Positions 1 to 64,000 of a stretch of 64,000 bases of DNA are shown piece after piece (positions within the stretch are counted from its first letter, which is position 1; each line of letters begins with the position of its first letter). The stretch lies in contig QKIQ01000057.1 of the NCBI GenBank assembly GCA_003249555.1, positions 1 to 64,000 on the forward strand. The letters are read 5' to 3'. Made by a program: the position numbers and the translations under genes. The DNA is from Clostridia bacterium. GTDB taxonomy: Bacteria > Bacillota > Clostridia > Christensenellales > SZUA-584. The notes under the pieces are model-generated. The model saw only the letters and a program-made list of their open reading frames with translations. It ran no database searches and had not been told where the DNA came from.

Positions 1-1503
1 TGGACTAATGGTTTTCACTATTTGTTCTATCAAGAATATGGAATAGGCAATGAACCAAATGTTCCCGGTATGTATTTCTATTTACATGCTGTCTATTCAT
101 ATTTGTGCCTGCTCTTTGGCTTTGCTTCACTAAGCTTTTTTGCAATAAAAAATTCGGGTATTACATCAATCAAGGCAGTTCTGATTCTTTTGGGCAGTAT
201 CATACCCACTGTGGTCAATTTTTTATACACAATAGGCGTGTCGGGCTTCAACGTGTTTTCCACTCCCATCGCGTTTACATTTACACTGGCCGTGTATCTG
301 CTTGCTATGTTTCGGTTCAATCTGCTAAAGGTTGCGCCTATTGCGCTGCAGACTGTGATTAACAGAATATCTGACAGTTTTGTCGTAGTGGATAAAAACC
401 TGAAAATCATCGATTACAACAAATCATTTGCCGATAATTTCCACTATATTTTCGGCTTGCATAAAGGCGATGATTTTAATAGAATACTAAGTAAGTGGAA
501 CTGTAAAAACGTCGGGTCTGAAGAGTTTCGCGCATTAATACAAAGTGCCGCACAAACAAGCGATGCGTTATTGCAAAATGTTGAAATTGACGCTGACGGC
601 GTGAGGCAGTATTTCACAGTAGAATTTACACCAATTATTCAACGTCACATCTGCGTTGCCATCATACTATTATTTAAGAATATTACACAGCATGTGAAGG
701 ACGTAGAAAAAATTCAGGAGAACCAAGCGATTCTGCTCGAGCGGGAACGGCTTGCATCGCTCGGTCAGCTGATAGGAGGTATTGCTCACAACTTAAAGAC
801 ACCGATTATGTCTGTGGCGGGAGGCATAGAGCAGCTTCATTGGCTTGCGGAAGAGTATGAATCTTCGGTTAATGACAGTCAGGTGACGAAGGCTGACCAT
901 TTGGAGATAGCGGCAGAAATGCAGCAGTGGCTTGGAAAAATGAAGGCGCATTTGAGTTACATGTCTGACATTATTTCCACTGTGAAAGATCAGGCCACAC
1001 AGTTTAATGTCCAGGGCAGGTCGTGGTTTACTTTGAGTGAGATGCTAAAACGCGTCAATATCTTAATGCAGCACGAACTAACCAAACATAATTGCAGATA
1101 CAGGCAGGATATCGACGTGCAACCGATGCAGAGAATCGACGGAGATATCAATAGCCTTGTACAGATATTGGATAATATTATTGTTAACGCTATACAGTCA
1201 TATGACAGTAGCGGAGGGGAGATAGTCTTGAAAGCGACAAGGGAGGAAAATTCACTCCTTTTAGCTGTCCGTGATTTTGGAAAGGGGATTGAGGCCAAAA
1301 TTAAGGACAGGTTGTTCAAGGAGATGATTACAACAAAAGGTAAGCATGGCACCGGGCTTGGGCTGTATATGTCCTACAGCACCATAAAAGGGGTGTTTAG
1401 AGGGAACATGTGGTTTGAGTCTAGCGTGGGGACGGGAACAGTATTCTATATTCAGCTGCCGTTGTCGAAAGAACAGATGATGGGAGACGATCAATATGCG
1501 TAG
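1..1503 (+). CDS. Sensor histidine kinase, 7TM-type N-terminus + PAS + HisKA/HATPase_c; 5' end cut by window edge
   Basis: Reading frame is open from base 2 (WTNGFHYLFYQEYG...); multi-TM N-terminus; GGIAHNLKTP H-box; N-box and DFGKGI / GTGLGL G-boxes. Confidence 0.88.
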   Translation, partial: WTNGFHYLFYQEYGIGNEPNVPGMYFYLHAVYSYLCLLFGFASLSFFAIKNSGITSIKAVLILLGSIIPTVVNFLYTIGVSGFNVFSTPIAFTFTLAVYLLAMFRFNLLKVAPIALQTVINRISDSFVVVDKNLKIIDYNKSFADNFHYIFGLHKGDDFNRILSKWNCKNVGSEEFRALIQSAAQTSDALLQNVEIDADGVRQYFTVEFTPIIQRHICVAIILLFKNITQHVKDVEKIQENQAILLERERLASLGQLIGGIAHNLKTPIMSVAGGIEQLHWLAEEYESSVNDSQVTKADHLEIAAEMQQWLGKMKAHLSYMSDIISTVKDQATQFNVQGRSWFTLSEMLKRVNILMQHELTKHNCRYRQDIDVQPMQRIDGDINSLVQILDNIIVNAIQSYDSSGGEIVLKATREENSLLLAVRDFGKGIEAKIKDRLFKEMITTKGKHGTGLGLYMSYSTIKGVFRGNMWFESSVGTGTVFYIQLPLSKEQMMGDDQYA

Positions 1504-3028
1504 AAGCAGGCTGATTGAGCTGTCTCAAGAATACAAAATAATGATAATTGACGATGAACAAGGCATTCTGGACAGTATTCAGGCTCTGCTCAATCGTAAT
1601 GGTTATTGGTGCATTGGTTTTACTGACCCGCTGGCCGGGCTGGAAGAGTTACGGCGCAATCATTATGATTTTCTTATACTTGATTACTATATGCAGCCGA
1701 TTCACGGCGAAGCGGTGGTTGAACAAATAAGAAAAACCAATTCAGAGCTTTATATACTTTTGCTGACCGGATACAAGGATTTGGCTCCCCCTATAAGCAC
1801 GATCAAGTCGCTTGATATTCAGGCGTATTGCGAGAAAAGTGACAGGCTTGACCAGCTACAGCTGCTGATTGAATCGGGAATTAAATCGATATCACAAATG
1901 AGGACGATACAGCAGTTCCGCGACGGACTGCAAAGTATATTGGGATCCGTCCCTAAGATTTACCAACTCCAGCCGATTGGAAGTATACTTGAAGAAATTC
2001 TTATCCAATTGCTTCCTATGGCGAACAGCTCAGACGCCTTTATTTTGGTAGACGATATACCCGGTATTGAGCGATTGGGGCAAAATACGAAGAAAAGCAT
2101 TTTTAAAGGCATTGGTAAATACAACGTTCAGATAGAAGAGTTTACAGAGCTCTTGGATCATGAGTTGATGGAAGCGATTGGGCGTGCCCGTACCGAAGTC
2201 AGAGTAATTAATCTTCCGGGCGGTGTCATCATACCACTTGGTGACGAGCCCAATACGGCAATAGGCGTGATTTACGTCAGCAGTATAGACGTGGACGAAG
2301 GAATTAAGCTGCTGCAGATTTATGCTAGACAGGCAGCGGCGTCAATCAGCAACGCATTTTTACATTGCCTTGTGAACACAAAAAATGAAGAGCTCAACAG
2401 CACATATGCGCAGTTGAAAGTCAGGTACATGGATACAATAGAGGTGCTGCGGCTTGCGGTAGACGCAAAGGACGAATATACCCGAGGTCATTCGGACAGA
2501 GTCTCATATTATTCGACAAGGATAGGTGAGAAATTGGGTCATTCACCCGAAGAATGTGAAAGGCTTCGTATAGCAGGTGTGTTCCATGATATTGGCAAAA
2601 TTGGAACAGCGGACGATATACTTTTAAAAAAACAAACGCTCAGCAAAGATGAATATGAGCAGATAAAACAGCATCCTATAAAAGGTGCAATGATATTATC
2701 TGCTGTATCCATGTTTCAGGATGTGGTGCCTATTGTAAGACACCATCACGAGCATGTTGACGGTAACGGGTATCCGGACGGCATAAAGGGCGACCAGATT
2801 GAGCTTAACGCGCGTATTATCGCTGTTGCGGATGCTTTTGATGCGATGATCAATGACAGACATTATCGTAAACACCTGTCATTGGAGAAAACGATAGAAC
2901 AGCTTGTCAGCGGATCGGGAAAACAGTTTGATGCAGATGTTGTCGCTGCGCTTTTAGATTTGCTCAAAAACGATGCCGAATTGCAAGAAAGGATAAAAGA
3001 CATAGAGGACAAGCAAAATAATAACTAA
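1496..3028 (+). CDS. Response regulator receiver + HD-GYP domain protein (probable c-di-GMP phosphodiesterase)
   Basis: Receiver motifs (IIDDE, LILDYYM, LLTGYKD); HD-GYP motifs HDIGKIG and HHEHVDGNGYPDGIKG; overlaps the kinase by 8 nt. Confidence 0.9.
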   Translation: MRRSRLIELSQEYKIMIIDDEQGILDSIQALLNRNGYWCIGFTDPLAGLEELRRNHYDFLILDYYMQPIHGEAVVEQIRKTNSELYILLLTGYKDLAPPISTIKSLDIQAYCEKSDRLDQLQLLIESGIKSISQMRTIQQFRDGLQSILGSVPKIYQLQPIGSILEEILIQLLPMANSSDAFILVDDIPGIERLGQNTKKSIFKGIGKYNVQIEEFTELLDHELMEAIGRARTEVRVINLPGGVIIPLGDEPNTAIGVIYVSSIDVDEGIKLLQIYARQAAASISNAFLHCLVNTKNEELNSTYAQLKVRYMDTIEVLRLAVDAKDEYTRGHSDRVSYYSTRIGEKLGHSPEECERLRIAGVFHDIGKIGTADDILLKKQTLSKDEYEQIKQHPIKGAMILSAVSMFQDVVPIVRHHHEHVDGNGYPDGIKGDQIELNARIIAVADAFDAMINDRHYRKHLSLEKTIEQLVSGSGKQFDADVVAALLDLLKNDAELQERIKDIEDKQNNN

Positions 3029-3349
3029 TATCTATTCATGTGAATTTCAAATGTTCGTTGTATATTTACTGAGTTTTTTAAATTAAAATTACCAGATAAG
3101 CTTATTTTTAAAATTCACTCAATATACTGACGTAATAAGTTCCAATTCATCTTTACAGACAGTGCTGAAAAACAAAGCGTTTTCCAATATCCATTGGGCT
3201 GAGGCTTTTTTTATTTGATGTCTTTTACGGGACTTCTATACTGTACAGGCAATGTTTTACGATTTCGTTTTTGCAATTGGCAAATTTTATATTTATAATG
3301 ACAACTGCTCTGGGCGTAATTCGTTTTACCAAAAACATTGAATTAGTTA

Positions 3350-3379
3350 TTGACATATACCCACAAATGGCGCTAGAAT
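3350..3379 (+). promoter_or_regulatory. Sigma-A-like promoter of the ORP/MinD-like operon
   Basis: TTGACA (3350-3355), 18 nt, TAGAAT (3374-3379), upstream of AAAGGAG RBS and ATG 3443. Confidence 0.5.
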
Positions 3380-3442
3380 GAGTTATGAGCATAAGCCAAT
3401 AATAAACTGGTTAGGCTGTAAACGAAAGGAGACGATTTGTAA

Positions 3443-3811
3443 ATGAAAGTTGCAGTATCTGCTAAAGGTAATACGGTGGAGAGTTTAATGGATCAACGGT
3501 TTGGAAGAGCGGCAAGCTTTATTATTGTTGATACACAAACAATGGAATATGAGGCTATCGACAACACATCAGCGGCAGCTTCGGGCGGCGCCGGCATATC
3601 GGCAGCGCAGATGGTTGCCGATAAAGACGCTGAGGCGGTGATCACCGGAAATGTGGGACCAAACGCCATGAACGTGCTTAAAGCAGCAAATATAAAAATA
3701 TATAAAGGAAACGCTGCTTCCGTAAAAGAGAATGTGGAGTTGTTTGTTAAAGGGATGCTTGAGTGTATTAATACGACTGTTCCGGCCCACTTTGGTATGG
3801 GGGGGAAGTAA
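3443..3811 (+). CDS. NifX/NifB-type dinitrogenase iron-molybdenum cofactor biosynthesis (ORP-like) protein
   Basis: MKVAVSAKGNTVESLMDQRFGRAASFIIVD; AEAVITGNVGPNAMNVLKAANIKIYKG typical of the NifX-like fold. Confidence 0.88.
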   Translation: MKVAVSAKGNTVESLMDQRFGRAASFIIVDTQTMEYEAIDNTSAAASGGAGISAAQMVADKDAEAVITGNVGPNAMNVLKAANIKIYKGNAASVKENVELFVKGMLECINTTVPAHFGMGGK

Positions 3812-4641
3812 TGAAAATTGCCGTTCTGAGCGGAAAAGGCGGTACCGGAAAGACGACGGTGTCGGCGAGCCTTGCCGCTTCGCTTAACAACAGTCAATAT
3901 GTTGACTGTGACGTTGAAGAACCCAACGGTGCGTTGTTCTTGAATCCGCAAATCGCGGATGTGGTGCCCGTTAACGTGCTTGTTCCGAATGTCGATGAAT
4001 CCGCATGCAACGGATGCGGTGCATGCGGAAATGCCTGTCGATTCAACGCCATTGCCGTTGTGAAAGGCAAAGTGCTGATATTTCCGGAAGTCTGTCACCA
4101 TTGCGGGGCATGTGTGATCGGTTGTCCGCAAAATGCGATTTCCGAAATCGAGAGGGAAATCGGAGTGGTGGAAGCAGACAATGAACACTCATTTTTGCAA
4201 GGCAGGCTTAATATTGGCGAGCCCATTACGATACCCATCATCCATCAATTAAAGCAACTGACCAGAAATGACATTCCGGTAATTTTGGATTGTTCCCCCG
4301 GTGCTTCATGTACGGTTGTGCAGACGATTGACGGCTGCGACTATTGCATACTGGTGACGGAACCCACGCCTTTCGGTTTGCATGATCTTAAAATCGCCGT
4401 TTCTCTGGTAAGAAAAATGCAGATTCCGTTTGGCGTTGTGATAAACAAGGCCATGCCGGAGGATCAAAGCATACAGACATACTGCGGGCAGGAAAGCATC
4501 GACGTATTAATGGAGATTCCCTATATGCGCGAAATTGCCGAAAGCTACTCAAACGGCATGCTTCCTGTACAAATGAACAAAGAACTCAAAACCAGATTCG
4601 TTCAGATGTATGACAGGATAAAGGGGGGTGCGGCATCATGA
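3811..4641 (+). CDS. MinD/Mrp-like P-loop ATPase with inserted 2[4Fe-4S] ferredoxin domain
   Basis: GKGGTGKTT Walker A; CNGCGACGNACRFNAI and CHHCGACVIGCPQNAI clusters. Confidence 0.92.
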   Translation: MKIAVLSGKGGTGKTTVSASLAASLNNSQYVDCDVEEPNGALFLNPQIADVVPVNVLVPNVDESACNGCGACGNACRFNAIAVVKGKVLIFPEVCHHCGACVIGCPQNAISEIEREIGVVEADNEHSFLQGRLNIGEPITIPIIHQLKQLTRNDIPVILDCSPGASCTVVQTIDGCDYCILVTEPTPFGLHDLKIAVSLVRKMQIPFGVVINKAMPEDQSIQTYCGQESIDVLMEIPYMREIAESYSNGMLPVQMNKELKTRFVQMYDRIKGGAAS

Positions 4642-5495
4642 AGCAAATTGTGTTTATCAGCGGAAAAGGCGGAACAGGCAAAAGCACAGTGGTTGCTTCG
4701 TTAAGTTTGCTTGTTAAAAATAAGATCATGGCGGACTGTGATGTAGATGCGCCAAATCTGCACCTGCTGCTCAGCGGAAAAAGGCAGAGTGAAGTTGATT
4801 ACTTTGGTGCAGAGGAAGCCGTGATTGATAATGCGACATGCATTTCCTGCGGAAAATGCAGAGAAGTCTGTCGATTCGATGCTATATCGGGGAATTTTGA
4901 GATTCAGCCAATGAAGTGCGAAGGCTGCGGCGCGTGTATGCTTGCCTGTCCTGTCGGCGCCATTTCGATGGCGGATGTAAAAACCGGGCAGACATACGTA
5001 GACGCCACGCAGCGAGGAACGTTTTCCCACGCGCTCCTAGATATCGGTGCGGAAGGCTCCGGCAAGCTTGTGACCGAGGTCAAGGAGAACCTTTTCGGTT
5101 TCATTAGCGGTGAGGAATGGGCGATTGTGGACGGCTCGCCCGGCATTGGGTGCTCTGTGATTGCTTCCATTACGGGTGCGGATGCGGTCGTTGTGGTATG
5201 TGAGCCCACCATGTCAGGACAAAGCGATATGGAAAGGGTGCTCGGTGTCGCAAGACACTTTGGCATACCCGCTTTTGTTTGCATCAATAAGTATACATTG
5301 AATTTGAGGATGACGGCGAGAATTGAATATTTCTGCGAGATAAACGGGTTTCCCGTCGTCGGTAAAATTTCGTTTGAGCCCGAAATTGTCAAAGCGCTGC
5401 AAAAACTTCAGACGCCAATGGAAGCTGGGATTCAAAACGTGGCGAGAGAAATAGAGCGCTTATGGAGCGTCTTAAAATCAGAGTTAAAAAAATGA
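4638..5495 (+). CDS. Second MinD/Mrp-like P-loop ATPase with inserted ferredoxin domain
   Basis: GKGGTGKST; CISCGKCREVCRF and CEGCGACMLACPVGAI. Confidence 0.92.
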   Translation: MKQIVFISGKGGTGKSTVVASLSLLVKNKIMADCDVDAPNLHLLLSGKRQSEVDYFGAEEAVIDNATCISCGKCREVCRFDAISGNFEIQPMKCEGCGACMLACPVGAISMADVKTGQTYVDATQRGTFSHALLDIGAEGSGKLVTEVKENLFGFISGEEWAIVDGSPGIGCSVIASITGADAVVVVCEPTMSGQSDMERVLGVARHFGIPAFVCINKYTLNLRMTARIEYFCEINGFPVVGKISFEPEIVKALQKLQTPMEAGIQNVAREIERLWSVLKSELKK

Positions 5496-5510
5496 GGAGG
5501 TTTTTTATAC

Positions 5511-5897
5511 ATGGTCATTGCGATTGCAACGGATGGAGAGTATGTATCACCGCATTTCGGAAGATGTCAGGCGTATACGCTGGTGGATATCGCGGACGGT
5601 CAGGCCGTAAAGAGTGAGCTGGTGGCAAATCCAGGACATGCGCCGGGAGCGATACCTGAATTCCTGAACAGAAAAGAAGCTAAAAAAATTGTTTGCGGCG
5701 GGATTGGTGCAAGAGCCACAGAGCTTTTTGGACAATACGGTATTGAGATCATCGCAGGCATAAACGATACGGTTGAAAATGTGGTTGACAGGCTTGTAAA
5801 AGGCACGATTACAGGCGGCCAAAGCCTGTGCAAGCCGGGTGATGGACGAGGGTATGGCGTCGAAAAAACTGAATGCGACCATGCCCATGAGGAATAG
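5511..5897 (+). CDS. NifX/NifB-type (ORP-like) protein
   Basis: MVIAIATDGEYVSPHFGRCQAYTLVDI; CGGIGARATELFGQYGIEIIAG. Confidence 0.88.
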   Translation: MVIAIATDGEYVSPHFGRCQAYTLVDIADGQAVKSELVANPGHAPGAIPEFLNRKEAKKIVCGGIGARATELFGQYGIEIIAGINDTVENVVDRLVKGTITGGQSLCKPGDGRGYGVEKTECDHAHEE

Positions 5898-5909
5898 GAG
5901 GTAACTGTT

Positions 5910-6134
5910 ATGCCGGGAAAAGACGGAACAGGCCCACTGGGTCAAGGCCCTGTTGGTAGCGGCGGAGCAGGAAAGGGCAGCGGCGGCAGAGGCCGCATGG
6001 GCGGCGGTATGGCTGCCGGGCCGGGCGGATATTGTGTGTGTCCCCGGTGCGGTGAACGAGTGCCGCATCAGCAGGGAATGCCGTGCAGCTCGGTGACATG
6101 TCCAAAATGCGGTGCGAAAATGGTGAGAGGTTAA
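5910..6134 (+). CDS. Small Gly-rich protein with C-terminal zinc-ribbon-like motifs (DUF5320-like N-terminus)
   Basis: MPGKDGTGPLGQGP... followed by CPRCG...CPKCG; AGGAGG RBS; co-directional in operon. Confidence 0.7.
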   Translation: MPGKDGTGPLGQGPVGSGGAGKGSGGRGRMGGGMAAGPGGYCVCPRCGERVPHQQGMPCSSVTCPKCGAKMVRG

Positions 6135-6156
6135 TTTTAATTGAGGTGGTGATTGT

Positions 6157-6543
6157 ATGGAAAAGCTGACGCCTTCGATACAGGATTACCTAAAAGCATT
6201 GCTGGAACTGTCGAAAAACGCAGAGCCGGTTCATTCAACATACGTGGCGGATGCTGTTGGTGTGTCGAGGGCAAGTGTCAGCCGGGCGATGGTTTTATTG
6301 AAGGATGAAGGGTACATCACAAAAGAAAAGTACGGCACTATATCCCTGACGGCGCTGGGCAGACAAACCGCAGGTTCTGTAAAAAAGCGCAACGAATTGA
6401 TTCGGATTTTTCTGACGGATGTGCTGGGTGTGGGCGATAAAATGGCCAAGATTGACGCCTGCCGCATGGAGCATACGATTAGCGCCGAAACGGCCAGTAA
6501 GCTGGAAAAATATTTGAGTGAAGTTTGCACAGAACAAGGATAA
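6157..6543 (+). CDS. DtxR-family metal-dependent transcriptional regulator
   Basis: QDYLKALLEL...VADAVGVSRASVSRAMVLLKDEGYI winged HTH; C-terminal CRMEH metal-site-like motif. Confidence 0.8.
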   Translation: MEKLTPSIQDYLKALLELSKNAEPVHSTYVADAVGVSRASVSRAMVLLKDEGYITKEKYGTISLTALGRQTAGSVKKRNELIRIFLTDVLGVGDKMAKIDACRMEHTISAETASKLEKYLSEVCTEQG

Positions 6544-6675
6544 CCAAAAACTATGGATTACAAGCAAAGAGATGAAATTTAACGAATTGCGGCAAGTGAA
6601 ACATGAACAGTAAACACGCCAATATTATACTATAGAAGGAGGGAGAAGAAAGGCTGGGGTTTAGACAAGGTGTGG

Positions 6676-6713
6676 GCTTCGCGGTCTGGGGTTCTCGAAA
6701 AGCGAAGCTTTTT
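6676..6713 (+). terminator. Terminator- or attenuator-like hairpin upstream of peptide deformylase
   Basis: GCTTCGC...GCGAAGC inverted repeat followed by TTTTT. Confidence 0.35.
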
Positions 6714-6786
6714 GGGGTGAATCATATCCCATGTTACCAACTCATTTTATTTGAAAACTTTAACAGCATAGACAGGAGCACGAGCA

Positions 6787-7272
6787 ATGGCGCTGCGAAA
6801 TATTATGATACATTCAGCGGACGATGATATATTGCTTAAAAAATGCAGAAGAGTGACGAAAATCAATCATGCTGTCCGTTCAGTCCTAACGGACATGTCA
6901 GAGACAATGTACTTAAGGGACGGAATCGGGCTTGCCGCCAATCAAGTCGGTGTGACGAAAAGACTGGTTGTCATCGATATAGGCGACGGACTTATCCAAC
7001 TGATAAACCCTGTTATTGTAAATAGCAGAGGTGAGCAGGTTGGACAAGAGGGGTGCTTGAGCATCCCGAATATATGGGGCATGGTAAAGCGTCCTGAAGA
7101 AGTTACCGTGAAAGCGTATAATGAAAAAGGTAAAAAGGTTGAGATTAAGGGAGAAGGACTTTTAGCCAGAGCATTATGCCATGAGATTGACCATTTGGAC
7201 GGTGTTCTTTTTATTCATAAAGCGGAACCGGGAACGATGAAAAGAATTAGCAAGAAAGGGAGCGACTCATGA
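6787..7272 (+). CDS. def: Peptide deformylase
   Basis: GIGLAANQVGV, EGCLSIPN, HEIDHLDGVLF motifs. Confidence 0.93.
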   Translation: MALRNIMIHSADDDILLKKCRRVTKINHAVRSVLTDMSETMYLRDGIGLAANQVGVTKRLVVIDIGDGLIQLINPVIVNSRGEQVGQEGCLSIPNIWGMVKRPEEVTVKAYNEKGKKVEIKGEGLLARALCHEIDHLDGVLFIHKAEPGTMKRISKKGSDS

Positions 7273-8195
7273 TTGTATTTGGGCCAGTGCCGTCACGGCG
7301 TTTGGGGCAAAGTCTTGGCATCAACAATATTCCGCCCAAAACATGCTCGTATTCGTGTGTGTATTGTCAGATAGGCCGGACAAACCATATGAAAGCAAAG
7401 AGGTGCGAATTCTATAAACCCGAGGACATATATGCTCAAACGGCACAAAGAGTGAATGAGCTGGGCAAGGGGCGCGTTGATTATTTGTCATTCGTTCCTG
7501 ATGGAGAACCCACACTGGATATAAACCTAGGGCGGCATATTAATCTCTTAAAACCGCTTGGAATAAAAATCGCAGTTATTACAAATGCGTCACTGTTATG
7601 GATGGATGATGCCAAAGAGGACTTGCTCAAATCCGACTGGGTATCCGTCAAAATCGATGCGGTGAATCATGATGTATGGAAGAAAATAGACAGGCCGCAA
7701 GGTTCTTTGGCATTAAACAAGGTATTGCAGGGCGCAACGGATTTTGCACAGCGGTTTGAGGGAGAGCTTGTAACAGAAACAATGCTGGTTAATGGGGTCA
7801 ACGACGATGAGACGCATCTTGCACAAATCGCAAATCGCATAAAACACATAAATCCTGCAAAAGCATATATTCTTGTTCCAACAAGACCGCCTGCAGAAAC
7901 AGGTGTGTTCAAGCCTTCGGCAAAAGCGCTGGCACACGCGTACGAAATATTTTGTGAAAAGGGTATAAAGACGGAATGCGTTTTGGGTGAAGAAGAAGAC
8001 AGCTTTTATTTCAGCGATGATATTGTGAGAGATTTATTAAGCATTTCATCAGTGCATCCGGTGAGAGAGGATGTTATTCTTAAGTTGTTAGAAGAAAGAA
8101 ACATAGACCGGTCAGTTATCAAACAAATGGCAGATAAAAAACTGATCGATTCTTATATATACGAGGGCAAAAGGTTTTACAAAAGGAATATTTAG
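7269..8195 (+). CDS. Radical SAM protein
   Basis: CSYSCVYCQIGRT (CxxxCxxC); VPDGEPTLD; overlaps the def stop. Confidence 0.88.
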   Translation: MIVFGPVPSRRLGQSLGINNIPPKTCSYSCVYCQIGRTNHMKAKRCEFYKPEDIYAQTAQRVNELGKGRVDYLSFVPDGEPTLDINLGRHINLLKPLGIKIAVITNASLLWMDDAKEDLLKSDWVSVKIDAVNHDVWKKIDRPQGSLALNKVLQGATDFAQRFEGELVTETMLVNGVNDDETHLAQIANRIKHINPAKAYILVPTRPPAETGVFKPSAKALAHAYEIFCEKGIKTECVLGEEEDSFYFSDDIVRDLLSISSVHPVREDVILKLLEERNIDRSVIKQMADKKLIDSYIYEGKRFYKRNI

Positions 8196-8209
8196 AGATT
8201 GGGGTCAGC

Positions 8210-9067
8210 ATGAAAGTATATCTTGACTGCCTGCCATGTATGCTGCGGCAGGTACTTGAAGCATCACGTATGTCAACGGATAATGAGAAGTTACAAAGCG
8301 ATATCATGGATGCAGCCATAAGCGTGCTAAATCAATACAGATCGTTCAGCAACTCGCCTGAGATAGGCAGAGATATGCACAGAATCGTAAAAGAGATAAC
8401 CGGGGTTATAGATCCATATAGCTACGTGAAACAAAGGGACATAAAAACGGCACTTAGCCTATACTCTAAGATGAAGCAGATCGTTGCAAAAAAGCAAAAT
8501 CGTTTATATTGGGCGTTAAAAGCGGCTGCGGTAGGGAATGTTTTAGATTCTGCGATCAATTTGGGCTGCGGGATTGAGAAGAATATTGAGATGGAGGTTG
8601 AAAAGCCGTTTGCCGTCTGTGACATCGAGCGTCTTGAGTCTCAGTTGGAAACGGCAAAACGCATTCTAGTGATCGGTGACAACTCAGGAGAAACTGTGTT
8701 TGATTGCTTGCTGCTCGAACAACTCTCTAATTTTGATTTGACTTATGCGGTGAGAAGCGCTCCCATCATCAATGATGCCACAGAAGAGGAAGCGAAAGCT
8801 TCGGGTATAGACGGTTATGCCCGGATCATCTCAACGGGTTGCGATGTGCCGGGTGTGCTGCTAAATGAGTGCAGCCAGACGTTTCTGGATATTTTCTACG
8901 GAGCAGATATTGTCATCTGTAAAGGACAGGGTAATTACGAAACTTTATTGGAATGTAACAGAGATATCTATTTCTTACTCAAAGCCAAATGCCCGGTGCT
9001 TTCGGGGCTGCTCGGCGTCAGTTTAAATGAATATGTTTTTAAATACAATGTCTGTAAGTGTCAATGA
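8210..9067 (+). CDS. DUF89/ARMT1-like family protein
   Basis: MKVYLDCLPCMLRQVLEASR; VIGDNSGETVFDCLLLEQL; CKGQGNYETL signature motifs. Confidence 0.85.
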   Translation: MKVYLDCLPCMLRQVLEASRMSTDNEKLQSDIMDAAISVLNQYRSFSNSPEIGRDMHRIVKEITGVIDPYSYVKQRDIKTALSLYSKMKQIVAKKQNRLYWALKAAAVGNVLDSAINLGCGIEKNIEMEVEKPFAVCDIERLESQLETAKRILVIGDNSGETVFDCLLLEQLSNFDLTYAVRSAPIINDATEEEAKASGIDGYARIISTGCDVPGVLLNECSQTFLDIFYGADIVICKGQGNYETLLECNRDIYFLLKAKCPVLSGLLGVSLNEYVFKYNVCKCQ

Positions 9068-9350
9068 CGTGTGGGCTTGAGATAAAATCAAGCTGAAGAA
9101 TTGTGGCTTAAACACCAAGATATAAAATCCAACACATTCATACATATCAAACAAAAAACCTCATATGCAAAAATCTTTTTGTTAGAAACTTCTTGCTTGG
9201 GTTATATAAAGATAAGCAGATATAGAATTATATAGAAATAATATAAAAATAAGTTGTCGATTTAAATAATACTTTGTAGAATAAAGCAAGTTATTGTATA
9301 ATAAAATGATATATTGGTATATTAATAACATTGTGTTTAGGGGGACGACA

Positions 9351-12300
9351 ATGAAGAGATGCAAATCGATATGTTTTTTCATATCAATTCTTGTTGTAAT
9401 ATCTTTTTTGTCGTCTTGTTTTTCAAACTCTCATGACAATTCGTTTATAGAAAATCAGCAGCCGCCCTCACAACCCCAGTTTGATGAGACAGGTACTGAA
9501 AATGAAAACCAACTTAACGAATCGGCACGGGTTTTTATTAAGTATGGGTTAATTGATGAAAATCAGTATTCAGCAGATAATTATGTATCCAGAGTTGTTG
9601 CGGTACAGATGATTGCTGACATTACGGGCCTTGCTAAAGAGGCACAAAGCAGTTCATATACTCATCCGTTTATCGACTTGTCTGATAAAGCGGAAAAGCA
9701 AATCGGGTATTTATATCATCTCTGTATTATAGACGGCATCTCAAATAACAGCTTCATGGAAGACGAGATCTGCAATCTCGACACTTTCCTTGTCTTCTTG
9801 CTGAGGGCACTCAATCATATTGGCGGAGAAGAGGGCAACATTCTCATAGAGAATGCTCGTAAAACGGCACTGGATAAAGGCTTAATATCTGGCGCGCTAG
9901 AGGAAAGCGACGGCCTTTTATCCGTTAATGATGCCTTTGATATATGCCACAACGCCTTATATGCATACATCAATGATGATGAAACACTGCTCACATACTT
10001 AAACAAAAAGGGCATGATTAAGACGGCTGATAAAGAAGGTATTAACCAGGCCTATGAAATCTTGGGAAACGGTAAACCTTTTTTTGAAGAGGCATTCGAC
10101 GACAAAAAAATATCCGGATACAACATCAGCCAAAATGGAAAGACATATTGGCATGGAAGCAGAGTAAAAGGAACGGATAACAAGATCACCGAAGATGGAT
10201 ATCTGCAGCTTGCGGGCACAGGACAAGAATTAGTGGAAGACCAGCAATACGCTCTTGACAAAGACTTGATGCAGGGAAATGAAAGCTACGGCATGACATT
10301 TACCGTCAACATCGCAAACATGGGAAATGAGGGCGATGAGAAACGTGTTATTTTTAGGGCCATTCCACGAACTGCTGATAAAGAATTTTCCAAGTATTAT
10401 GCGGTTAATTATTATATGGTTATACCCTTGGGGGATTATCAGTCCAATTTGGCGAGGTGCAAATGGTCGATTACCAACACCAACGCGCCCAGCGGTACGA
10501 AGCCATTGACTGAGGCTTATTATCTGCTGAAAGAAAATGTGGATTATACAGCAAGACTGTTGATTGAAAACACAGACGACGGCAATGTCCATATCGCGTT
10601 TTATATTGACGGCGCAGACCGCTATACCACAGCGGAAGAACCTCTGCTTGAGTATACCGATTCTACCCAATACAAAATCATGCAAAGCGCGGCGGGGCCT
10701 GCTCTTGGGAATTCAGGGTATCAAAATTGGGAGTGGGGTTATGCGTCTAACGTTCGTTTTGACGAGGTTAAGCTCTATGATACGAAAAACTTTGCTGCTT
10801 TTACCGAGAAATCAAAGGAGTACGCAGAAACGCCAATGACGTTGCAGGAAGATGATCCTTACGCGGGTCAACTGAAATTTCTGGTTAACAACGGCGCTAT
10901 CAAGCCTTACCAAAGGAATTTGGATTTTGGCGGAAATGTCAGCGTCGCGCAATTCTTGGCTTCGGCGATGTATTTAAACGGTAAGCATATGAACGAAGGA
11001 CAGACGCTGGAAGAGTTTGTTCTGCCCACCTATCAGAAGCTGTTCAAGGGCACAGTGGTTGAAAAACAAACGGACTTGAGCCGGGATATAACAAGATACG
11101 AAGCGGCGCTGATTATCAAAAGCTTTATGCGCGGCAGTCCCGAAACAAACAAATATAATTCCTTGTTTAAAGATGAGTTGGAAAAGGATTATCAGAGCTC
11201 GGTTTATTTTGCGGTGCAAAACAGCTACCTTCTTCTGGATGAAAGCAATCAATTTAATGGGGACGCATTTGTATCAAGAGAAGACATGCTGAAGGTTTTT
11301 GTCTGCGCTGTGGATTCTCGTTTAAGGAATAAGAACTATCAGCTTCAAGTTCCCGGCATCATATCGGATAACGCGATATTGCAGGGCGGCAAACCGGTAC
11401 CGATATGCGGAAAGGGTATGAACGGGGATACTGTGACCGTCAAGTTTAACGGGCAGACAAAGACGGCCAGGGTTGTGGATGGTGAGTGGAGCCTTGAGCT
11501 GGATGCCATGCCGTATGGCGGCCCGTACGATATGACGATCAAAGACTCAGGCTATACATATACATTCAAAAAGCTATATGTGGGAGAGGTTTTTATTGTG
11601 GCTGGGCAGTCTAATGCTGAATGGACTGTATACAATTCGGATGATAACAAGGACACTTTGAAGAATTTTAACAATCAAACCCGTGTAAGGCTATTTCGAC
11701 CGAAGAGAGTAAGAGCGACGACGCCTCAATTTGATACTGAAACGCAATGGCAAGTGGCCTATAATGAGTATTACGAGCATCTTATGGGCGAAGCGAGTGC
11801 AGTTGGTGTTTTCTTTGTGCAAAAGCTTATGGAAATCAATCCTGAACTGAAAAATGTAAAGATAGGCATTGTTCAGATAACCTATGGAGGAACCAGTATC
11901 GAGCTTTTCTTGCCAGACTGCGTTAATGAAAAGAATCACTTCATCCAAAGTGACAACGGATTTATCGCTTCGGGCTTTTGGAATGGATATATGGACTGTG
12001 TCACGCCGTACGCGGCCAAGGCGATGATTTACTACCAAGGCGAAAACAGTGCGCATCTTGGCTATCAATACGAACCGATGCTCAGGGATTTTATATGGGG
12101 AGTCAGGAACGAATGTTGTGATTCCTCCCTGCCGGTAATGCTTGTTCAGTTGGCCGGCTACGGCGATAACTATGGACAGGATAACGATAAGTGGCCTCAG
12201 ATTAGGGAAATCCAGATGCGGGTTGCAAATACAACCGATAATGTGGGGCTGGTTACGGCGATAGATCTTTCAGATAAAGACCCATACGACATTCATCCGA

Positions 12301-13109
12301 CACAAAAAAGACCCATCGGCGACAGACTCGCCTATCTTGCGATGGAGCTGGTATACGGGCAAGCTAACGACAAAAAAAGCTCAACGTTAACCGGTTATGA
12401 GCATGACGGAAATGTATTAAAGCTCAAGTTTGACGCAAAAGAGCTCTACATCAAAGAGGATGTTTTCGGGGATGTCGCTTTTGAAATTATGAATCCTGAC
12501 GGCACGTGGGTATCCGCGCAGGTTAAAGTAGATGGTAATAGTTTATTGGTTTGGAACGATGGGACGGCTGTACCCGAAGGCGTCAGATACGCATGGGCGA
12601 ATTATCCCAAAGCGTGTCTTTTCAATGAGGATGGCCTTCCTGTTCTACCGTTTAATACAACAAAGGACTTAAGCAAAGTCATTTCGCATGATGATTTTAC
12701 AACAAATGAGCACTATTTGAAAAAGGCATATCATTTATTAAATGACAATGATGTGATCATCAATTTAACAAGAAATAATGAGCATCGGCATGTCAAAGCG
12801 GTCAATGCGTATTTGCTGGAATACACCGACGGTGACATAGAGGGACAGGCGCCCGGAGATCAAATTGTGTTGCTCAAGAAACAGGAAGATTTTATTTGCG
12901 AAAGCGGAACCACGGAAACGATTGTTATTGCGGTCGGACATGGGCTTTTGGTGGGAGACTGGATACGAAACATAAAACTTGACGCATTGACACAGGTGCT
13001 GGAAGTGATTGATGAGAATACAGTGCGGGTCGGTTTTGTTGCAAACCAATGTGACGGTAACCGATTTGAAGTCTATAAAAATACGGGAGTCATAACGGCG
13101 GAAAAGTAA
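9351..13109 (+). CDS. Lipoprotein with SLH-like repeats and sialate O-acetylesterase-type SGNH domain
   Basis: Signal peptide/lipobox FLSSC; SLH-like repeats in N-terminal half; GEVFIVAGQSNAEW block I and later DKDPYDIHPTQKRPIGDRLA; ATG at 9351 has RBS GGGGGA. Confidence 0.8.
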   Translation: MKRCKSICFFISILVVISFLSSCFSNSHDNSFIENQQPPSQPQFDETGTENENQLNESARVFIKYGLIDENQYSADNYVSRVVAVQMIADITGLAKEAQSSSYTHPFIDLSDKAEKQIGYLYHLCIIDGISNNSFMEDEICNLDTFLVFLLRALNHIGGEEGNILIENARKTALDKGLISGALEESDGLLSVNDAFDICHNALYAYINDDETLLTYLNKKGMIKTADKEGINQAYEILGNGKPFFEEAFDDKKISGYNISQNGKTYWHGSRVKGTDNKITEDGYLQLAGTGQELVEDQQYALDKDLMQGNESYGMTFTVNIANMGNEGDEKRVIFRAIPRTADKEFSKYYAVNYYMVIPLGDYQSNLARCKWSITNTNAPSGTKPLTEAYYLLKENVDYTARLLIENTDDGNVHIAFYIDGADRYTTAEEPLLEYTDSTQYKIMQSAAGPALGNSGYQNWEWGYASNVRFDEVKLYDTKNFAAFTEKSKEYAETPMTLQEDDPYAGQLKFLVNNGAIKPYQRNLDFGGNVSVAQFLASAMYLNGKHMNEGQTLEEFVLPTYQKLFKGTVVEKQTDLSRDITRYEAALIIKSFMRGSPETNKYNSLFKDELEKDYQSSVYFAVQNSYLLLDESNQFNGDAFVSREDMLKVFVCAVDSRLRNKNYQLQVPGIISDNAILQGGKPVPICGKGMNGDTVTVKFNGQTKTARVVDGEWSLELDAMPYGGPYDMTIKDSGYTYTFKKLYVGEVFIVAGQSNAEWTVYNSDDNKDTLKNFNNQTRVRLFRPKRVRATTPQFDTETQWQVAYNEYYEHLMGEASAVGVFFVQKLMEINPELKNVKIGIVQITYGGTSIELFLPDCVNEKNHFIQSDNGFIASGFWNGYMDCVTPYAAKAMIYYQGENSAHLGYQYEPMLRDFIWGVRNECCDSSLPVMLVQLAGYGDNYGQDNDKWPQIREIQMRVANTTDNVGLVTAIDLSDKDPYDIHPTQKRPIGDRLAYLAMELVYGQANDKKSSTLTGYEHDGNVLKLKFDAKELYIKEDVFGDVAFEIMNPDGTWVSAQVKVDGNSLLVWNDGTAVPEGVRYAWANYPKACLFNEDGLPVLPFNTTKDLSKVISHDDFTTNEHYLKKAYHLLNDNDVIINLTRNNEHRHVKAVNAYLLEYTDGDIEGQAPGDQIVLLKKQEDFICESGTTETIVIAVGHGLLVGDWIRNIKLDALTQVLEVIDENTVRVGFVANQCDGNRFEVYKNTGVITAEK

Positions 13110-13113
13110 GAGC

Positions 13114-14691
13114 ATGGAATCGAGAATGCAAAGACGATACCGCAAAGCGACTGAGGTCACTGAGGAGAGACGGTATCGAAAAAAGAATAAGGGAAACGGG
13201 AGAAGACGGTTTCGCAGCGCCCTTATGGCAGAAAAACAGTTTCCGTTTGTATCTGTGGGCGCGGTTATAGTGGCGCTGATTGTTATTACAATCGTCTTAT
13301 TTGTGCCGCCATATGTGGGCATGGAAGATAACGGTGATTACGCCAGAGTGACCTATGGACAGGGCCTTTATGATTTGCCGGAAAACAGCGAGCTTCTGTA
13401 TAACGGCTATTTTATTAAAGATTACGGCATCATGCAGTATTATAACGAATATAGCAGCACTGTCTTTACGTCTCAGGTGCTGTTCATTCAGCCAGCTATA
13501 TGGCTGGACAAGCTCTTTACGGGCAACGACGATATATTTGATCTCCGATTCCTTGGCATCGTGATGACGATATATTTTCTTATCGTATTATATTTTTTGG
13601 TTGAATATTTGTCCCATAAGCTATCGATTATCAGTCGAATGTCGATCGCGGCAGTTTGTTTGTTTGTCTTTGTGGACACGGGCTATACAGCTTACTTTAA
13701 TTCTTTCTTTTCTGAGCCGCTGGCATATATCAGTTTGCTGGCTTGTATCACATGCGCACTCATGTATGCGGATGAAAGGCACAATCAATATGTGCTGCTT
13801 GCCGGGTTTGTTATTAACGGTATGATACTGACGTTTTCAAAACAGCAATTTGCTCCAATCGGCGCGGTCCTTGGCATCATGTGCTTGTTTTTCCTGCTTA
13901 AAGCCGGCGCGCGCTTATTCAAATGGCTTATCGCACTGTCTTCCGCTGCGCTGCTGTTTACCGGTATATTCACCTATTTGCTGATTTCAACGGAGTTTAC
14001 CAATATCAACATGTATCATTCTATGACACGCGGCGTACTGATGACATCAGACAATCCGCCGGAAACGCTCGAATCGTTTGATATTGACAGCCAATACGAA
14101 CTACTTAATAAAACCATTTACTTTGACCGTTATCCGGTTATTGATCCTGAAGACGAAAGGCTTCAAGAGAACTTTTACAGCCAATATAATATTTTTTCAA
14201 TTGTGAAACACTACGTGTCGAACCCGGGCGCTTTTATGGAAATGATGAAGCTGGCGGCTCAAAATGCTTATATGATCCGGCCTGAATTGGGTAATTATGA
14301 ATATTCAAGCGGTTATCCGCCCAACCAAAAAGCACAGGATTTTTCTGTTTACAGCAATATTAAGCAAACATTAACGCCAAAAACAACGGGGTTTATCATT
14401 ATATGGATGGTTGTGGTTATCGCTTTATTTTATAAGAAAAGAATGAAGCAGATTATTATTTGCGGGCTCATATTAATTGGCTTATCGCAGATAATTGTAC
14501 CGATTTTTGGCGCGGGCGATGCGGATTTGGCAAAACATATGTTTTTGTATAACGTATCTTTTGATACTGTCAGCGTCATCGTGTTTGCCCATGTTGTGGC
14601 GTTTATAGACAAGAAGTACAAGGAGAGAAAAAAGGGCGCGCTTAAGGAACAGACGATACTTAACGATACATCAAACGGGCAGGTCACATGA
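13114..14691 (+). CDS. Polytopic membrane protein of EPS operon (possible GT-C-like; function unknown)
   Basis: About 10 hydrophobic helices; large extracytoplasmic loop GMEDNGDYARVTYGQGLYDLPEN; tightly packed in operon. Confidence 0.65.
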   Translation: MESRMQRRYRKATEVTEERRYRKKNKGNGRRRFRSALMAEKQFPFVSVGAVIVALIVITIVLFVPPYVGMEDNGDYARVTYGQGLYDLPENSELLYNGYFIKDYGIMQYYNEYSSTVFTSQVLFIQPAIWLDKLFTGNDDIFDLRFLGIVMTIYFLIVLYFLVEYLSHKLSIISRMSIAAVCLFVFVDTGYTAYFNSFFSEPLAYISLLACITCALMYADERHNQYVLLAGFVINGMILTFSKQQFAPIGAVLGIMCLFFLLKAGARLFKWLIALSSAALLFTGIFTYLLISTEFTNINMYHSMTRGVLMTSDNPPETLESFDIDSQYELLNKTIYFDRYPVIDPEDERLQENFYSQYNIFSIVKHYVSNPGAFMEMMKLAAQNAYMIRPELGNYEYSSGYPPNQKAQDFSVYSNIKQTLTPKTTGFIIIWMVVVIALFYKKRMKQIIICGLILIGLSQIIVPIFGAGDADLAKHMFLYNVSFDTVSVIVFAHVVAFIDKKYKERKKGALKEQTILNDTSNGQVT

Positions 14692-15800
14692 AAAAGATTG
14701 CGATACTGGCGGCGTTAATATTCATTTTATCATCGTGTTCTGCAGGAGGGACAAACACGCAGCCGAGCGAAACCGCCGGCGAAAAACAGAATAGCAGCAC
14801 GCAGCCGCAGACGCAACTGCGCGAGGACATCTGTTTTGATTTTTTAAAAACTGAGATGATCATACAGCAGGGCGGGGTTAGAACAAACTATCTTGACACA
14901 CCGCATAACAAGGATTTTGCCACCGGCGGCGAGGTGTTGTCTGAATCGATGGGGCTGCTGATGCTTTACGCGGTCGAGGCTCTTGATGAAGCGCTGTTTA
15001 AAAATGCGCTTGGCTTTGTGGAAGAAAGCTTGGATACCGGTAAAATCCTATCATACAGATATGCAGCCGAAACAGGTGCGTATCATGTGAACGCGTTTAT
15101 TGATGATATTAGGATTATCAGAGCTTTAATTCTAGCGGATGACGTATTTGACGGCCAATATTCAAAGCTTGCAAAAAAGTATGCTGACAGGCTATACGAT
15201 ACAAACGTCATAAACAATTGCGTCTTTGATATGTACGATGAGACGTATAATGTCCGCAATGATTTTGTTACTTTGTGCTATATCGATCTGTATACGATAC
15301 AACTGCTGCAAAGGGACGATGCGAAGTGGGAAAAGGTATTTGAATATATGCACGATATAATAAAGGATGGATATATCAATGATACATTTCCGATGTATGT
15401 GCCGTCTTATAGCTACGCAACGAAGCAATATCAGCATGGCGATATCAATACGGTTGAAGCGACGCTGACGGCGCTGAATCTGGCGCGCATTGGTGAATGT
15501 CCGCAGTCAACGGTCAGATACCTCAAAGACAGCATAGAAAACGGAGCCATTTATGGTTCATACAGTCATGATGGGACAAAACAAAGCGATACAGAGTCCA
15601 CAGCTGTTTATGCGATTTGCGCGCTTATTGCCAAAGAGGTTCAAGACGAGGACATGTACAAAATGTGTATCGACAAAATGAATCGCTTTCAGGTTATGGA
15701 CGAGAACAGTGAAGTGTACGGGGCCTTTGCCAATCCGGTCACTTTAGACTTGTATTCTTTTGATAATTTGATGGCATTGCTGGCGTACAGCCAAGGGTGA
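14688..15800 (+). CDS. Glycoside hydrolase family 8-like lipoprotein (CcsZ/PssZ/BcsZ-like)
   Basis: Lipobox LSSC; VLSESMGLLMLYAVEA resembles the GH8 SEGMGYGM motif; alpha/alpha-barrel-like sequence. Confidence 0.72.
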   Translation: MKKIAILAALIFILSSCSAGGTNTQPSETAGEKQNSSTQPQTQLREDICFDFLKTEMIIQQGGVRTNYLDTPHNKDFATGGEVLSESMGLLMLYAVEALDEALFKNALGFVEESLDTGKILSYRYAAETGAYHVNAFIDDIRIIRALILADDVFDGQYSKLAKKYADRLYDTNVINNCVFDMYDETYNVRNDFVTLCYIDLYTIQLLQRDDAKWEKVFEYMHDIIKDGYINDTFPMYVPSYSYATKQYQHGDINTVEATLTALNLARIGECPQSTVRYLKDSIENGAIYGSYSHDGTKQSDTESTAVYAICALIAKEVQDEDMYKMCIDKMNRFQVMDENSEVYGAFANPVTLDLYSFDNLMALLAYSQG

Positions 15801-15803
15801 AAG

Positions 15804-17084
15804 ATGATCAGAAAGGTATTCATATCAATATTAATAGCTGCGGTGATCGTAATGCCGCTTCCCACTGCCGTATATGCTCGCTCGGGTCAGGTGCTTTTGT
15901 TATACAACGATAAGGAAGAGATGCAGGTCATATCAAATCTGATCAAAGCGTGCGAAATGACGCCTGTGCCAATTGACAGCGTGGCGTATTCGACCGAAAT
16001 GATTGAGGATTATGAGTATGTGGTGCTGCAGGATGCTGCGCCGCTGAAAGATGTCTTGCAGTCGGGTAAAAGACCGTTGTGTCTGGGTGATGAATTTAAA
16101 GTCATTCCGGGCGCACAGGTGGATACCATAAACAGAAAAATGCATGCCGAGCTAAAAGTGTATGAAAACACCCAGTCGATAATCCTGGAGCAGGGCTTTT
16201 CATATATTTCCGATTACGACGGAGAAGCGATTGGCAGCATCAGTTTTGAGGGCAATCAGACACCGATGGGAGTGGTGACAGACAAAATTATGTTTGCCCC
16301 GTATTTTAGCCAAGACGACATCACGGCATTTGCGGTGGCCAAAATGCTCAATATATATTTCGGCAGGATAGACGGCGGAAAAATGTACGTCATGATTGAC
16401 GAAGTGTACCCGATTGACGATATTGACATGCTGGAACTTATAGCGGATGAATTCTACAACAGCGGCATACCGTTCGTGATGAGTATTATGCCGGTATATG
16501 AGAATACGGATTATCCGTCATTCAAAAGATATACAAACGCTTTAAAATATATTCAATCAAGAAACGGATCTTTGGTTATGCACGAACCGATCATGACGGG
16601 CAATGAGCTGGTTGGGGACGACATTGATGTGAGAATGGAAAAAGCGTACAAAAGCTTTGAAGAAAACGCTGTTCATATCTATGAAGAAACCTTGTTTCCC
16701 TATGAGGTTTCGCTTGATATGCTGGCGGGTGTTCATCCCCAAAATGAATTGTTTATCAGTTTGCCAATCGATACGATTATAAAATTTGAAGTGTTTGAGG
16801 ATAAAGCCGCGCTTGATGCGGCCATAGAGACGGTGAACAGCAAATGGCTGCAGATTGGCGACTATAATCGCAATTTTACAGACAACATAGCTGTTTATGA
16901 GGGCACTGAGATTGATGCAGATTTTACTTACAGAGAAAAAAGTGAGAGTAGCTTTGCTTTTTTGGTGGACAAGGGCAATCAAGTACTGACCGTAGTGGTT
17001 TTAATCAGCGGCTTTATTATTATCGCGCTGATCATATTTGGATATCGGTTGTACAGAGCGAAATTCCTTAAAAAAGGGAGATAG
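15804..17084 (+). CDS. DUF2334/polysaccharide-deacetylase-like protein with C-terminal TM helix
   Basis: Signal peptide; YVMIDEVYPIDDIDMLELIADEFYNSGIPFVMSIMPVY; C-terminal TM. Confidence 0.72.
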   Translation: MIRKVFISILIAAVIVMPLPTAVYARSGQVLLLYNDKEEMQVISNLIKACEMTPVPIDSVAYSTEMIEDYEYVVLQDAAPLKDVLQSGKRPLCLGDEFKVIPGAQVDTINRKMHAELKVYENTQSIILEQGFSYISDYDGEAIGSISFEGNQTPMGVVTDKIMFAPYFSQDDITAFAVAKMLNIYFGRIDGGKMYVMIDEVYPIDDIDMLELIADEFYNSGIPFVMSIMPVYENTDYPSFKRYTNALKYIQSRNGSLVMHEPIMTGNELVGDDIDVRMEKAYKSFEENAVHIYEETLFPYEVSLDMLAGVHPQNELFISLPIDTIIKFEVFEDKAALDAAIETVNSKWLQIGDYNRNFTDNIAVYEGTEIDADFTYREKSESSFAFLVDKGNQVLTVVVLISGFIIIALIIFGYRLYRAKFLKKGR

Positions 17085-17085
17085 T

Positions 17086-18333
17086 ATGAACAACGTCGAC
17101 TTGCTGGGCTTAATAGCGCTGATATGTATCTGGGCTTTGCTGATGGTAAACCAAGTACTGGTTGTGGCTGGCTATTTATATTATATAAAAGTCACAAGAT
17201 CACCAGCAAAAGCATTAGTCCGTTATCCGTATATCAGCGTGCTAGTGCCTGCCCACAATGAAGCGAAGGTGATCGTCAAAACGGTGGAATCTTTGTTGGA
17301 TCTTAATTATCCGGACAATAGATATGAGATTATTGTCATTAACGATAATTCGTCAGATAACAGCAAAGAACTCTTGGAGGAAATTCAAAAAAGGTACAAA
17401 AACAGAGCGCTAAAAGTCATCAATACCGATAAAGTGACAGGGGGAAAAGGAAAATCGAATGCGCTTAATATCGGGTATAAGCAATCCGCAGGAGAGTATA
17501 TTGTCGTTTATGATGCGGACAATACGCCTGAAAGAGATGCACTGATGTATCTTGTTGCGGAAATAGAAAACGATGACGAGCTTGCGGTGGTTATCGGTAA
17601 GTTCAGAACGAGAAACAGAGATGTGAACTTATTAACGCGTTTTATTAACATTGAAACGTTATCGTTTCAATGGATGGCACAGGCAGGCAGATGGCAGCTT
17701 TTCAATCTTTGCACGATACCCGGTACAAATTTTATCATACGGCGCGAAGTGATCGATAAAATCGGCGGGTGGGATATTCATGCTGTTGCGGAAGATACGG
17801 AGCTGAGTTTCAGAATCTACGCAATGGGATATAAAATTAAATTCATGCCGCTGTCTGTCACATGGGAACAAGAGCCGCAGACACTCAAAGTTTGGTTCAA
17901 ACAGAGAACGCGGTGGGTAAAAGGCAACATCTATGTGCTGATTAAACATCTTCCATCGTTATTCAGTGCGAAAAGTCAGCGAATGAAGTTTGATATGCTA
18001 TACTTTTTTTCAATCTATTTTATATTGCTGGGGGCGCTTATTATATCCGATGCGCTTTTTCTGCTGAACGCACTGGGGCTTATCACCATGACGCTTGCCA
18101 GCCTCAGTATTTTGCTATGGATGATGGCGATTTTCTTGTTTACGATAACTGTGTTTATCACATTGACGACGGAGAAAGGCGAAATGCGCGTGTCTAATCT
18201 GTTTGTCACTTTGTTGATGTACTTTACATATTGTAAGCTCTGGATGGTTGTGGCAGCATATGGTTTGGTTCAATACCTGATTGATATAGTTTTCAAAAGA
18301 AAAACAAGATGGTATAAAACCGAACGTTTTTAA
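17086..18333 (+). CDS. Family 2 processive glycosyltransferase, BcsA/PgaC-like, without C-terminal PilZ domain
   Basis: DADN, EDTELSFR, QRTRW (D,D,D,QxxRW) motifs; multiple TM helices; ends right after TM region. Confidence 0.9.
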   Translation: MNNVDLLGLIALICIWALLMVNQVLVVAGYLYYIKVTRSPAKALVRYPYISVLVPAHNEAKVIVKTVESLLDLNYPDNRYEIIVINDNSSDNSKELLEEIQKRYKNRALKVINTDKVTGGKGKSNALNIGYKQSAGEYIVVYDADNTPERDALMYLVAEIENDDELAVVIGKFRTRNRDVNLLTRFINIETLSFQWMAQAGRWQLFNLCTIPGTNFIIRREVIDKIGGWDIHAVAEDTELSFRIYAMGYKIKFMPLSVTWEQEPQTLKVWFKQRTRWVKGNIYVLIKHLPSLFSAKSQRMKFDMLYFFSIYFILLGALIISDALFLLNALGLITMTLASLSILLWMMAIFLFTITVFITLTTEKGEMRVSNLFVTLLMYFTYCKLWMVVAAYGLVQYLIDIVFKRKTRWYKTERF

Positions 18334-18370
18334 TAGTGGCTTTATGTGGTATATGTGAATAAGGAGTAGG

Positions 18371-20767
18371 ATGCTTATGAAAAAGATAGTAATACTGACT
18401 TTTGTTTTCCTATGCGTGCTGACTATTGGGCCTTTATTGGTTCTGGATTGTCAGGGCGCGGAAACAGAACTGGCAATGTCGGAAAGTGAAAAAAAGGTGG
18501 CTTTTGAACCGGAAGCGTCCGCGGAAGCCGCACCTTCTGAAACTGCACAAAAAGAGGCTGCCGCCACCGAAAGCGAGCAGCCAGCGCCAACGCAGACGAC
18601 GGCACCTGCGGAAGACACATCGGCGGAGACGGCGGGGACAGCGTCCGGACAAGAATCCGGCGCAAACGGCGGTGAGGAATGCTGCACGGACACAATTTTG
18701 GCGTCCGGACAAGCACAGGTTTCCGAATCCGGACAAGCACAGGTTTCAGAAAAAGTTCTCGAATTGGCTGTGGATAAGAATGATTATATATCGACGACGT
18801 CCTTTACAGCAGACCACTATATGGTCGGCCTTTTCTCAGAGATTACACAGGGTTTCAACACAGGTGATTGGGATATCACGGATGCTCAGCTGACACTAAG
18901 CTTTTCGACAACACAACTGGTTTCAGAAGTTCTGTCAGACATTACGGTATCCGTTAACGGGGTCAGGTTCTATTCGGAAAACGTGCCAGTCACAGACGGA
19001 ACAAAAAGAGAGCTAACCGTGAAGATACCTGTTGAGCATATTATCGAAGGGTATAACGTTATCGCGATAGAAGGCTATATACGGACGTACAATGGATATC
19101 CGTGTGTAGACGATGTGACCACTGCCAACTGGATGAACGTGTTTAAGGATTCATTTATTGAAATATCGTATCATCCTTTGGAACAATGCACAAATATCGA
19201 TGATTTCTATTCGGCGTTTACATCTATTGATGCGCTGGAAAATGATCAAAGCACTGTAGCAGTTGCCACCGGCTATGATACGGATGAGCTTGATGCCGCG
19301 CTGACGGCACTTGCCGGTGTTTCCAGAACATCAACAAAGAATTATCAAAACATCAATTTAATCGCTTGCGACGGCTGTTCCCACGCCGAAGGCTTAAAGT
19401 ATGTGATATATATTGCAAAGCCCGAACATTTGCCCGATATGCTCAAATCGGCAGTGTCTGAAAACGCAAACTTGGAAGGTTCGGACGCAGGCATGTTTCT
19501 GCTTCCCGGAGATATCAATGTATTGGTCGTGACGGGCAATGATGGGGCGGCGCTGGAAAAGGCGGCAGCGATGCTATCCGATCCTATCACCATGAATCAG
19601 CTTAAGAGGCAAGTGAAAATCATCGATGAAAATGAGGATGTGTATGTCAGAAAAGAGGGAATTAAGCAATACACCAAACTAACTGAAACGGGTACGTATT
19701 TCGACGGTCCATTCAGACAGAAGTATGACTATCAAATTAACTTTGAAAATAACAGGAAGCTCGCTTATGGCAGCGAGCTGGATCTGTATTTCAGATATTC
19801 AAAGAATCTGGATTTTGACCGTTCTTTGGTGACAGTCTATGTGAATGACGTGCCTATCGGAAGCCAGAAATTATCTATGGCAAAGGCGGAGGGCGATAAT
19901 ATAGTGCTCAGTATACCGACCGACATTGAAGTGACCGGCAGTTTCAAAATGACAGTGGCGTTCGATCTGGAGATAAAAGATCTTTGGTGCACCTTGAGGC
20001 AAAGCGAAACGCCATGGGCCTACGTATCTAACGAATCCATGCTGAAACTCAATTCAGTGGAGGTGCCGTATTATCTGTTTGAAAATTATCCGTATCCATT
20101 TATTTCAGGAGGGGAACTTAACGATGTTGTGCTCGTTGTGCCGGATGATAATTCAGACCTCGATTTGAATCTGATGAGCGATTTTATGCTCACGATGGGA
20201 CAGTTTTTAAAATATAACACCGGTGAATTTACCGTCGTAAGGGCTTCAAATCCGGGAGATATTGATAAGAAAAACGTGATAGCTGTGGGTACGTTTAATA
20301 ACAATCCGTTTATCGCAGGACTCAATGACGAACTGTTCTTCCGTTTTTACGATAACGGGGCGGGAATACAATCAAACGAGAAATTGCTGATAGAATCAAC
20401 ATATTCGACAACGCTCGCGACAGCACAAATTATTCAGTCGCCGTATTCCAGTGTCAAAAATGCGGTGCTTGTACTGGCAAGCGCAAACAAAAGTGACCTG
20501 AAAAACGCCTTTGCGTATTTTGGGGACACAACCGAGCTCTGGAAACTGTTCGGAGACGGCTTTGTGGCGGATAAAGACGACATTTTCCAATATAGATTTA
20601 AAGAGGAGAATGAGAAAGAAGAACAAGCTACTGAAGAATTCTTTGAAAGAACAGATGTTATGAACCTGATCTACGTGGCGGGAGCCGTGCTTGTCATATT
20701 GCTTGCGGCTGTCATATTTATGGTAATGAGATATAGGAGGAGACATACTCATGAAGAGGAGAAATAA
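18371..20767 (+). CDS. BcsB-like synthase subunit with Ala/Glu-rich N-terminal linker and C-terminal TM anchor
   Basis: RYSKNLDFDRSLVTVYVNDVPIGSQKL, WCTLRQSETPWAYVSNESML, C-terminal single TM; follows GT2. Confidence 0.85.
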   Translation: MLMKKIVILTFVFLCVLTIGPLLVLDCQGAETELAMSESEKKVAFEPEASAEAAPSETAQKEAAATESEQPAPTQTTAPAEDTSAETAGTASGQESGANGGEECCTDTILASGQAQVSESGQAQVSEKVLELAVDKNDYISTTSFTADHYMVGLFSEITQGFNTGDWDITDAQLTLSFSTTQLVSEVLSDITVSVNGVRFYSENVPVTDGTKRELTVKIPVEHIIEGYNVIAIEGYIRTYNGYPCVDDVTTANWMNVFKDSFIEISYHPLEQCTNIDDFYSAFTSIDALENDQSTVAVATGYDTDELDAALTALAGVSRTSTKNYQNINLIACDGCSHAEGLKYVIYIAKPEHLPDMLKSAVSENANLEGSDAGMFLLPGDINVLVVTGNDGAALEKAAAMLSDPITMNQLKRQVKIIDENEDVYVRKEGIKQYTKLTETGTYFDGPFRQKYDYQINFENNRKLAYGSELDLYFRYSKNLDFDRSLVTVYVNDVPIGSQKLSMAKAEGDNIVLSIPTDIEVTGSFKMTVAFDLEIKDLWCTLRQSETPWAYVSNESMLKLNSVEVPYYLFENYPYPFISGGELNDVVLVVPDDNSDLDLNLMSDFMLTMGQFLKYNTGEFTVVRASNPGDIDKKNVIAVGTFNNNPFIAGLNDELFFRFYDNGAGIQSNEKLLIESTYSTTLATAQIIQSPYSSVKNAVLVLASANKSDLKNAFAYFGDTTELWKLFGDGFVADKDDIFQYRFKEENEKEEQATEEFFERTDVMNLIYVAGAVLVILLAAVIFMVMRYRRRHTHEEEK
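18704..18751 (+). repeat. 24-bp tandem duplication in the BcsB-like linker
   Basis: TCCGGACAAGCACAGGTTTC[CG/AG]AA twice in tandem, coding SGQAQVSE x2. Confidence 0.85.
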
Positions 20768-21599
20768 AAACTTACAAACCGATATCAGCTTTATCATCCT
20801 GGTTATACTAATGTTTGTGTATTTCATTTTCCTGATCTATCAAGAAGAATATCTTATGGATAACTTTTTGATTGCGCTGGTTGTTTTTATCATCGTCATG
20901 ATTACATACTTTACGAATTTGACAACGGGCTTGATAATAAACACGACTTTAATACTCATATACATCACATATCTGATTATTCAGAGCATAACAAAAGGCA
21001 GCGTCATCCAATCGTATGTGTATTTTTGGATATTTATGTCTCCCGCGCTGACAACCGCATTTTCCTTGTTTACGATGAACACGTCCACGTTGCAAAAACA
21101 AGTAACGGACTTAAACGATAAGCTTGTTACCATATCCACGCTGAATGAGGATACGAAACTGAAAAACCTAAGGGCATTTGAAAATGATGCAAGGATTTTT
21201 ATGAGCATTGCAAAAAGGTATAATGCGGATTTTGGCGTGCTGCTCATAAAGTTTAAGCATCAAAGGGAGCTGGAAAGGCTTTCGAGAAAAGAAGGGATGA
21301 AGCAAATTGTTAATCTTGTTGTGGGTGTTATCAGAAAAGCGACAAGAGCTGAGGATGAATTATATTTGCTTGATGATGAAGAAATACTATTCGGTGTGAT
21401 TCTTTTAACCAAAAAAGAAAGTATAAAAGTGATACACGACAGACTGAAACAGGAAATTGCGGTTATAGATACTAATAAGGTTCTTAATACAAGGCAGCTC
21501 GTCTTAGATATGAGAATTGGCATGGCGTTTGACGATGGCAGCAAAACAGTACTTGAGCTGCTGGATATTGCGAAAGACGCCATGCAGTATGATGTATGA
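20751..21599 (+). CDS. Membrane-anchored degenerate GGDEF domain protein; putative c-di-GMP receptor (PelD/PssE-like)
   Basis: N-terminal TM helices and coiled coil; GGDEF position reads DDEEI but RAED lies exactly 5 residues upstream (RxxD-x5-GGDEF spacing). Confidence 0.78.
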   Translation: MKRRNKNLQTDISFIILVILMFVYFIFLIYQEEYLMDNFLIALVVFIIVMITYFTNLTTGLIINTTLILIYITYLIIQSITKGSVIQSYVYFWIFMSPALTTAFSLFTMNTSTLQKQVTDLNDKLVTISTLNEDTKLKNLRAFENDARIFMSIAKRYNADFGVLLIKFKHQRELERLSRKEGMKQIVNLVVGVIRKATRAEDELYLLDDEEILFGVILLTKKESIKVIHDRLKQEIAVIDTNKVLNTRQLVLDMRIGMAFDDGSKTVLELLDIAKDAMQYDV

Positions 21600-21646
21600 T
21601 GGTTAAGCGTCCGTTAGAATAGCGACAATACAGATCGGGAAAGTTA

Positions 21647-23248
21647 ATGGCGATGCGAAAAATTATATTCATCTTGATATTGGTCATATTCGTGCTCGCG
21701 GCGTTTATTTCAGGCTGTAAGCAGGGCAACAAATTTGAAGAGGATGACATACAGCAAAGCGAAACGATGATTACGAATACTTGCGAACCCGATACCACAC
21801 ATATACCCGAAACGGATGCTTTTACAGAGAATGAACCTGAAGTCATTGTGAGTTTATTATTTGAGGCGGAAGACGCGGTGCTTGAGGGCTTGCAGACATA
21901 CGCTTCCAATGACAGCGGCGAGCAGGACATAAACGGAAGGGGATATGTCGGCACATGGGATACGCAAGACAGCAAGCTTATCTTTCATGTCGAGGTGCCT
22001 GAATCCGGAACGTATGAACTGGAGTTTTTAACGGCAGCATGTGGAGACGAAAGCTATAATACCGTTATCGTGAATGATAGAACCTTTTTTGAAGGACTCT
22101 ATACAAAAAGCAGCGACTTTGAATCCAGTACAATGAAGGTGGAACTGCAAAAAGGCACAAATGTGGTTGTGGTTACAAGCGGTTGGGGCTTTATATACAT
22201 GGATTGCATGTATGTAAGGTCTGCCGAGGGCATCGGTCCTGATGTGTATAGCGTTGAAAAAACTTTGACGAACAAAAACGCGTCTGAAAACACCAGGCGA
22301 TTGATGAGCTTTTTGGCAGACCAATACGGAAAATACACGTTGTCCGGACAGTATAATAATGACGATGGCATTGACTCACCCGAGGTAAAGGAACTCTATA
22401 AGCTGACGGGAAAATATCCGGCGATCATGGGTTTCGATTTTGTCGATTATTCACCGACCAGAGTGCAGCACGGTACTGAATCGCACCAGACCGAATATGC
22501 GATGCAATGGTACGACATGGGCGGAATTGTGACTTTTATGTGGCATTGGAATGCGCCAAAGGATCTCTTGGACACGGAGGAGCAGCCTTGGTGGAGAGGC
22601 GTTTATACCGAGGCCACGACGTTTGATTTGGAAAAAGCTCTAAACGGCGAGGATACCCTTGGATATGAACTAATGCTCCGCGATATCGACGTGATTGCGG
22701 CGCAGTTGAAGATTTTAGCGGATAAAGATATACCGGTGCTTTTTAGACCGCTGCACGAAGCAAGTGACGGATATTTCTGGTGGGGCGCCTATGGAGCGCA
22801 AAATTATATAAAGCTGTGGAAACTGATGTATGAACGCCTGACTGACACGCATGGGCTTAATAATCTGATATGGGTTTTTAACGGGCAGGATGCAGACTGG
22901 TATCCGGGAGACGAATATGTCGATATCATCGCTGAGGACTTGTATACAAAACCGTATGATTATGAGAGCCATTTTAACCGATTTATAAAGGCGCTTGATT
23001 ATACCGATACGAAAAAGATGATAGGTCTTGCTGAGATCGGAGAGATTCCGGATCCCGATTTGATGTACGAGGATAATGCGTGCTGGTTGTTTTATATCAT
23101 ATGGAATGATGAGTACGTGGTTGATAAGGAAAACAAGAAAATATCTGATAAGTATAACAGCTTAGATCATTTTATTAAGGTGTACGAAAACAGCAGGATC
23201 ATCACACTGGATGAACTGCCCCGGTTGGATATTTATCCATATAATTAA
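21647..23248 (+). CDS. CBM35-like + glycoside hydrolase family 26 (beta-mannanase-like) lipoprotein
   Basis: Lipobox AAFISGC; FEAEDAVLEG...ESGTYELEFLTA CBM35-like; YTLSGQYN, FRPLHEASDGYFWWGAYG (acid/base), IGLAEIGE (nucleophile) GH26 motifs. Confidence 0.85.
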   Translation: MAMRKIIFILILVIFVLAAFISGCKQGNKFEEDDIQQSETMITNTCEPDTTHIPETDAFTENEPEVIVSLLFEAEDAVLEGLQTYASNDSGEQDINGRGYVGTWDTQDSKLIFHVEVPESGTYELEFLTAACGDESYNTVIVNDRTFFEGLYTKSSDFESSTMKVELQKGTNVVVVTSGWGFIYMDCMYVRSAEGIGPDVYSVEKTLTNKNASENTRRLMSFLADQYGKYTLSGQYNNDDGIDSPEVKELYKLTGKYPAIMGFDFVDYSPTRVQHGTESHQTEYAMQWYDMGGIVTFMWHWNAPKDLLDTEEQPWWRGVYTEATTFDLEKALNGEDTLGYELMLRDIDVIAAQLKILADKDIPVLFRPLHEASDGYFWWGAYGAQNYIKLWKLMYERLTDTHGLNNLIWVFNGQDADWYPGDEYVDIIAEDLYTKPYDYESHFNRFIKALDYTDTKKMIGLAEIGEIPDPDLMYEDNACWLFYIIWNDEYVVDKENKKISDKYNSLDHFIKVYENSRIITLDELPRLDIYPYN

Positions 23249-23291
23249 TCGTATTTAAAAATTATCTCATGAAAGCGGGTTGGGTACAAAA

Positions 23292-24389
23292 GTGAAAAAG
23301 GTTATGCTGGTTTTCGGGACAAGACCTGAAGCCATAAAAATGTGTCCGTTGGTCAATGAACTGAAAAGGCGCAAAGGCATCAGCACGACTGTATGCGTGA
23401 CGGGACAGCATAGAGAAATGCTGGATCAGGTGCTGGAGGTGTTTGATGTTGAGCCGGACTATGATCTTTGCATTATGCAGCCCAAACAGACGCTTTTTGA
23501 TATCACAACAAACGTGCTTGAGAATATTAAGAACGTTTTAACTGAAGAAAAACCCGATGTAGTTCTTGTGCATGGCGATACATCGACTACGTTCGTCAGC
23601 GCACTGGCGTGCTTCTATTTGCAGATTCCCTTGGGACATGTTGAAGCCGGACTGCGTACTTATAATATTTATTCGCCGTACCCTGAGGAGTTTAACAGGC
23701 AGGCGGTCAGCTTAATTTCAAAATACAATTTTGCGCCGACGGAGAAAGCAAAGCAGAATTTGCTTGCAGAAAAGAGAAACGCTGACGACATCTATGTGAC
23801 AGGGAATACGGCTATTGACGCATTAAAGACGACTGTAGCGCAAGATTATTCTCATCCGCTTTTGGATTGGGCAAAGGGAAGCCGATTGATATTGCTGACT
23901 GCGCACAGACGTGAAAATTTAGGCAAACCGTTGGAAAATATATTCTCGGCGATCAAAAAGATCGTGGAGGAATTTGATGATATTAAAGTGATATATCCCA
24001 TACATATGAATCCCGTTATCCGAGAAACGGCAAACAGAATATTTAAAGAAACAGACAGGATCAGCATTGTTGATCCGTTTGATGTGCTCGACTTTCATAA
24101 TGTTATGGCAAGAGCATATATGGTGCTGACGGACAGCGGCGGAATACAGGAGGAAGCCCCGTCTTTGGGCAAGCCGGTTTTGGTGCTCCGTGACACGACG
24201 GAAAGGCCGGAAGGGGTGGAAGCCGGAACCTTAAAATTGGTCGGAACAGATAAAAAGAATCTCTACAATGAGTTTAAAACACTGCTGACTGATGAAAAAG
24301 CTTATCATGCGATGAGCATTGCGGCGAATCCTTATGGTGACGGTTTGGCGTCGAAACGAATTGCGGATATTCTGGAGGGCATAGGATAA
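23292..24389 (+). CDS. wecB: UDP-N-acetylglucosamine 2-epimerase (non-hydrolysing)
   Basis: VMLVFGTRPEAIKMCPL, TGQHREMLDQVL, VHGDTSTT, GHVEAGLRT, LTDSGGIQEEAP; GTG start at 23292. Confidence 0.93.
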   Translation: MKKVMLVFGTRPEAIKMCPLVNELKRRKGISTTVCVTGQHREMLDQVLEVFDVEPDYDLCIMQPKQTLFDITTNVLENIKNVLTEEKPDVVLVHGDTSTTFVSALACFYLQIPLGHVEAGLRTYNIYSPYPEEFNRQAVSLISKYNFAPTEKAKQNLLAEKRNADDIYVTGNTAIDALKTTVAQDYSHPLLDWAKGSRLILLTAHRRENLGKPLENIFSAIKKIVEEFDDIKVIYPIHMNPVIRETANRIFKETDRISIVDPFDVLDFHNVMARAYMVLTDSGGIQEEAPSLGKPVLVLRDTTERPEGVEAGTLKLVGTDKKNLYNEFKTLLTDEKAYHAMSIAANPYGDGLASKRIADILEGIG

Positions 24390-24530
24390 AACAGAAGGAA
24401 ACACACATGAAAATATAACCTAAAGTTGTCAATGTTTCTGCCTTGCGATAAAATAAAAAACAATGAATGATGAAGAATGGCGACATCAATTCATCAATCT
24501 TAATTCAATTCTCAGATATTTGGAGAAACT

Positions 24531-25109
24531 ATGTATCATTTTTTCAGCTATATGGCGCGGATGAAGCACATCAAGCGCTGGGGTCTCATGCGAAATACGC
24601 GTGAGGAGAACATACAAGAGCATTCGCTGCAGACAGCGATGATTGCGCATGCGCTGGCTCTCATCAAAAACCGTATGTTCGGCGGAAGCGTGGATACGGA
24701 GCGCGTGCTTGCGCTGGCGGTTTACCACGAAGCAGGGGAGGTTATCACGGGGGATCTCGCGACGCCCATCAAATATTTCAATCCCGAAATCAAGACCGCA
24801 TATAAGCAGATCGAGCGCGTGGCGGAAGAAAAACTTGTAAACATGCTGCCCGAAGAAATTAGGAAAGATTACGAATCGCTGATTTTGAATCGTGATCAAG
24901 AGACCGAACATTACGCCATCGTGAAAGCGGCAGACAAAATCTGTGCGTATCTAAAATGTGTGGAGGAGCTTTCCGCCGGAAATAGTGAATTTGAAAAGGC
25001 GAAATACGCGATAGAAAAAACGATTCGGGAAATGGGCAGGCCTGAGGTGAATTATTTTATGGAGACGTTCGTGCCGAGCTTTGAGCTTACGCTGGACGAA
25101 CTGAACTGA
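24531..25109 (+). CDS. YfbR-like HD-domain 5'-nucleotidase
   Basis: MKHIKRWGLMRNTREENIQEHSLQTAMIAHALA; YHEAGEVITGDLATPIKY. Confidence 0.88.
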   Translation: MYHFFSYMARMKHIKRWGLMRNTREENIQEHSLQTAMIAHALALIKNRMFGGSVDTERVLALAVYHEAGEVITGDLATPIKYFNPEIKTAYKQIERVAEEKLVNMLPEEIRKDYESLILNRDQETEHYAIVKAADKICAYLKCVEELSAGNSEFEKAKYAIEKTIREMGRPEVNYFMETFVPSFELTLDELN

Positions 25110-25110
25110 T

Positions 25111-25842
25111 ATGGAAACGGTATTGATTACAGGGGCGGCCACGGGCATCGGCAAAGCCACTGTATTATCGTTCGCTGCCGACGGTTATAACGTTGCGGTG
25201 CATTACAATAAGAGCGAGCAGGCCGCGCTCAACCTGTGCGCCGATATTGCGCAGCAGGGCGGACGTGCTTTGGCGGTGCGCGCCGACGTATCCGACGCTG
25301 CGCAGGTGCAATCTATGGTGAAACGTGTGAATGACGTGTTTGGACGCATCGATGTGCTGGTCAATAACGCCGGGATCGCGCAGAGCAAGCTGTTCACAGA
25401 CCTGACTGAAGACGATTGGGATACGATGTTCGATGTGAACGTCAAGGGCGTGTTTCACTGCTGCCAAGGCGTGCTGCCCGGCATGATATCACGCAAAGCC
25501 GGCTGCATTGTCAACGTGTCGTCCGTATGGGGGCTTGTGGGTGCGTCTTGTGAGACGCACTACAGTGCGGCCAAGGCCGCCGTGATCGGGCTTACCAAGG
25601 CGCTTGCCAAGGAGCTGGGGCCGTCGGGCATCCGCGTGAACGCGGTGGCGCCCGGCGTAATCGACACGGACATGATTGCGGGTCTCAACAGCGAGACATG
25701 CGATGCGATCAAAGAAGACACACCGCTTTGCCGCCTCGGTACGGCGGAGGATGTCGCGCAGACGATACGGTTTTTGGCGTCGAAAAATGCGGGCTTTATC
25801 ACGGGACAGGTCATTAGCCCCAACGGCGGGTTTGTGATATAG
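25111..25842 (+). CDS. SDR-family oxidoreductase (FabG/YmfI-like)
   Basis: TGAATGIG, NNAG, YSAAKAA, SSVWG motifs. Confidence 0.9.
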   Translation: METVLITGAATGIGKATVLSFAADGYNVAVHYNKSEQAALNLCADIAQQGGRALAVRADVSDAAQVQSMVKRVNDVFGRIDVLVNNAGIAQSKLFTDLTEDDWDTMFDVNVKGVFHCCQGVLPGMISRKAGCIVNVSSVWGLVGASCETHYSAAKAAVIGLTKALAKELGPSGIRVNAVAPGVIDTDMIAGLNSETCDAIKEDTPLCRLGTAEDVAQTIRFLASKNAGFITGQVISPNGGFVI

Positions 25843-26092
25843 GGGAGTCTTCGTCTTTGCCTGCCGCATTGACAATGTGGTTGGTGGACGCGTTTAAGTA
25901 TCCGTGCTCCGCAAATTCCGTTATAGCGGCGCTAAATATATTCTTTCGTTTTTCTTCGGGCAGTGCCTCAATAAAAAAATCGGGTAAAAGTAGTTCCCCG
26001 ATTCTTTTCGCTGATTGACGGGTTGCGCCAAGCAGAAGTTCTTTTTCCAGATGATCAAGACGGGTTTTGAGCGATTCTAAGTTTTCCGTCAT
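25843..26092 (-). pseudogene. Decayed fragment: DUF4440-like N-terminus joined to a TetR N-terminal HTH fragment
   Basis: ORF 25814..26092(-): LEKELLLGATRQSAKRIGELLLPDFF (DUF4440-like) then LPEEKRKNIFSAAITEFAEHGYLNASTNHIVNAAG (TetR-like), ending abruptly in antisense SDR sequence. Confidence 0.6.
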
Positions 26093-26094
26093 GT

Positions 26095-26787
26095 TTACAG
26101 ACCGTTTTCAGTTTTAATAAGCTTTTCCAGCTTGCTTTTTACGCGCTGAAGCGCGTTGTCCACCGATTTGACGCTGCGGTTTAATTCCTCGGCTACCTCA
26201 AAATACGATTTACCGTCGATGTATTTTGTGAGTACCTGCATCTCCAACGGAGACAATACTTTGCTCATCTTAGTTTCGATAGAGGAGAAATCCTCACGGC
26301 CGATAATGATATCCTCGGGATTTGATATCTTACTGCTGGAAATCACGTCGATCAGCATGCGGTCGGATTCCTCGTCGTATGCGGGCTTGTTGAGCGATAC
26401 ATATGAGTTCAGAGGACGGTGCTTTTGGCGCGTGGCTGTTTTGATAGCAGTGATGATCTGCCGCGTGACGCAAAGCTCCGCAAAAGCACGGAAAGACGTG
26501 AGTTTAGACGCACGAAAATCACGAACCGCTTTGTAAAGACCGATCATGCCCTCCTGAACGATATCCTCTCTGTCTGCGCCAATGAGAAAATAGGAGCGCG
26601 CTTTGGCACGCACGAAGTTTTTGTACTTATTGAGAAGATACTCCAGCGCATCGCCGTCGTTTTCACGCGCAAGCTCCGCAACGGCCTCATCCGTCATGTC
26701 CTCGTAACGTGTTACTGATTCTTTCAATGAAGACGGAGTTGTCAATGTATGTCCTCCTACTTTAAGGCCTATGCTTAGTGTTTCCAT
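26095..26787 (-). CDS. sigH: RNA polymerase sporulation sigma factor SigH
   Basis: YEDMTDEAVAELARENDGDALEYLLNKYKNFVRAKARSYFLIGADREDIVQEGMIGLYKAVRDF highly typical; N-terminal start uncertain. Confidence 0.93.
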   Translation of the reverse strand: METLSIGLKVGGHTLTTPSSLKESVTRYEDMTDEAVAELARENDGDALEYLLNKYKNFVRAKARSYFLIGADREDIVQEGMIGLYKAVRDFRASKLTSFRAFAELCVTRQIITAIKTATRQKHRPLNSYVSLNKPAYDEESDRMLIDVISSSKISNPEDIIIGREDFSSIETKMSKVLSPLEMQVLTKYIDGKSYFEVAEELNRSVKSVDNALQRVKSKLEKLIKTENGL

Positions 26788-26855
26788 TATAACGGTTGTC
26801 CTGTTTGGCGTCAAGCAGGACAGATTATCATTTTGATACAATTTATGTGATATCA

Positions 26856-27311
26856 TCAATTATTTGATATGGCGTCGAGATACAGCTTTTTTTTCAGTTC
26901 TTTGCCTGAAAGTGTGCTGCGGTGAATGAGCGCGATATGTTTTTCACGCGCCTGACGGATGAGTATTTGAAGCTCGGCAGGGGTTAAACGCATAGAACCC
27001 GAGCCAAACACCGAAAGCTGTTCGAGATAATCTGCAGTGACCACCGTGACCGGTTCTTTGCTGGTTTTGGCGATGCGCTGAATATGTGTATCGGCAGTGA
27101 CGCCGTGAGCGGTAAATATCACATCAATCAGGCCGTATCGCGTTTCGCTGGCGGCGCTTTTCGTACGGTAGCCGTCGAACACGACCGTGATGGATTCGCC
27201 CGTGAAGCCGGCATAATCATCGAGCGCGTCGAGCAGAGCCTTGCGCGCATCTTCCAGATTTGACGTATCCAGTCTCCAGGCATATATCACATTATAGCCG
27301 TCCACGATCAT
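26856..27311 (-). CDS. NYN-domain (YacP/Rae1-like) ribonuclease
   Basis: MIVDGYNVIYAW; TVVFDGYRTKSAASE; THIQRIAK; between rlmB and sigH. Confidence 0.9.
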   Translation of the reverse strand: MIVDGYNVIYAWRLDTSNLEDARKALLDALDDYAGFTGESITVVFDGYRTKSAASETRYGLIDVIFTAHGVTADTHIQRIAKTSKEPVTVVTADYLEQLSVFGSGSMRLTPAELQILIRQAREKHIALIHRSTLSGKELKKKLYLDAISNN

Positions 27312-28060
27312 GAGTGCGTGTCCTGCCTTAACTTTTCATACATAATAACAGCCGCGGCAACTGCCGCGTTGAGCGAGCCCGTCTGCCCTTTCATGGGGAT
27401 GCATGCAAGAAAATCACAGCTTTCCTTGACAAGACGTGAAAGCCCTTCGCCCTCTGAGCCCACGACAATTGCGATGGCTCCCTTTAAATCGATGCCCGCT
27501 ATATCATCTCCGTCCATATCCGCGCCCACAATCCAGATATTTCTACTTTTGAGTTCGTCAATGACAGTGCTCAAGTTCGTGACCTTAACCACAGGCAAAA
27601 CCTCTGCCGCGCCTGACGACGCTTTGTATGCCACGGCCGACAGCGACGCGCTGCGGCGCTTGCCCATAATAACGCCATGTGCGCCCAGCACCTCGGCACT
27701 GCGGATAATGGAGCCTAAGTTTCCTTCGTCCGTGACACCGTCTAGTATCACGATAAACGGGGGCTCACCCCGCTGCTCAGCCAGCGAGAGCACGTCTTCA
27801 AGTAATGCATAATCCTTCGCCGCGGCGACCGCTACGACGCCCTGATGATTTGCAGGCTTGCCGTCATGCCCGAAAGGCATGCACAAACTATCCAGCTTGC
27901 GTTTGTCTGCGCGTACGATGGGGACGCGATGTTGCGCCGCAAGCGTGAGGATCTCGCGCACGCTCGGGTCGTTTAACTCCTTGACCGCGATGACCTTGTC
28001 GATCGAGCGGCCCGATTTGATTGCGGCTTTTACCGCGTTTCTGCCATATATAATGTCCAT
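27308..28060 (-). CDS. rlmB: 23S rRNA (guanosine-2'-O-)-methyltransferase, SpoU/TrmH family
   Basis: IYGRNAVKAAI; GNLGSIIRSAEVLGAHGVI; VGSEGEGLSRL; IPMKGQTGSLNAAVAAAV. Confidence 0.93.
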   Translation of the reverse strand: MDIIYGRNAVKAAIKSGRSIDKVIAVKELNDPSVREILTLAAQHRVPIVRADKRKLDSLCMPFGHDGKPANHQGVVAVAAAKDYALLEDVLSLAEQRGEPPFIVILDGVTDEGNLGSIIRSAEVLGAHGVIMGKRRSASLSAVAYKASSGAAEVLPVVKVTNLSTVIDELKSRNIWIVGADMDGDDIAGIDLKGAIAIVVGSEGEGLSRLVKESCDFLACIPMKGQTGSLNAAVAAAVIMYEKLRQDTHS

Positions 28061-28063
28061 GTG

Positions 28064-28798
28064 TTAACCTTTCACAATTGATTGCAGCCTTTTGCGCACA
28101 TCTGAGGCGCGGCCGCATGTTTTTTTGCCTTCACCGCAAGCGCCGCGTACGCAGGATGGGCCTGCTGCGGAGAACAGCGCGGGGGCAGTGGGCAGTGTGA
28201 GCTCCAGCATACGCCAAGCGAGCGCACGAATCTCCCACTGGGCGCGGTTGCAGCAACGCAGTGAAAAGAAATGCAGCAGCTCTCTTGCGTTCATGGTTAA
28301 GAGCATGCGCGTTTCACAAGCGCCGGGCAGCACAAACCGTGCATCTTCGTTGGATTTTTCGCCTTCGTTGCCGAGCTCTGATTGCCAGTCGTTGTACCAG
28401 CCTTGTATCGTCGCCATCTGATTTTCGTATTTTTTAACCGCCTCGTCGCCAAGCTCACGAATAGCGGGCGGAACGATATACCCAAAACCCTTTTTCGCAT
28501 AGCTTACGTAGCGCTGAGATTGCACTGAAAAGCTCGCAATGCGGTGCCGTGTGATCTGCGCGAGCAGCGTGCGCGACACACCCTCGATACCAAACGTATA
28601 GCTCGCGTGCTCGATGGTGGAAAGATGGCCGATGTCCACAATGCGCGAGATGAACGTCGCTGCCGTTTCGCTCGTGAGTCCGTCTTCAATGTCGCCTAAA
28701 AGCGACTGGCTGTAGCACAGCTTGGCGGCCATCGCGGTCAGCTTTGCGGCATCGGGCGTATGGGATATGAGCCTTACATTCTGTGTGACTTCAGGCAT
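28064..28798 (-). CDS. thyX: FAD-dependent thymidylate synthase
   Basis: RHRIASFSVQSQRY (ThyX RHRxxSxxxxSxRY motif). Confidence 0.93.
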   Translation of the reverse strand: MPEVTQNVRLISHTPDAAKLTAMAAKLCYSQSLLGDIEDGLTSETAATFISRIVDIGHLSTIEHASYTFGIEGVSRTLLAQITRHRIASFSVQSQRYVSYAKKGFGYIVPPAIRELGDEAVKKYENQMATIQGWYNDWQSELGNEGEKSNEDARFVLPGACETRMLLTMNARELLHFFSLRCCNRAQWEIRALAWRMLELTLPTAPALFSAAGPSCVRGACGEGKKTCGRASDVRKRLQSIVKG

Positions 28799-29228
28799 GG
28801 GGTTCCTCCTCCAAAAAGTGCGCGATAATCATGGAAAAAAGCTCATCCAGCCTAAGTGTTTGCCCTGTGAGGTAAAGATACCCGATGACAGCCTCCAGTC
28901 CCGTGGCCAAAGAGTAGTCCTCAAAGCTCATGTTTTTGGGCGGCTGGCTTTTGGCGTTTTTTCCGAGACGAAATATATCGTTTTCACGCTTGTTAAGCAA
29001 CGGAGAAAGCAGCAAAGCCGCCTGCGCCTGCGACCGCGCGTTTACCACGGAAGAAGCGCTCTTGTGCATATCGGTCACACGCCCCTTCTTATTCTTCACA
29101 AGATAGCTTCTGATATACAGGTCGTAAACCGTATCGCCAACGTAGGCCAGATTGAGCGCCGACATTTCACGTATCGCGCTGTCGTCAATCGCGCTTAATA
29201 GCGAGAACTTTTCATCTGTTTTATCCAT
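28791..29228 (-). CDS. mrnC: Mini-ribonuclease 3
   Basis: LAYVGDTVYDLYIRSYLV; LGKNAKSQPPKNMSFEDYSLATGLEAVIGYLYLTGQ; start MDKTDEKF. Confidence 0.92.
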   Translation of the reverse strand: MDKTDEKFSLLSAIDDSAIREMSALNLAYVGDTVYDLYIRSYLVKNKKGRVTDMHKSASSVVNARSQAQAALLLSPLLNKRENDIFRLGKNAKSQPPKNMSFEDYSLATGLEAVIGYLYLTGQTLRLDELFSMIIAHFLEEEPHA

Positions 29229-29381
29229 TTGTTTGATTATAGCATAGAAAGGCAAAACGCTACAATATAAAGGCAAGGAAAATCGATGAGGGTACAATAT
29301 TTACGTATGAGTATGCAATTTCAAAGGCGCTTTAGGAGAGCTTGCCTATATCGCACATTAACCTGAAAAACTGCAAATGGC

Positions 29382-30092
29382 TTAAGGCTTCGTTTTTCTT
29401 TTAAACAAGGAAAAAGCCAGAAACGCGATGGCAAGGTAAGCAAGCGTTTTGGGCATCATGAGCATGCCAAGCATGGGAATTTTGTGGACAAAGAAGATCA
29501 CGGGCATATAGCACGCATATGAAATGAAAATGAATAAACTTACCTTTTTTGCGAGGCTGTCTTTGCGCTTAATGCCACCCGCAAGTAAAAGAGAAGCGAC
29601 GGTAAGCCCCTGAATCATGAGAGGGATGTTGCGCGCGAGAGACCAATGGGGCAGCATCTCGCTGCCGCCCCATTGGTTGCCGGCGGGCAGCATAATGATA
29701 AGACGGATGACGCCAACCGCCATCAGACTCCACCAGATGACGCCGCGTTTCTTATCAAATATCTGCCGCCATATTTCCGTTATGATCAAATAAAAAAACG
29801 TGACGGTGACCGCGGTCGCGAAAGAACCATACCCGATAAGGGAAGAGCTTGCTTCAAGGCCCCCTGAAAAATACGCCACCACTCGAAACCCCACATGACC
29901 GGTGTCGCCGAGTGCCAGCAGAAAGAACGCCCATATAAACAGCGTGCCGATGCGTTTGTTTTGGGGCAGCAGGTTCGCGCGTTTTCGCAGCATGAGAACG
30001 ACAAGCACCCAGATGGTCGCCAGATACAGCAAGTCAAATATGATCTCTACCCACATGAGTAATTGTTCTGACATGAATGCACCTCCTTGCAA
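29382..30092 (-). CDS. Polytopic membrane protein, unknown function
   Basis: Multiple hydrophobic helices; RBS-like GCAAGGAGGTGCATT on minus strand. Confidence 0.7.
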   Translation of the reverse strand: MQGGAFMSEQLLMWVEIIFDLLYLATIWVLVVLMLRKRANLLPQNKRIGTLFIWAFFLLALGDTGHVGFRVVAYFSGGLEASSSLIGYGSFATAVTVTFFYLIITEIWRQIFDKKRGVIWWSLMAVGVIRLIIMLPAGNQWGGSEMLPHWSLARNIPLMIQGLTVASLLLAGGIKRKDSLAKKVSLFIFISYACYMPVIFFVHKIPMLGMLMMPKTLAYLAIAFLAFSLFKRKTKP

Positions 30093-30150
30093 AAAGCAGG
30101 ATATTCACTTTCATAATTTGATATTAACATAGAAAAATGATGATTGGTAA

Positions 30151-30184
30151 TAAAAAAATTCCCGGACTGAAGTCAATCCGGGAA
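30151..30184 (-). terminator. Rho-independent terminator downstream of rsgA
   Basis: Minus strand TTCCCGGATTGACTTCAGTCCGGGAATTTTTTT. Confidence 0.8.
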
Positions 30185-30199
30185 AATGAAACTTTGCGA

Positions 30200-31291
30200 T
30201 TAATAATTTCTTTTTTGTTGTTCTTTTACGAACTTTTTGGCGTTCTTAATGCCGCCGAAGCCCGCAAACATCGTATCGATTTTCTCTTTTTCGATCTGCT
30301 TGGCGTTTAGTCCGTCGTAGCGGGCTTCCTTTTTCAGCTTGAAATAGCTTTCCAACCTTTGTGAGTCAAGCTCGCCGTTTTCTATCGCGGCTTTCACCGC
30401 ACAGCCCGGTTCAGACTTGTGTGTGCAGTCGCGGAAACGGCATTGCGCAGCGAGAGCATCAATGTCCGCGAAGGCTTTGGCGATGTCTGCCGAATCGACG
30501 CCGATTTCTCTCATCCCCGGTGTATCGATCACGATACCGCCCTGCGGCAGCAATATCAGTTCGCGTCGGGTGGTGGTGTGCCGCCCTTTGTCATCGTTTC
30601 GTATCTCTGCCGTGCGCAGACGATCATCACCGATGAGGGCGTTAATCAGCGTGGATTTGCCGACACCGGAAGATCCGATAAAAGCCGCCGTCACACCCTT
30701 TTTTAAGTATTTCCTAAGCTGTACCAATGATTCAAGGTGTAGTCCGGATGTCAAAAGAACATCTGCGCCAATTGCGATATCGCTCACCTCAGCGAGTTTT
30801 TCATCGGCATCGCCGCACAGGTCTGACTTTGTGAGTACAACCACCGGCACAGCGCCGCTGCTCCAAGCGATGGAGAGATAACGTTCCAGCCGCCGAAGAT
30901 TATAGTCGTTGTTAAGAGCCGAGCAGATAAAAACGATGTCGATATTAGCAGCCACGACTTGTGCATCGCTGCTTTGACCTGCTGCTTTTCGCTCAAATAC
31001 ACTTTTGCGCGTGAGCACATGTGAGATAATGCCGTTGCCGTTTTGGTCGTGAGACCGGTCCAGCATCACAAAATCGCCCACGGCCGGAAAATCGCTCAGA
31101 CGCTTTGCGTCATATCGAAATTTGCCGGACACCTTTGCGAGAAGCTCGGCATCTTGTGTGGTCACTCTGTATAGCTCTTTGCTCTGCGAGATAACGCGCC
31201 CGACCACGCCGCCGCCGTATAAAACGGCTTGCGCCTCAAACTGCGGCGACAGTCCGTATGCTTTTAGTTTTTCCAATTTAACAACCTCCAC
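30200..31291 (-). CDS. rsgA: Ribosome small-subunit-dependent GTPase A
   Basis: GSSGVGKSTLINAL, TTTRRELILLPQGGIVIDTPGMRE, CRFRDCTHKSEPGCAVKAAIENGEL zinc motif. Confidence 0.93.
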   Translation of the reverse strand: MEVVKLEKLKAYGLSPQFEAQAVLYGGGVVGRVISQSKELYRVTTQDAELLAKVSGKFRYDAKRLSDFPAVGDFVMLDRSHDQNGNGIISHVLTRKSVFERKAAGQSSDAQVVAANIDIVFICSALNNDYNLRRLERYLSIAWSSGAVPVVVLTKSDLCGDADEKLAEVSDIAIGADVLLTSGLHLESLVQLRKYLKKGVTAAFIGSSGVGKSTLINALIGDDRLRTAEIRNDDKGRHTTTRRELILLPQGGIVIDTPGMREIGVDSADIAKAFADIDALAAQCRFRDCTHKSEPGCAVKAAIENGELDSQRLESYFKLKKEARYDGLNAKQIEKEKIDTMFAGFGGIKNAKKFVKEQQKRNY

Positions 31292-31312
31292 AATTACTTA
31301 TACTTCATAAGC

Positions 31313-31353
31313 ACGGAGGTATGGGACAAGTGCTACTTAACACATACCTCCGT
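31313..31353. repeat. 11-bp perfect inverted repeat upstream of rsgA
   Basis: ACGGAGGTATG - 19 nt - CATACCTCCGT. Confidence 0.75.
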
Positions 31354-31530
31354 ATGTGGCACAATCTCCGATATGTTTATAGTCATAAATAATCCCCTTT
31401 CCTTGAGACAATACAATCTATTATAACATATTTAAGGATTTACAGCGCAAATTTTATTAAATGAGGGGTGGTATTGGCAAACTGCGCGAGAGAGATTATA
31501 CTGGTAATATCTAAAGAGCAGGGGGCACAT

Positions 31531-33159
31531 ATGCAGAACATCTGTTATGTATCAATTGGGGAACAAGAGAAAATAACCGTCGCTTTTACTGAAGATATGC
31601 GTTTGTGGCAGCTTGCGAGAAACAACGGTTTTGATGATACTGTCTGTGCGATGATGAACGGACGGATTGTGTCGCTCACGGATGTGCCCGAGCCAGAGTC
31701 CGTGGTTCAGTTTCTTTCCCCGTATGAGAATGAACAGGCATCGCGCGTGTTCCTTCGGGGTGCGACGTTTATGCTTTACCGTGCGGCGCACGAACTGTAC
31801 CCTGAGCGGCGATTTGTCGTGGAATATATGCTATGCGGCGGTATCTATTGCGAGATGGAGCCGTTTGAGAAGGCGGACATCGAAGCGTTGCAGCAACGCA
31901 TGGAAGAGCTGGTTTTGGCCGACGACGATTTTGTGCTGCATCTGATGCGCGTGGACGAAGCCAAAAGAATTATGCTGGACGAAGGTCTAAAAGCCAAGGC
32001 CGAGCTGTTGAGCTATCGCCCGTTCGACTACTACCGGCTTTATGAATACGGTGGACTGCATAATTATTTTCACGGCATAATGCCAAAAAGCGCCGGGTAT
32101 TTAAAGGACGCACGGCTTTATGCGTACGGAGAGGGCATGATACTAAAGATTCCCACACCCTATCACGAAGCCAGTGTATCCATCATCGACCAGCCGAAAT
32201 ACGCGGATGTCTTTGAAGAAGCCGAACGGTGGGGCAGGGAACTGTCGGTGTCATGTGTGGCAGATATTAACAACATATTCAGGGAGGGCGGCATGGCGGA
32301 TTTTATCCGCGTCAATGAAGCGATGCACGAACGGACTATTGCCGATATTGCGCGTATGATCGCGCAGAAGGATCACGTTCGCGTTGTGCTGGTGGCAGGG
32401 CCGTCTTCTTCGGGAAAGACAACGTTTGCGACGCGCTTATCAGTGCATTTGAAGGCGCTTGGAAGGCGCTGTCGCCCGATTTCGGTGGACGATTATTATA
32501 AAAACAGAGAAGATATTCCTTTCGATGAGCAAGGAAAGCTGGATTTTGAATGTATTGAGGCGCTGGACACACAAAAGCTCGGCGAGGATTTGCAGCTGCT
32601 GCTCAGCGGTGAGGAAGCCCAGATGCCGCGTTTTGATTTTCTTACAGGCAAGCGGTTTTGCGAAACGGTGCCCATGAAGATAGATGACGATATCCTCATC
32701 ATTGAAGGAATCCACGGGCTTAATAACGCACTGACTTTCACCGTACCGGCCGATAAGAAATTTAAGATATTCATTTCGCCGCTGACGACGCTCAATATCG
32801 ACGGGCACAGCGTTGTCATGCCCGAGGATCTGCGGCTTTTAAGACGGCTTGTCCGCGACAAGCGCACGCGCGGCTATTCATTTTCGCAGACTTTTGCCAT
32901 TTGGGACAGCGTCAGGCGCGGAGAGTTTAAATTCATATTGCCGTATCAGCATACGGCAGACGTCATGTTCAATTCGACGCTTTTGTATGAGCCGCTTCTG
33001 CTCAAAAAACACGCTTACAGCGATTTGAGACGCTTTACACCGGATATGCCGCATTATCCCGAGGCGCTGGATCTGCTAAAGTTTTTAAATTATTTTTTGA
33101 GCTTCAGCGATGAGGGGATCGTTCCGCACGCGAGTATACTTCGCGAATTTATTGGGTGA
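31531..33159 (+). CDS. Nucleoside (uridine) kinase with TGS/threonyl-tRNA-synthetase-like N-terminus
   Basis: VAGPSSSGKTTFATRLSVHL; VDDYYKNREDIPFDEQGKLDFE; ATG 31531 preceded by AGGGGG. Confidence 0.9.
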   Translation: MQNICYVSIGEQEKITVAFTEDMRLWQLARNNGFDDTVCAMMNGRIVSLTDVPEPESVVQFLSPYENEQASRVFLRGATFMLYRAAHELYPERRFVVEYMLCGGIYCEMEPFEKADIEALQQRMEELVLADDDFVLHLMRVDEAKRIMLDEGLKAKAELLSYRPFDYYRLYEYGGLHNYFHGIMPKSAGYLKDARLYAYGEGMILKIPTPYHEASVSIIDQPKYADVFEEAERWGRELSVSCVADINNIFREGGMADFIRVNEAMHERTIADIARMIAQKDHVRVVLVAGPSSSGKTTFATRLSVHLKALGRRCRPISVDDYYKNREDIPFDEQGKLDFECIEALDTQKLGEDLQLLLSGEEAQMPRFDFLTGKRFCETVPMKIDDDILIIEGIHGLNNALTFTVPADKKFKIFISPLTTLNIDGHSVVMPEDLRLLRRLVRDKRTRGYSFSQTFAIWDSVRRGEFKFILPYQHTADVMFNSTLLYEPLLLKKHAYSDLRRFTPDMPHYPEALDLLKFLNYFLSFSDEGIVPHASILREFIG

Positions 33160-33233
33160 AAAAATTGGTAAAGGCATTTTTTTATAATACCGCCGCCCTT
33201 TGCAAAGAATAATTGCAAAAGGAGGCGAATTGA

Positions 33234-33500
33234 ATGAAAAAATTGTTGATTGCAATCATCGTTGTGGTTTTTTTGGGATCAGTGCTTGCGGGGTGTACAA
33301 ACAGGAACAACAACAATGTCACTCCCACGGGTACAGTTAAGCCGGTTGCACCAACGGCAACAATAATGCCTACGGGCACGCCGACTGTCACAGCACAACC
33401 GACGATGACAGCTTCTCCGATGGCCAGCCCCGATATGACGGGCGAAACAATGCCAGATGCGACAGTATCTCCGGCTGGAAGCCCGGAAGCCAATCAGTAA
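33234..33500 (+). CDS. Small Thr/Pro/Met-rich lipoprotein
   Basis: Lipobox SVLAGC; AAAGGAGG RBS; followed by terminator. Confidence 0.75.
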   Translation: MKKLLIAIIVVVFLGSVLAGCTNRNNNNVTPTGTVKPVAPTATIMPTGTPTVTAQPTMTASPMASPDMTGETMPDATVSPAGSPEANQ

Positions 33501-33513
33501 AAAACGATTATAA

Positions 33514-33545
33514 GGAAGATGCTCATTGCAGGGCATCTTTTTTTA
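33514..33545 (+). terminator. Rho-independent terminator
   Basis: AGATGCTCATTGCAGGGCATCTTTTTTT. Confidence 0.75.
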
Positions 33546-33615
33546 TTTGAGCGATGTTGAGAGACAATGTGCTGTAGCTTTTTCTCGGGCGAGTATGCCC
33601 TGAAAGGAGAAAGCG

Positions 33616-34002
33616 ATGGATTGGACGCAGATTGTGATTGCAATAGTGGGGCTTATGTTTTCGGCGGTGGTGATACCGTTTGTAAAGGCGGCTTTTGCGT
33701 GGCTCAAGGAAAAGACACAAAATGAAGCGCTGTATACGGCACTGGACGAAGCTCAAACGGTGGCGGATCAGGTGGTGGCGGGTCTTAACGCGACGGTGGT
33801 AGACGGTCTTAAGGCCAAAAGCGCAGACGGCAGGCTCAGCGCGGACGAAGCGAAAGAGGTGGCGCTAAAAGCGCTCGATATGTTTTTAAGCGATTTGTCG
33901 GCCCGCTCGCTTGCAGTGTTGGAAAACAAGGCCGATGACCTTGCGGCGTATGTGGGGAACCTGCTTGAAGCACGCCTGCATTATATGAAGGGGGGGAAAT
34001 AA
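33616..34002 (+). CDS. LL-H family-like phage holin
   Basis: N-terminal TM helix then EEAQTVADQVV/DGKLSADEAKEVALKALDMF-like architecture; GGAGAAAG RBS. Confidence 0.65.
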   Translation: MDWTQIVIAIVGLMFSAVVIPFVKAAFAWLKEKTQNEALYTALDEAQTVADQVVAGLNATVVDGLKAKSADGRLSADEAKEVALKALDMFLSDLSARSLAVLENKADDLAAYVGNLLEARLHYMKGGK

Positions 34003-34581
34003 GTGGGGCAAAACTGGACAAAGCAAATCGAAGAACAGTATGAGCAGTCTTTAGCGGCACAAAAGGCACAGATCAAAGCCGCATATGATCAAAACACTTC
34101 GGCTTATCAAAAAAAGCTCAATGAGGCGGCCGTGCAGTATGGGCAGCTCAAAAACGAGGCTTACGTCAACAACGCGCTTGCCGAACGCACGCGGCGTGAA
34201 AACATTGCCAATATGGGATTGTCGGGCGCGGGCAGCACATCGCAGACACTGCAGCAGCGCCACACAGCAGCGCTGCTTGGCACGCTGGGCGACGCCGCAC
34301 GGCAGCAGCAGGATTACGCGGATAATGTGAACCTTGCGCTTGCCAATCTTTCCGAGAAGTACGGCGCAGATTTGACAAGTGCTGAAGCAAGCAATGCCGC
34401 CCAGCGCAACGAAGCGTTGATAAAGCAAAGCCAGTGGCAGGCAGACTATGATATGGACTGGCGCAAGATGCTGCATGATGAGCAGCAGGCCACGTTTGAG
34501 CAGGCTTACAGCTTATATTTAAAGCGCCTTATCACCACGGCGCAGTTTCAGGCGATGACAGGGGTTTCTCTTAGGAGATAA
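34003..34581 (+). CDS. Phage-like Gln/Ala-rich coiled-coil protein
   Basis: GTG start directly after holin-like gene with GGGGGG RBS; helical, Gln-rich; typical of phage cassettes. Confidence 0.6.
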   Translation: MGQNWTKQIEEQYEQSLAAQKAQIKAAYDQNTSAYQKKLNEAAVQYGQLKNEAYVNNALAERTRRENIANMGLSGAGSTSQTLQQRHTAALLGTLGDAARQQQDYADNVNLALANLSEKYGADLTSAEASNAAQRNEALIKQSQWQADYDMDWRKMLHDEQQATFEQAYSLYLKRLITTAQFQAMTGVSLRR

Positions 34582-34639
34582 AAGCAATGCAGCATTTTTA
34601 ATATATGAGTGTTATATAACAAATAATTTAAAAACTTTT

Positions 34640-34668
34640 GACGGAGCTTCAAAGCTTCGTTTTTTTTA
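34640..34668 (+). terminator. Rho-independent terminator
   Basis: CGGAGCTTCAAAGCTTCG followed by TTTTTTTT. Confidence 0.65.
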
Positions 34669-34802
34669 TGCTGTGTTGATTGCAAATGCAATTGAGGCGC
34701 AATTTTTTTCGAAAAAGCGGAACTTACTTTTGCAATTTAGTGCGTTGATTGCAAAAAAGGTTAAAACTATCCTAAAAAACGGACAATACTATTGTATAAT
34801 AA

Positions 34803-34814
34803 GAACAAATGTTC
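34803..34814. promoter_or_regulatory. LexA/DinR-box-like palindrome just downstream of TATAAT
   Basis: GAACAAATGTTC (GAAC-N4-GTTC) with TATAAT at 34795-34800. Confidence 0.45.
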
Positions 34815-34882
34815 TATTATTAAGGTGTAAAAAAGTGTTAAGGCATTGCAGGATGGTGAATGCGCACAAAGGGTTTTACCCA

Positions 34883-35248
34883 TTAAGCTTTCTTGCCTTC
34901 TTCTTTCATGGCTTGAGCCAGCTTGATGGCCAGCCGCAGGTCGTCTTGAGTGATGTTACGGTCCTCAATCTCTTTGAGCATCTCCTCGGTAATGACGGGG
35001 CTTATATGAGAAGGAGGATTTTCCTGCAGCATCTTGTGATGGCGGCTCTTGGGGATGCCGAGAAGGTAATCGGCAGAACATCCGAGCGCGTCACACAGTT
35101 TCTCGAGAACTTCCAGAGAGGGGCGTTTGCGGCCCTTTTCAATCTCGGCAAGAAATGCCTGCGTGATGCCGACGCTTTGCGCAAGCTGTGTTTGTGTGAA
35201 CCCCTGCAGCTTACGTCTTTGACTGATTTTTTTGGGAAGATCGTTCAA
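34883..35248 (-). CDS. XRE-family HTH transcriptional regulator (phage repressor-like)
   Basis: RRKLQGFTQTQLAQSVGITQAFLAEIEKGRKRPSLEVLEKLCDALGCSADYLLG. Confidence 0.9.
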   Translation of the reverse strand: MNDLPKKISQRRKLQGFTQTQLAQSVGITQAFLAEIEKGRKRPSLEVLEKLCDALGCSADYLLGIPKSRHHKMLQENPPSHISPVITEEMLKEIEDRNITQDDLRLAIKLAQAMKEEGKKA

Positions 35249-35298
35249 CAGAGGATACCCCTTTGCATTATATTTTGGATGATTGATACAAACATAAT

Positions 35299-35385
35299 TA
35301 TAGCTATAAGCGATAGATTTGTATAGTATAGCTTTAAGCTATTGACTTACTGTCGAAATATGGCTATTTTATAGCTATAAGCTAT
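35299..35385. promoter_or_regulatory. Three operator-like 16-bp repeats between divergent XRE genes
   Basis: TATAGCTATAAGCGAT (35299-35314), TATAGCTTTAAGCTAT (35327-35342), TATAGCTATAAGCTAT (35370-35385). Confidence 0.7.
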
Positions 35386-35399
35386 TATGGAGGTGCGGT

Positions 35400-35633
35400 A
35401 TGAGAGTCACGCTGGCAATGCTTCGTGAAGGAGCGAATATTACGCAGACGCATATTTCACAATGCGCGGGTATATCTCAAGGGTATTATTCAGACATTGA
35501 ATGCGGGGTGCGCTGCCCATCGCCCGATGTGGCTGTGCGTATTGCGAAGGTGCTGGGTATACCCGAAAATGAGATATTTCGTGTTTTTTATGCGGAAGCA
35601 AGTATAAGAAGGAGCAGGCGATATGCAGGATAG
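35400..35633 (+). CDS. Small XRE-family HTH protein (Cro-like)
   Basis: LREGANITQTHISQCAGISQGYYSDIECGVRCPSPDVAVRIAKVLGI; GGAGG RBS. Confidence 0.85.
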   Translation: MRVTLAMLREGANITQTHISQCAGISQGYYSDIECGVRCPSPDVAVRIAKVLGIPENEIFRVFYAEASIRRSRRYAG

Positions 35634-35805
35634 CGATTTCGATGTTCGACTTCGTGTGCTTGTGGAGGCGATTGGGTTGGTTAAAGAAGCTTATCAAAAA
35701 ACAAAGGACAGGCGCATTGCGGCAGCGGCTCTGGTACTGACAGAGCTGGCACTTAACGAAGTGGATAAGCTTGGAATAGAAGAAGGAGAGTTTGAAAATG
35801 AATGA
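35623..35805 (+). CDS. Small hypothetical phage-type protein
   Basis: Overlaps previous stop and next start; RBS AGGAGCAGG. Confidence 0.5.
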   Translation: MQDSDFDVRLRVLVEAIGLVKEAYQKTKDRRIAAAALVLTELALNEVDKLGIEEGEFENE

Positions 35806-36004
35806 CGACAGATTTAACGGTGAGGTGTTGGAGCCGCCTATGCTGTGTCGTTGTGACGACTGCGGCAGTGCCATTCGGCGCGGATGCGGATATTACGTGT
35901 ATGAGCAAAAGGCCATATGTGATGCGTGTGCAAGACGGTTTGCGTGGGACGAGTTTTTGGCGCTGTCTAAAAGGCACACTGCAAAACCGACGCATTGGCT
36001 GTAA
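35792..36004 (+). CDS. Small Cys-containing (zinc-finger-like) phage-type protein
   Basis: CRCDDCGSAIRRGCGYY...ICDACARRF; RBS AGAAGGAG. Confidence 0.6.
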   Translation: MKMNDDRFNGEVLEPPMLCRCDDCGSAIRRGCGYYVYEQKAICDACARRFAWDEFLALSKRHTAKPTHWL

Positions 36005-36020
36005 TAAGGGGGGAAGAGTG

Positions 36021-36506
36021 ATGAGAGAGGCAGAGAGGTTTTTAAAGGATTATTGGTATGCGACACGCAGCATTGGAAGATTGATGCTGGATTTGTCAGC
36101 AGCGCGTCAGGCGTATGAGCAAAGCCTGACTAGCTTGTCCGTATCTGGAGGATTTGTAAAGGCGGCAGGGCGGCAGCGTACCGGACATAGCGCTGTGGAA
36201 CGCGCGGCGGTGATTGCGGTGGATCAGTTTCACGCTGAGGTGATGAGCATTGAAAAAAGACTATTGCATGAGCGCAGTATATTGTCTCGTATTGAGCAAA
36301 TGGTTCGTGACGCGGGACTGACGGCGCCCGAGGCCGGTTATGTGCGTCTGCGTTACTTTGAAGGGCGCAGTGTTGAGGCGGCGGCGCAGCGACTATATTG
36401 CTCAGCAGCCACATGTGGTCGGCTTCGCGTATCGGCGCTCAGCAAAATCGAATGTGCGATAATCGATAAGAAACCGACCCCGGACACTTGCGCTTGCAGC
36501 GGATAA
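36021..36506 (+). CDS. DUF1492/phage sigma-like (ArpU/late regulator type) protein
   Basis: ATG 36021 after GGGGGGAAG; C-terminal HTH-like LTAPEAGYVRLRYFEGRSVEAAAQRLYCSAATCGRLRVSALSKI. Confidence 0.6.
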   Translation: MREAERFLKDYWYATRSIGRLMLDLSAARQAYEQSLTSLSVSGGFVKAAGRQRTGHSAVERAAVIAVDQFHAEVMSIEKRLLHERSILSRIEQMVRDAGLTAPEAGYVRLRYFEGRSVEAAAQRLYCSAATCGRLRVSALSKIECAIIDKKPTPDTCACSG

Positions 36507-36650
36507 GCGCGATGAATCAAGCAAGTGTTTTAGGGAAAGAATAACAGATTTAATACGATGAGGCGTAGATGATGATCGGAAATAAGGAGAAAGGGACGGA
36601 GTATGCGCTGGCATCCTACTGCGTATGACCGTCATCTGATAGATACAAGA

Positions 36651-36692
36651 CTGGCAGAACAGGGGGCTATAGTCCGGCTGCCAGCCTTTTTT
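36651..36692 (+). terminator. Terminator closing the phage-like segment
   Basis: CTGGCAG...CTGCCAG followed by CCTTTTTT; overlaps 3' end of gerB-like gene. Confidence 0.6.
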
Positions 36693-37764
36693 GTCTCCTG
36701 ATTTTGATTTCAGCAAACAGCCAGACGATTAATGGAATGAGTATTTCGAACAAAAGAGCATAGTATTGGTAAGCGTCTATAAACCGAAACATTTCCATCG
36801 CGGTTTTGTAGAGGATTTCGCTGATGGCAAGCGCAAGCAAAGACACGGGAATCAGTATCTTCCGGTAATTTGAGATACCGAAAAGATGAGCGAATCCCTT
36901 GGCAGCAACAAGCAGGCAAACCGAAATTTTCGTGATGCCGGCGATAATAAAGTTCATGGATATGGTGCCCTCGATGCGCGTGAGAAAATCGCCGATATTG
37001 ATGATGCGTGCGGCAATATACGAGGGGAAGTATTCAATTTTTATAAGCGCCGGACCTAGCAATTCAATGTTGCGCACCATGACCACAAGCAGAATGAGCA
37101 CAGCAAAGGCTGTGGCGGATACATAAAGTTTATACGGGTTTGTTTGTCTCTTAATAGAGCCCGCGAGCCCCAAAAAAACCACTGTTTCCGCAAGAGGAAA
37201 AGAAAATATCTTCAGAGAGCCTGATGCGATTTTGGATAACTCAGTGCCTAACACAGGTTGTATATTGGAAAAATCCATCTGCTTAATAGACATGACGACG
37301 GTAAGGACGACGACAGTGCAAAGGATAGGCAAGGCAATGATTGACCATTTCCCCATAGTTTCAACGCCGCTGGCCGCTAGGAAAGCCGTGACGCCCAGCA
37401 TGATGATCATTAGCGGCAGCTGTGGTGTTTCCGGCATGGGCATGATTTCGATAAACTGTGAAAAATTGACGACGACCAACGCGCATAAGTGCAGCGCGTA
37501 CCAGCTCATCAGTACGGTGAAAACGCTGCCGACGACTTTCCCGAAAAGAACATCAAACATTTCGAATATATCCTTGTCGGGATACAGTCGCATAATGCGC
37601 GCGTAAAACAGAATAATGGGGATGACACCTAAGAACGCCAGCAGCAACGATATCCAAGAATCCTGACCCGCTTCAGAACTGCCGCCCATCACAATGCTGC
37701 TGCCTCCTATAAACAAGACAATCATGCAAAATGCCTGACGCATGGATATCATTTCTTTTTGCAT
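36667..37764 (-). CDS. Spore germination protein, GerAB/GerKB permease family
   Basis: ISMRQAFCMIVLFIGGSSIVMG; 10 TM endospore germination permease pattern; operon with GerAA and GerAC. Confidence 0.9.
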   Translation of the reverse strand: MQKEMISMRQAFCMIVLFIGGSSIVMGGSSEAGQDSWISLLLAFLGVIPIILFYARIMRLYPDKDIFEMFDVLFGKVVGSVFTVLMSWYALHLCALVVVNFSQFIEIMPMPETPQLPLMIIMLGVTAFLAASGVETMGKWSIIALPILCTVVVLTVVMSIKQMDFSNIQPVLGTELSKIASGSLKIFSFPLAETVVFLGLAGSIKRQTNPYKLYVSATAFAVLILLVVMVRNIELLGPALIKIEYFPSYIAARIINIGDFLTRIEGTISMNFIIAGITKISVCLLVAAKGFAHLFGISNYRKILIPVSLLALAISEILYKTAMEMFRFIDAYQYYALLFEILIPLIVWLFAEIKIRRQKRLAAGL

Positions 37765-37781
37765 TATGGCCTTCCTTTCCT

Positions 37782-37997
37782 TTATCCGATGGGGATAATC
37801 ATTTTGACAATGTTGTATATGGCATTGGAGGGACTTGGCACTGTTATGCCGACAGTGAAAAGAAACAGTATGCCAAAGCTTAAGGCAAGCAGCATGCCGT
37901 ATACGAGATTATCCTTTTTTCTGCGATGTTGCCAGCCCGGGATATAGTCAAGAAATATAGCACCCGCAAACAGAGCAATGATTATAGCCGTCAGCAC
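37782..37997 (-). CDS. Small two-TM protein, candidate Ger D-type subunit
   Basis: 71 aa, two TM segments, sits between gerC-like and gerB-like genes on same strand. Confidence 0.65.
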   Translation of the reverse strand: MLTAIIIALFAGAIFLDYIPGWQHRRKKDNLVYGMLLALSFGILFLFTVGITVPSPSNAIYNIVKMIIPIG

Positions 37998-38010
37998 AGT
38001 TTTTCCTTTC

Positions 38011-39147
38011 CTACTCCTTAATGGAAGCGGTGTTGATAATGGTTACCTTTGCGTTTATCACCACCTCAAGCTGAGGGAACAGCGCGTCCCAATCAGAGCC
38101 GAGCTTTTGCCAAAGCGCGGGATCTGTTTTATAGATCATATTGCCAAAACCAAATATATCTGCACCAAACTCAGACTGTACCTTTCCAATAAGCTGAGCC
38201 ATCCGTTCCGCCAACGCTTTTGCGGCGTTTTGTTCGAGACGGGAGATATGCTTTTCATCCAGTGCGTCAAAATGCTCTTTGCATTCTGCAAGAAAGACGT
38301 CAGTCTCGGGCTCTAGTGTGATGACAAGCTTGCCATCTTCATAAGAAAACGAACGAGTTGTCACGTTTTTATAGATTTCAAGCGTCGTATCGTCTTGGCC
38401 TTCTCCGTCAGCCGGAAAGGTGAGCAGCCCGCCTTCTAAATTATCAACAGCAAACAGTAAATATTTTGATTCATCGGAGCTTAAATATCCGGCAAACCTT
38501 TGGCCTTTAAACACGGCTGATCCGATGACCTTGGCAATAGTTTCGCCGTTATTATCCACATTGCTTATCGCGGGCAGCGTCAGATCGATGCCTTCGCCTT
38601 CCAGTGTATTGTATACTTCATACAGCTGTTTATACGACGTCGATGATGTAATTTTGTTGTCTTCCTCGATATATTTGCTGAGGTCAAAAGCCACAATGGG
38701 GCCAACGAGCGTTTCGTAGTTAAGAATTTCCGCAGCTGTTTCTCCGGTAGAGACAACAATCTTTAACGTCTCGCGCATTTCCGCGTCGTGCAGCATCCAG
38801 TCGATAATATTCATTAGATCTTCATCGCGAACCATATCCTCGCTTAACACCACGAGCTGCGTATGACCAAAATAGAGCTTGCCAATGATGATTCTTTTTG
38901 CGTTTCTGCATGCGTCAAAAAGGGTTTTGCCGCTGGATTCCAGCAGCTTTCCGTTCACGCCTTCCACCTCAACGTTGCCCACAAGATCGACAATTTGAAA
39001 GCAGACTTTCATATTGCCGCTTTCTCCGTCTTTATCGATCGCGAAACCGGACACAATGGACATTTCATTGAGCCCTCGGTAGTTCCAGCAACCTCCGCTG
39101 AAGATCACACCCAGAAGCACCAAGACGCAAAGCGCTTTTTTAATCAT
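38011..39147 (-). CDS. Ger(x)C family spore germination lipoprotein
   Basis: Lipobox IFSGGCWNYRGLNEMSIVSGFAIDKD typical GerAC N-terminus. Confidence 0.92.
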   Translation of the reverse strand: MIKKALCVLVLLGVIFSGGCWNYRGLNEMSIVSGFAIDKDGESGNMKVCFQIVDLVGNVEVEGVNGKLLESSGKTLFDACRNAKRIIIGKLYFGHTQLVVLSEDMVRDEDLMNIIDWMLHDAEMRETLKIVVSTGETAAEILNYETLVGPIVAFDLSKYIEEDNKITSSTSYKQLYEVYNTLEGEGIDLTLPAISNVDNNGETIAKVIGSAVFKGQRFAGYLSSDESKYLLFAVDNLEGGLLTFPADGEGQDDTTLEIYKNVTTRSFSYEDGKLVITLEPETDVFLAECKEHFDALDEKHISRLEQNAAKALAERMAQLIGKVQSEFGADIFGFGNMIYKTDPALWQKLGSDWDALFPQLEVVINAKVTIINTASIKE

Positions 39148-40688
39148 GACGCGTCACCGCCCGGTTGCATGCGTGTTTTGTTTTTGGTAAAGCCTTTGGG
39201 ACGCAGCAACATTTTTCGCCAAGGCGCACGAAAAAACGTATCCTTGACTTCCTGAAAGCGCAGGTTTCCCGCGGCCATAAGCTGCGGAACGCCAAAAGAG
39301 CGCAGATTCAGAATGTGAATCACCGCGGCCGACATGGCAAGGACAAGGCCATAGAAGCCAAACAGCGACGCCGCAAGAAGGAACAGATAGCGAAGAAATA
39401 TGACGGGGCTGCTGAGCCGCGGTACCAAAAGATTCGTGATGCCGGTGAGAGCCACGATGATGATCATGGGGGCCGCTACCATGCTTGCGTCCACAGCGGA
39501 TTGCCCGATAACCAGCGCACCCACTATGCTGAGCGCTTGGCCCACATTTGACGGCATGCGCACACCTGTTTCGCGCAGAATATCAAACACGATGAGCATG
39601 AGAAACGCCTCTATAGATGCCGGCAGCGGCACGCCCTGCCGCTCTATGGAGATGTTTAACAGCAGCTGGGTCGGCAGCATCTCGTGGTGGTAAGCCACAA
39701 TTGAAATATATAGCGCCGGCACCACAAGAGTGAGGAAAAAACCGAACATGCGAAGCATACGAGTAAAGGACGTATAATAGAAATTCATGTAATAGTCTTC
39801 GCTGCTTTGAAAATTTTCAATAAACAGAAACGGCAGCGTCAGCACTGAAGGGCTGCCGTCCACAATGATCGCAATGCGCCCCTCCAGCAGCCTCGCAATC
39901 ACTGTATCCGGCCGTTCGGTATAGCCCAAGGTGCGAAAAGGGGATAACTGACTGTCGCTGATAAATTCTGCAATATAATTGGAATCCATTACGCCGTCCA
40001 AATCGACCTTATCAAGCCGCCTGTAAACCTCCTGAAGTATTTTTTTATTGACGATATCCTCCATATAGCAGATGCTGCACAGTGTTTTTGTGCGTCTGCC
40101 TAAGGTATATGCTTTCATTTTCAATTTGTTGGTGCGAACTCTGCGGCGCAGCATAGACAAATTTGTAATGAAGGATTCCGTAAATCCTTCTTTTGGGCCG
40201 TTTAAGACTCTTTCGTTTTCGGGCTCGGATATTGATCTGGTTGTGAAGCTTTGTGTGCCGAGAACCAAGGCTTGCGCCTCGCCGTCTGTTAACAGCACCG
40301 TGTCCCCATAGCTGATTGCTTCCACGACGCTTAGCAGGCTGTTTGTTTGCTCAATATCAGGTATCTGAATCACTTGTTCTTTAAGAGTGGCGATCAGATT
40401 ACTGCTGTCTTCCAAAGTCATTGAGGATGACAGCGGTTCGATGATGTTTTCACCGATATAGGCTTTATCCACAACGCCGCAGCTGTACGCAATGCAAAAA
40501 CGAAGTTTTTCATTATGGTCGTTTTTAATATACTTTGTTTTAAACACCTGAACATCTTGAAAAAGATCGTTAATGACTGCCATATTCTCTTTTAGTGAAC
40601 TGACCAAAACGGCATTGTTAATATCCTCATTAAAGCCTTTAATTGCCTCGTCTATGACTGCCTGCTTTTTTTTCGAGGAAACAAACAT
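39144..40688 (-). CDS. Spore germination protein, GerAA family
   Basis: LLTDGEAQALVLGTQSFTTRSISEPENERVLNGPKEGFTESFITNLSMLRRRVR canonical GerA. Confidence 0.93.
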   Translation of the reverse strand: MFVSSKKKQAVIDEAIKGFNEDINNAVLVSSLKENMAVINDLFQDVQVFKTKYIKNDHNEKLRFCIAYSCGVVDKAYIGENIIEPLSSSMTLEDSSNLIATLKEQVIQIPDIEQTNSLLSVVEAISYGDTVLLTDGEAQALVLGTQSFTTRSISEPENERVLNGPKEGFTESFITNLSMLRRRVRTNKLKMKAYTLGRRTKTLCSICYMEDIVNKKILQEVYRRLDKVDLDGVMDSNYIAEFISDSQLSPFRTLGYTERPDTVIARLLEGRIAIIVDGSPSVLTLPFLFIENFQSSEDYYMNFYYTSFTRMLRMFGFFLTLVVPALYISIVAYHHEMLPTQLLLNISIERQGVPLPASIEAFLMLIVFDILRETGVRMPSNVGQALSIVGALVIGQSAVDASMVAAPMIIIVALTGITNLLVPRLSSPVIFLRYLFLLAASLFGFYGLVLAMSAAVIHILNLRSFGVPQLMAAGNLRFQEVKDTFFRAPWRKMLLRPKGFTKNKTRMQPGGDAS

Positions 40689-40835
40689 GGTATTCTCCTT
40701 AAATTAATATCACCCTTTTTATTATCCAAAAAGAGCTTTGTATTTATGCAAGATAACGAAAACTAAAAATACGATGAGTCAGGATGTGACACAACGCAGG
40801 TTAATGAATATATATAGTGGTAGGGGGTGAGATTT

Positions 40836-40946
40836 ATGTGTAATCGGTGTAATTGGGGTTGTCGATCGTGGAGCCGCGGATGCTGCGGCTGGAACTGTGG
40901 CTGGAACTGTGGCTGGGGCAGAGGCTGGGGCGGCGGCTGGCGCTGA
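40836..40946 (+). CDS. 36-aa Cys/Gly/Trp-rich mini-protein
   Basis: Own translation MCNRCNWGCRSWSRGCCGWNCGWNCGWGRGWGGGWR*; RBS TAGGGGGTGAG; below the ORF-track length cutoff. Confidence 0.6.
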   Translation: MCNRCNWGCRSWSRGCCGWNCGWNCGWGRGWGGGWR

Positions 40947-40984
40947 TAAATCGTACCGAATATCGGCAGTCTGGTTGGCTCACT

Positions 40985-41023
40985 AAGGCTCGCCTTCGGT
41001 GGCGGGCCCTACATTCTCTGAGT
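40985..41023 (+). repeat. Trailer repeat copy 1 (hairpin)
   Basis: AAGGCTCGCCTTCGGTGGCGGGCCCTACATTCTCTGAGT, similar to 41899-41935. Confidence 0.7.
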
Positions 41024-41074
41024 TAAAGGGTTCTTGCCCCCCCTTTTTTTTTAAACTTCGTACATGCCGGTTTT

Positions 41075-41320
41075 TTATTCGTCCGCTTTTGGTTCTTTTT
41101 TTCTTTCTTTGTTTTTTTGTTCCTTTTCTTCTTGTTGTTTTCTTATGCGGGATAGCGCAAAGACGACACAAAATAGCCGCAGGCTGATGGGAAAGGATAC
41201 GCTGATGTTTGGTTCATCACCAAGCGGCTCATTCTGAAGCCCTATATATGCGGCGATGCGCTGATTAGGCTGCACTTCTTTTTTTGATTCCTCTTTTGCC
41301 TTTTCTCCGTCTGGCTCCAT
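41075..41320 (-). CDS. Small hypothetical protein with one hydrophobic segment and charged tail
   Basis: ATG preceded by AAGAGGGTGCTGT on minus strand; 81 aa. Confidence 0.45.
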   Translation of the reverse strand: MEPDGEKAKEESKKEVQPNQRIAAYIGLQNEPLGDEPNISVSFPISLRLFCVVFALSRIRKQQEEKEQKNKERKKEPKADE

Positions 41321-41434
41321 ACAGCACCCTCTTATTGTCCCTGCTTTGTATTAATTTATGCGTGTCACTTTGCAAATTAGCACGACAAAAAAACCTTGAT
41401 GTTTTTTGCGAAAAGATTTGTGATTTTCTGATAT

Positions 41435-41465
41435 ACATTCGCACCAATGGTCGCATATGAATATA
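41435..41465 (+). promoter_or_regulatory. Candidate sigma-K-type sporulation promoter of the Cys-rich gene
   Basis: AC (41435-41436) - 17 nt - CATATGAATA (41454-41463). Confidence 0.35.
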
Positions 41466-41489
41466 TATATGAGTAGGGGGGTGACACTC

Positions 41490-41864
41490 ATGGACTATGG
41501 ATATTCTCATTGGCCGGACGAAAAAGACGGCAAAGGTGACGCGTATTGCGGCGATAAATCAAACTGGGACGGCTTGAGCTGCTGCTGTTGTCATGTGCTG
41601 TGGGATGGAGACGGCAAGAAAGACAAGAAATGCTGCTGTGACGACGGAAAGAAGAACTGGGACAGCAAGAAATGCTGTTGTGACGACGGTAAAAAGGACT
41701 GGCACAGCGAGAAATGCTGTTGTGACGACGGCAAGAAGGACTGGGACAGCAAGAAATGCTGTTGTGACGATGGCAAGAAGGACTGGGTCGGTTGCTATCC
41801 TAGCTGCCATAAAAGGCGCCGTTGTTGCTGCTATATGTGCCGCTGCTGCTATTGGAACTGCTAA
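41490..41864 (+). CDS. Cys-rich repeat protein (CCCDDGKKDWxSxK repeats)
   Basis: ATG 41490 with RBS AGGGGGG; 124 aa with 26 Cys by my count; four 14-aa repeats. Confidence 0.7.
   Translation: MDYGYSHWPDEKDGKGDAYCGDKSNWDGLSCCCCHVLWDGDGKKDKKCCCDDGKKNWDSKKCCCDDGKKDWHSEKCCCDDGKKDWDSKKCCCDDGKKDWVGCYPSCHKRRRCCCYMCRCCYWNC
41631..41798 (+). repeat. Four 42-bp in-frame tandem repeats
   Basis: Units 41631-41672, 41673-41714, 41715-41756, 41757-41798 (last one diverged at its 3' end). Confidence 0.9.
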
Positions 41865-41898
41865 AGCCATGGGCTTCGGTTATCTGAAGTCATGAGAA

Positions 41899-41935
41899 CA
41901 GGCTCGCCTGTGCGGCGGGCCGTACATTCATTGAG
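41899..41935 (+). repeat. Trailer repeat copy 2 (hairpin)
   Basis: CAGGCTCGCCTGTGCGGCGGGCCGTACATTCATTGAG. Confidence 0.7.
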
Positions 41936-42149
41936 TGTGCCCCTTTTAAATATATTGAGCTCACCCTTTACAAAGCCGCCTCCCACAAGACGGAATTTTG
42001 CTTATCGGACGGCGGCTTTTCCTAAAGGTGTGGGCTGCGCGGGCAAAGCCCGTCTTGCCACGAATTATATTTCCAGCTTTTTTGATAGTCGGAGGCGGCC
42101 GTGAGGCCGTCTTCTTGCTGTGTAACAAACGGATAAGGATCGGAGCCCC

Positions 42150-42182
42150 CCCTACGGCAAAACGCGTCTGAGGTAGGGCGCG
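42150..42182. repeat. Intergenic REP-like repeat copy 1
   Basis: CCCTACGGCAAAACGCGTCTGAGGTAGGGCGCG. Confidence 0.75.
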
Positions 42183-42240
42183 GTTCCCACGTTGGACTGA
42201 GAATCGGCATGCGCAACGGCGGGCGGGCACAGAGACCCGC

Positions 42241-42273
42241 CCCTGCGGCAAAACGCCTCTGACGTAGGGCGCG
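42241..42273. repeat. Intergenic REP-like repeat copy 2
   Basis: CCCTGCGGCAAAACGCCTCTGACGTAGGGCGCG. Confidence 0.75.
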
Positions 42274-42279
42274 TTTGCA

Positions 42280-42675
42280 TTATGGGTATGTCAAGGCATC
42301 TTTTATTGCTTTGAGTATGGCTTTGCTGCTGTAAGTGGCGCCGGAAATGGTATCTACTTGAAGTGATTGCGCCTCTAAGACCATATTGGGTATCACTTTT
42401 GCTCCAGCACCTTTTCCGTTCTTGTGCTCAATGAGATCAATGCTCTTAATTGCGTGGTTTTCCACAGCAACTTTAACCTTAACAGAGACGGGGAATACGC
42501 TGCAGCTGCCTTCGTAAACGCCGTCGGATATCTTGGATAGGTTAACATCCGAAATTGATTCCGAGGCCAAAAGGTTCAGAGTCGCTTCTATAGAGGAAAC
42601 CATGATAACGGCAGTGACAGCCATGACAACAACAATTGATACTATGATAATCCAAACTTTGTGAGCTTTCTTCAT
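42280..42675 (-). CDS. FMN-binding domain protein
   Basis: Signal/TM N-terminus; DVNLSKISDGVYEGSC; VDTISGATYSSKAILKAIKDAL (FMN_bind SGAT motif). Confidence 0.9.
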   Translation of the reverse strand: MKKAHKVWIIIVSIVVVMAVTAVIMVSSIEATLNLLASESISDVNLSKISDGVYEGSCSVFPVSVKVKVAVENHAIKSIDLIEHKNGKGAGAKVIPNMVLEAQSLQVDTISGATYSSKAILKAIKDALTYP

Positions 42676-42685
42676 GGCTATTCTC

Positions 42686-43150
42686 CTAAAACTCGCTCAG
42701 TTTTTTTACCACATTTGCGATTTTCTCCTCGCGCTTTTTTGACCCCCAGTTGACAATGCCTGTACTGGTCGGAACGGCGCCCTTTGCTTCGCATACATTT
42801 TTCATTTGACCGATTGTACGGTTGCCGCCCAACCATGCAAAAGGCAGCTGCTGTGTCACGAAACAGCCTACTTTTTTGCCTTGCAACGTGGAAAGCTGCG
42901 CCAGATAGACCGTCATTGCGGGCGTGAGTGAAAAGCCTCTGACGGGCGCACCGAAAACAAGCGCATCATATTTTCCGACATCAGGGATATCTTTTAGCTC
43001 AACCGGACCTTGCGCAGAAGGATCTTCGTTAACGGCCGAAACCCGTTCAAGGGTCGCCGTATGCCCTTTTGCGGCAATTGTGTCTCTGAGTTTCTCCGCC
43101 ACGCTTAATGTGTTGCCTGAGTATGAGTGGACAATTATTCCAACTTTCAT
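42686..43150 (-). CDS. Flavodoxin family protein
   Basis: MKVGIIVHSYSGNTLSVAEKLRD phosphate loop; YDALVFGAPVRGFSLTPAM. Confidence 0.88.
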   Translation of the reverse strand: MKVGIIVHSYSGNTLSVAEKLRDTIAAKGHTATLERVSAVNEDPSAQGPVELKDIPDVGKYDALVFGAPVRGFSLTPAMTVYLAQLSTLQGKKVGCFVTQQLPFAWLGGNRTIGQMKNVCEAKGAVPTSTGIVNWGSKKREEKIANVVKKLSEF

Positions 43151-43749
43151 TTTTCAATTACCTTTCTGTTAAATACAAAATCTATCATCATACCCATTTC
43201 ACCGACAGCTGTTTCTAGGTTTGAATCTGTGTTGCCGGAAAAATGAAGCATTAACAAACCGTGTACCACATAGACGAAAAGCCTATAAGCCAAAGGCACA
43301 TCTTCTTCACGCAGCTTGCAGGAGAGTACAATGAATTTAAATGTGTCACGCATTGCTTTATCAAAATCTACCTCATAGGGGCTTCTTTGCAAGCCCGGCG
43401 CGGTGATACTATGATTATAGAAAAATCTAAACGCATTTGGATGGTCAAAGTAATATGACATATATATTTCATATGTTTTTTTCAGTCCGGCTATATCTTT
43501 GGGAACATCGGTGACAGCTTCTTTCATCCAAGAGAAAACATCATTAACCAAACTCAACTTTGTATGCCATAGCAGGCTGTTCAAGTCTTCGAAGTAGTTG
43601 TAAAGCGTGGCATAAGAATAGCCTGCACGTTCTGCTACGCTTCTGACAGTAATGCTTTGTACACCATCCTCACTGATGATCTCTTTAGCCGCATTCAAAA
43701 AATACTCTTTGATACGGTCTCGTTTTAGCTGTCGTTTGTCTTTTGTCAT
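43147..43749 (-). CDS. TetR/AcrR family transcriptional regulator
   Basis: RIKEYFLNAAKEIISEDGVQSITVRSVAERAGYSYATLYNYFEDLNSLLW. Confidence 0.9.
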   Translation of the reverse strand: MTKDKRQLKRDRIKEYFLNAAKEIISEDGVQSITVRSVAERAGYSYATLYNYFEDLNSLLWHTKLSLVNDVFSWMKEAVTDVPKDIAGLKKTYEIYMSYYFDHPNAFRFFYNHSITAPGLQRSPYEVDFDKAMRDTFKFIVLSCKLREEDVPLAYRLFVYVVHGLLMLHFSGNTDSNLETAVGEMGMMIDFVFNRKVIEK

Positions 43750-43955
43750 AGCTCTCCAGATCCTATTATCAAAATTCAAAATAATTAACAAAAGTATAAT
43801 AATTAAACTAAGTTAATATTACCACTGTTTGTAAAAATGTCAACTGTTTTATTTTCTGATGTATGTCTTCGATTTATAATGACACAATAAAAGGCGAACA
43901 CGGAGCGGCTATGGGAAAGGGGAGAAAATTTCGGCCACATTATCATTCGCAAATA

Positions 43956-43994
43956 AAGAAGCAGCCCGCATTACAGGCTGCTTCTTTAGCTGGG
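43956..43994 (-). terminator. Terminator downstream of adhE
   Basis: AAGAAGCAGCC-CGCATTACA-GGCTGCTTCTTT. Confidence 0.8.
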
Positions 43995-44002
43995 GTTGTA
44001 TT

Positions 44003-46597
44003 CTATTTTCCGTAGTAGGCTTTTTTGTAGATGTCCGCAAGCTCACTGACGAGCGGATAGCGCGGGTTGGCCGTGGTGCACTGATCCTCAAACGCGCGCT
44101 CCGAGAGGGCTTCAAGCTTGTTCAGAAATTCCTTTTCATCCACGCCTGTTTCCGCGATCGTCATGGGGATGCCAAGGTCTTTCATGAGCTTTCTGACTTC
44201 CTTGATAAGGTTGGCAATCTGATCTTCTTTGGTGTCACCACCGAAGCCTAAATATCTGGAAATCTGTGCATAGCGCTCGTCCGCGACGAATTTGCCGTAT
44301 TTGGGGAATATTGCGAACTTCGTGGGCGTCTGTGCGTTGTACGCGATGACGTGCGGCAGCAATATCGCGTTGGCGCGGCCGTGCGGAATGTGGTATTCGC
44401 CGCCCAGCTTGTGTGCCAGCGAGTGGTTGATGCCCAGAAACGCGTTGGTGAACGCCATGCCCGCGATGCACGATGCGTTATGCATCTTTTCACGCGCCAA
44501 AGCATCTTCGGGGTCGTTGTACGATCGGCGCAGATATTTGAATACCAGCTCGATCGCTTTGATTGCAAGGCCATTGGTATAATCCGAAGCGAGTATCGAG
44601 ACATATGCTTCAATCGCGTGGGTCAGCACGTCCATGCCGGTATCCGCCGTGATGGATTTTGGCATCGTGCGTACAAACTGTGGGTCGATGATCGCCACAT
44701 CCGGCGTGAGCTCGTAGTCCGCGAGCGGATACTTCACGTTGCCGTTCTTTTTATCGGTAATCACCGAGAACGACGTCACCTCAGAGCCCGTGCCCGATGT
44801 GGTGGGTATCGCGACAAGCTGCGTTTTTTTGCCGAGGTTCGGGAAAAGAAACGCACGCTTGCGGATGTCTAAGAACTTAAGTCTAAGGCCCTCAAAATCC
44901 GTTTCGGGATGTTCAAAGAACAGCCACATGCCCTTTGCCGCGTCGATGGCGCTGCCGCCGCCCAGCGCGATAATCACGTCGGGATTGAATCTATTCATGG
45001 CGTCAACGCCGCGCATGATGGTGTCGACGGACGGGTCGGGCTCGACATCCGCGAATATCTCGCTGTGGCAGTATTTATCGCGCTTGCGCAAGTAGTGCAG
45101 CACTTTATCGACGTATCCTAATTTCACCATCATGGGATCTGTCACGATAAACGCCCGGCTGATGCTCGGCATCGACGCCAGATACTGCACGGAATTATTT
45201 TCAAAGTAGATCTTCGGCGGAATCTTGAACCACTGCATATTCACCCTCCTCTGCGCGATGCGCTTCTTATTCAGCAGATTGATGGACGAGATGTTGGACG
45301 TGGTCGAATTGCGTCCGAACGATCCGCACCCGAGCGTTAATGATGGGGTGTTGGTGTTGTAGATATCGCCGATGGCGCCCTGTGAAGACGGTGAATTGAC
45401 GATAACGCGGCCCACCTTCATGGCTTCGCCGTATGCGACGGTTAACGCTTCGTCATTCGCGTGAATCACGGCGCTGTGGCCAAGGCCTCCAAGCTCAAGC
45501 ATTGTGTTCGCATGTTCGAAGCCCTGTTTTTCGTCTTTTGCCACAAAGTACGCAAGCACGGGGGAGAGCTTTTCCAGTGACAGCGGATACTCAAGCCCCG
45601 GTTTTGCCAGTTTGACCAGCAATATCTTTGTATCGACAGGCACTTTGATACCTGCTTTTTCGGCAATCCATGCGGCGGTTTTCCCCACAACCTCCGGGTT
45701 GACTGCCATTTTTGCGGGGTTAATGACGTATACCGCGAGCTTGGCGGTATCCTCTTCACCGAGGAACACACAGCCGAGGCGCTTCATCGTGGCTTCAAAC
45801 GCAGCGGCAATGTCTTTATGCACAATAGCGGCCTGTTCAGACGCACAAATCATGCCGTTGTCGAACGTTTTGGAAATGATAAGGTCGGTGCAGGCGCGCT
45901 CCACGTCCACATCCTTGTGAATGTAGCAGGGCACGTTGCCTGGGCCCACGCCGAGCGCCGGTTTGCCTGCGCTGTACGCGCTTCTTACCATACCTGAGCC
46001 GCCTGTGGCGAGAATCAGAGATACGTTGGGGTGGTTCATCAGTGCGTTCGTCGCTTCGATAGACGGCGCCTCGATCCACTGAATCAGGTGTTTGGGTCCG
46101 CCGTGCTTCACGGCTGCGTCACGCAGCACCTTTGCAGACTCCAAGGAGCATTTCTGCGCCGACGGATGGAACGCAAAGATAATCGGGTTGCGCGTTTTTG
46201 CGGAAATTAGCGCCTTGAACATCGTGGTGGATGTCGGGTTGGTTACGGGCGTGACGCCTGCGATAATGCCGACGGGCTCTGCCACCTCCACATAGCCCTC
46301 AAGCTCGCTTTCATCCACGATACCCACAGTTTTTTGATCCTTAATGCTGTTCCAGATATACTCGGTCGCGAATATGTTTTTGATGACCTTGTCTTCAAAA
46401 ACGCCGCGGCCTGTTTCCTCCACTGCCATTTTGGCAAGACGCATGTGGTTATCGAGCCCAGCGAGCGTCATGGCGTGCACCATGTCGTCAATCTGCTGCT
46501 GATCCATCGCCATATAGGCTTTCAAAGCGTCGTTCGCATTTTTGACCAGTCCGTCAATGACGGCGTTTAAATCTTCCGCTTTCTTTTCGGTAGCCAT
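44003..46597 (-). CDS. adhE: Bifunctional acetaldehyde-CoA/alcohol dehydrogenase
   Basis: N-terminal ALDH domain (GVTPVTNPTST, ICASEQAA) fused to Fe-ADH (GGGSAIDAAKGMW, HAIEAYVS, HSLAHKLGGEYHIPHGRANA). Confidence 0.96.
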   Translation of the reverse strand: MATEKKAEDLNAVIDGLVKNANDALKAYMAMDQQQIDDMVHAMTLAGLDNHMRLAKMAVEETGRGVFEDKVIKNIFATEYIWNSIKDQKTVGIVDESELEGYVEVAEPVGIIAGVTPVTNPTSTTMFKALISAKTRNPIIFAFHPSAQKCSLESAKVLRDAAVKHGGPKHLIQWIEAPSIEATNALMNHPNVSLILATGGSGMVRSAYSAGKPALGVGPGNVPCYIHKDVDVERACTDLIISKTFDNGMICASEQAAIVHKDIAAAFEATMKRLGCVFLGEEDTAKLAVYVINPAKMAVNPEVVGKTAAWIAEKAGIKVPVDTKILLVKLAKPGLEYPLSLEKLSPVLAYFVAKDEKQGFEHANTMLELGGLGHSAVIHANDEALTVAYGEAMKVGRVIVNSPSSQGAIGDIYNTNTPSLTLGCGSFGRNSTTSNISSINLLNKKRIAQRRVNMQWFKIPPKIYFENNSVQYLASMPSISRAFIVTDPMMVKLGYVDKVLHYLRKRDKYCHSEIFADVEPDPSVDTIMRGVDAMNRFNPDVIIALGGGSAIDAAKGMWLFFEHPETDFEGLRLKFLDIRKRAFLFPNLGKKTQLVAIPTTSGTGSEVTSFSVITDKKNGNVKYPLADYELTPDVAIIDPQFVRTMPKSITADTGMDVLTHAIEAYVSILASDYTNGLAIKAIELVFKYLRRSYNDPEDALAREKMHNASCIAGMAFTNAFLGINHSLAHKLGGEYHIPHGRANAILLPHVIAYNAQTPTKFAIFPKYGKFVADERYAQISRYLGFGGDTKEDQIANLIKEVRKLMKDLGIPMTIAETGVDEKEFLNKLEALSERAFEDQCTTANPRYPLVSELADIYKKAYYGK

Positions 46598-46683
46598 CGC
46601 TTTGTACTCCTTGATAAAAATTTTATTTTAAACCTTTTCGGGGTTTAATGTTTCCATACATCAGAGCGGCTATGCGCTCTTGG

Positions 46684-46701
46684 TTGTGAATCATTTCACA
46701 A
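46684..46701. promoter_or_regulatory. Rex-operator-like palindrome upstream of adhE
   Basis: TTGTGAATCATTTCACAA; a second, imperfect TTGTGAAAAGAATGTCAA at 46717-46734. Confidence 0.65.
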
Positions 46702-47094
46702 TGCAATTATAAAAGATTGTGAAAAGAATGTCAATATATTTTTATCGATAAAATAGTATTTTTACATTATTTTTAAAAGCAGGTGATTCAAAAGATTGAC
46801 GGATAACAAACGTTAGCTTTATCCGATTAAAGGTCACGCAATCCGGAGGCTTTTAGGAAAAATGATCCGAGGTTTAATGAGCTTTGTCTTTATGTTTATT
46901 ATAAAAGACGAAAAACAGACGGATTATGCTCAGATGGAAGAGTTATGAAGCCTATGATGATTTATCTCATATGAGTCCAAAATCGTTTTTAGTATTATAG
47001 CCGTTATGTCTGTTCTTGTTTGAGAACTGAAACCATATACTGTATAATGTTGATGTCATTATAAACGATAAAAGCCTTAAAGGGCGGGAAGAGC

Positions 47095-47517
47095 AAGTAA
47101 AGTACTTGGTATTGTGGGCGGCGCTGTGTCGCTGCTGGGCGCACTGCTTTGCATTATCATCGGCATCATATTCATGACGACGGACATCGGGATTTTCACG
47201 GAATTGATTGACAACATGTATATGGATAGGGCTTTGCATCCAGCGTGATAATGAACTGGACGGCAGGCATATTAGGTATTTTGCTGATTGTCATTGGCGT
47301 GCTTAATGCGGTCGGTGGTGTGCTTGGTTTGGTTGGCGGTTTAATGGTAGACAAAAAGAATGTGACGGCAGGTGTGCTGATGATCGTGTCGGTCGGTATC
47401 AGTCTGCTTCTTTCGGGAAATTGGCTCACAATGATACTGTGCACACTGGGCGGCATCTTCGCGCTTGTGAAAGAAAAACCGCCGGTTTCTCCGTTGCTTC
47501 AGCCGCCCGTACAATAA
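47095..47517 (+). pseudogene. Frameshift-split small membrane protein (DUF4064-like)
   Basis: Frame with KVLGIVGGAVSLLGALLCIIIGIIFMTTDIGIFTELIDNMYM... stops at 47246-47248 without a clear start; continuation MNWTAGILGILLIVIGVLNAVGGVLGLVGG... in another frame (ORF 47245-47517). Confidence 0.5.
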
Positions 47518-47549
47518 CGAATAGAGGCTTGCAAGTGCATTTTCAAACC

Positions 47550-47583
47550 AAATGCCCGTGGCTTAAAGCTCGCGGGCATTTTC
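47550..47583. terminator. Bidirectional terminator-like hairpin
   Basis: AATGCCCGTGGCTTAAAGCTCGCGGGCATTTTC. Confidence 0.6.
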
Positions 47584-48114
47584 ATATAACTGTACAATTT
47601 CGTTTTTCCCTGTGAACCGGTTGACGGATACGGCGATAGTGGCGATGCCGATGAGACTTAAGCCAAGGCGCGTGAACGTGAACAGCGGCCCCATGGCAGA
47701 CAGTTCAAACAGCACCATCGGCACTTTGGTGGTAGACCATGCACCAAGGAACAGCAGCACGTTAGTGAATGTGGCACCTTTTTTCATGAAAATTCCCGCG
47801 ACAGGAAAAGCGGCGTACAGTGGGCCTGCAGCTGCGCTGCCGAGCAGCAGCGCGAGCGCGGCGCCTTTAAACCCTGAGCCTTCGCCCATGAAACGTACCA
47901 TCGTTTCTCGCGGTATCCAGACATCAAGCAACCCGAGCAGCACAAATATCGGCGGTATCACAAGCAGCATTTGCTTGAAACCCGAGATTGTTGACGAAAA
48001 AGCTTCTTTTCCCACGCTCGGAACGAATATGACCAGAGCCGCCAGCCCGACGACCGCGGCGAGCGGCGATATGTATCGCTTCAGCCGTGCTTTTAAACTC
48101 ATATTCTTATTCAT
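47563..48114 (-). CDS. Permease half-protein (YraQ/DUF318-like)
   Basis: Hydrophobic; FKGAALALLLGSAAAGPLYAAFPVAGIFMKKGATFTNVLLFLGAWSTTKVPM. Confidence 0.75.
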   Translation of the reverse strand: MNKNMSLKARLKRYISPLAAVVGLAALVIFVPSVGKEAFSSTISGFKQMLLVIPPIFVLLGLLDVWIPRETMVRFMGEGSGFKGAALALLLGSAAAGPLYAAFPVAGIFMKKGATFTNVLLFLGAWSTTKVPMVLFELSAMGPLFTFTRLGLSLIGIATIAVSVNRFTGKNEIVQLYENAREL

Positions 48115-48602
48115 ATTTCACCCATGACCTTTCCGATGACAAAAGCGACGGCAAGCGCGAACAGCAGCGCAAAGGCATTACGCAAAAGCGCTGTCTTTTT
48201 GCCGAAATATTTAAATTCTACGGGCAGCGTGACCGTTCCCACCATCATCAAAGAAGACACAAACGCACCAATCTGCATGTATCCGGCACCGGAAGAGAGC
48301 AGCAGCGCGGCTGTGGGGAATGCCACAAAGCCCGGCATCAGGGTAATGGCGCCGATCAAGGTTGCTAAAGTTACGCCGAGCCATCCCGATTCCGCCCCGA
48401 TAATGACGGCAATGGTCGCAGGGTCGAGCAGAGCCAGCGCCACGCCCACAAGAATCATGATGCCGATGAGCTGCGGCAGTATGTTTTCAAAGGCGCGCCA
48501 AGCCTTAACAAACGCCTTTTTTGTCTTTTCTTTGCTTTTTATGAATGAAAAAATAGTTAATCCCACTGCGAGTGAATAAAAAATAATCGTATCGATACCC
48601 AT
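48111..48602 (-). CDS. Second permease half-protein (YraQ/DUF318-like)
   Basis: GAITLMPGFVAFPTAALLLSSGAGYMQIGAFVSSLMMVGTVTLPVEFKYFGKK; overlaps partner by 4 nt. Confidence 0.75.
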   Translation of the reverse strand: MGIDTIIFYSLAVGLTIFSFIKSKEKTKKAFVKAWRAFENILPQLIGIMILVGVALALLDPATIAVIIGAESGWLGVTLATLIGAITLMPGFVAFPTAALLLSSGAGYMQIGAFVSSLMMVGTVTLPVEFKYFGKKTALLRNAFALLFALAVAFVIGKVMGEI

Positions 48603-48606
48603 TGAG

Positions 48607-48981
48607 TCATCCTCTTTCAGTTGCCCTTTTTAATTGTGAATAAGCATCAAGCAGCTTGCTTATGCGGTTCCGCCTTTCTTGCAGCACATTGGCCCACTCA
48701 TCGAGAGCATCACGCCCCTGTGTTGTGATGCAATATACACGACGTTTGGGGCCCTGCCCGCCGCTTTCCCAATGAGAAAGCACCCATCCGTTCTGTTCCA
48801 TTTGACGCAGCGTGCGGTAAAGCGTGCTGATATTGAGCTCTTCATCGGTAAAACCGAAGTTCTTAAGCTCTTCGGCAAGCGAATAGCCATGACGTAACTG
48901 TTCGGATTTTTCATCACAGAGCAAAGCGAGAAGGCAGACCTCCATAAACCGATGCATAGGATGACAGAATTTGTGCGGCAT
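48607..48981 (-). CDS. PadR-family transcriptional regulator
   Basis: HGYSLAEELKNFGFTDEELNISTLYRTLRQMEQNGWVLSHWESGGQGPKRRVYCITTQGRDAL. Confidence 0.9.
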   Translation of the reverse strand: MPHKFCHPMHRFMEVCLLALLCDEKSEQLRHGYSLAEELKNFGFTDEELNISTLYRTLRQMEQNGWVLSHWESGGQGPKRRVYCITTQGRDALDEWANVLQERRNRISKLLDAYSQLKRATERG

Positions 48982-49010
48982 GCGACGCTCCTCAACTATA
49001 TTCATACATT

Positions 49011-49031
49011 CTATATACAAATCGTATATAG
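49011..49031. promoter_or_regulatory. PadR operator-like perfect palindrome
   Basis: CTATATAC-AAATC-GTATATAG upstream of the PadR gene. Confidence 0.6.
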
Positions 49032-49152
49032 TGAGTAAGCATATACTAGCGCAATAAGAAGGCATATGTCAAGTGGCAATGCCTGGATTTTTTTGATTGG
49101 ACACAATAATGGATAAGAGGCAAGCACGTTTTACTGTTTCGTTGGCTGCCGA

Positions 49153-50496
49153 TTATATGTGTATTCCGTTGGAGGCGACGGTTTTTGAAAACCAATGCGC
49201 AGAATCTTTGAGAATACGGCGCTGAGTGGGATAGTCGATATAGATAAGGCCAAAACGTTCGTCATAGCCGTTGTGCCATTCAAAGTTGTCCGTCAGACAC
49301 CAGTGAAGATAGCCGGTGATGGGGACGCCATCATCGCAGGCTTTGCGAAGTGCGATTAAATAGCGGTGCAGAAAATCAATGCGGTCGGGGTCGTGCACTT
49401 GACCGTCTAAAAAAATGCGGTCGTTGCAGGACTGGCCGTTTTCCGTAATCATCACGGGCAAACGGTATCGGTTGTATATAAAGCGCGGACCAAACCTGAG
49501 CACCTCGGGCGTGACAGGCCATTTCATCGCGGTGCGCGGAAACCCCTGATACTTTTCAATTTCTTCGCCGTTTTCATCAACCAGCCGTCCGTTATATATA
49601 TTCAGGCCGATAAAATCGATGGGCTGTCTGATGATTTTCCAATCTTCGTCGGGAACTGACGCCGCACATTCTTTAAATCCTCGAATGTCGCATTCGGGAT
49701 ATCGGCCCAGAATCAGCGGATCGAGGAACAAGTTGTGCGAAAACAGCCAGTCGTCTCCGGTAATCACAAAGGTCGATTTTTCCGCCGCGGCGCAGAGCAT
49801 GGGGGTGTCGTCGCAAGGATAACACAGCCGTCCGGTGGAAGCAGAACCAATTTTGACGGAAACGGGGCTGTTTTCCCGCAGCGCTTTGATGGAAAGCCCC
49901 TGTGCAAGCAGCGAATTGTGTAAACACGAGAATACACCCTCGATGGGAAGCCGAAGACCCGGTGCATGGATGCCGCGTTCAAACCCGAGGCAGACAAAAC
50001 ATTGCTGTTCATTCAATGGAATATATGTGTTTACGCGCCCTGCAAAATGATGTGCTACGGTGGCCGAATATTCTTCAAATGCGTAAATGGTGTCACGGCT
50101 GAGCCATCCGCCTTGCCTGTGCATTGCGGATGGCATATCCCAATGATAAAGAGTGATTATGGGCTCAATACCGTTTTCCAGCAGCTTATCAACAAGTGCG
50201 TCGTAGAAGTCAAACCCTTTTTTATTGACAGAGCCGCGTCCTTGGGGAAGTATGCGCGGCCAGCTCAACGAGAACCGGTATGCTTTGAGGTTGAGCTGTT
50301 TCATGAGCGAAACATCTTCGTCCACATGGTGGTACGCATCACAGGCAATATCGCCGGTGCCGTTGTTGGTGATTACCCCTTGCAAACGGCAGAAATCATC
50401 CCAAACGCTGCGGCCTTTACCGTCCTCGTTAAAAGCGCCTTCGGTTTGAAAAGAGGAACTTGCGGCACCCCAGATAAAATCTTTCGGAAACGTCAT
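49153..50496 (-). CDS. GH1 beta-glucosidase/6-phospho-beta-glucosidase family
   Basis: FPKDFIWGAASSSFQTEGAFNEDGKG; VMITENGQ nucleophile motif; HWCLTDNFEWHNGYDERFGLIYIDY. Confidence 0.92.
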   Translation of the reverse strand: MTFPKDFIWGAASSSFQTEGAFNEDGKGRSVWDDFCRLQGVITNNGTGDIACDAYHHVDEDVSLMKQLNLKAYRFSLSWPRILPQGRGSVNKKGFDFYDALVDKLLENGIEPIITLYHWDMPSAMHRQGGWLSRDTIYAFEEYSATVAHHFAGRVNTYIPLNEQQCFVCLGFERGIHAPGLRLPIEGVFSCLHNSLLAQGLSIKALRENSPVSVKIGSASTGRLCYPCDDTPMLCAAAEKSTFVITGDDWLFSHNLFLDPLILGRYPECDIRGFKECAASVPDEDWKIIRQPIDFIGLNIYNGRLVDENGEEIEKYQGFPRTAMKWPVTPEVLRFGPRFIYNRYRLPVMITENGQSCNDRIFLDGQVHDPDRIDFLHRYLIALRKACDDGVPITGYLHWCLTDNFEWHNGYDERFGLIYIDYPTQRRILKDSAHWFSKTVASNGIHI

Positions 50497-52919
50497 CAGA
50501 TAAACACCTCGACATGATATTCTGATTTACCGCTTTTATACGGTATCACGCTGCCCTGAATAGGCACGCCGTCTACCAAGATATCCAGTGATTTCTTTCT
50601 CTCGTTGTGAACGGTGATGGTGTATTGAGCGCCGCGAAACAGCCTTTTTACCGTGTAACCGCTGATCTCGGCGGGCACACACGGGTTAATCATCAGCCCG
50701 TCATAATGCGGCGTAATGCCAAGCAGCGCCTGGCTGACGCACACGAACGACCACGCGGCCGTGCCGGTAAGCCAGCTGTTTTTGGCTTCGCCGTATCGAG
50801 GGGCATATCGGCCCGCGATCATCTGGCTGTACACATACGGTTCCGTTCTGTGAATATCGCTAAACTCTTCAACATAAGCGGGGCAGGAGCGTCGATATGT
50901 GTCGAACGCTTCATCGGCATGGCCAAGCTGCGTTTCCGCAACGGCTACCCACGGATTGTTGTGGCAAAACACAGAGCCGTTCTCTTTATAAGACGCAGGG
51001 TAGCTTGTGATTTCGCCGAGTTCCTTGTGATACTGCGAATAGCAGGGCGCGAGCAGCTCGATGCCGAAGTCGTTGAGCAGTCGTTTCCTGACAGAAGCAA
51101 GCGCGCGCTCAGCATATCCTTCCTCAATACCTATACCCGCCATTACACAAAAACCCTGAGGCTCAATGAATATCTGACCTTCTTTGCATTGATGGCTGCC
51201 GACTTTGTTTTCAAAGGCGTCGTATGCACGCAGGAACCATTCGCCGTCCCAGGCGTGCTTAATCACGGCTTTTTGAATGGCATTCACCTCGCGCAGCACC
51301 GCTTGCGCTTCTTCTTTGGACCCGTAATAGTGACATAATTCGGCATATTCTTTGGCATACTTCACAAAAATACCTGCAATCAGCACGCTTTCGGCCTTGC
51401 CGCTTTCAAAGTTGGCCACGGTCTGAAAGCTTTCACCGGGCTTTTCGGAAAAGCAGTTCAGATTGAGGCAATCGTTCCAGTCCGCACGGCCAATCAGCGG
51501 CAGACCATGCGGCCCTTTATGCGTCACGGTATAGCTGATGCTGCGGCGCAAATGCTCAAACAGCGGTTTTTCGGTGCCCGGCTGATTGTTGAACGGTACT
51601 AGTTCGTCAAGAATGTCCGATTTGCCTGTTTCCCGAATGTAAGCCGCGGTACAGGCGACCAGCCAGAGAGGGTCGTCGTTGAAACCGGTTCCCACATCGG
51701 CGTTTCCGCGCTTGGTGAGCGGCTGATATTGGTGATAGGTGCTGCCGTCTTCAAACTGAACGGCGGCGATATCGAGTATGCGTTCTCTGGCGCGTTCCGG
51801 AACAAGATGAACGAACCCGAGCAAGTCCTGACAGCTGTCTCTAAAGCCCATGCCACGCCCCACGCCGCTTTCAAAATAGCTCGCGCTGCGGCTCAGGCTA
51901 AACGTTACCATGCATTGATACTGGTTCCAGATGTTGACCATGCGGTTAAGCTTTTCATTGGGGCTGGTGATGTAAAAACGCTCAAGAAGCTGTGTCCAGT
52001 TATCCTTTAATGCCTGAAAAGCGGATTCGACTGCGGCCGAGTCGGCATAACGGGCAATCATGGTTTTGGCTTTGTCTTTTTTGATGATACCTTTGCTTTC
52101 CCATTTATCGTTCTGATCGTTTTCCACGTAACCTATAATAAATACAAAGCTCTTTTCTTCTCCCGGGGCAAGCGTTATATCAACGCGGTGGCTTGCCATG
52201 GGTGCCCAGCCGCTTGCGACGCTTAAACCGCTTTTGCCCATCAGTACCATTCTTGGCGCTTCCCACGAACCGAAACGCCCAAGAAATGCTTCCCTGTCGG
52301 TATCAAAGCCGCTGACAGGGGCGTTTACGCTGTAAAATGCGTAATGGTTACGGCGCTCACGGTATTCGGACTTATGATAAAGCACGCTGCCTTCAGTTTC
52401 CACCTCGCCGATGCTTAGGTTGCGCTGGAAGTTCTGCGAATCGTCCACAGTGTCCCACAGGCACCATTCGATGGCACTGTAGAGCTGTATGCTTTTCTCA
52501 TTTTGGCTTGTGTTTTTGAGTGTCAGCTTATTGACCTCACACGTATCGTTGAGAGGAACAAAGCATGTGAGTGTGGCACAAAGCTCATTTTTCGTGCTTT
52601 CAATGATTGTATAATTAAGCCCATGACGGCACTTGTAGCTGTCGAGCGCTGTTTTGCATGGTAGAAAACCAGGATTCCAGAGTGTGTCGCTATCTTTTAT
52701 ATAGTAGTGACGGCCGTCCTGATCGTAGGGTACGTTATTATACCGGTAACGCGTGATACGGCGAAGCTTGGCGTCCTTGTAGAAACAATACCCGCCCCCT
52801 GTGTTGGAAATAATGCTGAAAAAATCGTTGTTGCCGAGATAATTAATCCAAGGAAGAGGTGTGGCAGGCGTTTCAATGACATATTCTCTTGCTGTATCGT
52901 CGAAATGGCCGTATTTCAT
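50496..52919 (-). CDS. GH94 phosphorylase (cellobiose/related disaccharide phosphorylase)
   Basis: MKYGHFDDTAREYVIETPATPLPWINYLGNNDFFSIISNTGGGYCFYKDAKLRRITRYRYNN; LIGRADWNDCLNLN. Confidence 0.93.
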   Translation of the reverse strand: MKYGHFDDTAREYVIETPATPLPWINYLGNNDFFSIISNTGGGYCFYKDAKLRRITRYRYNNVPYDQDGRHYYIKDSDTLWNPGFLPCKTALDSYKCRHGLNYTIIESTKNELCATLTCFVPLNDTCEVNKLTLKNTSQNEKSIQLYSAIEWCLWDTVDDSQNFQRNLSIGEVETEGSVLYHKSEYRERRNHYAFYSVNAPVSGFDTDREAFLGRFGSWEAPRMVLMGKSGLSVASGWAPMASHRVDITLAPGEEKSFVFIIGYVENDQNDKWESKGIIKKDKAKTMIARYADSAAVESAFQALKDNWTQLLERFYITSPNEKLNRMVNIWNQYQCMVTFSLSRSASYFESGVGRGMGFRDSCQDLLGFVHLVPERARERILDIAAVQFEDGSTYHQYQPLTKRGNADVGTGFNDDPLWLVACTAAYIRETGKSDILDELVPFNNQPGTEKPLFEHLRRSISYTVTHKGPHGLPLIGRADWNDCLNLNCFSEKPGESFQTVANFESGKAESVLIAGIFVKYAKEYAELCHYYGSKEEAQAVLREVNAIQKAVIKHAWDGEWFLRAYDAFENKVGSHQCKEGQIFIEPQGFCVMAGIGIEEGYAERALASVRKRLLNDFGIELLAPCYSQYHKELGEITSYPASYKENGSVFCHNNPWVAVAETQLGHADEAFDTYRRSCPAYVEEFSDIHRTEPYVYSQMIAGRYAPRYGEAKNSWLTGTAAWSFVCVSQALLGITPHYDGLMINPCVPAEISGYTVKRLFRGAQYTITVHNERKKSLDILVDGVPIQGSVIPYKSGKSEYHVEVFI

Positions 52920-52953
52920 GGTGTTGGTCTCCTATGTTATTAACATGTAATAA

Positions 52954-53234
52954 ACGAAAACGATTACGCTTTATATGAGTTATTCTATACAATGCTATTC
53001 AAAAAGTAAAGATGTTTATTAAAAAACGAGACAATTCCTATTAAAAAACCAATAAATGGGCTTAAAATGACAAACATACTCGTTATTTTATGATTAACAC
53101 CCCTTGACTTTACAGGAAATGATGCTATATAATTAATCAAGCGAAAACGATTAAGAAGAAAAGCTTGCATATTAACCGGTAGATCGTTGATGATTATGGC
53201 GAAAACGTGTATAATTCGACATAAAACGTTTTCG
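52954..53234. promoter_or_regulatory. LacI-type operator-like motifs in divergent intergenic region
   Basis: ACGAAAACGATTACG (52954-52968), GCGAAAACGATTAAG (53141-53155), AAAACGTTTTCG (53223-53234). Confidence 0.55.
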
Positions 53235-53248
53235 AGGAGTATCATAAT

Positions 53249-54283
53249 ATGGTGACAATTAAAGATGTATCAAAAAAATGCGGGGTTTCCGCCGCAACTG
53301 TCAGCAAAGCGCTCAACGGTTATTCGGACATTGGGGAAGAAACAGCAGAATACGTGCGCAGTGTGGCCAAAGAAATGGGCTATCTGCCCAATGCGACGGC
53401 GCGTGCCCTCAAGACCAACCGCTCAAACAATCTCGGTGTGTTGTTCATCGATAAGACGCAGAGCGGCTTGACGCATGAGTATTTTTCATCTGTGCTAAAC
53501 AGCTTTAAGGTGGAAGCGGAAAGACACGGTTTTGATATTACATTTATCAGCAAGAATATCGGACAGTTTAGGATGAGCTACTATGAGCACTGCAAATACC
53601 GCAATTGCGACGGCGTGGTGGTTGCGAGCGTCAACTTTAAAGATCCGGACGTGATTGAACTTGTAAACAGCGAGATACCCACCGTCACGATCGACCATGT
53701 TTTTGACAACAGAACAGCTATATTATCAGACAATGTAGAGTGTGTCTGTCAAATGGTACGCTATCTGTATGACTGCGGTCACAGGCACATCGCGTATATA
53801 CACGGCGAGGATACATCGGTTACACAAAAACGCCTTGCCAGCTTTCATAAAACATGTAAAGAGCTTGGTATCGACCCGCCCGACGAATACGTCAAGCAGG
53901 CGATCTACCACGATCCCAAGGTCAGCGGCCTTGCCACGCGTGAGCTTTTGGCACTGCCGGTACGGCCTACGTGCATCATGTATCCCGACGATTTTTCTTT
54001 CATCGGCGGCATGAATGAGATTGAACGCCACGGGCTTGAGATTCCAAAAGACATCAGCGTTGTAGGGCATGACGGCATCTATTTATCTCAAGTGCTGCGC
54101 CCTCGCCTTACCACGATTAAGCAGGATACGCAAGCGCTGGGGCGGGAAGCGGCTGCGAAGCTGATCGAAGCCGTTGTGTCGCCAAAAACTTTCATTCCGC
54201 AGCAGATAATTGTACCCGGGCATATTATTGAAGGCAAGTCGGTACAAAAGCTGAACAGCACAATCAGTATTGTTGATCTGTAA
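53249..54283 (+). CDS. LacI-family transcriptional regulator
   Basis: TIKDVSKKCGVSAATVSKALNGYSDIGEETAEYVRSVAKEMGYLPNATARALK. Confidence 0.95.
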   Translation: MVTIKDVSKKCGVSAATVSKALNGYSDIGEETAEYVRSVAKEMGYLPNATARALKTNRSNNLGVLFIDKTQSGLTHEYFSSVLNSFKVEAERHGFDITFISKNIGQFRMSYYEHCKYRNCDGVVVASVNFKDPDVIELVNSEIPTVTIDHVFDNRTAILSDNVECVCQMVRYLYDCGHRHIAYIHGEDTSVTQKRLASFHKTCKELGIDPPDEYVKQAIYHDPKVSGLATRELLALPVRPTCIMYPDDFSFIGGMNEIERHGLEIPKDISVVGHDGIYLSQVLRPRLTTIKQDTQALGREAAAKLIEAVVSPKTFIPQQIIVPGHIIEGKSVQKLNSTISIVDL

Positions 54284-54371
54284 AAAACGGTTCTCATATA
54301 GAACCTATGATAGATTTTTATATTTGGCATACGTAAAACTTCCACGTATGCAATAAAAAAGGAGGAGAAAT

Positions 54372-55796
54372 ATGAGAACTTTTAAAATGCTGATCGTCAG
54401 CATGGTTGCTTTGGTTATGCTGGTTTCGCTGGCTGCTTGCGGCGCCCCTGCAGAACAACCGTCGGATTCCGCTCCCGCTGAATCTAAATCTGCTGAGCCT
54501 GTTGAAGAGCCGACCGAAGCGGCGACTGAGGAAGCCCCTGCCGATACAGGGACGGTGCTTAATATTTATTGCTGGAATACGGAGTTTCAGGACAGATTCA
54601 AAGCCTTTTTTGAAGAAGAAGGCCTTGTCCCAGAAGGTGTTACAGTCAACTGGCTGATCACGCCCAGTGACGGCGGAGCCTATCAGCAAAAATTGGATGA
54701 AGCGCTGCTTGCTCAGGAAAGCGCAGCTGCTGACGACAAAGTTGACCTGTTCCTTATCGAAGCGGATTATGCGCTTAAGTACATCAACAGCCCTTATGCG
54801 GCTGACGTCTATGGCGACGTTGGTCTTACGGAAGCGGATACTGCCGATATGTATCAGTATACAAAGGATATCTGTACAGATTCAAACGGCATCCTCAGAG
54901 GCGTTTCCTGGCAGGCATGCCCGGGCGGCTTGATTTATCGCCGTTCCATAGCCAAAGACGTGCTGGGTACAGACGATCCCGAGGAAGTACAAAAAGCGCT
55001 GGACAGCTGGGAGAAGTTTGACGCTGTGGCCGCCCAAGCCAAGGATAAAGGATATTATATCACATCTGGCTTTGTAGCCACATACCGTACGTTCTCCAAC
55101 AACGTGTCGGCTCCTTGGGTAAACGAAAACGACGAAATTATTTTTGACCCGGCTATCAAACAGTGGATTTCGCAAGCCAAGAATTATTTGGATAATGAAT
55201 ACACACTGCCGTATGGCATATGGGACACGGAAAGCTTCAACGAAGCGAAGGAAGACGGCAAGGCCATGTGCTATTTCGGACCCGGCTGGTTCTTCGATTT
55301 CTGTCTGATGCCGGCAACACTGGCAGACGCCGAAGCTGAGAAAGCTCCCGGAAACGGCAGCTATGGCGATTGGGGCCTTGTGAAAGGACCTCAGGGCTTC
55401 TTCTGGGGCGGCACGTGGCTTTGCGCGGCTGCCGGTTCGGATAATATGAACCTGGTTCGTGAGATCATGCTGAAAATGACTTGCGATAAGGAGACCCTTG
55501 TGGAAATCACCAATAAATATGCTGACTTCACAAACAGCATTCCGGCAATGGAAGAGATCGCTGCCAGCGACTACGCTCATCCGTTCCTTGGCGGACAGAA
55601 CCACATCGCCGTGCTGCTTGATAGCGCACAGAGTATCGATATGAGCAACATCACCAAGTATGACCAGCTGCTCAACGAACCATTGCCCGCTGCGTTTAAG
55701 GACTATTTCCTCGGAACAATCACAGAAGAAGAAGCTTACGAAAACTTCTACAAAGCTGCGATTGAATCTTATCCCAATCTAAAGAAACCCGAATAA
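54372..55796 (+). CDS. Carbohydrate ABC transporter substrate-binding lipoprotein
   Basis: Lipobox SLAACGAP; extracellular solute-binding protein family 1 features; followed by two permeases. Confidence 0.92.
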   Translation: MRTFKMLIVSMVALVMLVSLAACGAPAEQPSDSAPAESKSAEPVEEPTEAATEEAPADTGTVLNIYCWNTEFQDRFKAFFEEEGLVPEGVTVNWLITPSDGGAYQQKLDEALLAQESAAADDKVDLFLIEADYALKYINSPYAADVYGDVGLTEADTADMYQYTKDICTDSNGILRGVSWQACPGGLIYRRSIAKDVLGTDDPEEVQKALDSWEKFDAVAAQAKDKGYYITSGFVATYRTFSNNVSAPWVNENDEIIFDPAIKQWISQAKNYLDNEYTLPYGIWDTESFNEAKEDGKAMCYFGPGWFFDFCLMPATLADAEAEKAPGNGSYGDWGLVKGPQGFFWGGTWLCAAAGSDNMNLVREIMLKMTCDKETLVEITNKYADFTNSIPAMEEIAASDYAHPFLGGQNHIAVLLDSAQSIDMSNITKYDQLLNEPLPAAFKDYFLGTITEEEAYENFYKAAIESYPNLKKPE

Positions 55797-55810
55797 AAAC
55801 GATCCGTTTG

Positions 55811-55841
55811 CTGCGGCAGAGCGTTATTCGCTCTGCCGCGG
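55811..55841 (+). terminator. Strong hairpin between SBP and permease genes (attenuator or mRNA stabiliser)
   Basis: CTGCGGCAGAGCG-TTATT-CGCTCTGCCGCGG, 13-bp stem, no long T-run. Confidence 0.6.
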
Positions 55842-55886
55842 TCATTAAAATCGTTGTTGACTACGAGAAGGATGAGGTGAACAAAT

Positions 55887-56891
55887 ATGCTAAGTCATGC
55901 TGAAGGGAAAAAGCGCAAATCAATTAGCTATGCAAAGTGGGGTTATCTGTTTATTGCCCCGTTCTTTATCGCCTTCATTGTTTTTCAGCTGGTTCCGCTG
56001 ATATCGACGTTCTATAACAGTTTTTTTGAGAATTACCGTGTCGGTCTTGAACAAATTGGGCCAAACTATGTGGGCATGGATAATTACGTAAATCTAATCA
56101 GTGAAGGTGAATTTGCGGCAAGCGCGCTCAATACTTTGATCATTTGGATTATGGGCTTTATACCTCAGATCCTTGTGGCGCTGCTTCTGGCTGTATGGTT
56201 CACCAGTTACCGCTTAAATTTGAAAGGTCAGCGTTTTTTTAAAACGGTTATATATATGCCGAATCTGATTATGGCTTCGGCGTTTGCCATGTTGTTCTTT
56301 ATGCTGTTTTCGCCCGTAGGGCCGATTAACCAAATACTCACACAAACGGGCGCGATCGATCAATCCATCATGTTTTTTGATATTGCGATAACAAACCGCA
56401 GCATCATTGCTTTTATGAATTTCATCATGTGGTTTGGAAACACGACGATTCTTTTGATGGCCGGAATCATGGGTATCGAACAAAGCCTGTTCGAGTCGGC
56501 AGAGATCGACGGCGCCAAATCGATGCAGATATTTTTCAAGGTGACATTGCCGCTGCTGATGCCCATTCTTGTATACGTCATTATCACATCCATGATTGGC
56601 GGTATACAGATGTTTGATGTGCCGCAAGTCATTTCTAAGGGCCTTGGCACACCCGACAGAACGTGCATGACGTTGATTATGTATCTGAACCGTCTTCTGA
56701 CCAGCAAGAATTTCGGGCTGGCCGGCGCAGTGTCGGTGCTCATATTCATCATTACTGCGGTACTCAGCGTGTCGGTATACCAATCATTGATGAAAAATTA
56801 CAAGTCAGAAAAAATAGTTACGGCCAAAAAGAATCTGTTGGCTGTAAAATCATCCGGCAAGTTAAGCAAGAATGAGGAGGTACAGGCATGA
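55887..56891 (+). CDS. Carbohydrate ABC transporter permease (MalF-type)
   Basis: ESAEIDGAKSMQIFFKVTLPLLMPILVY EAA loop; 6 TM. Confidence 0.93.
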   Translation: MLSHAEGKKRKSISYAKWGYLFIAPFFIAFIVFQLVPLISTFYNSFFENYRVGLEQIGPNYVGMDNYVNLISEGEFAASALNTLIIWIMGFIPQILVALLLAVWFTSYRLNLKGQRFFKTVIYMPNLIMASAFAMLFFMLFSPVGPINQILTQTGAIDQSIMFFDIAITNRSIIAFMNFIMWFGNTTILLMAGIMGIEQSLFESAEIDGAKSMQIFFKVTLPLLMPILVYVIITSMIGGIQMFDVPQVISKGLGTPDRTCMTLIMYLNRLLTSKNFGLAGAVSVLIFIITAVLSVSVYQSLMKNYKSEKIVTAKKNLLAVKSSGKLSKNEEVQA

Positions 56892-57754
56892 ATTCCAGTA
56901 TTTCCGGTAAAAAAACACAAGTGTTTTTATCGCTGAACAGAATATTTTGCTATATCGTTTTGGGTCTGCTTTCGCTGCTTTGTCTGTTCTCGTTCTATTT
57001 TCTTCTTGTGAATGCATCAAGGCCGCATGCAGAAATCATGTCGGAGTTTTCACTGGTGCCGGGTAATTTTCTGTTCAAAAACCTGTCGACCCTTTTGTCG
57101 GATGAAAACATACCGATCGTTCGCGGTTTGCTCAACAGTCTGCTGATATCCAGCTGCACCGCTGCGTTAACGACGTATTTTTCCGCGATGACGGCGTATG
57201 GTATCTATGCGTACAATTTCAAGTTCAAGCGGCTTGCGTTCACTTTCATTATGCTGATTATGATGGTGCCGACTCAGGTTTCTGCGCTGGGCTTTATACA
57301 GCTTGTCACTAAGATGGGGATGATGGATACGTTTTATCCGCTTATCCTGCCTTCTATTGCAGCTCCTGTCGTGTTCTTCTATATGAAATCGTACATGGAG
57401 AGCGTTCTTCCTTTGGAAATTGTGGAAGCGGCGCGGGTGGACGGTTCCAATGAATTCAAGACGTTTAACCGGATTGTTCTGCCGGTGATAAAGCCGGCCA
57501 TGGCCGTTCAGGCGATATTTGCGTTTGTCACAAGCTGGAACAATTATTTCACCCCGTCACTTATCATCAATTCGGCGAACAATAAAACCATTCCGATATT
57601 GATTTATCAACTGCGCAGTGCCGACTATATGAAGTTTGATTTGGGTCAGGTATATGTCATGATATTTGTAGCGATCATACCGCTGATGGTCGTCTATATT
57701 TTCCTTTCAAAATTTATTATAAAAGGGCTGACACTGGGAAGCGTAAAAGGATAA
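56888..57754 (+). CDS. Carbohydrate ABC transporter permease (MalG-type)
   Basis: EAARVDGSNEFKTFNRIVLPVIKPAMAVQ EAA loop; 6 TM. Confidence 0.93.
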   Translation: MNSSISGKKTQVFLSLNRIFCYIVLGLLSLLCLFSFYFLLVNASRPHAEIMSEFSLVPGNFLFKNLSTLLSDENIPIVRGLLNSLLISSCTAALTTYFSAMTAYGIYAYNFKFKRLAFTFIMLIMMVPTQVSALGFIQLVTKMGMMDTFYPLILPSIAAPVVFFYMKSYMESVLPLEIVEAARVDGSNEFKTFNRIVLPVIKPAMAVQAIFAFVTSWNNYFTPSLIINSANNKTIPILIYQLRSADYMKFDLGQVYVMIFVAIIPLMVVYIFLSKFIIKGLTLGSVKG

Positions 57755-57834
57755 ACTTAGATACGCCGGTCAATGACACACCTGACTGACCAATTCTTCA
57801 ATAGTCAGTAAGCGTCACACATAAACGCACAAAA

Positions 57835-57872
57835 GAAGTCCGGAGTTTGAAGCGCTTCGGACTTCTTTTTTT
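57835..57872 (+). terminator. Rho-independent terminator of ABC operon
   Basis: GAAGTCCGGAGTTTGAAGCGCTTCGGACTTCTTTTTTTT. Confidence 0.8.
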
Positions 57873-57917
57873 TACGAAAGCATTATTTCACGTGTATGTG
57901 TCAGGCAAAAGTCCGTT

Positions 57918-59258
57918 TCAGCGGCTTTTGAAAATTCCGATTCGCCGTATGTGCATAAACCCAACGGCGGCCACGCCGATAACGGCAAAAATCACCGCAA
58001 AGACAAGCCAGTGTCCTGATTCGGAGCCGGAATCCGCAGCATCATTGACGGGCGCCGCCAAGGCAATGCCCGGCTCATCTTCGATTATTTCCAACAGTGA
58101 GGCGGTGACAAAATAGCTTTGGCCTTCATAGATATCAAAAGATACATTGCCGTCTTGGTCGACCACGGCGCTTTGCTTATATTCTGCCAATTCGGACAAT
58201 GCGTGGTAACAGTATAGATACAGCGTGTCGCCGGGCAGATTGTTTGAAGCGGCGAAACGATAGGTGAAACAGCCCGGCATCTCGCCGGTTTGCGCAAAAT
58301 GCAGCTGATAAATGTCGAGCCCGTTTGCCGCATCGGAAACTGCCGCGTCTTTTCCCATCATCACGGCAAATTGATAGGCGTCAGAATCTGAAATTTGTCC
58401 CAGTTTGGCGCCGTCTATGGTGCAGGAGTAGCTGCCATAGTCGATGTTCAATGTAGCCTGTTTGGCTTTAAGCGCTTTGAGCGTTGTCGCTGACACGGAA
58501 TCGGCCGCTGTCATTGTCATGCTGAGAGTGCCGCCTTTGCTCAGCATGTCCAGCTCCAAGTTGTATACCGGCGGCATGGGAGTTGCCAAAGGGGACGGCG
58601 AATCCGCAGGTGAATTAAAAACTTCTGTGGACACTGACGGGGCTGGAGATGGAGTTAACGATACAGTGGCAACAGGAGACGCAGAATTGATTGGTCTCTC
58701 GGTTTTAGCCGGTTTGGGCGTGGGTGCTGTTGTCGGTATGGTGGGCGGCACGTCGTCTGTCGGTGCAGGAGTGGAAGCGGGTGCTTGAGACACTTCGGGC
58801 GTCGGCGTCGGGGTCGGTTCGGGCGTCGGCTGCACGGGAATGGTGACTGTAAGCGGATACGAGTAATTGATATCAACATTAGTCATGCTAAAATCGGTAT
58901 CATTTAAACAATTATACTCACCCGTTACGATTATTGAATACTTATCTCCCGGTTTTGCATCTTTACTGATTGCCACGCTCACTTTGCCCGTAAACGTTCT
59001 ATTAACATTAACAAGATTATCTTCATCGTCAACAAATTGATTCAAATCCCCGGTAATGCTGGCGGCATTACAAGAAATCTTTGTATTGAGCTGATAAGCA
59101 TAAACAGTGATCGTGTACGAATACTCATACGTTTGGCCGGGCTGTACATCCTGTGGCCCTGTAAACATGATATTTATACCGCTTGCCAACGCAACGGAAA
59201 TGCTCAGCGAAGACATCAGTACAATCGCCGAAAACAGCGTAACCGCGAGCTTCTTCAT
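57918..59258 (-). CDS. Secreted, PT-stalk, C-terminally membrane-anchored surface protein (paralog A)
   Basis: Signal peptide; beta-rich N-domain; PTPEPTPTPTPE-type linker; second domain KQATLNIDYGSYSCTIDGAKLGQI; C-terminal TM + basic tail. Confidence 0.8.
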   Translation of the reverse strand: MKKLAVTLFSAIVLMSSLSISVALASGINIMFTGPQDVQPGQTYEYSYTITVYAYQLNTKISCNAASITGDLNQFVDDEDNLVNVNRTFTGKVSVAISKDAKPGDKYSIIVTGEYNCLNDTDFSMTNVDINYSYPLTVTIPVQPTPEPTPTPTPEVSQAPASTPAPTDDVPPTIPTTAPTPKPAKTERPINSASPVATVSLTPSPAPSVSTEVFNSPADSPSPLATPMPPVYNLELDMLSKGGTLSMTMTAADSVSATTLKALKAKQATLNIDYGSYSCTIDGAKLGQISDSDAYQFAVMMGKDAAVSDAANGLDIYQLHFAQTGEMPGCFTYRFAASNNLPGDTLYLYCYHALSELAEYKQSAVVDQDGNVSFDIYEGQSYFVTASLLEIIEDEPGIALAAPVNDAADSGSESGHWLVFAVIFAVIGVAAVGFMHIRRIGIFKSR

Positions 59259-59464
59259 TCGTTTTCTCCTTTATACACATAACGTATTGTGAGTGCCCAA
59301 GGCGCGGTATTATAAACGTTTGAACATGAAGAGGCGCCGGATGTTAAATAAGGTATGTGCTTACATTTTGTACGAAAAAAGAAAGAATGTCAACAAATTA
59401 ACTGAAAAATCGACACATTTATGGAGAAAAATAGCGCGCGCGATTATGCATCTGAATGTAGAAA

Positions 59465-59490
59465 AATGCTCCGGATTTAGCCGGAGCATT
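59465..59490 (-). terminator. Hairpin 1 of a tandem pair downstream of paralog B
   Basis: AATGCTCCGG-ATTTAG-CCGGAGCATT. Confidence 0.6.
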
Positions 59491-59550
59491 CAGACTGTCA
59501 AATAAGCTAAAATATAAACTGGTGGAAAACCGAAGGTTTTTCGCCAAGCT

Positions 59551-59578
59551 CAAGGCTCCCGATTTAGCCGGAGCCTTG
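59551..59578 (-). terminator. Hairpin 2 of a tandem pair downstream of paralog B
   Basis: CAAGGCTCC-CGATTTAGCC-GGAGCCTTG. Confidence 0.6.
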
Positions 59579-59585
59579 GAAAAGA

Positions 59586-60848
59586 TTAGTATTCTTCGGA
59601 ACCCTTTTTCTTGAACGGCCCGGCATGACAGGCAATCATGGTGATGAACACACCGATAAGCGCCATACCGGCACCCACCGCGATAAGTACTGCGAGCGGG
59701 AATCCGCTTTGGGACTCGCCTGTCTCCGGATTCTGTATTGGTTGGGGTGTGGGCTCGGGCGTTGGTTCCGGCGTTGGTTCCGGCGTCGGTTCGAGTGTCG
59801 GTTCCGGCGTCGGTTCGGGCTGCGTCACAATGCCCGCCGCACCTTCGATGATCGATGCAGACACAAAATAGCTGGAGCAATGGTAGATGTCAAACGTGAC
59901 GTTGCCGTCTTTATCCACAATGGCAGACTGAATGCCTTCAACGACATTGCTTGTGCCGTAATAGTAGTACAGATACACAGTGTCTCCCGGGTTGTTTTTA
60001 TCCGCTTTAAACGTGAACGAAATTTTGCCCGGGAATTCGCCCTTGTGGGAAAAATGCAGTTGGTACACATCGCTGCCGCCGACAGCCTCGGAATAGTCTT
60101 CATCGGTATCAAATGACAGCCCCAGATCCAGCTCGTCTTCATCCTCGTCCAGCTCGCCGAGCGCCGCGCCGTTTAGCGTACACGAATATGTGCCGAAATT
60201 CAGCGTGAGCGTGCCCTTCTTTTCGCGCAGCACATTGTATATCTCGATGGGAATTTCATGATCGTCGTCTTCATCCGTTAAGTCAACAGTGAGCGTGCCG
60301 CCCTGCTCCATGCCGTCCACCTCGTCGGATGCGAGCTGCCATGCCGAAGGCTCTGGTGTGGCGGTGGGCTCGGTGCTTTCTGTCTTGCTGGAGGACGGCT
60401 TTTTGGTGGGTGTGGGCGTGGAAGCCGGCTTGGGTGTAGAAGCCGGTTTGGCGACGACAGTAATAGTTTTGCTGTCTGAAACGGAAGTCTCGCTGACTTT
60501 TTTATCTTCATTAACCACAGTAAAAGAGCCGGAGTAACTAATTGTACAGGTAGATCCAGCCGGTGTGCCATCAGGTACTTTAATATTAATAGTTTTGGAG
60601 GCAGTAATGTTTTCGTTTAGACCGCCCGAGGAGTCCTGCCAGAAATTATCGCTGCCGCTTGCAAAGCCGCTCCACGATATTGTGCCGCCGATTGAAGAGG
60701 CATTCTGAGAAACGGAAATTGTAAAACTGTATGTTTCGCCAGCGTAAACGTCACTATTTCCGCTGATACCCGCAAAAACAGTTGGTATGCCTATTGTAGA
60801 TATAACAAGAATCATGATGATTAAAATTGCTGTAAATCTTTTTTTCAT
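59586..60848 (-). CDS. Secreted, PT-stalk, C-terminally membrane-anchored surface protein (paralog B)
   Basis: Signal peptide; KKGTLTLNFGTYSCTLNGAALGEL shared with paralog A; TPEPTLEPTPEPTPEPTPEPTPQP; C-terminal TM. Confidence 0.8.
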   Translation of the reverse strand: MKKRFTAILIIMILVISTIGIPTVFAGISGNSDVYAGETYSFTISVSQNASSIGGTISWSGFASGSDNFWQDSSGGLNENITASKTINIKVPDGTPAGSTCTISYSGSFTVVNEDKKVSETSVSDSKTITVVAKPASTPKPASTPTPTKKPSSSKTESTEPTATPEPSAWQLASDEVDGMEQGGTLTVDLTDEDDDHEIPIEIYNVLREKKGTLTLNFGTYSCTLNGAALGELDEDEDELDLGLSFDTDEDYSEAVGGSDVYQLHFSHKGEFPGKISFTFKADKNNPGDTVYLYYYYGTSNVVEGIQSAIVDKDGNVTFDIYHCSSYFVSASIIEGAAGIVTQPEPTPEPTLEPTPEPTPEPTPEPTPQPIQNPETGESQSGFPLAVLIAVGAGMALIGVFITMIACHAGPFKKKGSEEY

Positions 60849-60863
60849 TTCGTTCTCCTTTTG

Positions 60864-62832
60864 TTAGCTCAAAGGCCTAAGACCTAAAATATGAAGTCTG
60901 ACATATGTGTAATCCGCAATGTTGATGACGTTGTTTGCGTCCACATCAGCGGCCGCCGCCTGCGCGCCCGACAGAGAGGATAATCCAAGTATGTGAAAGA
61001 CGGATATTCGTATAATCCGATATGCTGATGCTGCCGTCTTTGCTTGTATCGCCTGTGACGGCGACAGCAAGCGAATCGTGCACGCCTGTGCCGAATTCCA
61101 GCTTGACGGTCATTCCTGTGCTCAGCTTGCCGCTGTTGTATGGCGACCCCGAAGCATAATAAACGTAGATATCCTCCGGCGCGTTGCCAAGATTGTCTTC
61201 AAGCTGTGACACCGTTGTGTTCGCGGCAATGCCTTTTATCACGTTGTTTGTTCTGTCGATCGTATAAACGCCTGTCGCAATCGTTCCGGATTTCACGGCG
61301 ACCTGACATGTGTTTGTGAATCCGCCGTCTGCCGTGGTAGCGGTGATAACGGCAGAGCCTATGCTTTTCGCGGTGACAACGCCTGTGGCGCTCACAGTAG
61401 CCACAGAAGGATTATTTGATGAGAAGGTCACTGCTTTGTTAGAGGCGTTAAGTGGTGATAAGGAAGCGGTCAGTAGGTACGTTTCGCTGGTAAGCATCGA
61501 CAGGGATGCTTCATTTAAGTCAACACCTGATACAGCGACAGGAGTGTATGGTATGCCGGACGCCGCAGACACTGCCGCATGTGCATTCACGCGCCCGTAG
61601 CCATACTGATCGTCACGGCCGGGCACGCCGATGTCAACCGCGGTGCTTGTCAGCATGTTTTTGATGTCTGTGGCCGATAAGCTTTGATTGCTGGATAACA
61701 TGAGCGCGGCGACACCCGCCACCACGGGAGACGCCATAGACGTGCCGCCCATGTAAGCATATTCGCTTGAATGAGTACTTGCATCGTAACATGTAGACAG
61801 TATTAAACTGCTTGGCATAGAATTTGAATCGCCGCCCGGCGCAGAAATATCGATGGTTGAACCAAAGTTGGAATAGCTTGCCAAGCTGTCGTTCCAATCT
61901 GTCGCGGAGACGGATATGCATGAATCGTAGCTGCTGGGATAGTGCGGATCAGATGTGGCATCGTTACCGGCGGCGGCCACACAGACCACATTGGCGGCGG
62001 CAGCGGAAGCGATGGCCGCTTGAAGCACTGTATCGCTACTGATATAATGCCCAAGGCTTAAATTGATCACATCCGCACCGTTTGCCACGGCAAAGTTGAT
62101 GCCTTCGGCGACATCCAGAGAGTATGCATTACCATCATTATAAAACACATCGACCGCAATCAGCTTGGTGCCGGGTGCAATACCCGCCACGCCGATGCCG
62201 TTGTTTGCGTTTGCGGCAATGATACCCGCTACATGCGTGCCGTGTCCGTCGTCATCCTGTGCGTTGCCGTCATTATCCACCATATCGGCTTGGGCGACGA
62301 TTTGTCCGGTCAGGTCGGGATGACTTAAGTCGACACCCGTGTCGATAACGGCGACTCGGATATCTGAGATGCCCATTGTGATATCCCACGCGTCGTACAC
62401 CCCTATTTTTCCAAGATGCCACTGCTGAGCGGCATAAGGATCGTTTATGGTTGTGCTCTCTAGCGTGTAGACGTAGTTGGGCTGTGCGTACTCGACGTTT
62501 GGCTGTGCCTCCAGCTCTTCCACAAAGCTTTCCACCGTTTCGCCCTCGGGCACATCAGCCACCACAATGTCGCTTGCGGTATCCAAAGGTTCGCTGGACA
62601 GAGCTTGAAGCGTGCTCTCAAAAGCGCTTTCCGTAACGGCGTCTTTGAACTTGACAAGCACCTCGCCTTCGGCGCAAGGCCGACCGTCTGAGGTGGTGGC
62701 GATCTCAGGCACAGGCTCCTGTGCGTGCCCGATGGGGATAAAGCTCACAGAGAAGCTGACCAGCATAAGCAGAATCAGCAGGATAAGCAGCACAAGCTGA
62801 GCCGGTTTATGTGTGTTTTTTTGTTTGCTCAT
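60864..62832 (-). CDS. S8 subtilisin-like protease with Ig-like (BIG2) and C-terminal dockerin type I; dockerin interrupted by a 1-nt frameshift near 60996-60998
   Basis: AVIDTGVDLSHPDL, GHGTHVAGI, GGTSMASPVVAG catalytic motifs; GDTSKDGSISISDYTNIRL breaks frame and continues HILGLSSLSG...DVDANNVINIADYTYVRLHILGLRPLS in frame of ORF 60864..61070. Confidence 0.9.
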
Positions 62833-62841
62833 ATCGCTCCT

Positions 62842-64000
62842 TTAATACAAGGCTGTCAGTTCCGTTGTCGGATACCCGGGATAATCCGGGTAATAGAAAT
62901 CGAGAATCTGATCGTATGTCCAGCCTTCATTCGCCATTTGCTGGGCGCCGCGCTGGCTCATGCCAATGCCGTGGCCAAAGCGCCGCTGATAAAGGTACCA
63001 GTTGTTGTCGTTGCTTTCGACGATGAACAGCCCGAGGCTGCTGTCAAAGAAAGATTGATAACCGCCGCCGACATCCATATCAGGGAAACTGATTGTGAAT
63101 GTGACTTCAACGGGTTCTTTTACATAACCGTCGTTTGTGCGGCCGGTGATCTCTTTTAAACCGAGAATGTGAAGCCGTATATTCGTATAGTCGGAAATGC
63201 TGACCGAGCCGTTTCTGTCGACATCCGCGATGGTCAGCGCTTCGCCCGAAAGAGCTTTTATACCGAGGATGTGAAGACGGACAAGCGTGTAGTCTGCGAT
63301 GGTGATCGTGCCGTTCATATCGGCGTCGCCAAGCAGATTGCCGCCGCCCGAAGGTGATACGTAGCGACCGGCCAGAACGGTCATTGTGACATCTGCTTTG
63401 AGCATATCTTTGCAGTCGTTTTTGCCCGTCACATCATTGCCGTTATAACCGTTTGCTCCGCCGTGGTTGCCGTCGTAAGTGTGAGTGACGATATTTGAAA
63501 AGCCGACAATTTCAATGTCGTCGGATACGCTGGCGATATACCCTTTCGCGGTGACTGCCGGAAGCGCGCAAAGACGCAGATATCTGGAGGCGTTTGCCAC
63601 GCCTGCAACGCTGTTGTCCGTGGTTTTCAAGCTGCCGTCTACCTGCTGTTTATATTGAAGAGGATTCTCGGCTGTGACGGATTTGGGAAGTATGAGAACC
63701 TCCTGCTTGCTATATTGATTGGCGACATCATACGGGTCGGACTTAATCTGATTGTACGATTTTAACGGCTCCGAGGTTGACCATCTGTGCTGTGTGATGT
63801 CCGTCCAGCCACCGTTGGATGCGGAATAATAGCACTGAACGTAATCACTGCCGTATGTGAGAACCTTTCCTCTGGTTGCATCAACAGCGCCAATGGCATT
63901 TGTTTTTGAAGAGTCATAGCCTTTGTAAACCTGATCGTTTGTATTGTCGACCAGATCATATGAACTTGATGCGGCGCCTTTTATACGATTCGCGGCATAT
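62842..64000 (-). CDS. SpoIID/LytB-domain protein with a dockerin type I pair inserted in the domain; truncated at window end
   Basis: Frame stays open to 64000 (YAANRIKGAASSSYDLVD...AIGAVDATRGKVLTYGSDYVQCYYSASNGGWTD); C-terminus RRFGHGIGMSQRGAQQMANEGWTYDQILDFYYP; DADMNGTITIADYTLVRLHILG...DVDRNGSVSISDYTNIRLHILG between them. Confidence 0.88.
   Translation of the reverse strand, partial: YAANRIKGAASSSYDLVDNTNDQVYKGYDSSKTNAIGAVDATRGKVLTYGSDYVQCYYSASNGGWTDITQHRWSTSEPLKSYNQIKSDPYDVANQYSKQEVLILPKSVTAENPLQYKQQVDGSLKTTDNSVAGVANASRYLRLCALPAVTAKGYIASVSDDIEIVGFSNIVTHTYDGNHGGANGYNGNDVTGKNDCKDMLKADVTMTVLAGRYVSPSGGGNLLGDADMNGTITIADYTLVRLHILGIKALSGEALTIADVDRNGSVSISDYTNIRLHILGLKEITGRTNDGYVKEPVEVTFTISFPDMDVGGGYQSFFDSSLGLFIVESNDNNWYLYQRRFGHGIGMSQRGAQQMANEGWTYDQILDFYYPDYPGYPTTELTALY

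Follow-up and report, generated by a model that had tools for sequence, protein, structure and literature searches.

An expanded Pss-type exopolysaccharide operon in a Clostridia genome with a recurrent esterase, GH26 and WecB gene set

Our analysis of a 64,000-nucleotide stretch of contig QKIQ01000057.1 from a Clostridia bacterium (the window, i.e., the whole stretch of DNA analyzed) demonstrated that nine open reading frames, all on the + strand, follow one another with overlaps of 4-17 bases or gaps of 1-47 bases. This co-directional layout had been proposed as an operon in a preliminary description made from the sequence alone, and all nine genes were found where that description had placed them:

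9351-13109, + strand: gene 1, SASA esterase with SLH-like parts, a predicted lipoprotein of 1252 aa
13114-14691, + strand: gene 2, WsfD-type GT-C membrane hexose transferase, predicted to carry out side-chain decoration
14688-15800, + strand: gene 3, GH126 lipoprotein (PssZ/CPF_2247 family), predicted EPS hydrolase
15804-17084, + strand: gene 4, DUF2334 membrane-anchored protein
17086-18333, + strand: gene 5, processive GT2 synthase, PssC orthologue, without PilZ
18371-20767, + strand: gene 6, BcsB-like export partner (PssD type) with a signal peptide and a C-terminal TM segment
20751-21599, + strand: gene 7, TM protein with a degenerate GGDEF domain and an intact I-site (PssE/YdaK type), predicted c-di-GMP receptor
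21647-23248, + strand: gene 8, CBM35-GH26 lipoprotein of the beta-mannanase family
23280-24389, + strand: gene 9, WecB-type non-hydrolysing UDP-GlcNAc 2-epimerase, predicted to supply UDP-ManNAc

Gene 1 starts at ATG 9351, with a strong ribosome-binding site (AGGGGG) ahead of it, and the GT2 gene starts at ATG 17086. Lipoboxes could be read from the sequence in gene 1 (LSSC), gene 3 (LSSC) and gene 8 (ISGC). An Rfam search found no c-di-GMP riboswitch ahead of the operon; its sole match in the window, SNORA5 (E 0.02), was taken as chance, and scans for promoters and terminators gave counts near shuffled expectation. A test for recent insertion using the left flank was uninformative as to synteny, with the gene at 8210-9067 being 26-31% alike in three relatives and absent in others. 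The host genome is a draft of 130 contigs, 92.7% complete and 5.6% contaminated, and statements that it holds only one copy of a gene are therefore provisional. Elsewhere in the window are spore germination genes (36667-40688; GerA family and a spore permease), the host thus probably being a spore former, and adjacent GH94 phosphorylase and GH1 genes (49153-52919) that form a locus of their own for the use of beta-glucan or cellobiose.

We compared the operon with a set of 94 loci, made up of 80 named loci from a profile search of genome contigs for BcsB relatives, 13 unnamed loci from whole genomes, and the window, and identified the neighbouring genes in each with profiles that started from the window genes and were refined by iteration. 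Profile searches placed the DUF2334, GT2 (without PilZ), BcsB-like, degenerate GGDEF, CBM35-GH26 and UDP-GlcNAc 2-epimerase genes in the families named in the preliminary description, far above chance. The synthase, gene 5 (Pfam GT2, 8e-33), is 415 aa long and ends after its TM region, with no PilZ match in Pfam. It is 64% identical to its Listeria floridensis orthologue vs 26% to E. coli PgaC and 25% to BcsA, and in a GT2 tree it lies among Bacillota Pss-type synthases, apart from PgaC and BcsA; to call the operon a divergent member of this type was thus an overstatement. The D,D,ED,QxxRW motifs are near-invariant among 90 operonic GT2s. Gene 6, which adjoins the GT2 gene, matches BcsB (PF03170, 5.6e-46, 157 bits) and is the only BcsB copy in the host genome. 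This BcsB homology speaks for a Bcs- or Ccs-like system making plain or modified cellulose, but such a product is highly improbable, as the synthase is so distant from BcsA and lacks PilZ, and GH5, MBOAT and DHHW genes are absent, with WecB, GH26 and GH126 genes present instead. GT2 identity and gene content led us to reject a cellulose or PNAG product, in keeping with the earlier expectation that the polymer is probably not plain cellulose.

The putative receptor, gene 7 (Pfam GGDEF, 3.1e-6), reads LDDEE at the GGDEF position and RAED at the I-site. Among operonic GGDEF homologues, the catalytic motif is gone and the I-site residues R199/D202 are retained in 83 of 87. The host genome encodes 20 GGDEF proteins, so c-di-GMP is very likely made in this host. 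A response regulator that combines a DUF3369 domain with an HD_5 (HD-GYP-like) domain, a candidate c-di-GMP phosphodiesterase, is encoded ~6 kb upstream of the operon (1496-3028).

Gene 2 had been described only as a polytopic membrane protein. It does contain about 9 hydrophobic segments, and we now identify it as a WsfD-type GT-C transferase (NCBIfam NF051875, 489 bits against a cut-off of 80, 1.3e-146), with WsfD matches in 83 ORFs across the locus set. In principle, such GT-C transferases draw on lipid-linked sugar donors together with a GtrA-type flippase (PMC8035078). A GtrA gene lies directly ahead of wsfD in two related genomes described below (G188 and G956), and the window genome contains one GtrA-domain match, away from the operon; these observations support the addition of hexose side chains outside the membrane by WsfD, a role that we infer.

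Gene 3 required a change of family. Described at first as GH8-like, it has no Pfam GH8 match, and a GH8 identity was rejected in favour of GH126, with matches to CPF_2247 (3REN, 3.8e-52) and PssZ (6R2M, 7.8e-12). The GH126 catalytic residues E86, D139, R142, Y198 and Y308 are identical in all 69 operonic proteins. CPF_2247, the closest solved relative, is described as a probable alpha-amylase, yet these 69 operonic GH126 genes lie in Pss-type EPS loci, a context that questions the amylase label for the window's branch of the family. Gene 4 (Pfam DUF2334, 7.8e-7) reads HEPIM in place of the HGYTH motif of intact relatives. With the second histidine lost, gene 4 is probably without deacetylase activity and N-deacetylation is unlikely here. 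Of 86 loci, only 6 keep both histidines, and four of these also contain GH113.

Within 7 kb of the BcsB gene, the 94 loci contain GT2 in 90, GGDEF in 87, DUF2334 in 86 and GH126 in 69. A six-gene core, i.e., WsfD GT-C, GH126, DUF2334, GT2, BcsB and degenerate GGDEF, therefore recurs as a block in most of the 93 other loci across Bacillota. Paenibacillus, Enterococcus and Pediococcus have the order GH126-WsfD-DUF2334-GT2-BcsB-GGDEF. Listeria floridensis and Acetobacterium share this order but lack an in-line GH126 (WsfD-DUF2334-GT2-BcsB-GGDEF), and Clostridium has WsfD-GGDEF-DUF2334-GT2-BcsB. The core of the window follows the Bacilli type, with the GGDEF gene after BcsB. Variants of these loci include two tandem BcsB-GGDEF pairs behind one GT2 in Clostridium minihomine (L034, 5615-12915), possibly two export/receptor partners for one synthase, and another accessory type in Lachnospiraceae and Clostridium neonatale (L094, L091, L100, L023, L108, L109), where the core has beside it a gene for a PMT_2-like membrane protein of the GT-C type, about 580-680 aa long. 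BcsB-GGDEF pairs on contigs labelled Anaerolineaceae (Chloroflexota; L033, L041) group with Bacillota, reflecting either transfer or binning contamination.

The window operon carries more than this core. Gene 1 consists of an SLH-like part (residues ~60-229), a lectin-like beta part (~240-500), a second SLH-like part (~500-660), a SASA domain (746-995; Pfam, 8e-17) and a unique C-terminus. The SGNH element of the SGNH/SLH lipoprotein first proposed is specifically of the SASA sialate-O-acetylesterase type, matching a sialic acid 9-O-acetylesterase (PDB 7kmm, 5.6e-47), and the SGNH-type catalytic motifs GQSN and IHP are intact in gene 1 and both of its full-length orthologues (3/3). The SLH element is under Pfam detection in the window, and is clear in the full-length orthologue from G956 (PF00395, 2.8e-10). 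A single-sequence fold model of the lectin-like part was unusable (pLDDT 36). Pyruvylated ManNAc in wall polymers is a ligand of SLH trimers (PMC10435577), and the presence of an SLH-like protein within a putative ManNAc operon suggests docking of gene 1 on a ManNAc-bearing glycan.

A search of 391 Clostridia genomes with gene 1 gave some match in 150, mostly to SASA or SLH-like parts. Besides the window's own genome, only one (G188) matches over residues 238-1251 (E 3.5e-250), with the next best match (2.4e-48) covering the SASA part alone. The G188 locus reads WsfD-GGDEF-DUF2334-GT2-BcsB-GH126-GH26, followed by the gene 1 orthologue. In a further search, made with no reference to Pss, the lectin-like/SLH part of gene 1 alone served as the query against 399 genomes from the phylum, and the single match outside the window genome was G956, where the locus reads WsfD-GGDEF-DUF2334-GT2-BcsB-GH126-GH26-SASA-WecB, the same nine functions as in the window in another order. 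Full-length relatives of gene 1 thus occur in 2 of about 790 Clostridia and phylum genomes, both inside Pss operons and beside GH26, and are 41% (G188) and 40% (G956) identical to the window protein over about 1030 residues. In a genome from another family of the host's taxonomic order (G507), a locus on a truncated contig reads BcsB-GGDEF-GH26-WecB, with a GH26 59% identical to that of the window. Strong matches to Pss BcsB are present in only 14 of the 391 Clostridia genomes, and of 396 genomes from the host's order, only the window genome and G507 contain one, besides one marginal match. Because Pss BcsB is rare in Clostridia, a chance meeting with gene 1 is unlikely.

In the BcsB tree, the window and G507 group with C. 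minihomine, the Anaerolineaceae MAG contigs and Acetobacterium, and G188 and G956 with Clostridium-type cores. Forcing these four together was rejected by the AU test (p-AU 2.6e-6, a descriptive value, since the tree had been inspected before the test, although the choice of group followed gene content). The set is therefore found on two non-sister Pss core lineages, having been recruited to cores on two or more occasions or transferred from one to another. The extra genes had been read as marking a distinct system. The esterase and GH26 genes do accompany the core again in two further genomes from a separate lineage, but comparison of gene neighbourhoods showed that most Pss loci are without them, and we class the SLH/SASA esterase, GH26 lipoprotein and WecB as an accessory set rather than as core. 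This set is the new part of the operon and is apparently unreported: our survey of the open-access literature found no paper describing a GH26 or an SLH/SASA esterase with Pss, which is weak evidence of absence, the closest remark being that no GH26 is characterised in any Wzx/Wzy cluster (PMC13390465).

Gene 9 (TIGR00236, 1.7e-157) is the only WecB copy found in the 92.7% complete draft genome. That the genome's only WecB lies in the operon supports a ManNAc polymer and the earlier proposal of co-encoded precursor supply, and argues strongly, if provisionally, that the operon would provide its own UDP-ManNAc. Gene 8 matches GH26 (Pfam, 2.2e-73) and CBM35 (1.8e-14) and contains the motifs RPLHE and AEIG. 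Both catalytic glutamates are kept in 4/4 operon GH26s, and a comparison with ordinary beta-mannanases found no obvious active-site change in these four proteins as a signature of specificity. GH26 proteins from plasmids are at most 46% identical and added no context. Beta-mannan and a beta-1,4-ManNAc chain share one backbone configuration. This likeness, together with the recruitment of another mannanase family, GH113, in sister loci, favours action of the GH26 on the EPS, a putative substrate in view of the ordinary active site.

The closest relative of gene 8 is a fungal endo-mannanase, Podospora Man26A (3ZM8, 7.9e-93), in a match that extends across the CBM35 and reflects the same layout. 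Together with how common SASA domains are in Clostridia and with the fact that plant mannans are acetylated, this is the case for a core that makes a ManNAc polymer while gene 1 and the GH26-CBM35 protein deacetylate and then cut acetylated plant mannan, the two activities being linked only via surface attachment on fibre. We consider this explanation rather unlikely, as no second GH26 was found in the genome, full-length gene 1 is found only inside Pss operons, and the set occurs on two separate core lineages with differing gene orders. A backbone that holds plain beta-1,4-mannose plus ManNAc, with the GH26 cutting at the mannose links and the GH126 elsewhere, would fit the ordinary catalytic motifs and the twofold recruitment of beta-mannanase families (GH26 here, GH113 in Peptostreptococcaceae-type loci), but it is less plausible still, given a GT2 so close to Listeria-type synthases, which make a ManNAc backbone, and a co-encoded WecB.

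The reading we prefer, and which we consider probable, is an expanded Pss-type operon making and remodelling a beta-1,4-ManNAc-based exopolysaccharide under predicted c-di-GMP control. In this model, WecB would make UDP-ManNAc, which the GT2 would polymerise, threading the chain through the membrane with its BcsB-like partner; binding of c-di-GMP at the I-site of the membrane GGDEF protein would switch synthesis on; WsfD would add hexose side chains outside the cell; the GH126 and GH26 lipoproteins would trim or release the chain; and the SLH/SASA esterase would stay at the surface, probably on a ManNAc-bearing glycan, to remove acyl groups or dock the polymer. We infer the composition of this polymer from Listeria, and likewise its regulation and the substrates of the GH26 and the esterase. 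Counting against our reading, the full accessory set is present in only three genomes, the operon contains no acyltransferase as a partner that would give the esterase a substrate, and ordinary beta-mannanases need not accept a 2-N-acetyl group. We propose that the accessory enzymes act on the operon's own polymer. That the esterase, GH26 and WecB form a dedicated remodelling module for poly-ManNAc is a tentative proposal; if true, with the GH26 here and the GH113 of the sister type, mannanase families would for the first time include enzymes specific to beta-1,4-ManNAc links, and the SLH repeats would hold the gene 1 protein on the ManNAc polymer that its operon makes. Our findings extend the Pss system of Listeria and Bacillus to an uncultured, probably spore-forming lineage of Clostridia, show wide sharing of the six-gene core and name a recurrent accessory set with directly testable targets. 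They also bear on the true substrate of GH126 and on whether mannanase families cut ManNAc polymers; such enzymes could serve as biofilm dispersers.

The order of the core and the close identity of its GT2 to the L. floridensis orthologue indicate that the window operon is a Pss/Yda-type system, i.e., of a known kind. For the B. subtilis representative, ydaJKLMN, a detailed gene-to-gene correspondence is presumed, and no WecB, GH26 or SASA gene is known in this five-gene operon. Like the window, it is an EPS operon encoding a c-di-GMP receptor (YdaK) and glycosyltransferase subunits (YdaM/YdaN) (PMC5422440, PMC13274460). The Pss system of L. monocytogenes (pssA-E with an unlinked pssZ) shares with the window a GT2 without PilZ, a BcsB partner and an I-site GGDEF receptor, PssE, through which it is switched on (PMC4125290), as well as the GH126 hydrolase PssZ (PMC7479077), and its product is {4)-beta-ManNAc-(1-4)-[alpha-Gal-(1-6)]-beta-ManNAc-(1-} (PMC10172500). 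A Pss-type assignment had been proposed from the BcsB partner, the type of GGDEF receptor and the lack of PilZ, and both gene families and synteny support it; the window differs from Listeria in having GH126 inside the operon, plus WecB, GH26 and the SLH/SASA esterase. The likeness to C. difficile Ccs (ccsZABHI) that had also been suggested extends to synthase-dependent EPS production in a clostridium, but Ccs has PilZ on its synthase, a GH5, an unrelated CBM11-like CcsB, an MBOAT/DHHW pair and no BcsB homologue (PMC7710045), and membership of Ccs was rejected for the window operon, which contains BcsB and no PilZ, GH5, MBOAT or DHHW. Its C. difficile relative is instead the second BcsA/BcsB locus of strain 630, with GH113, WecB and a deacetylase, for which a ManNAc-rich EPS is proposed (PMC7710045). 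Peptostreptococcaceae-type loci (L026, L103, L111) show this layout, and such loci contain GH113 rather than GH26, mostly keep the DUF2334 metal motif and have no SLH/SASA esterase. The E. coli NGR system (NfrA/NfrB/WecB) resembles the window in being c-di-GMP-dependent, in requiring WecB and in its proposed ManNAc polymer (PMC8669472), but uses Gram-negative export and different proteins.
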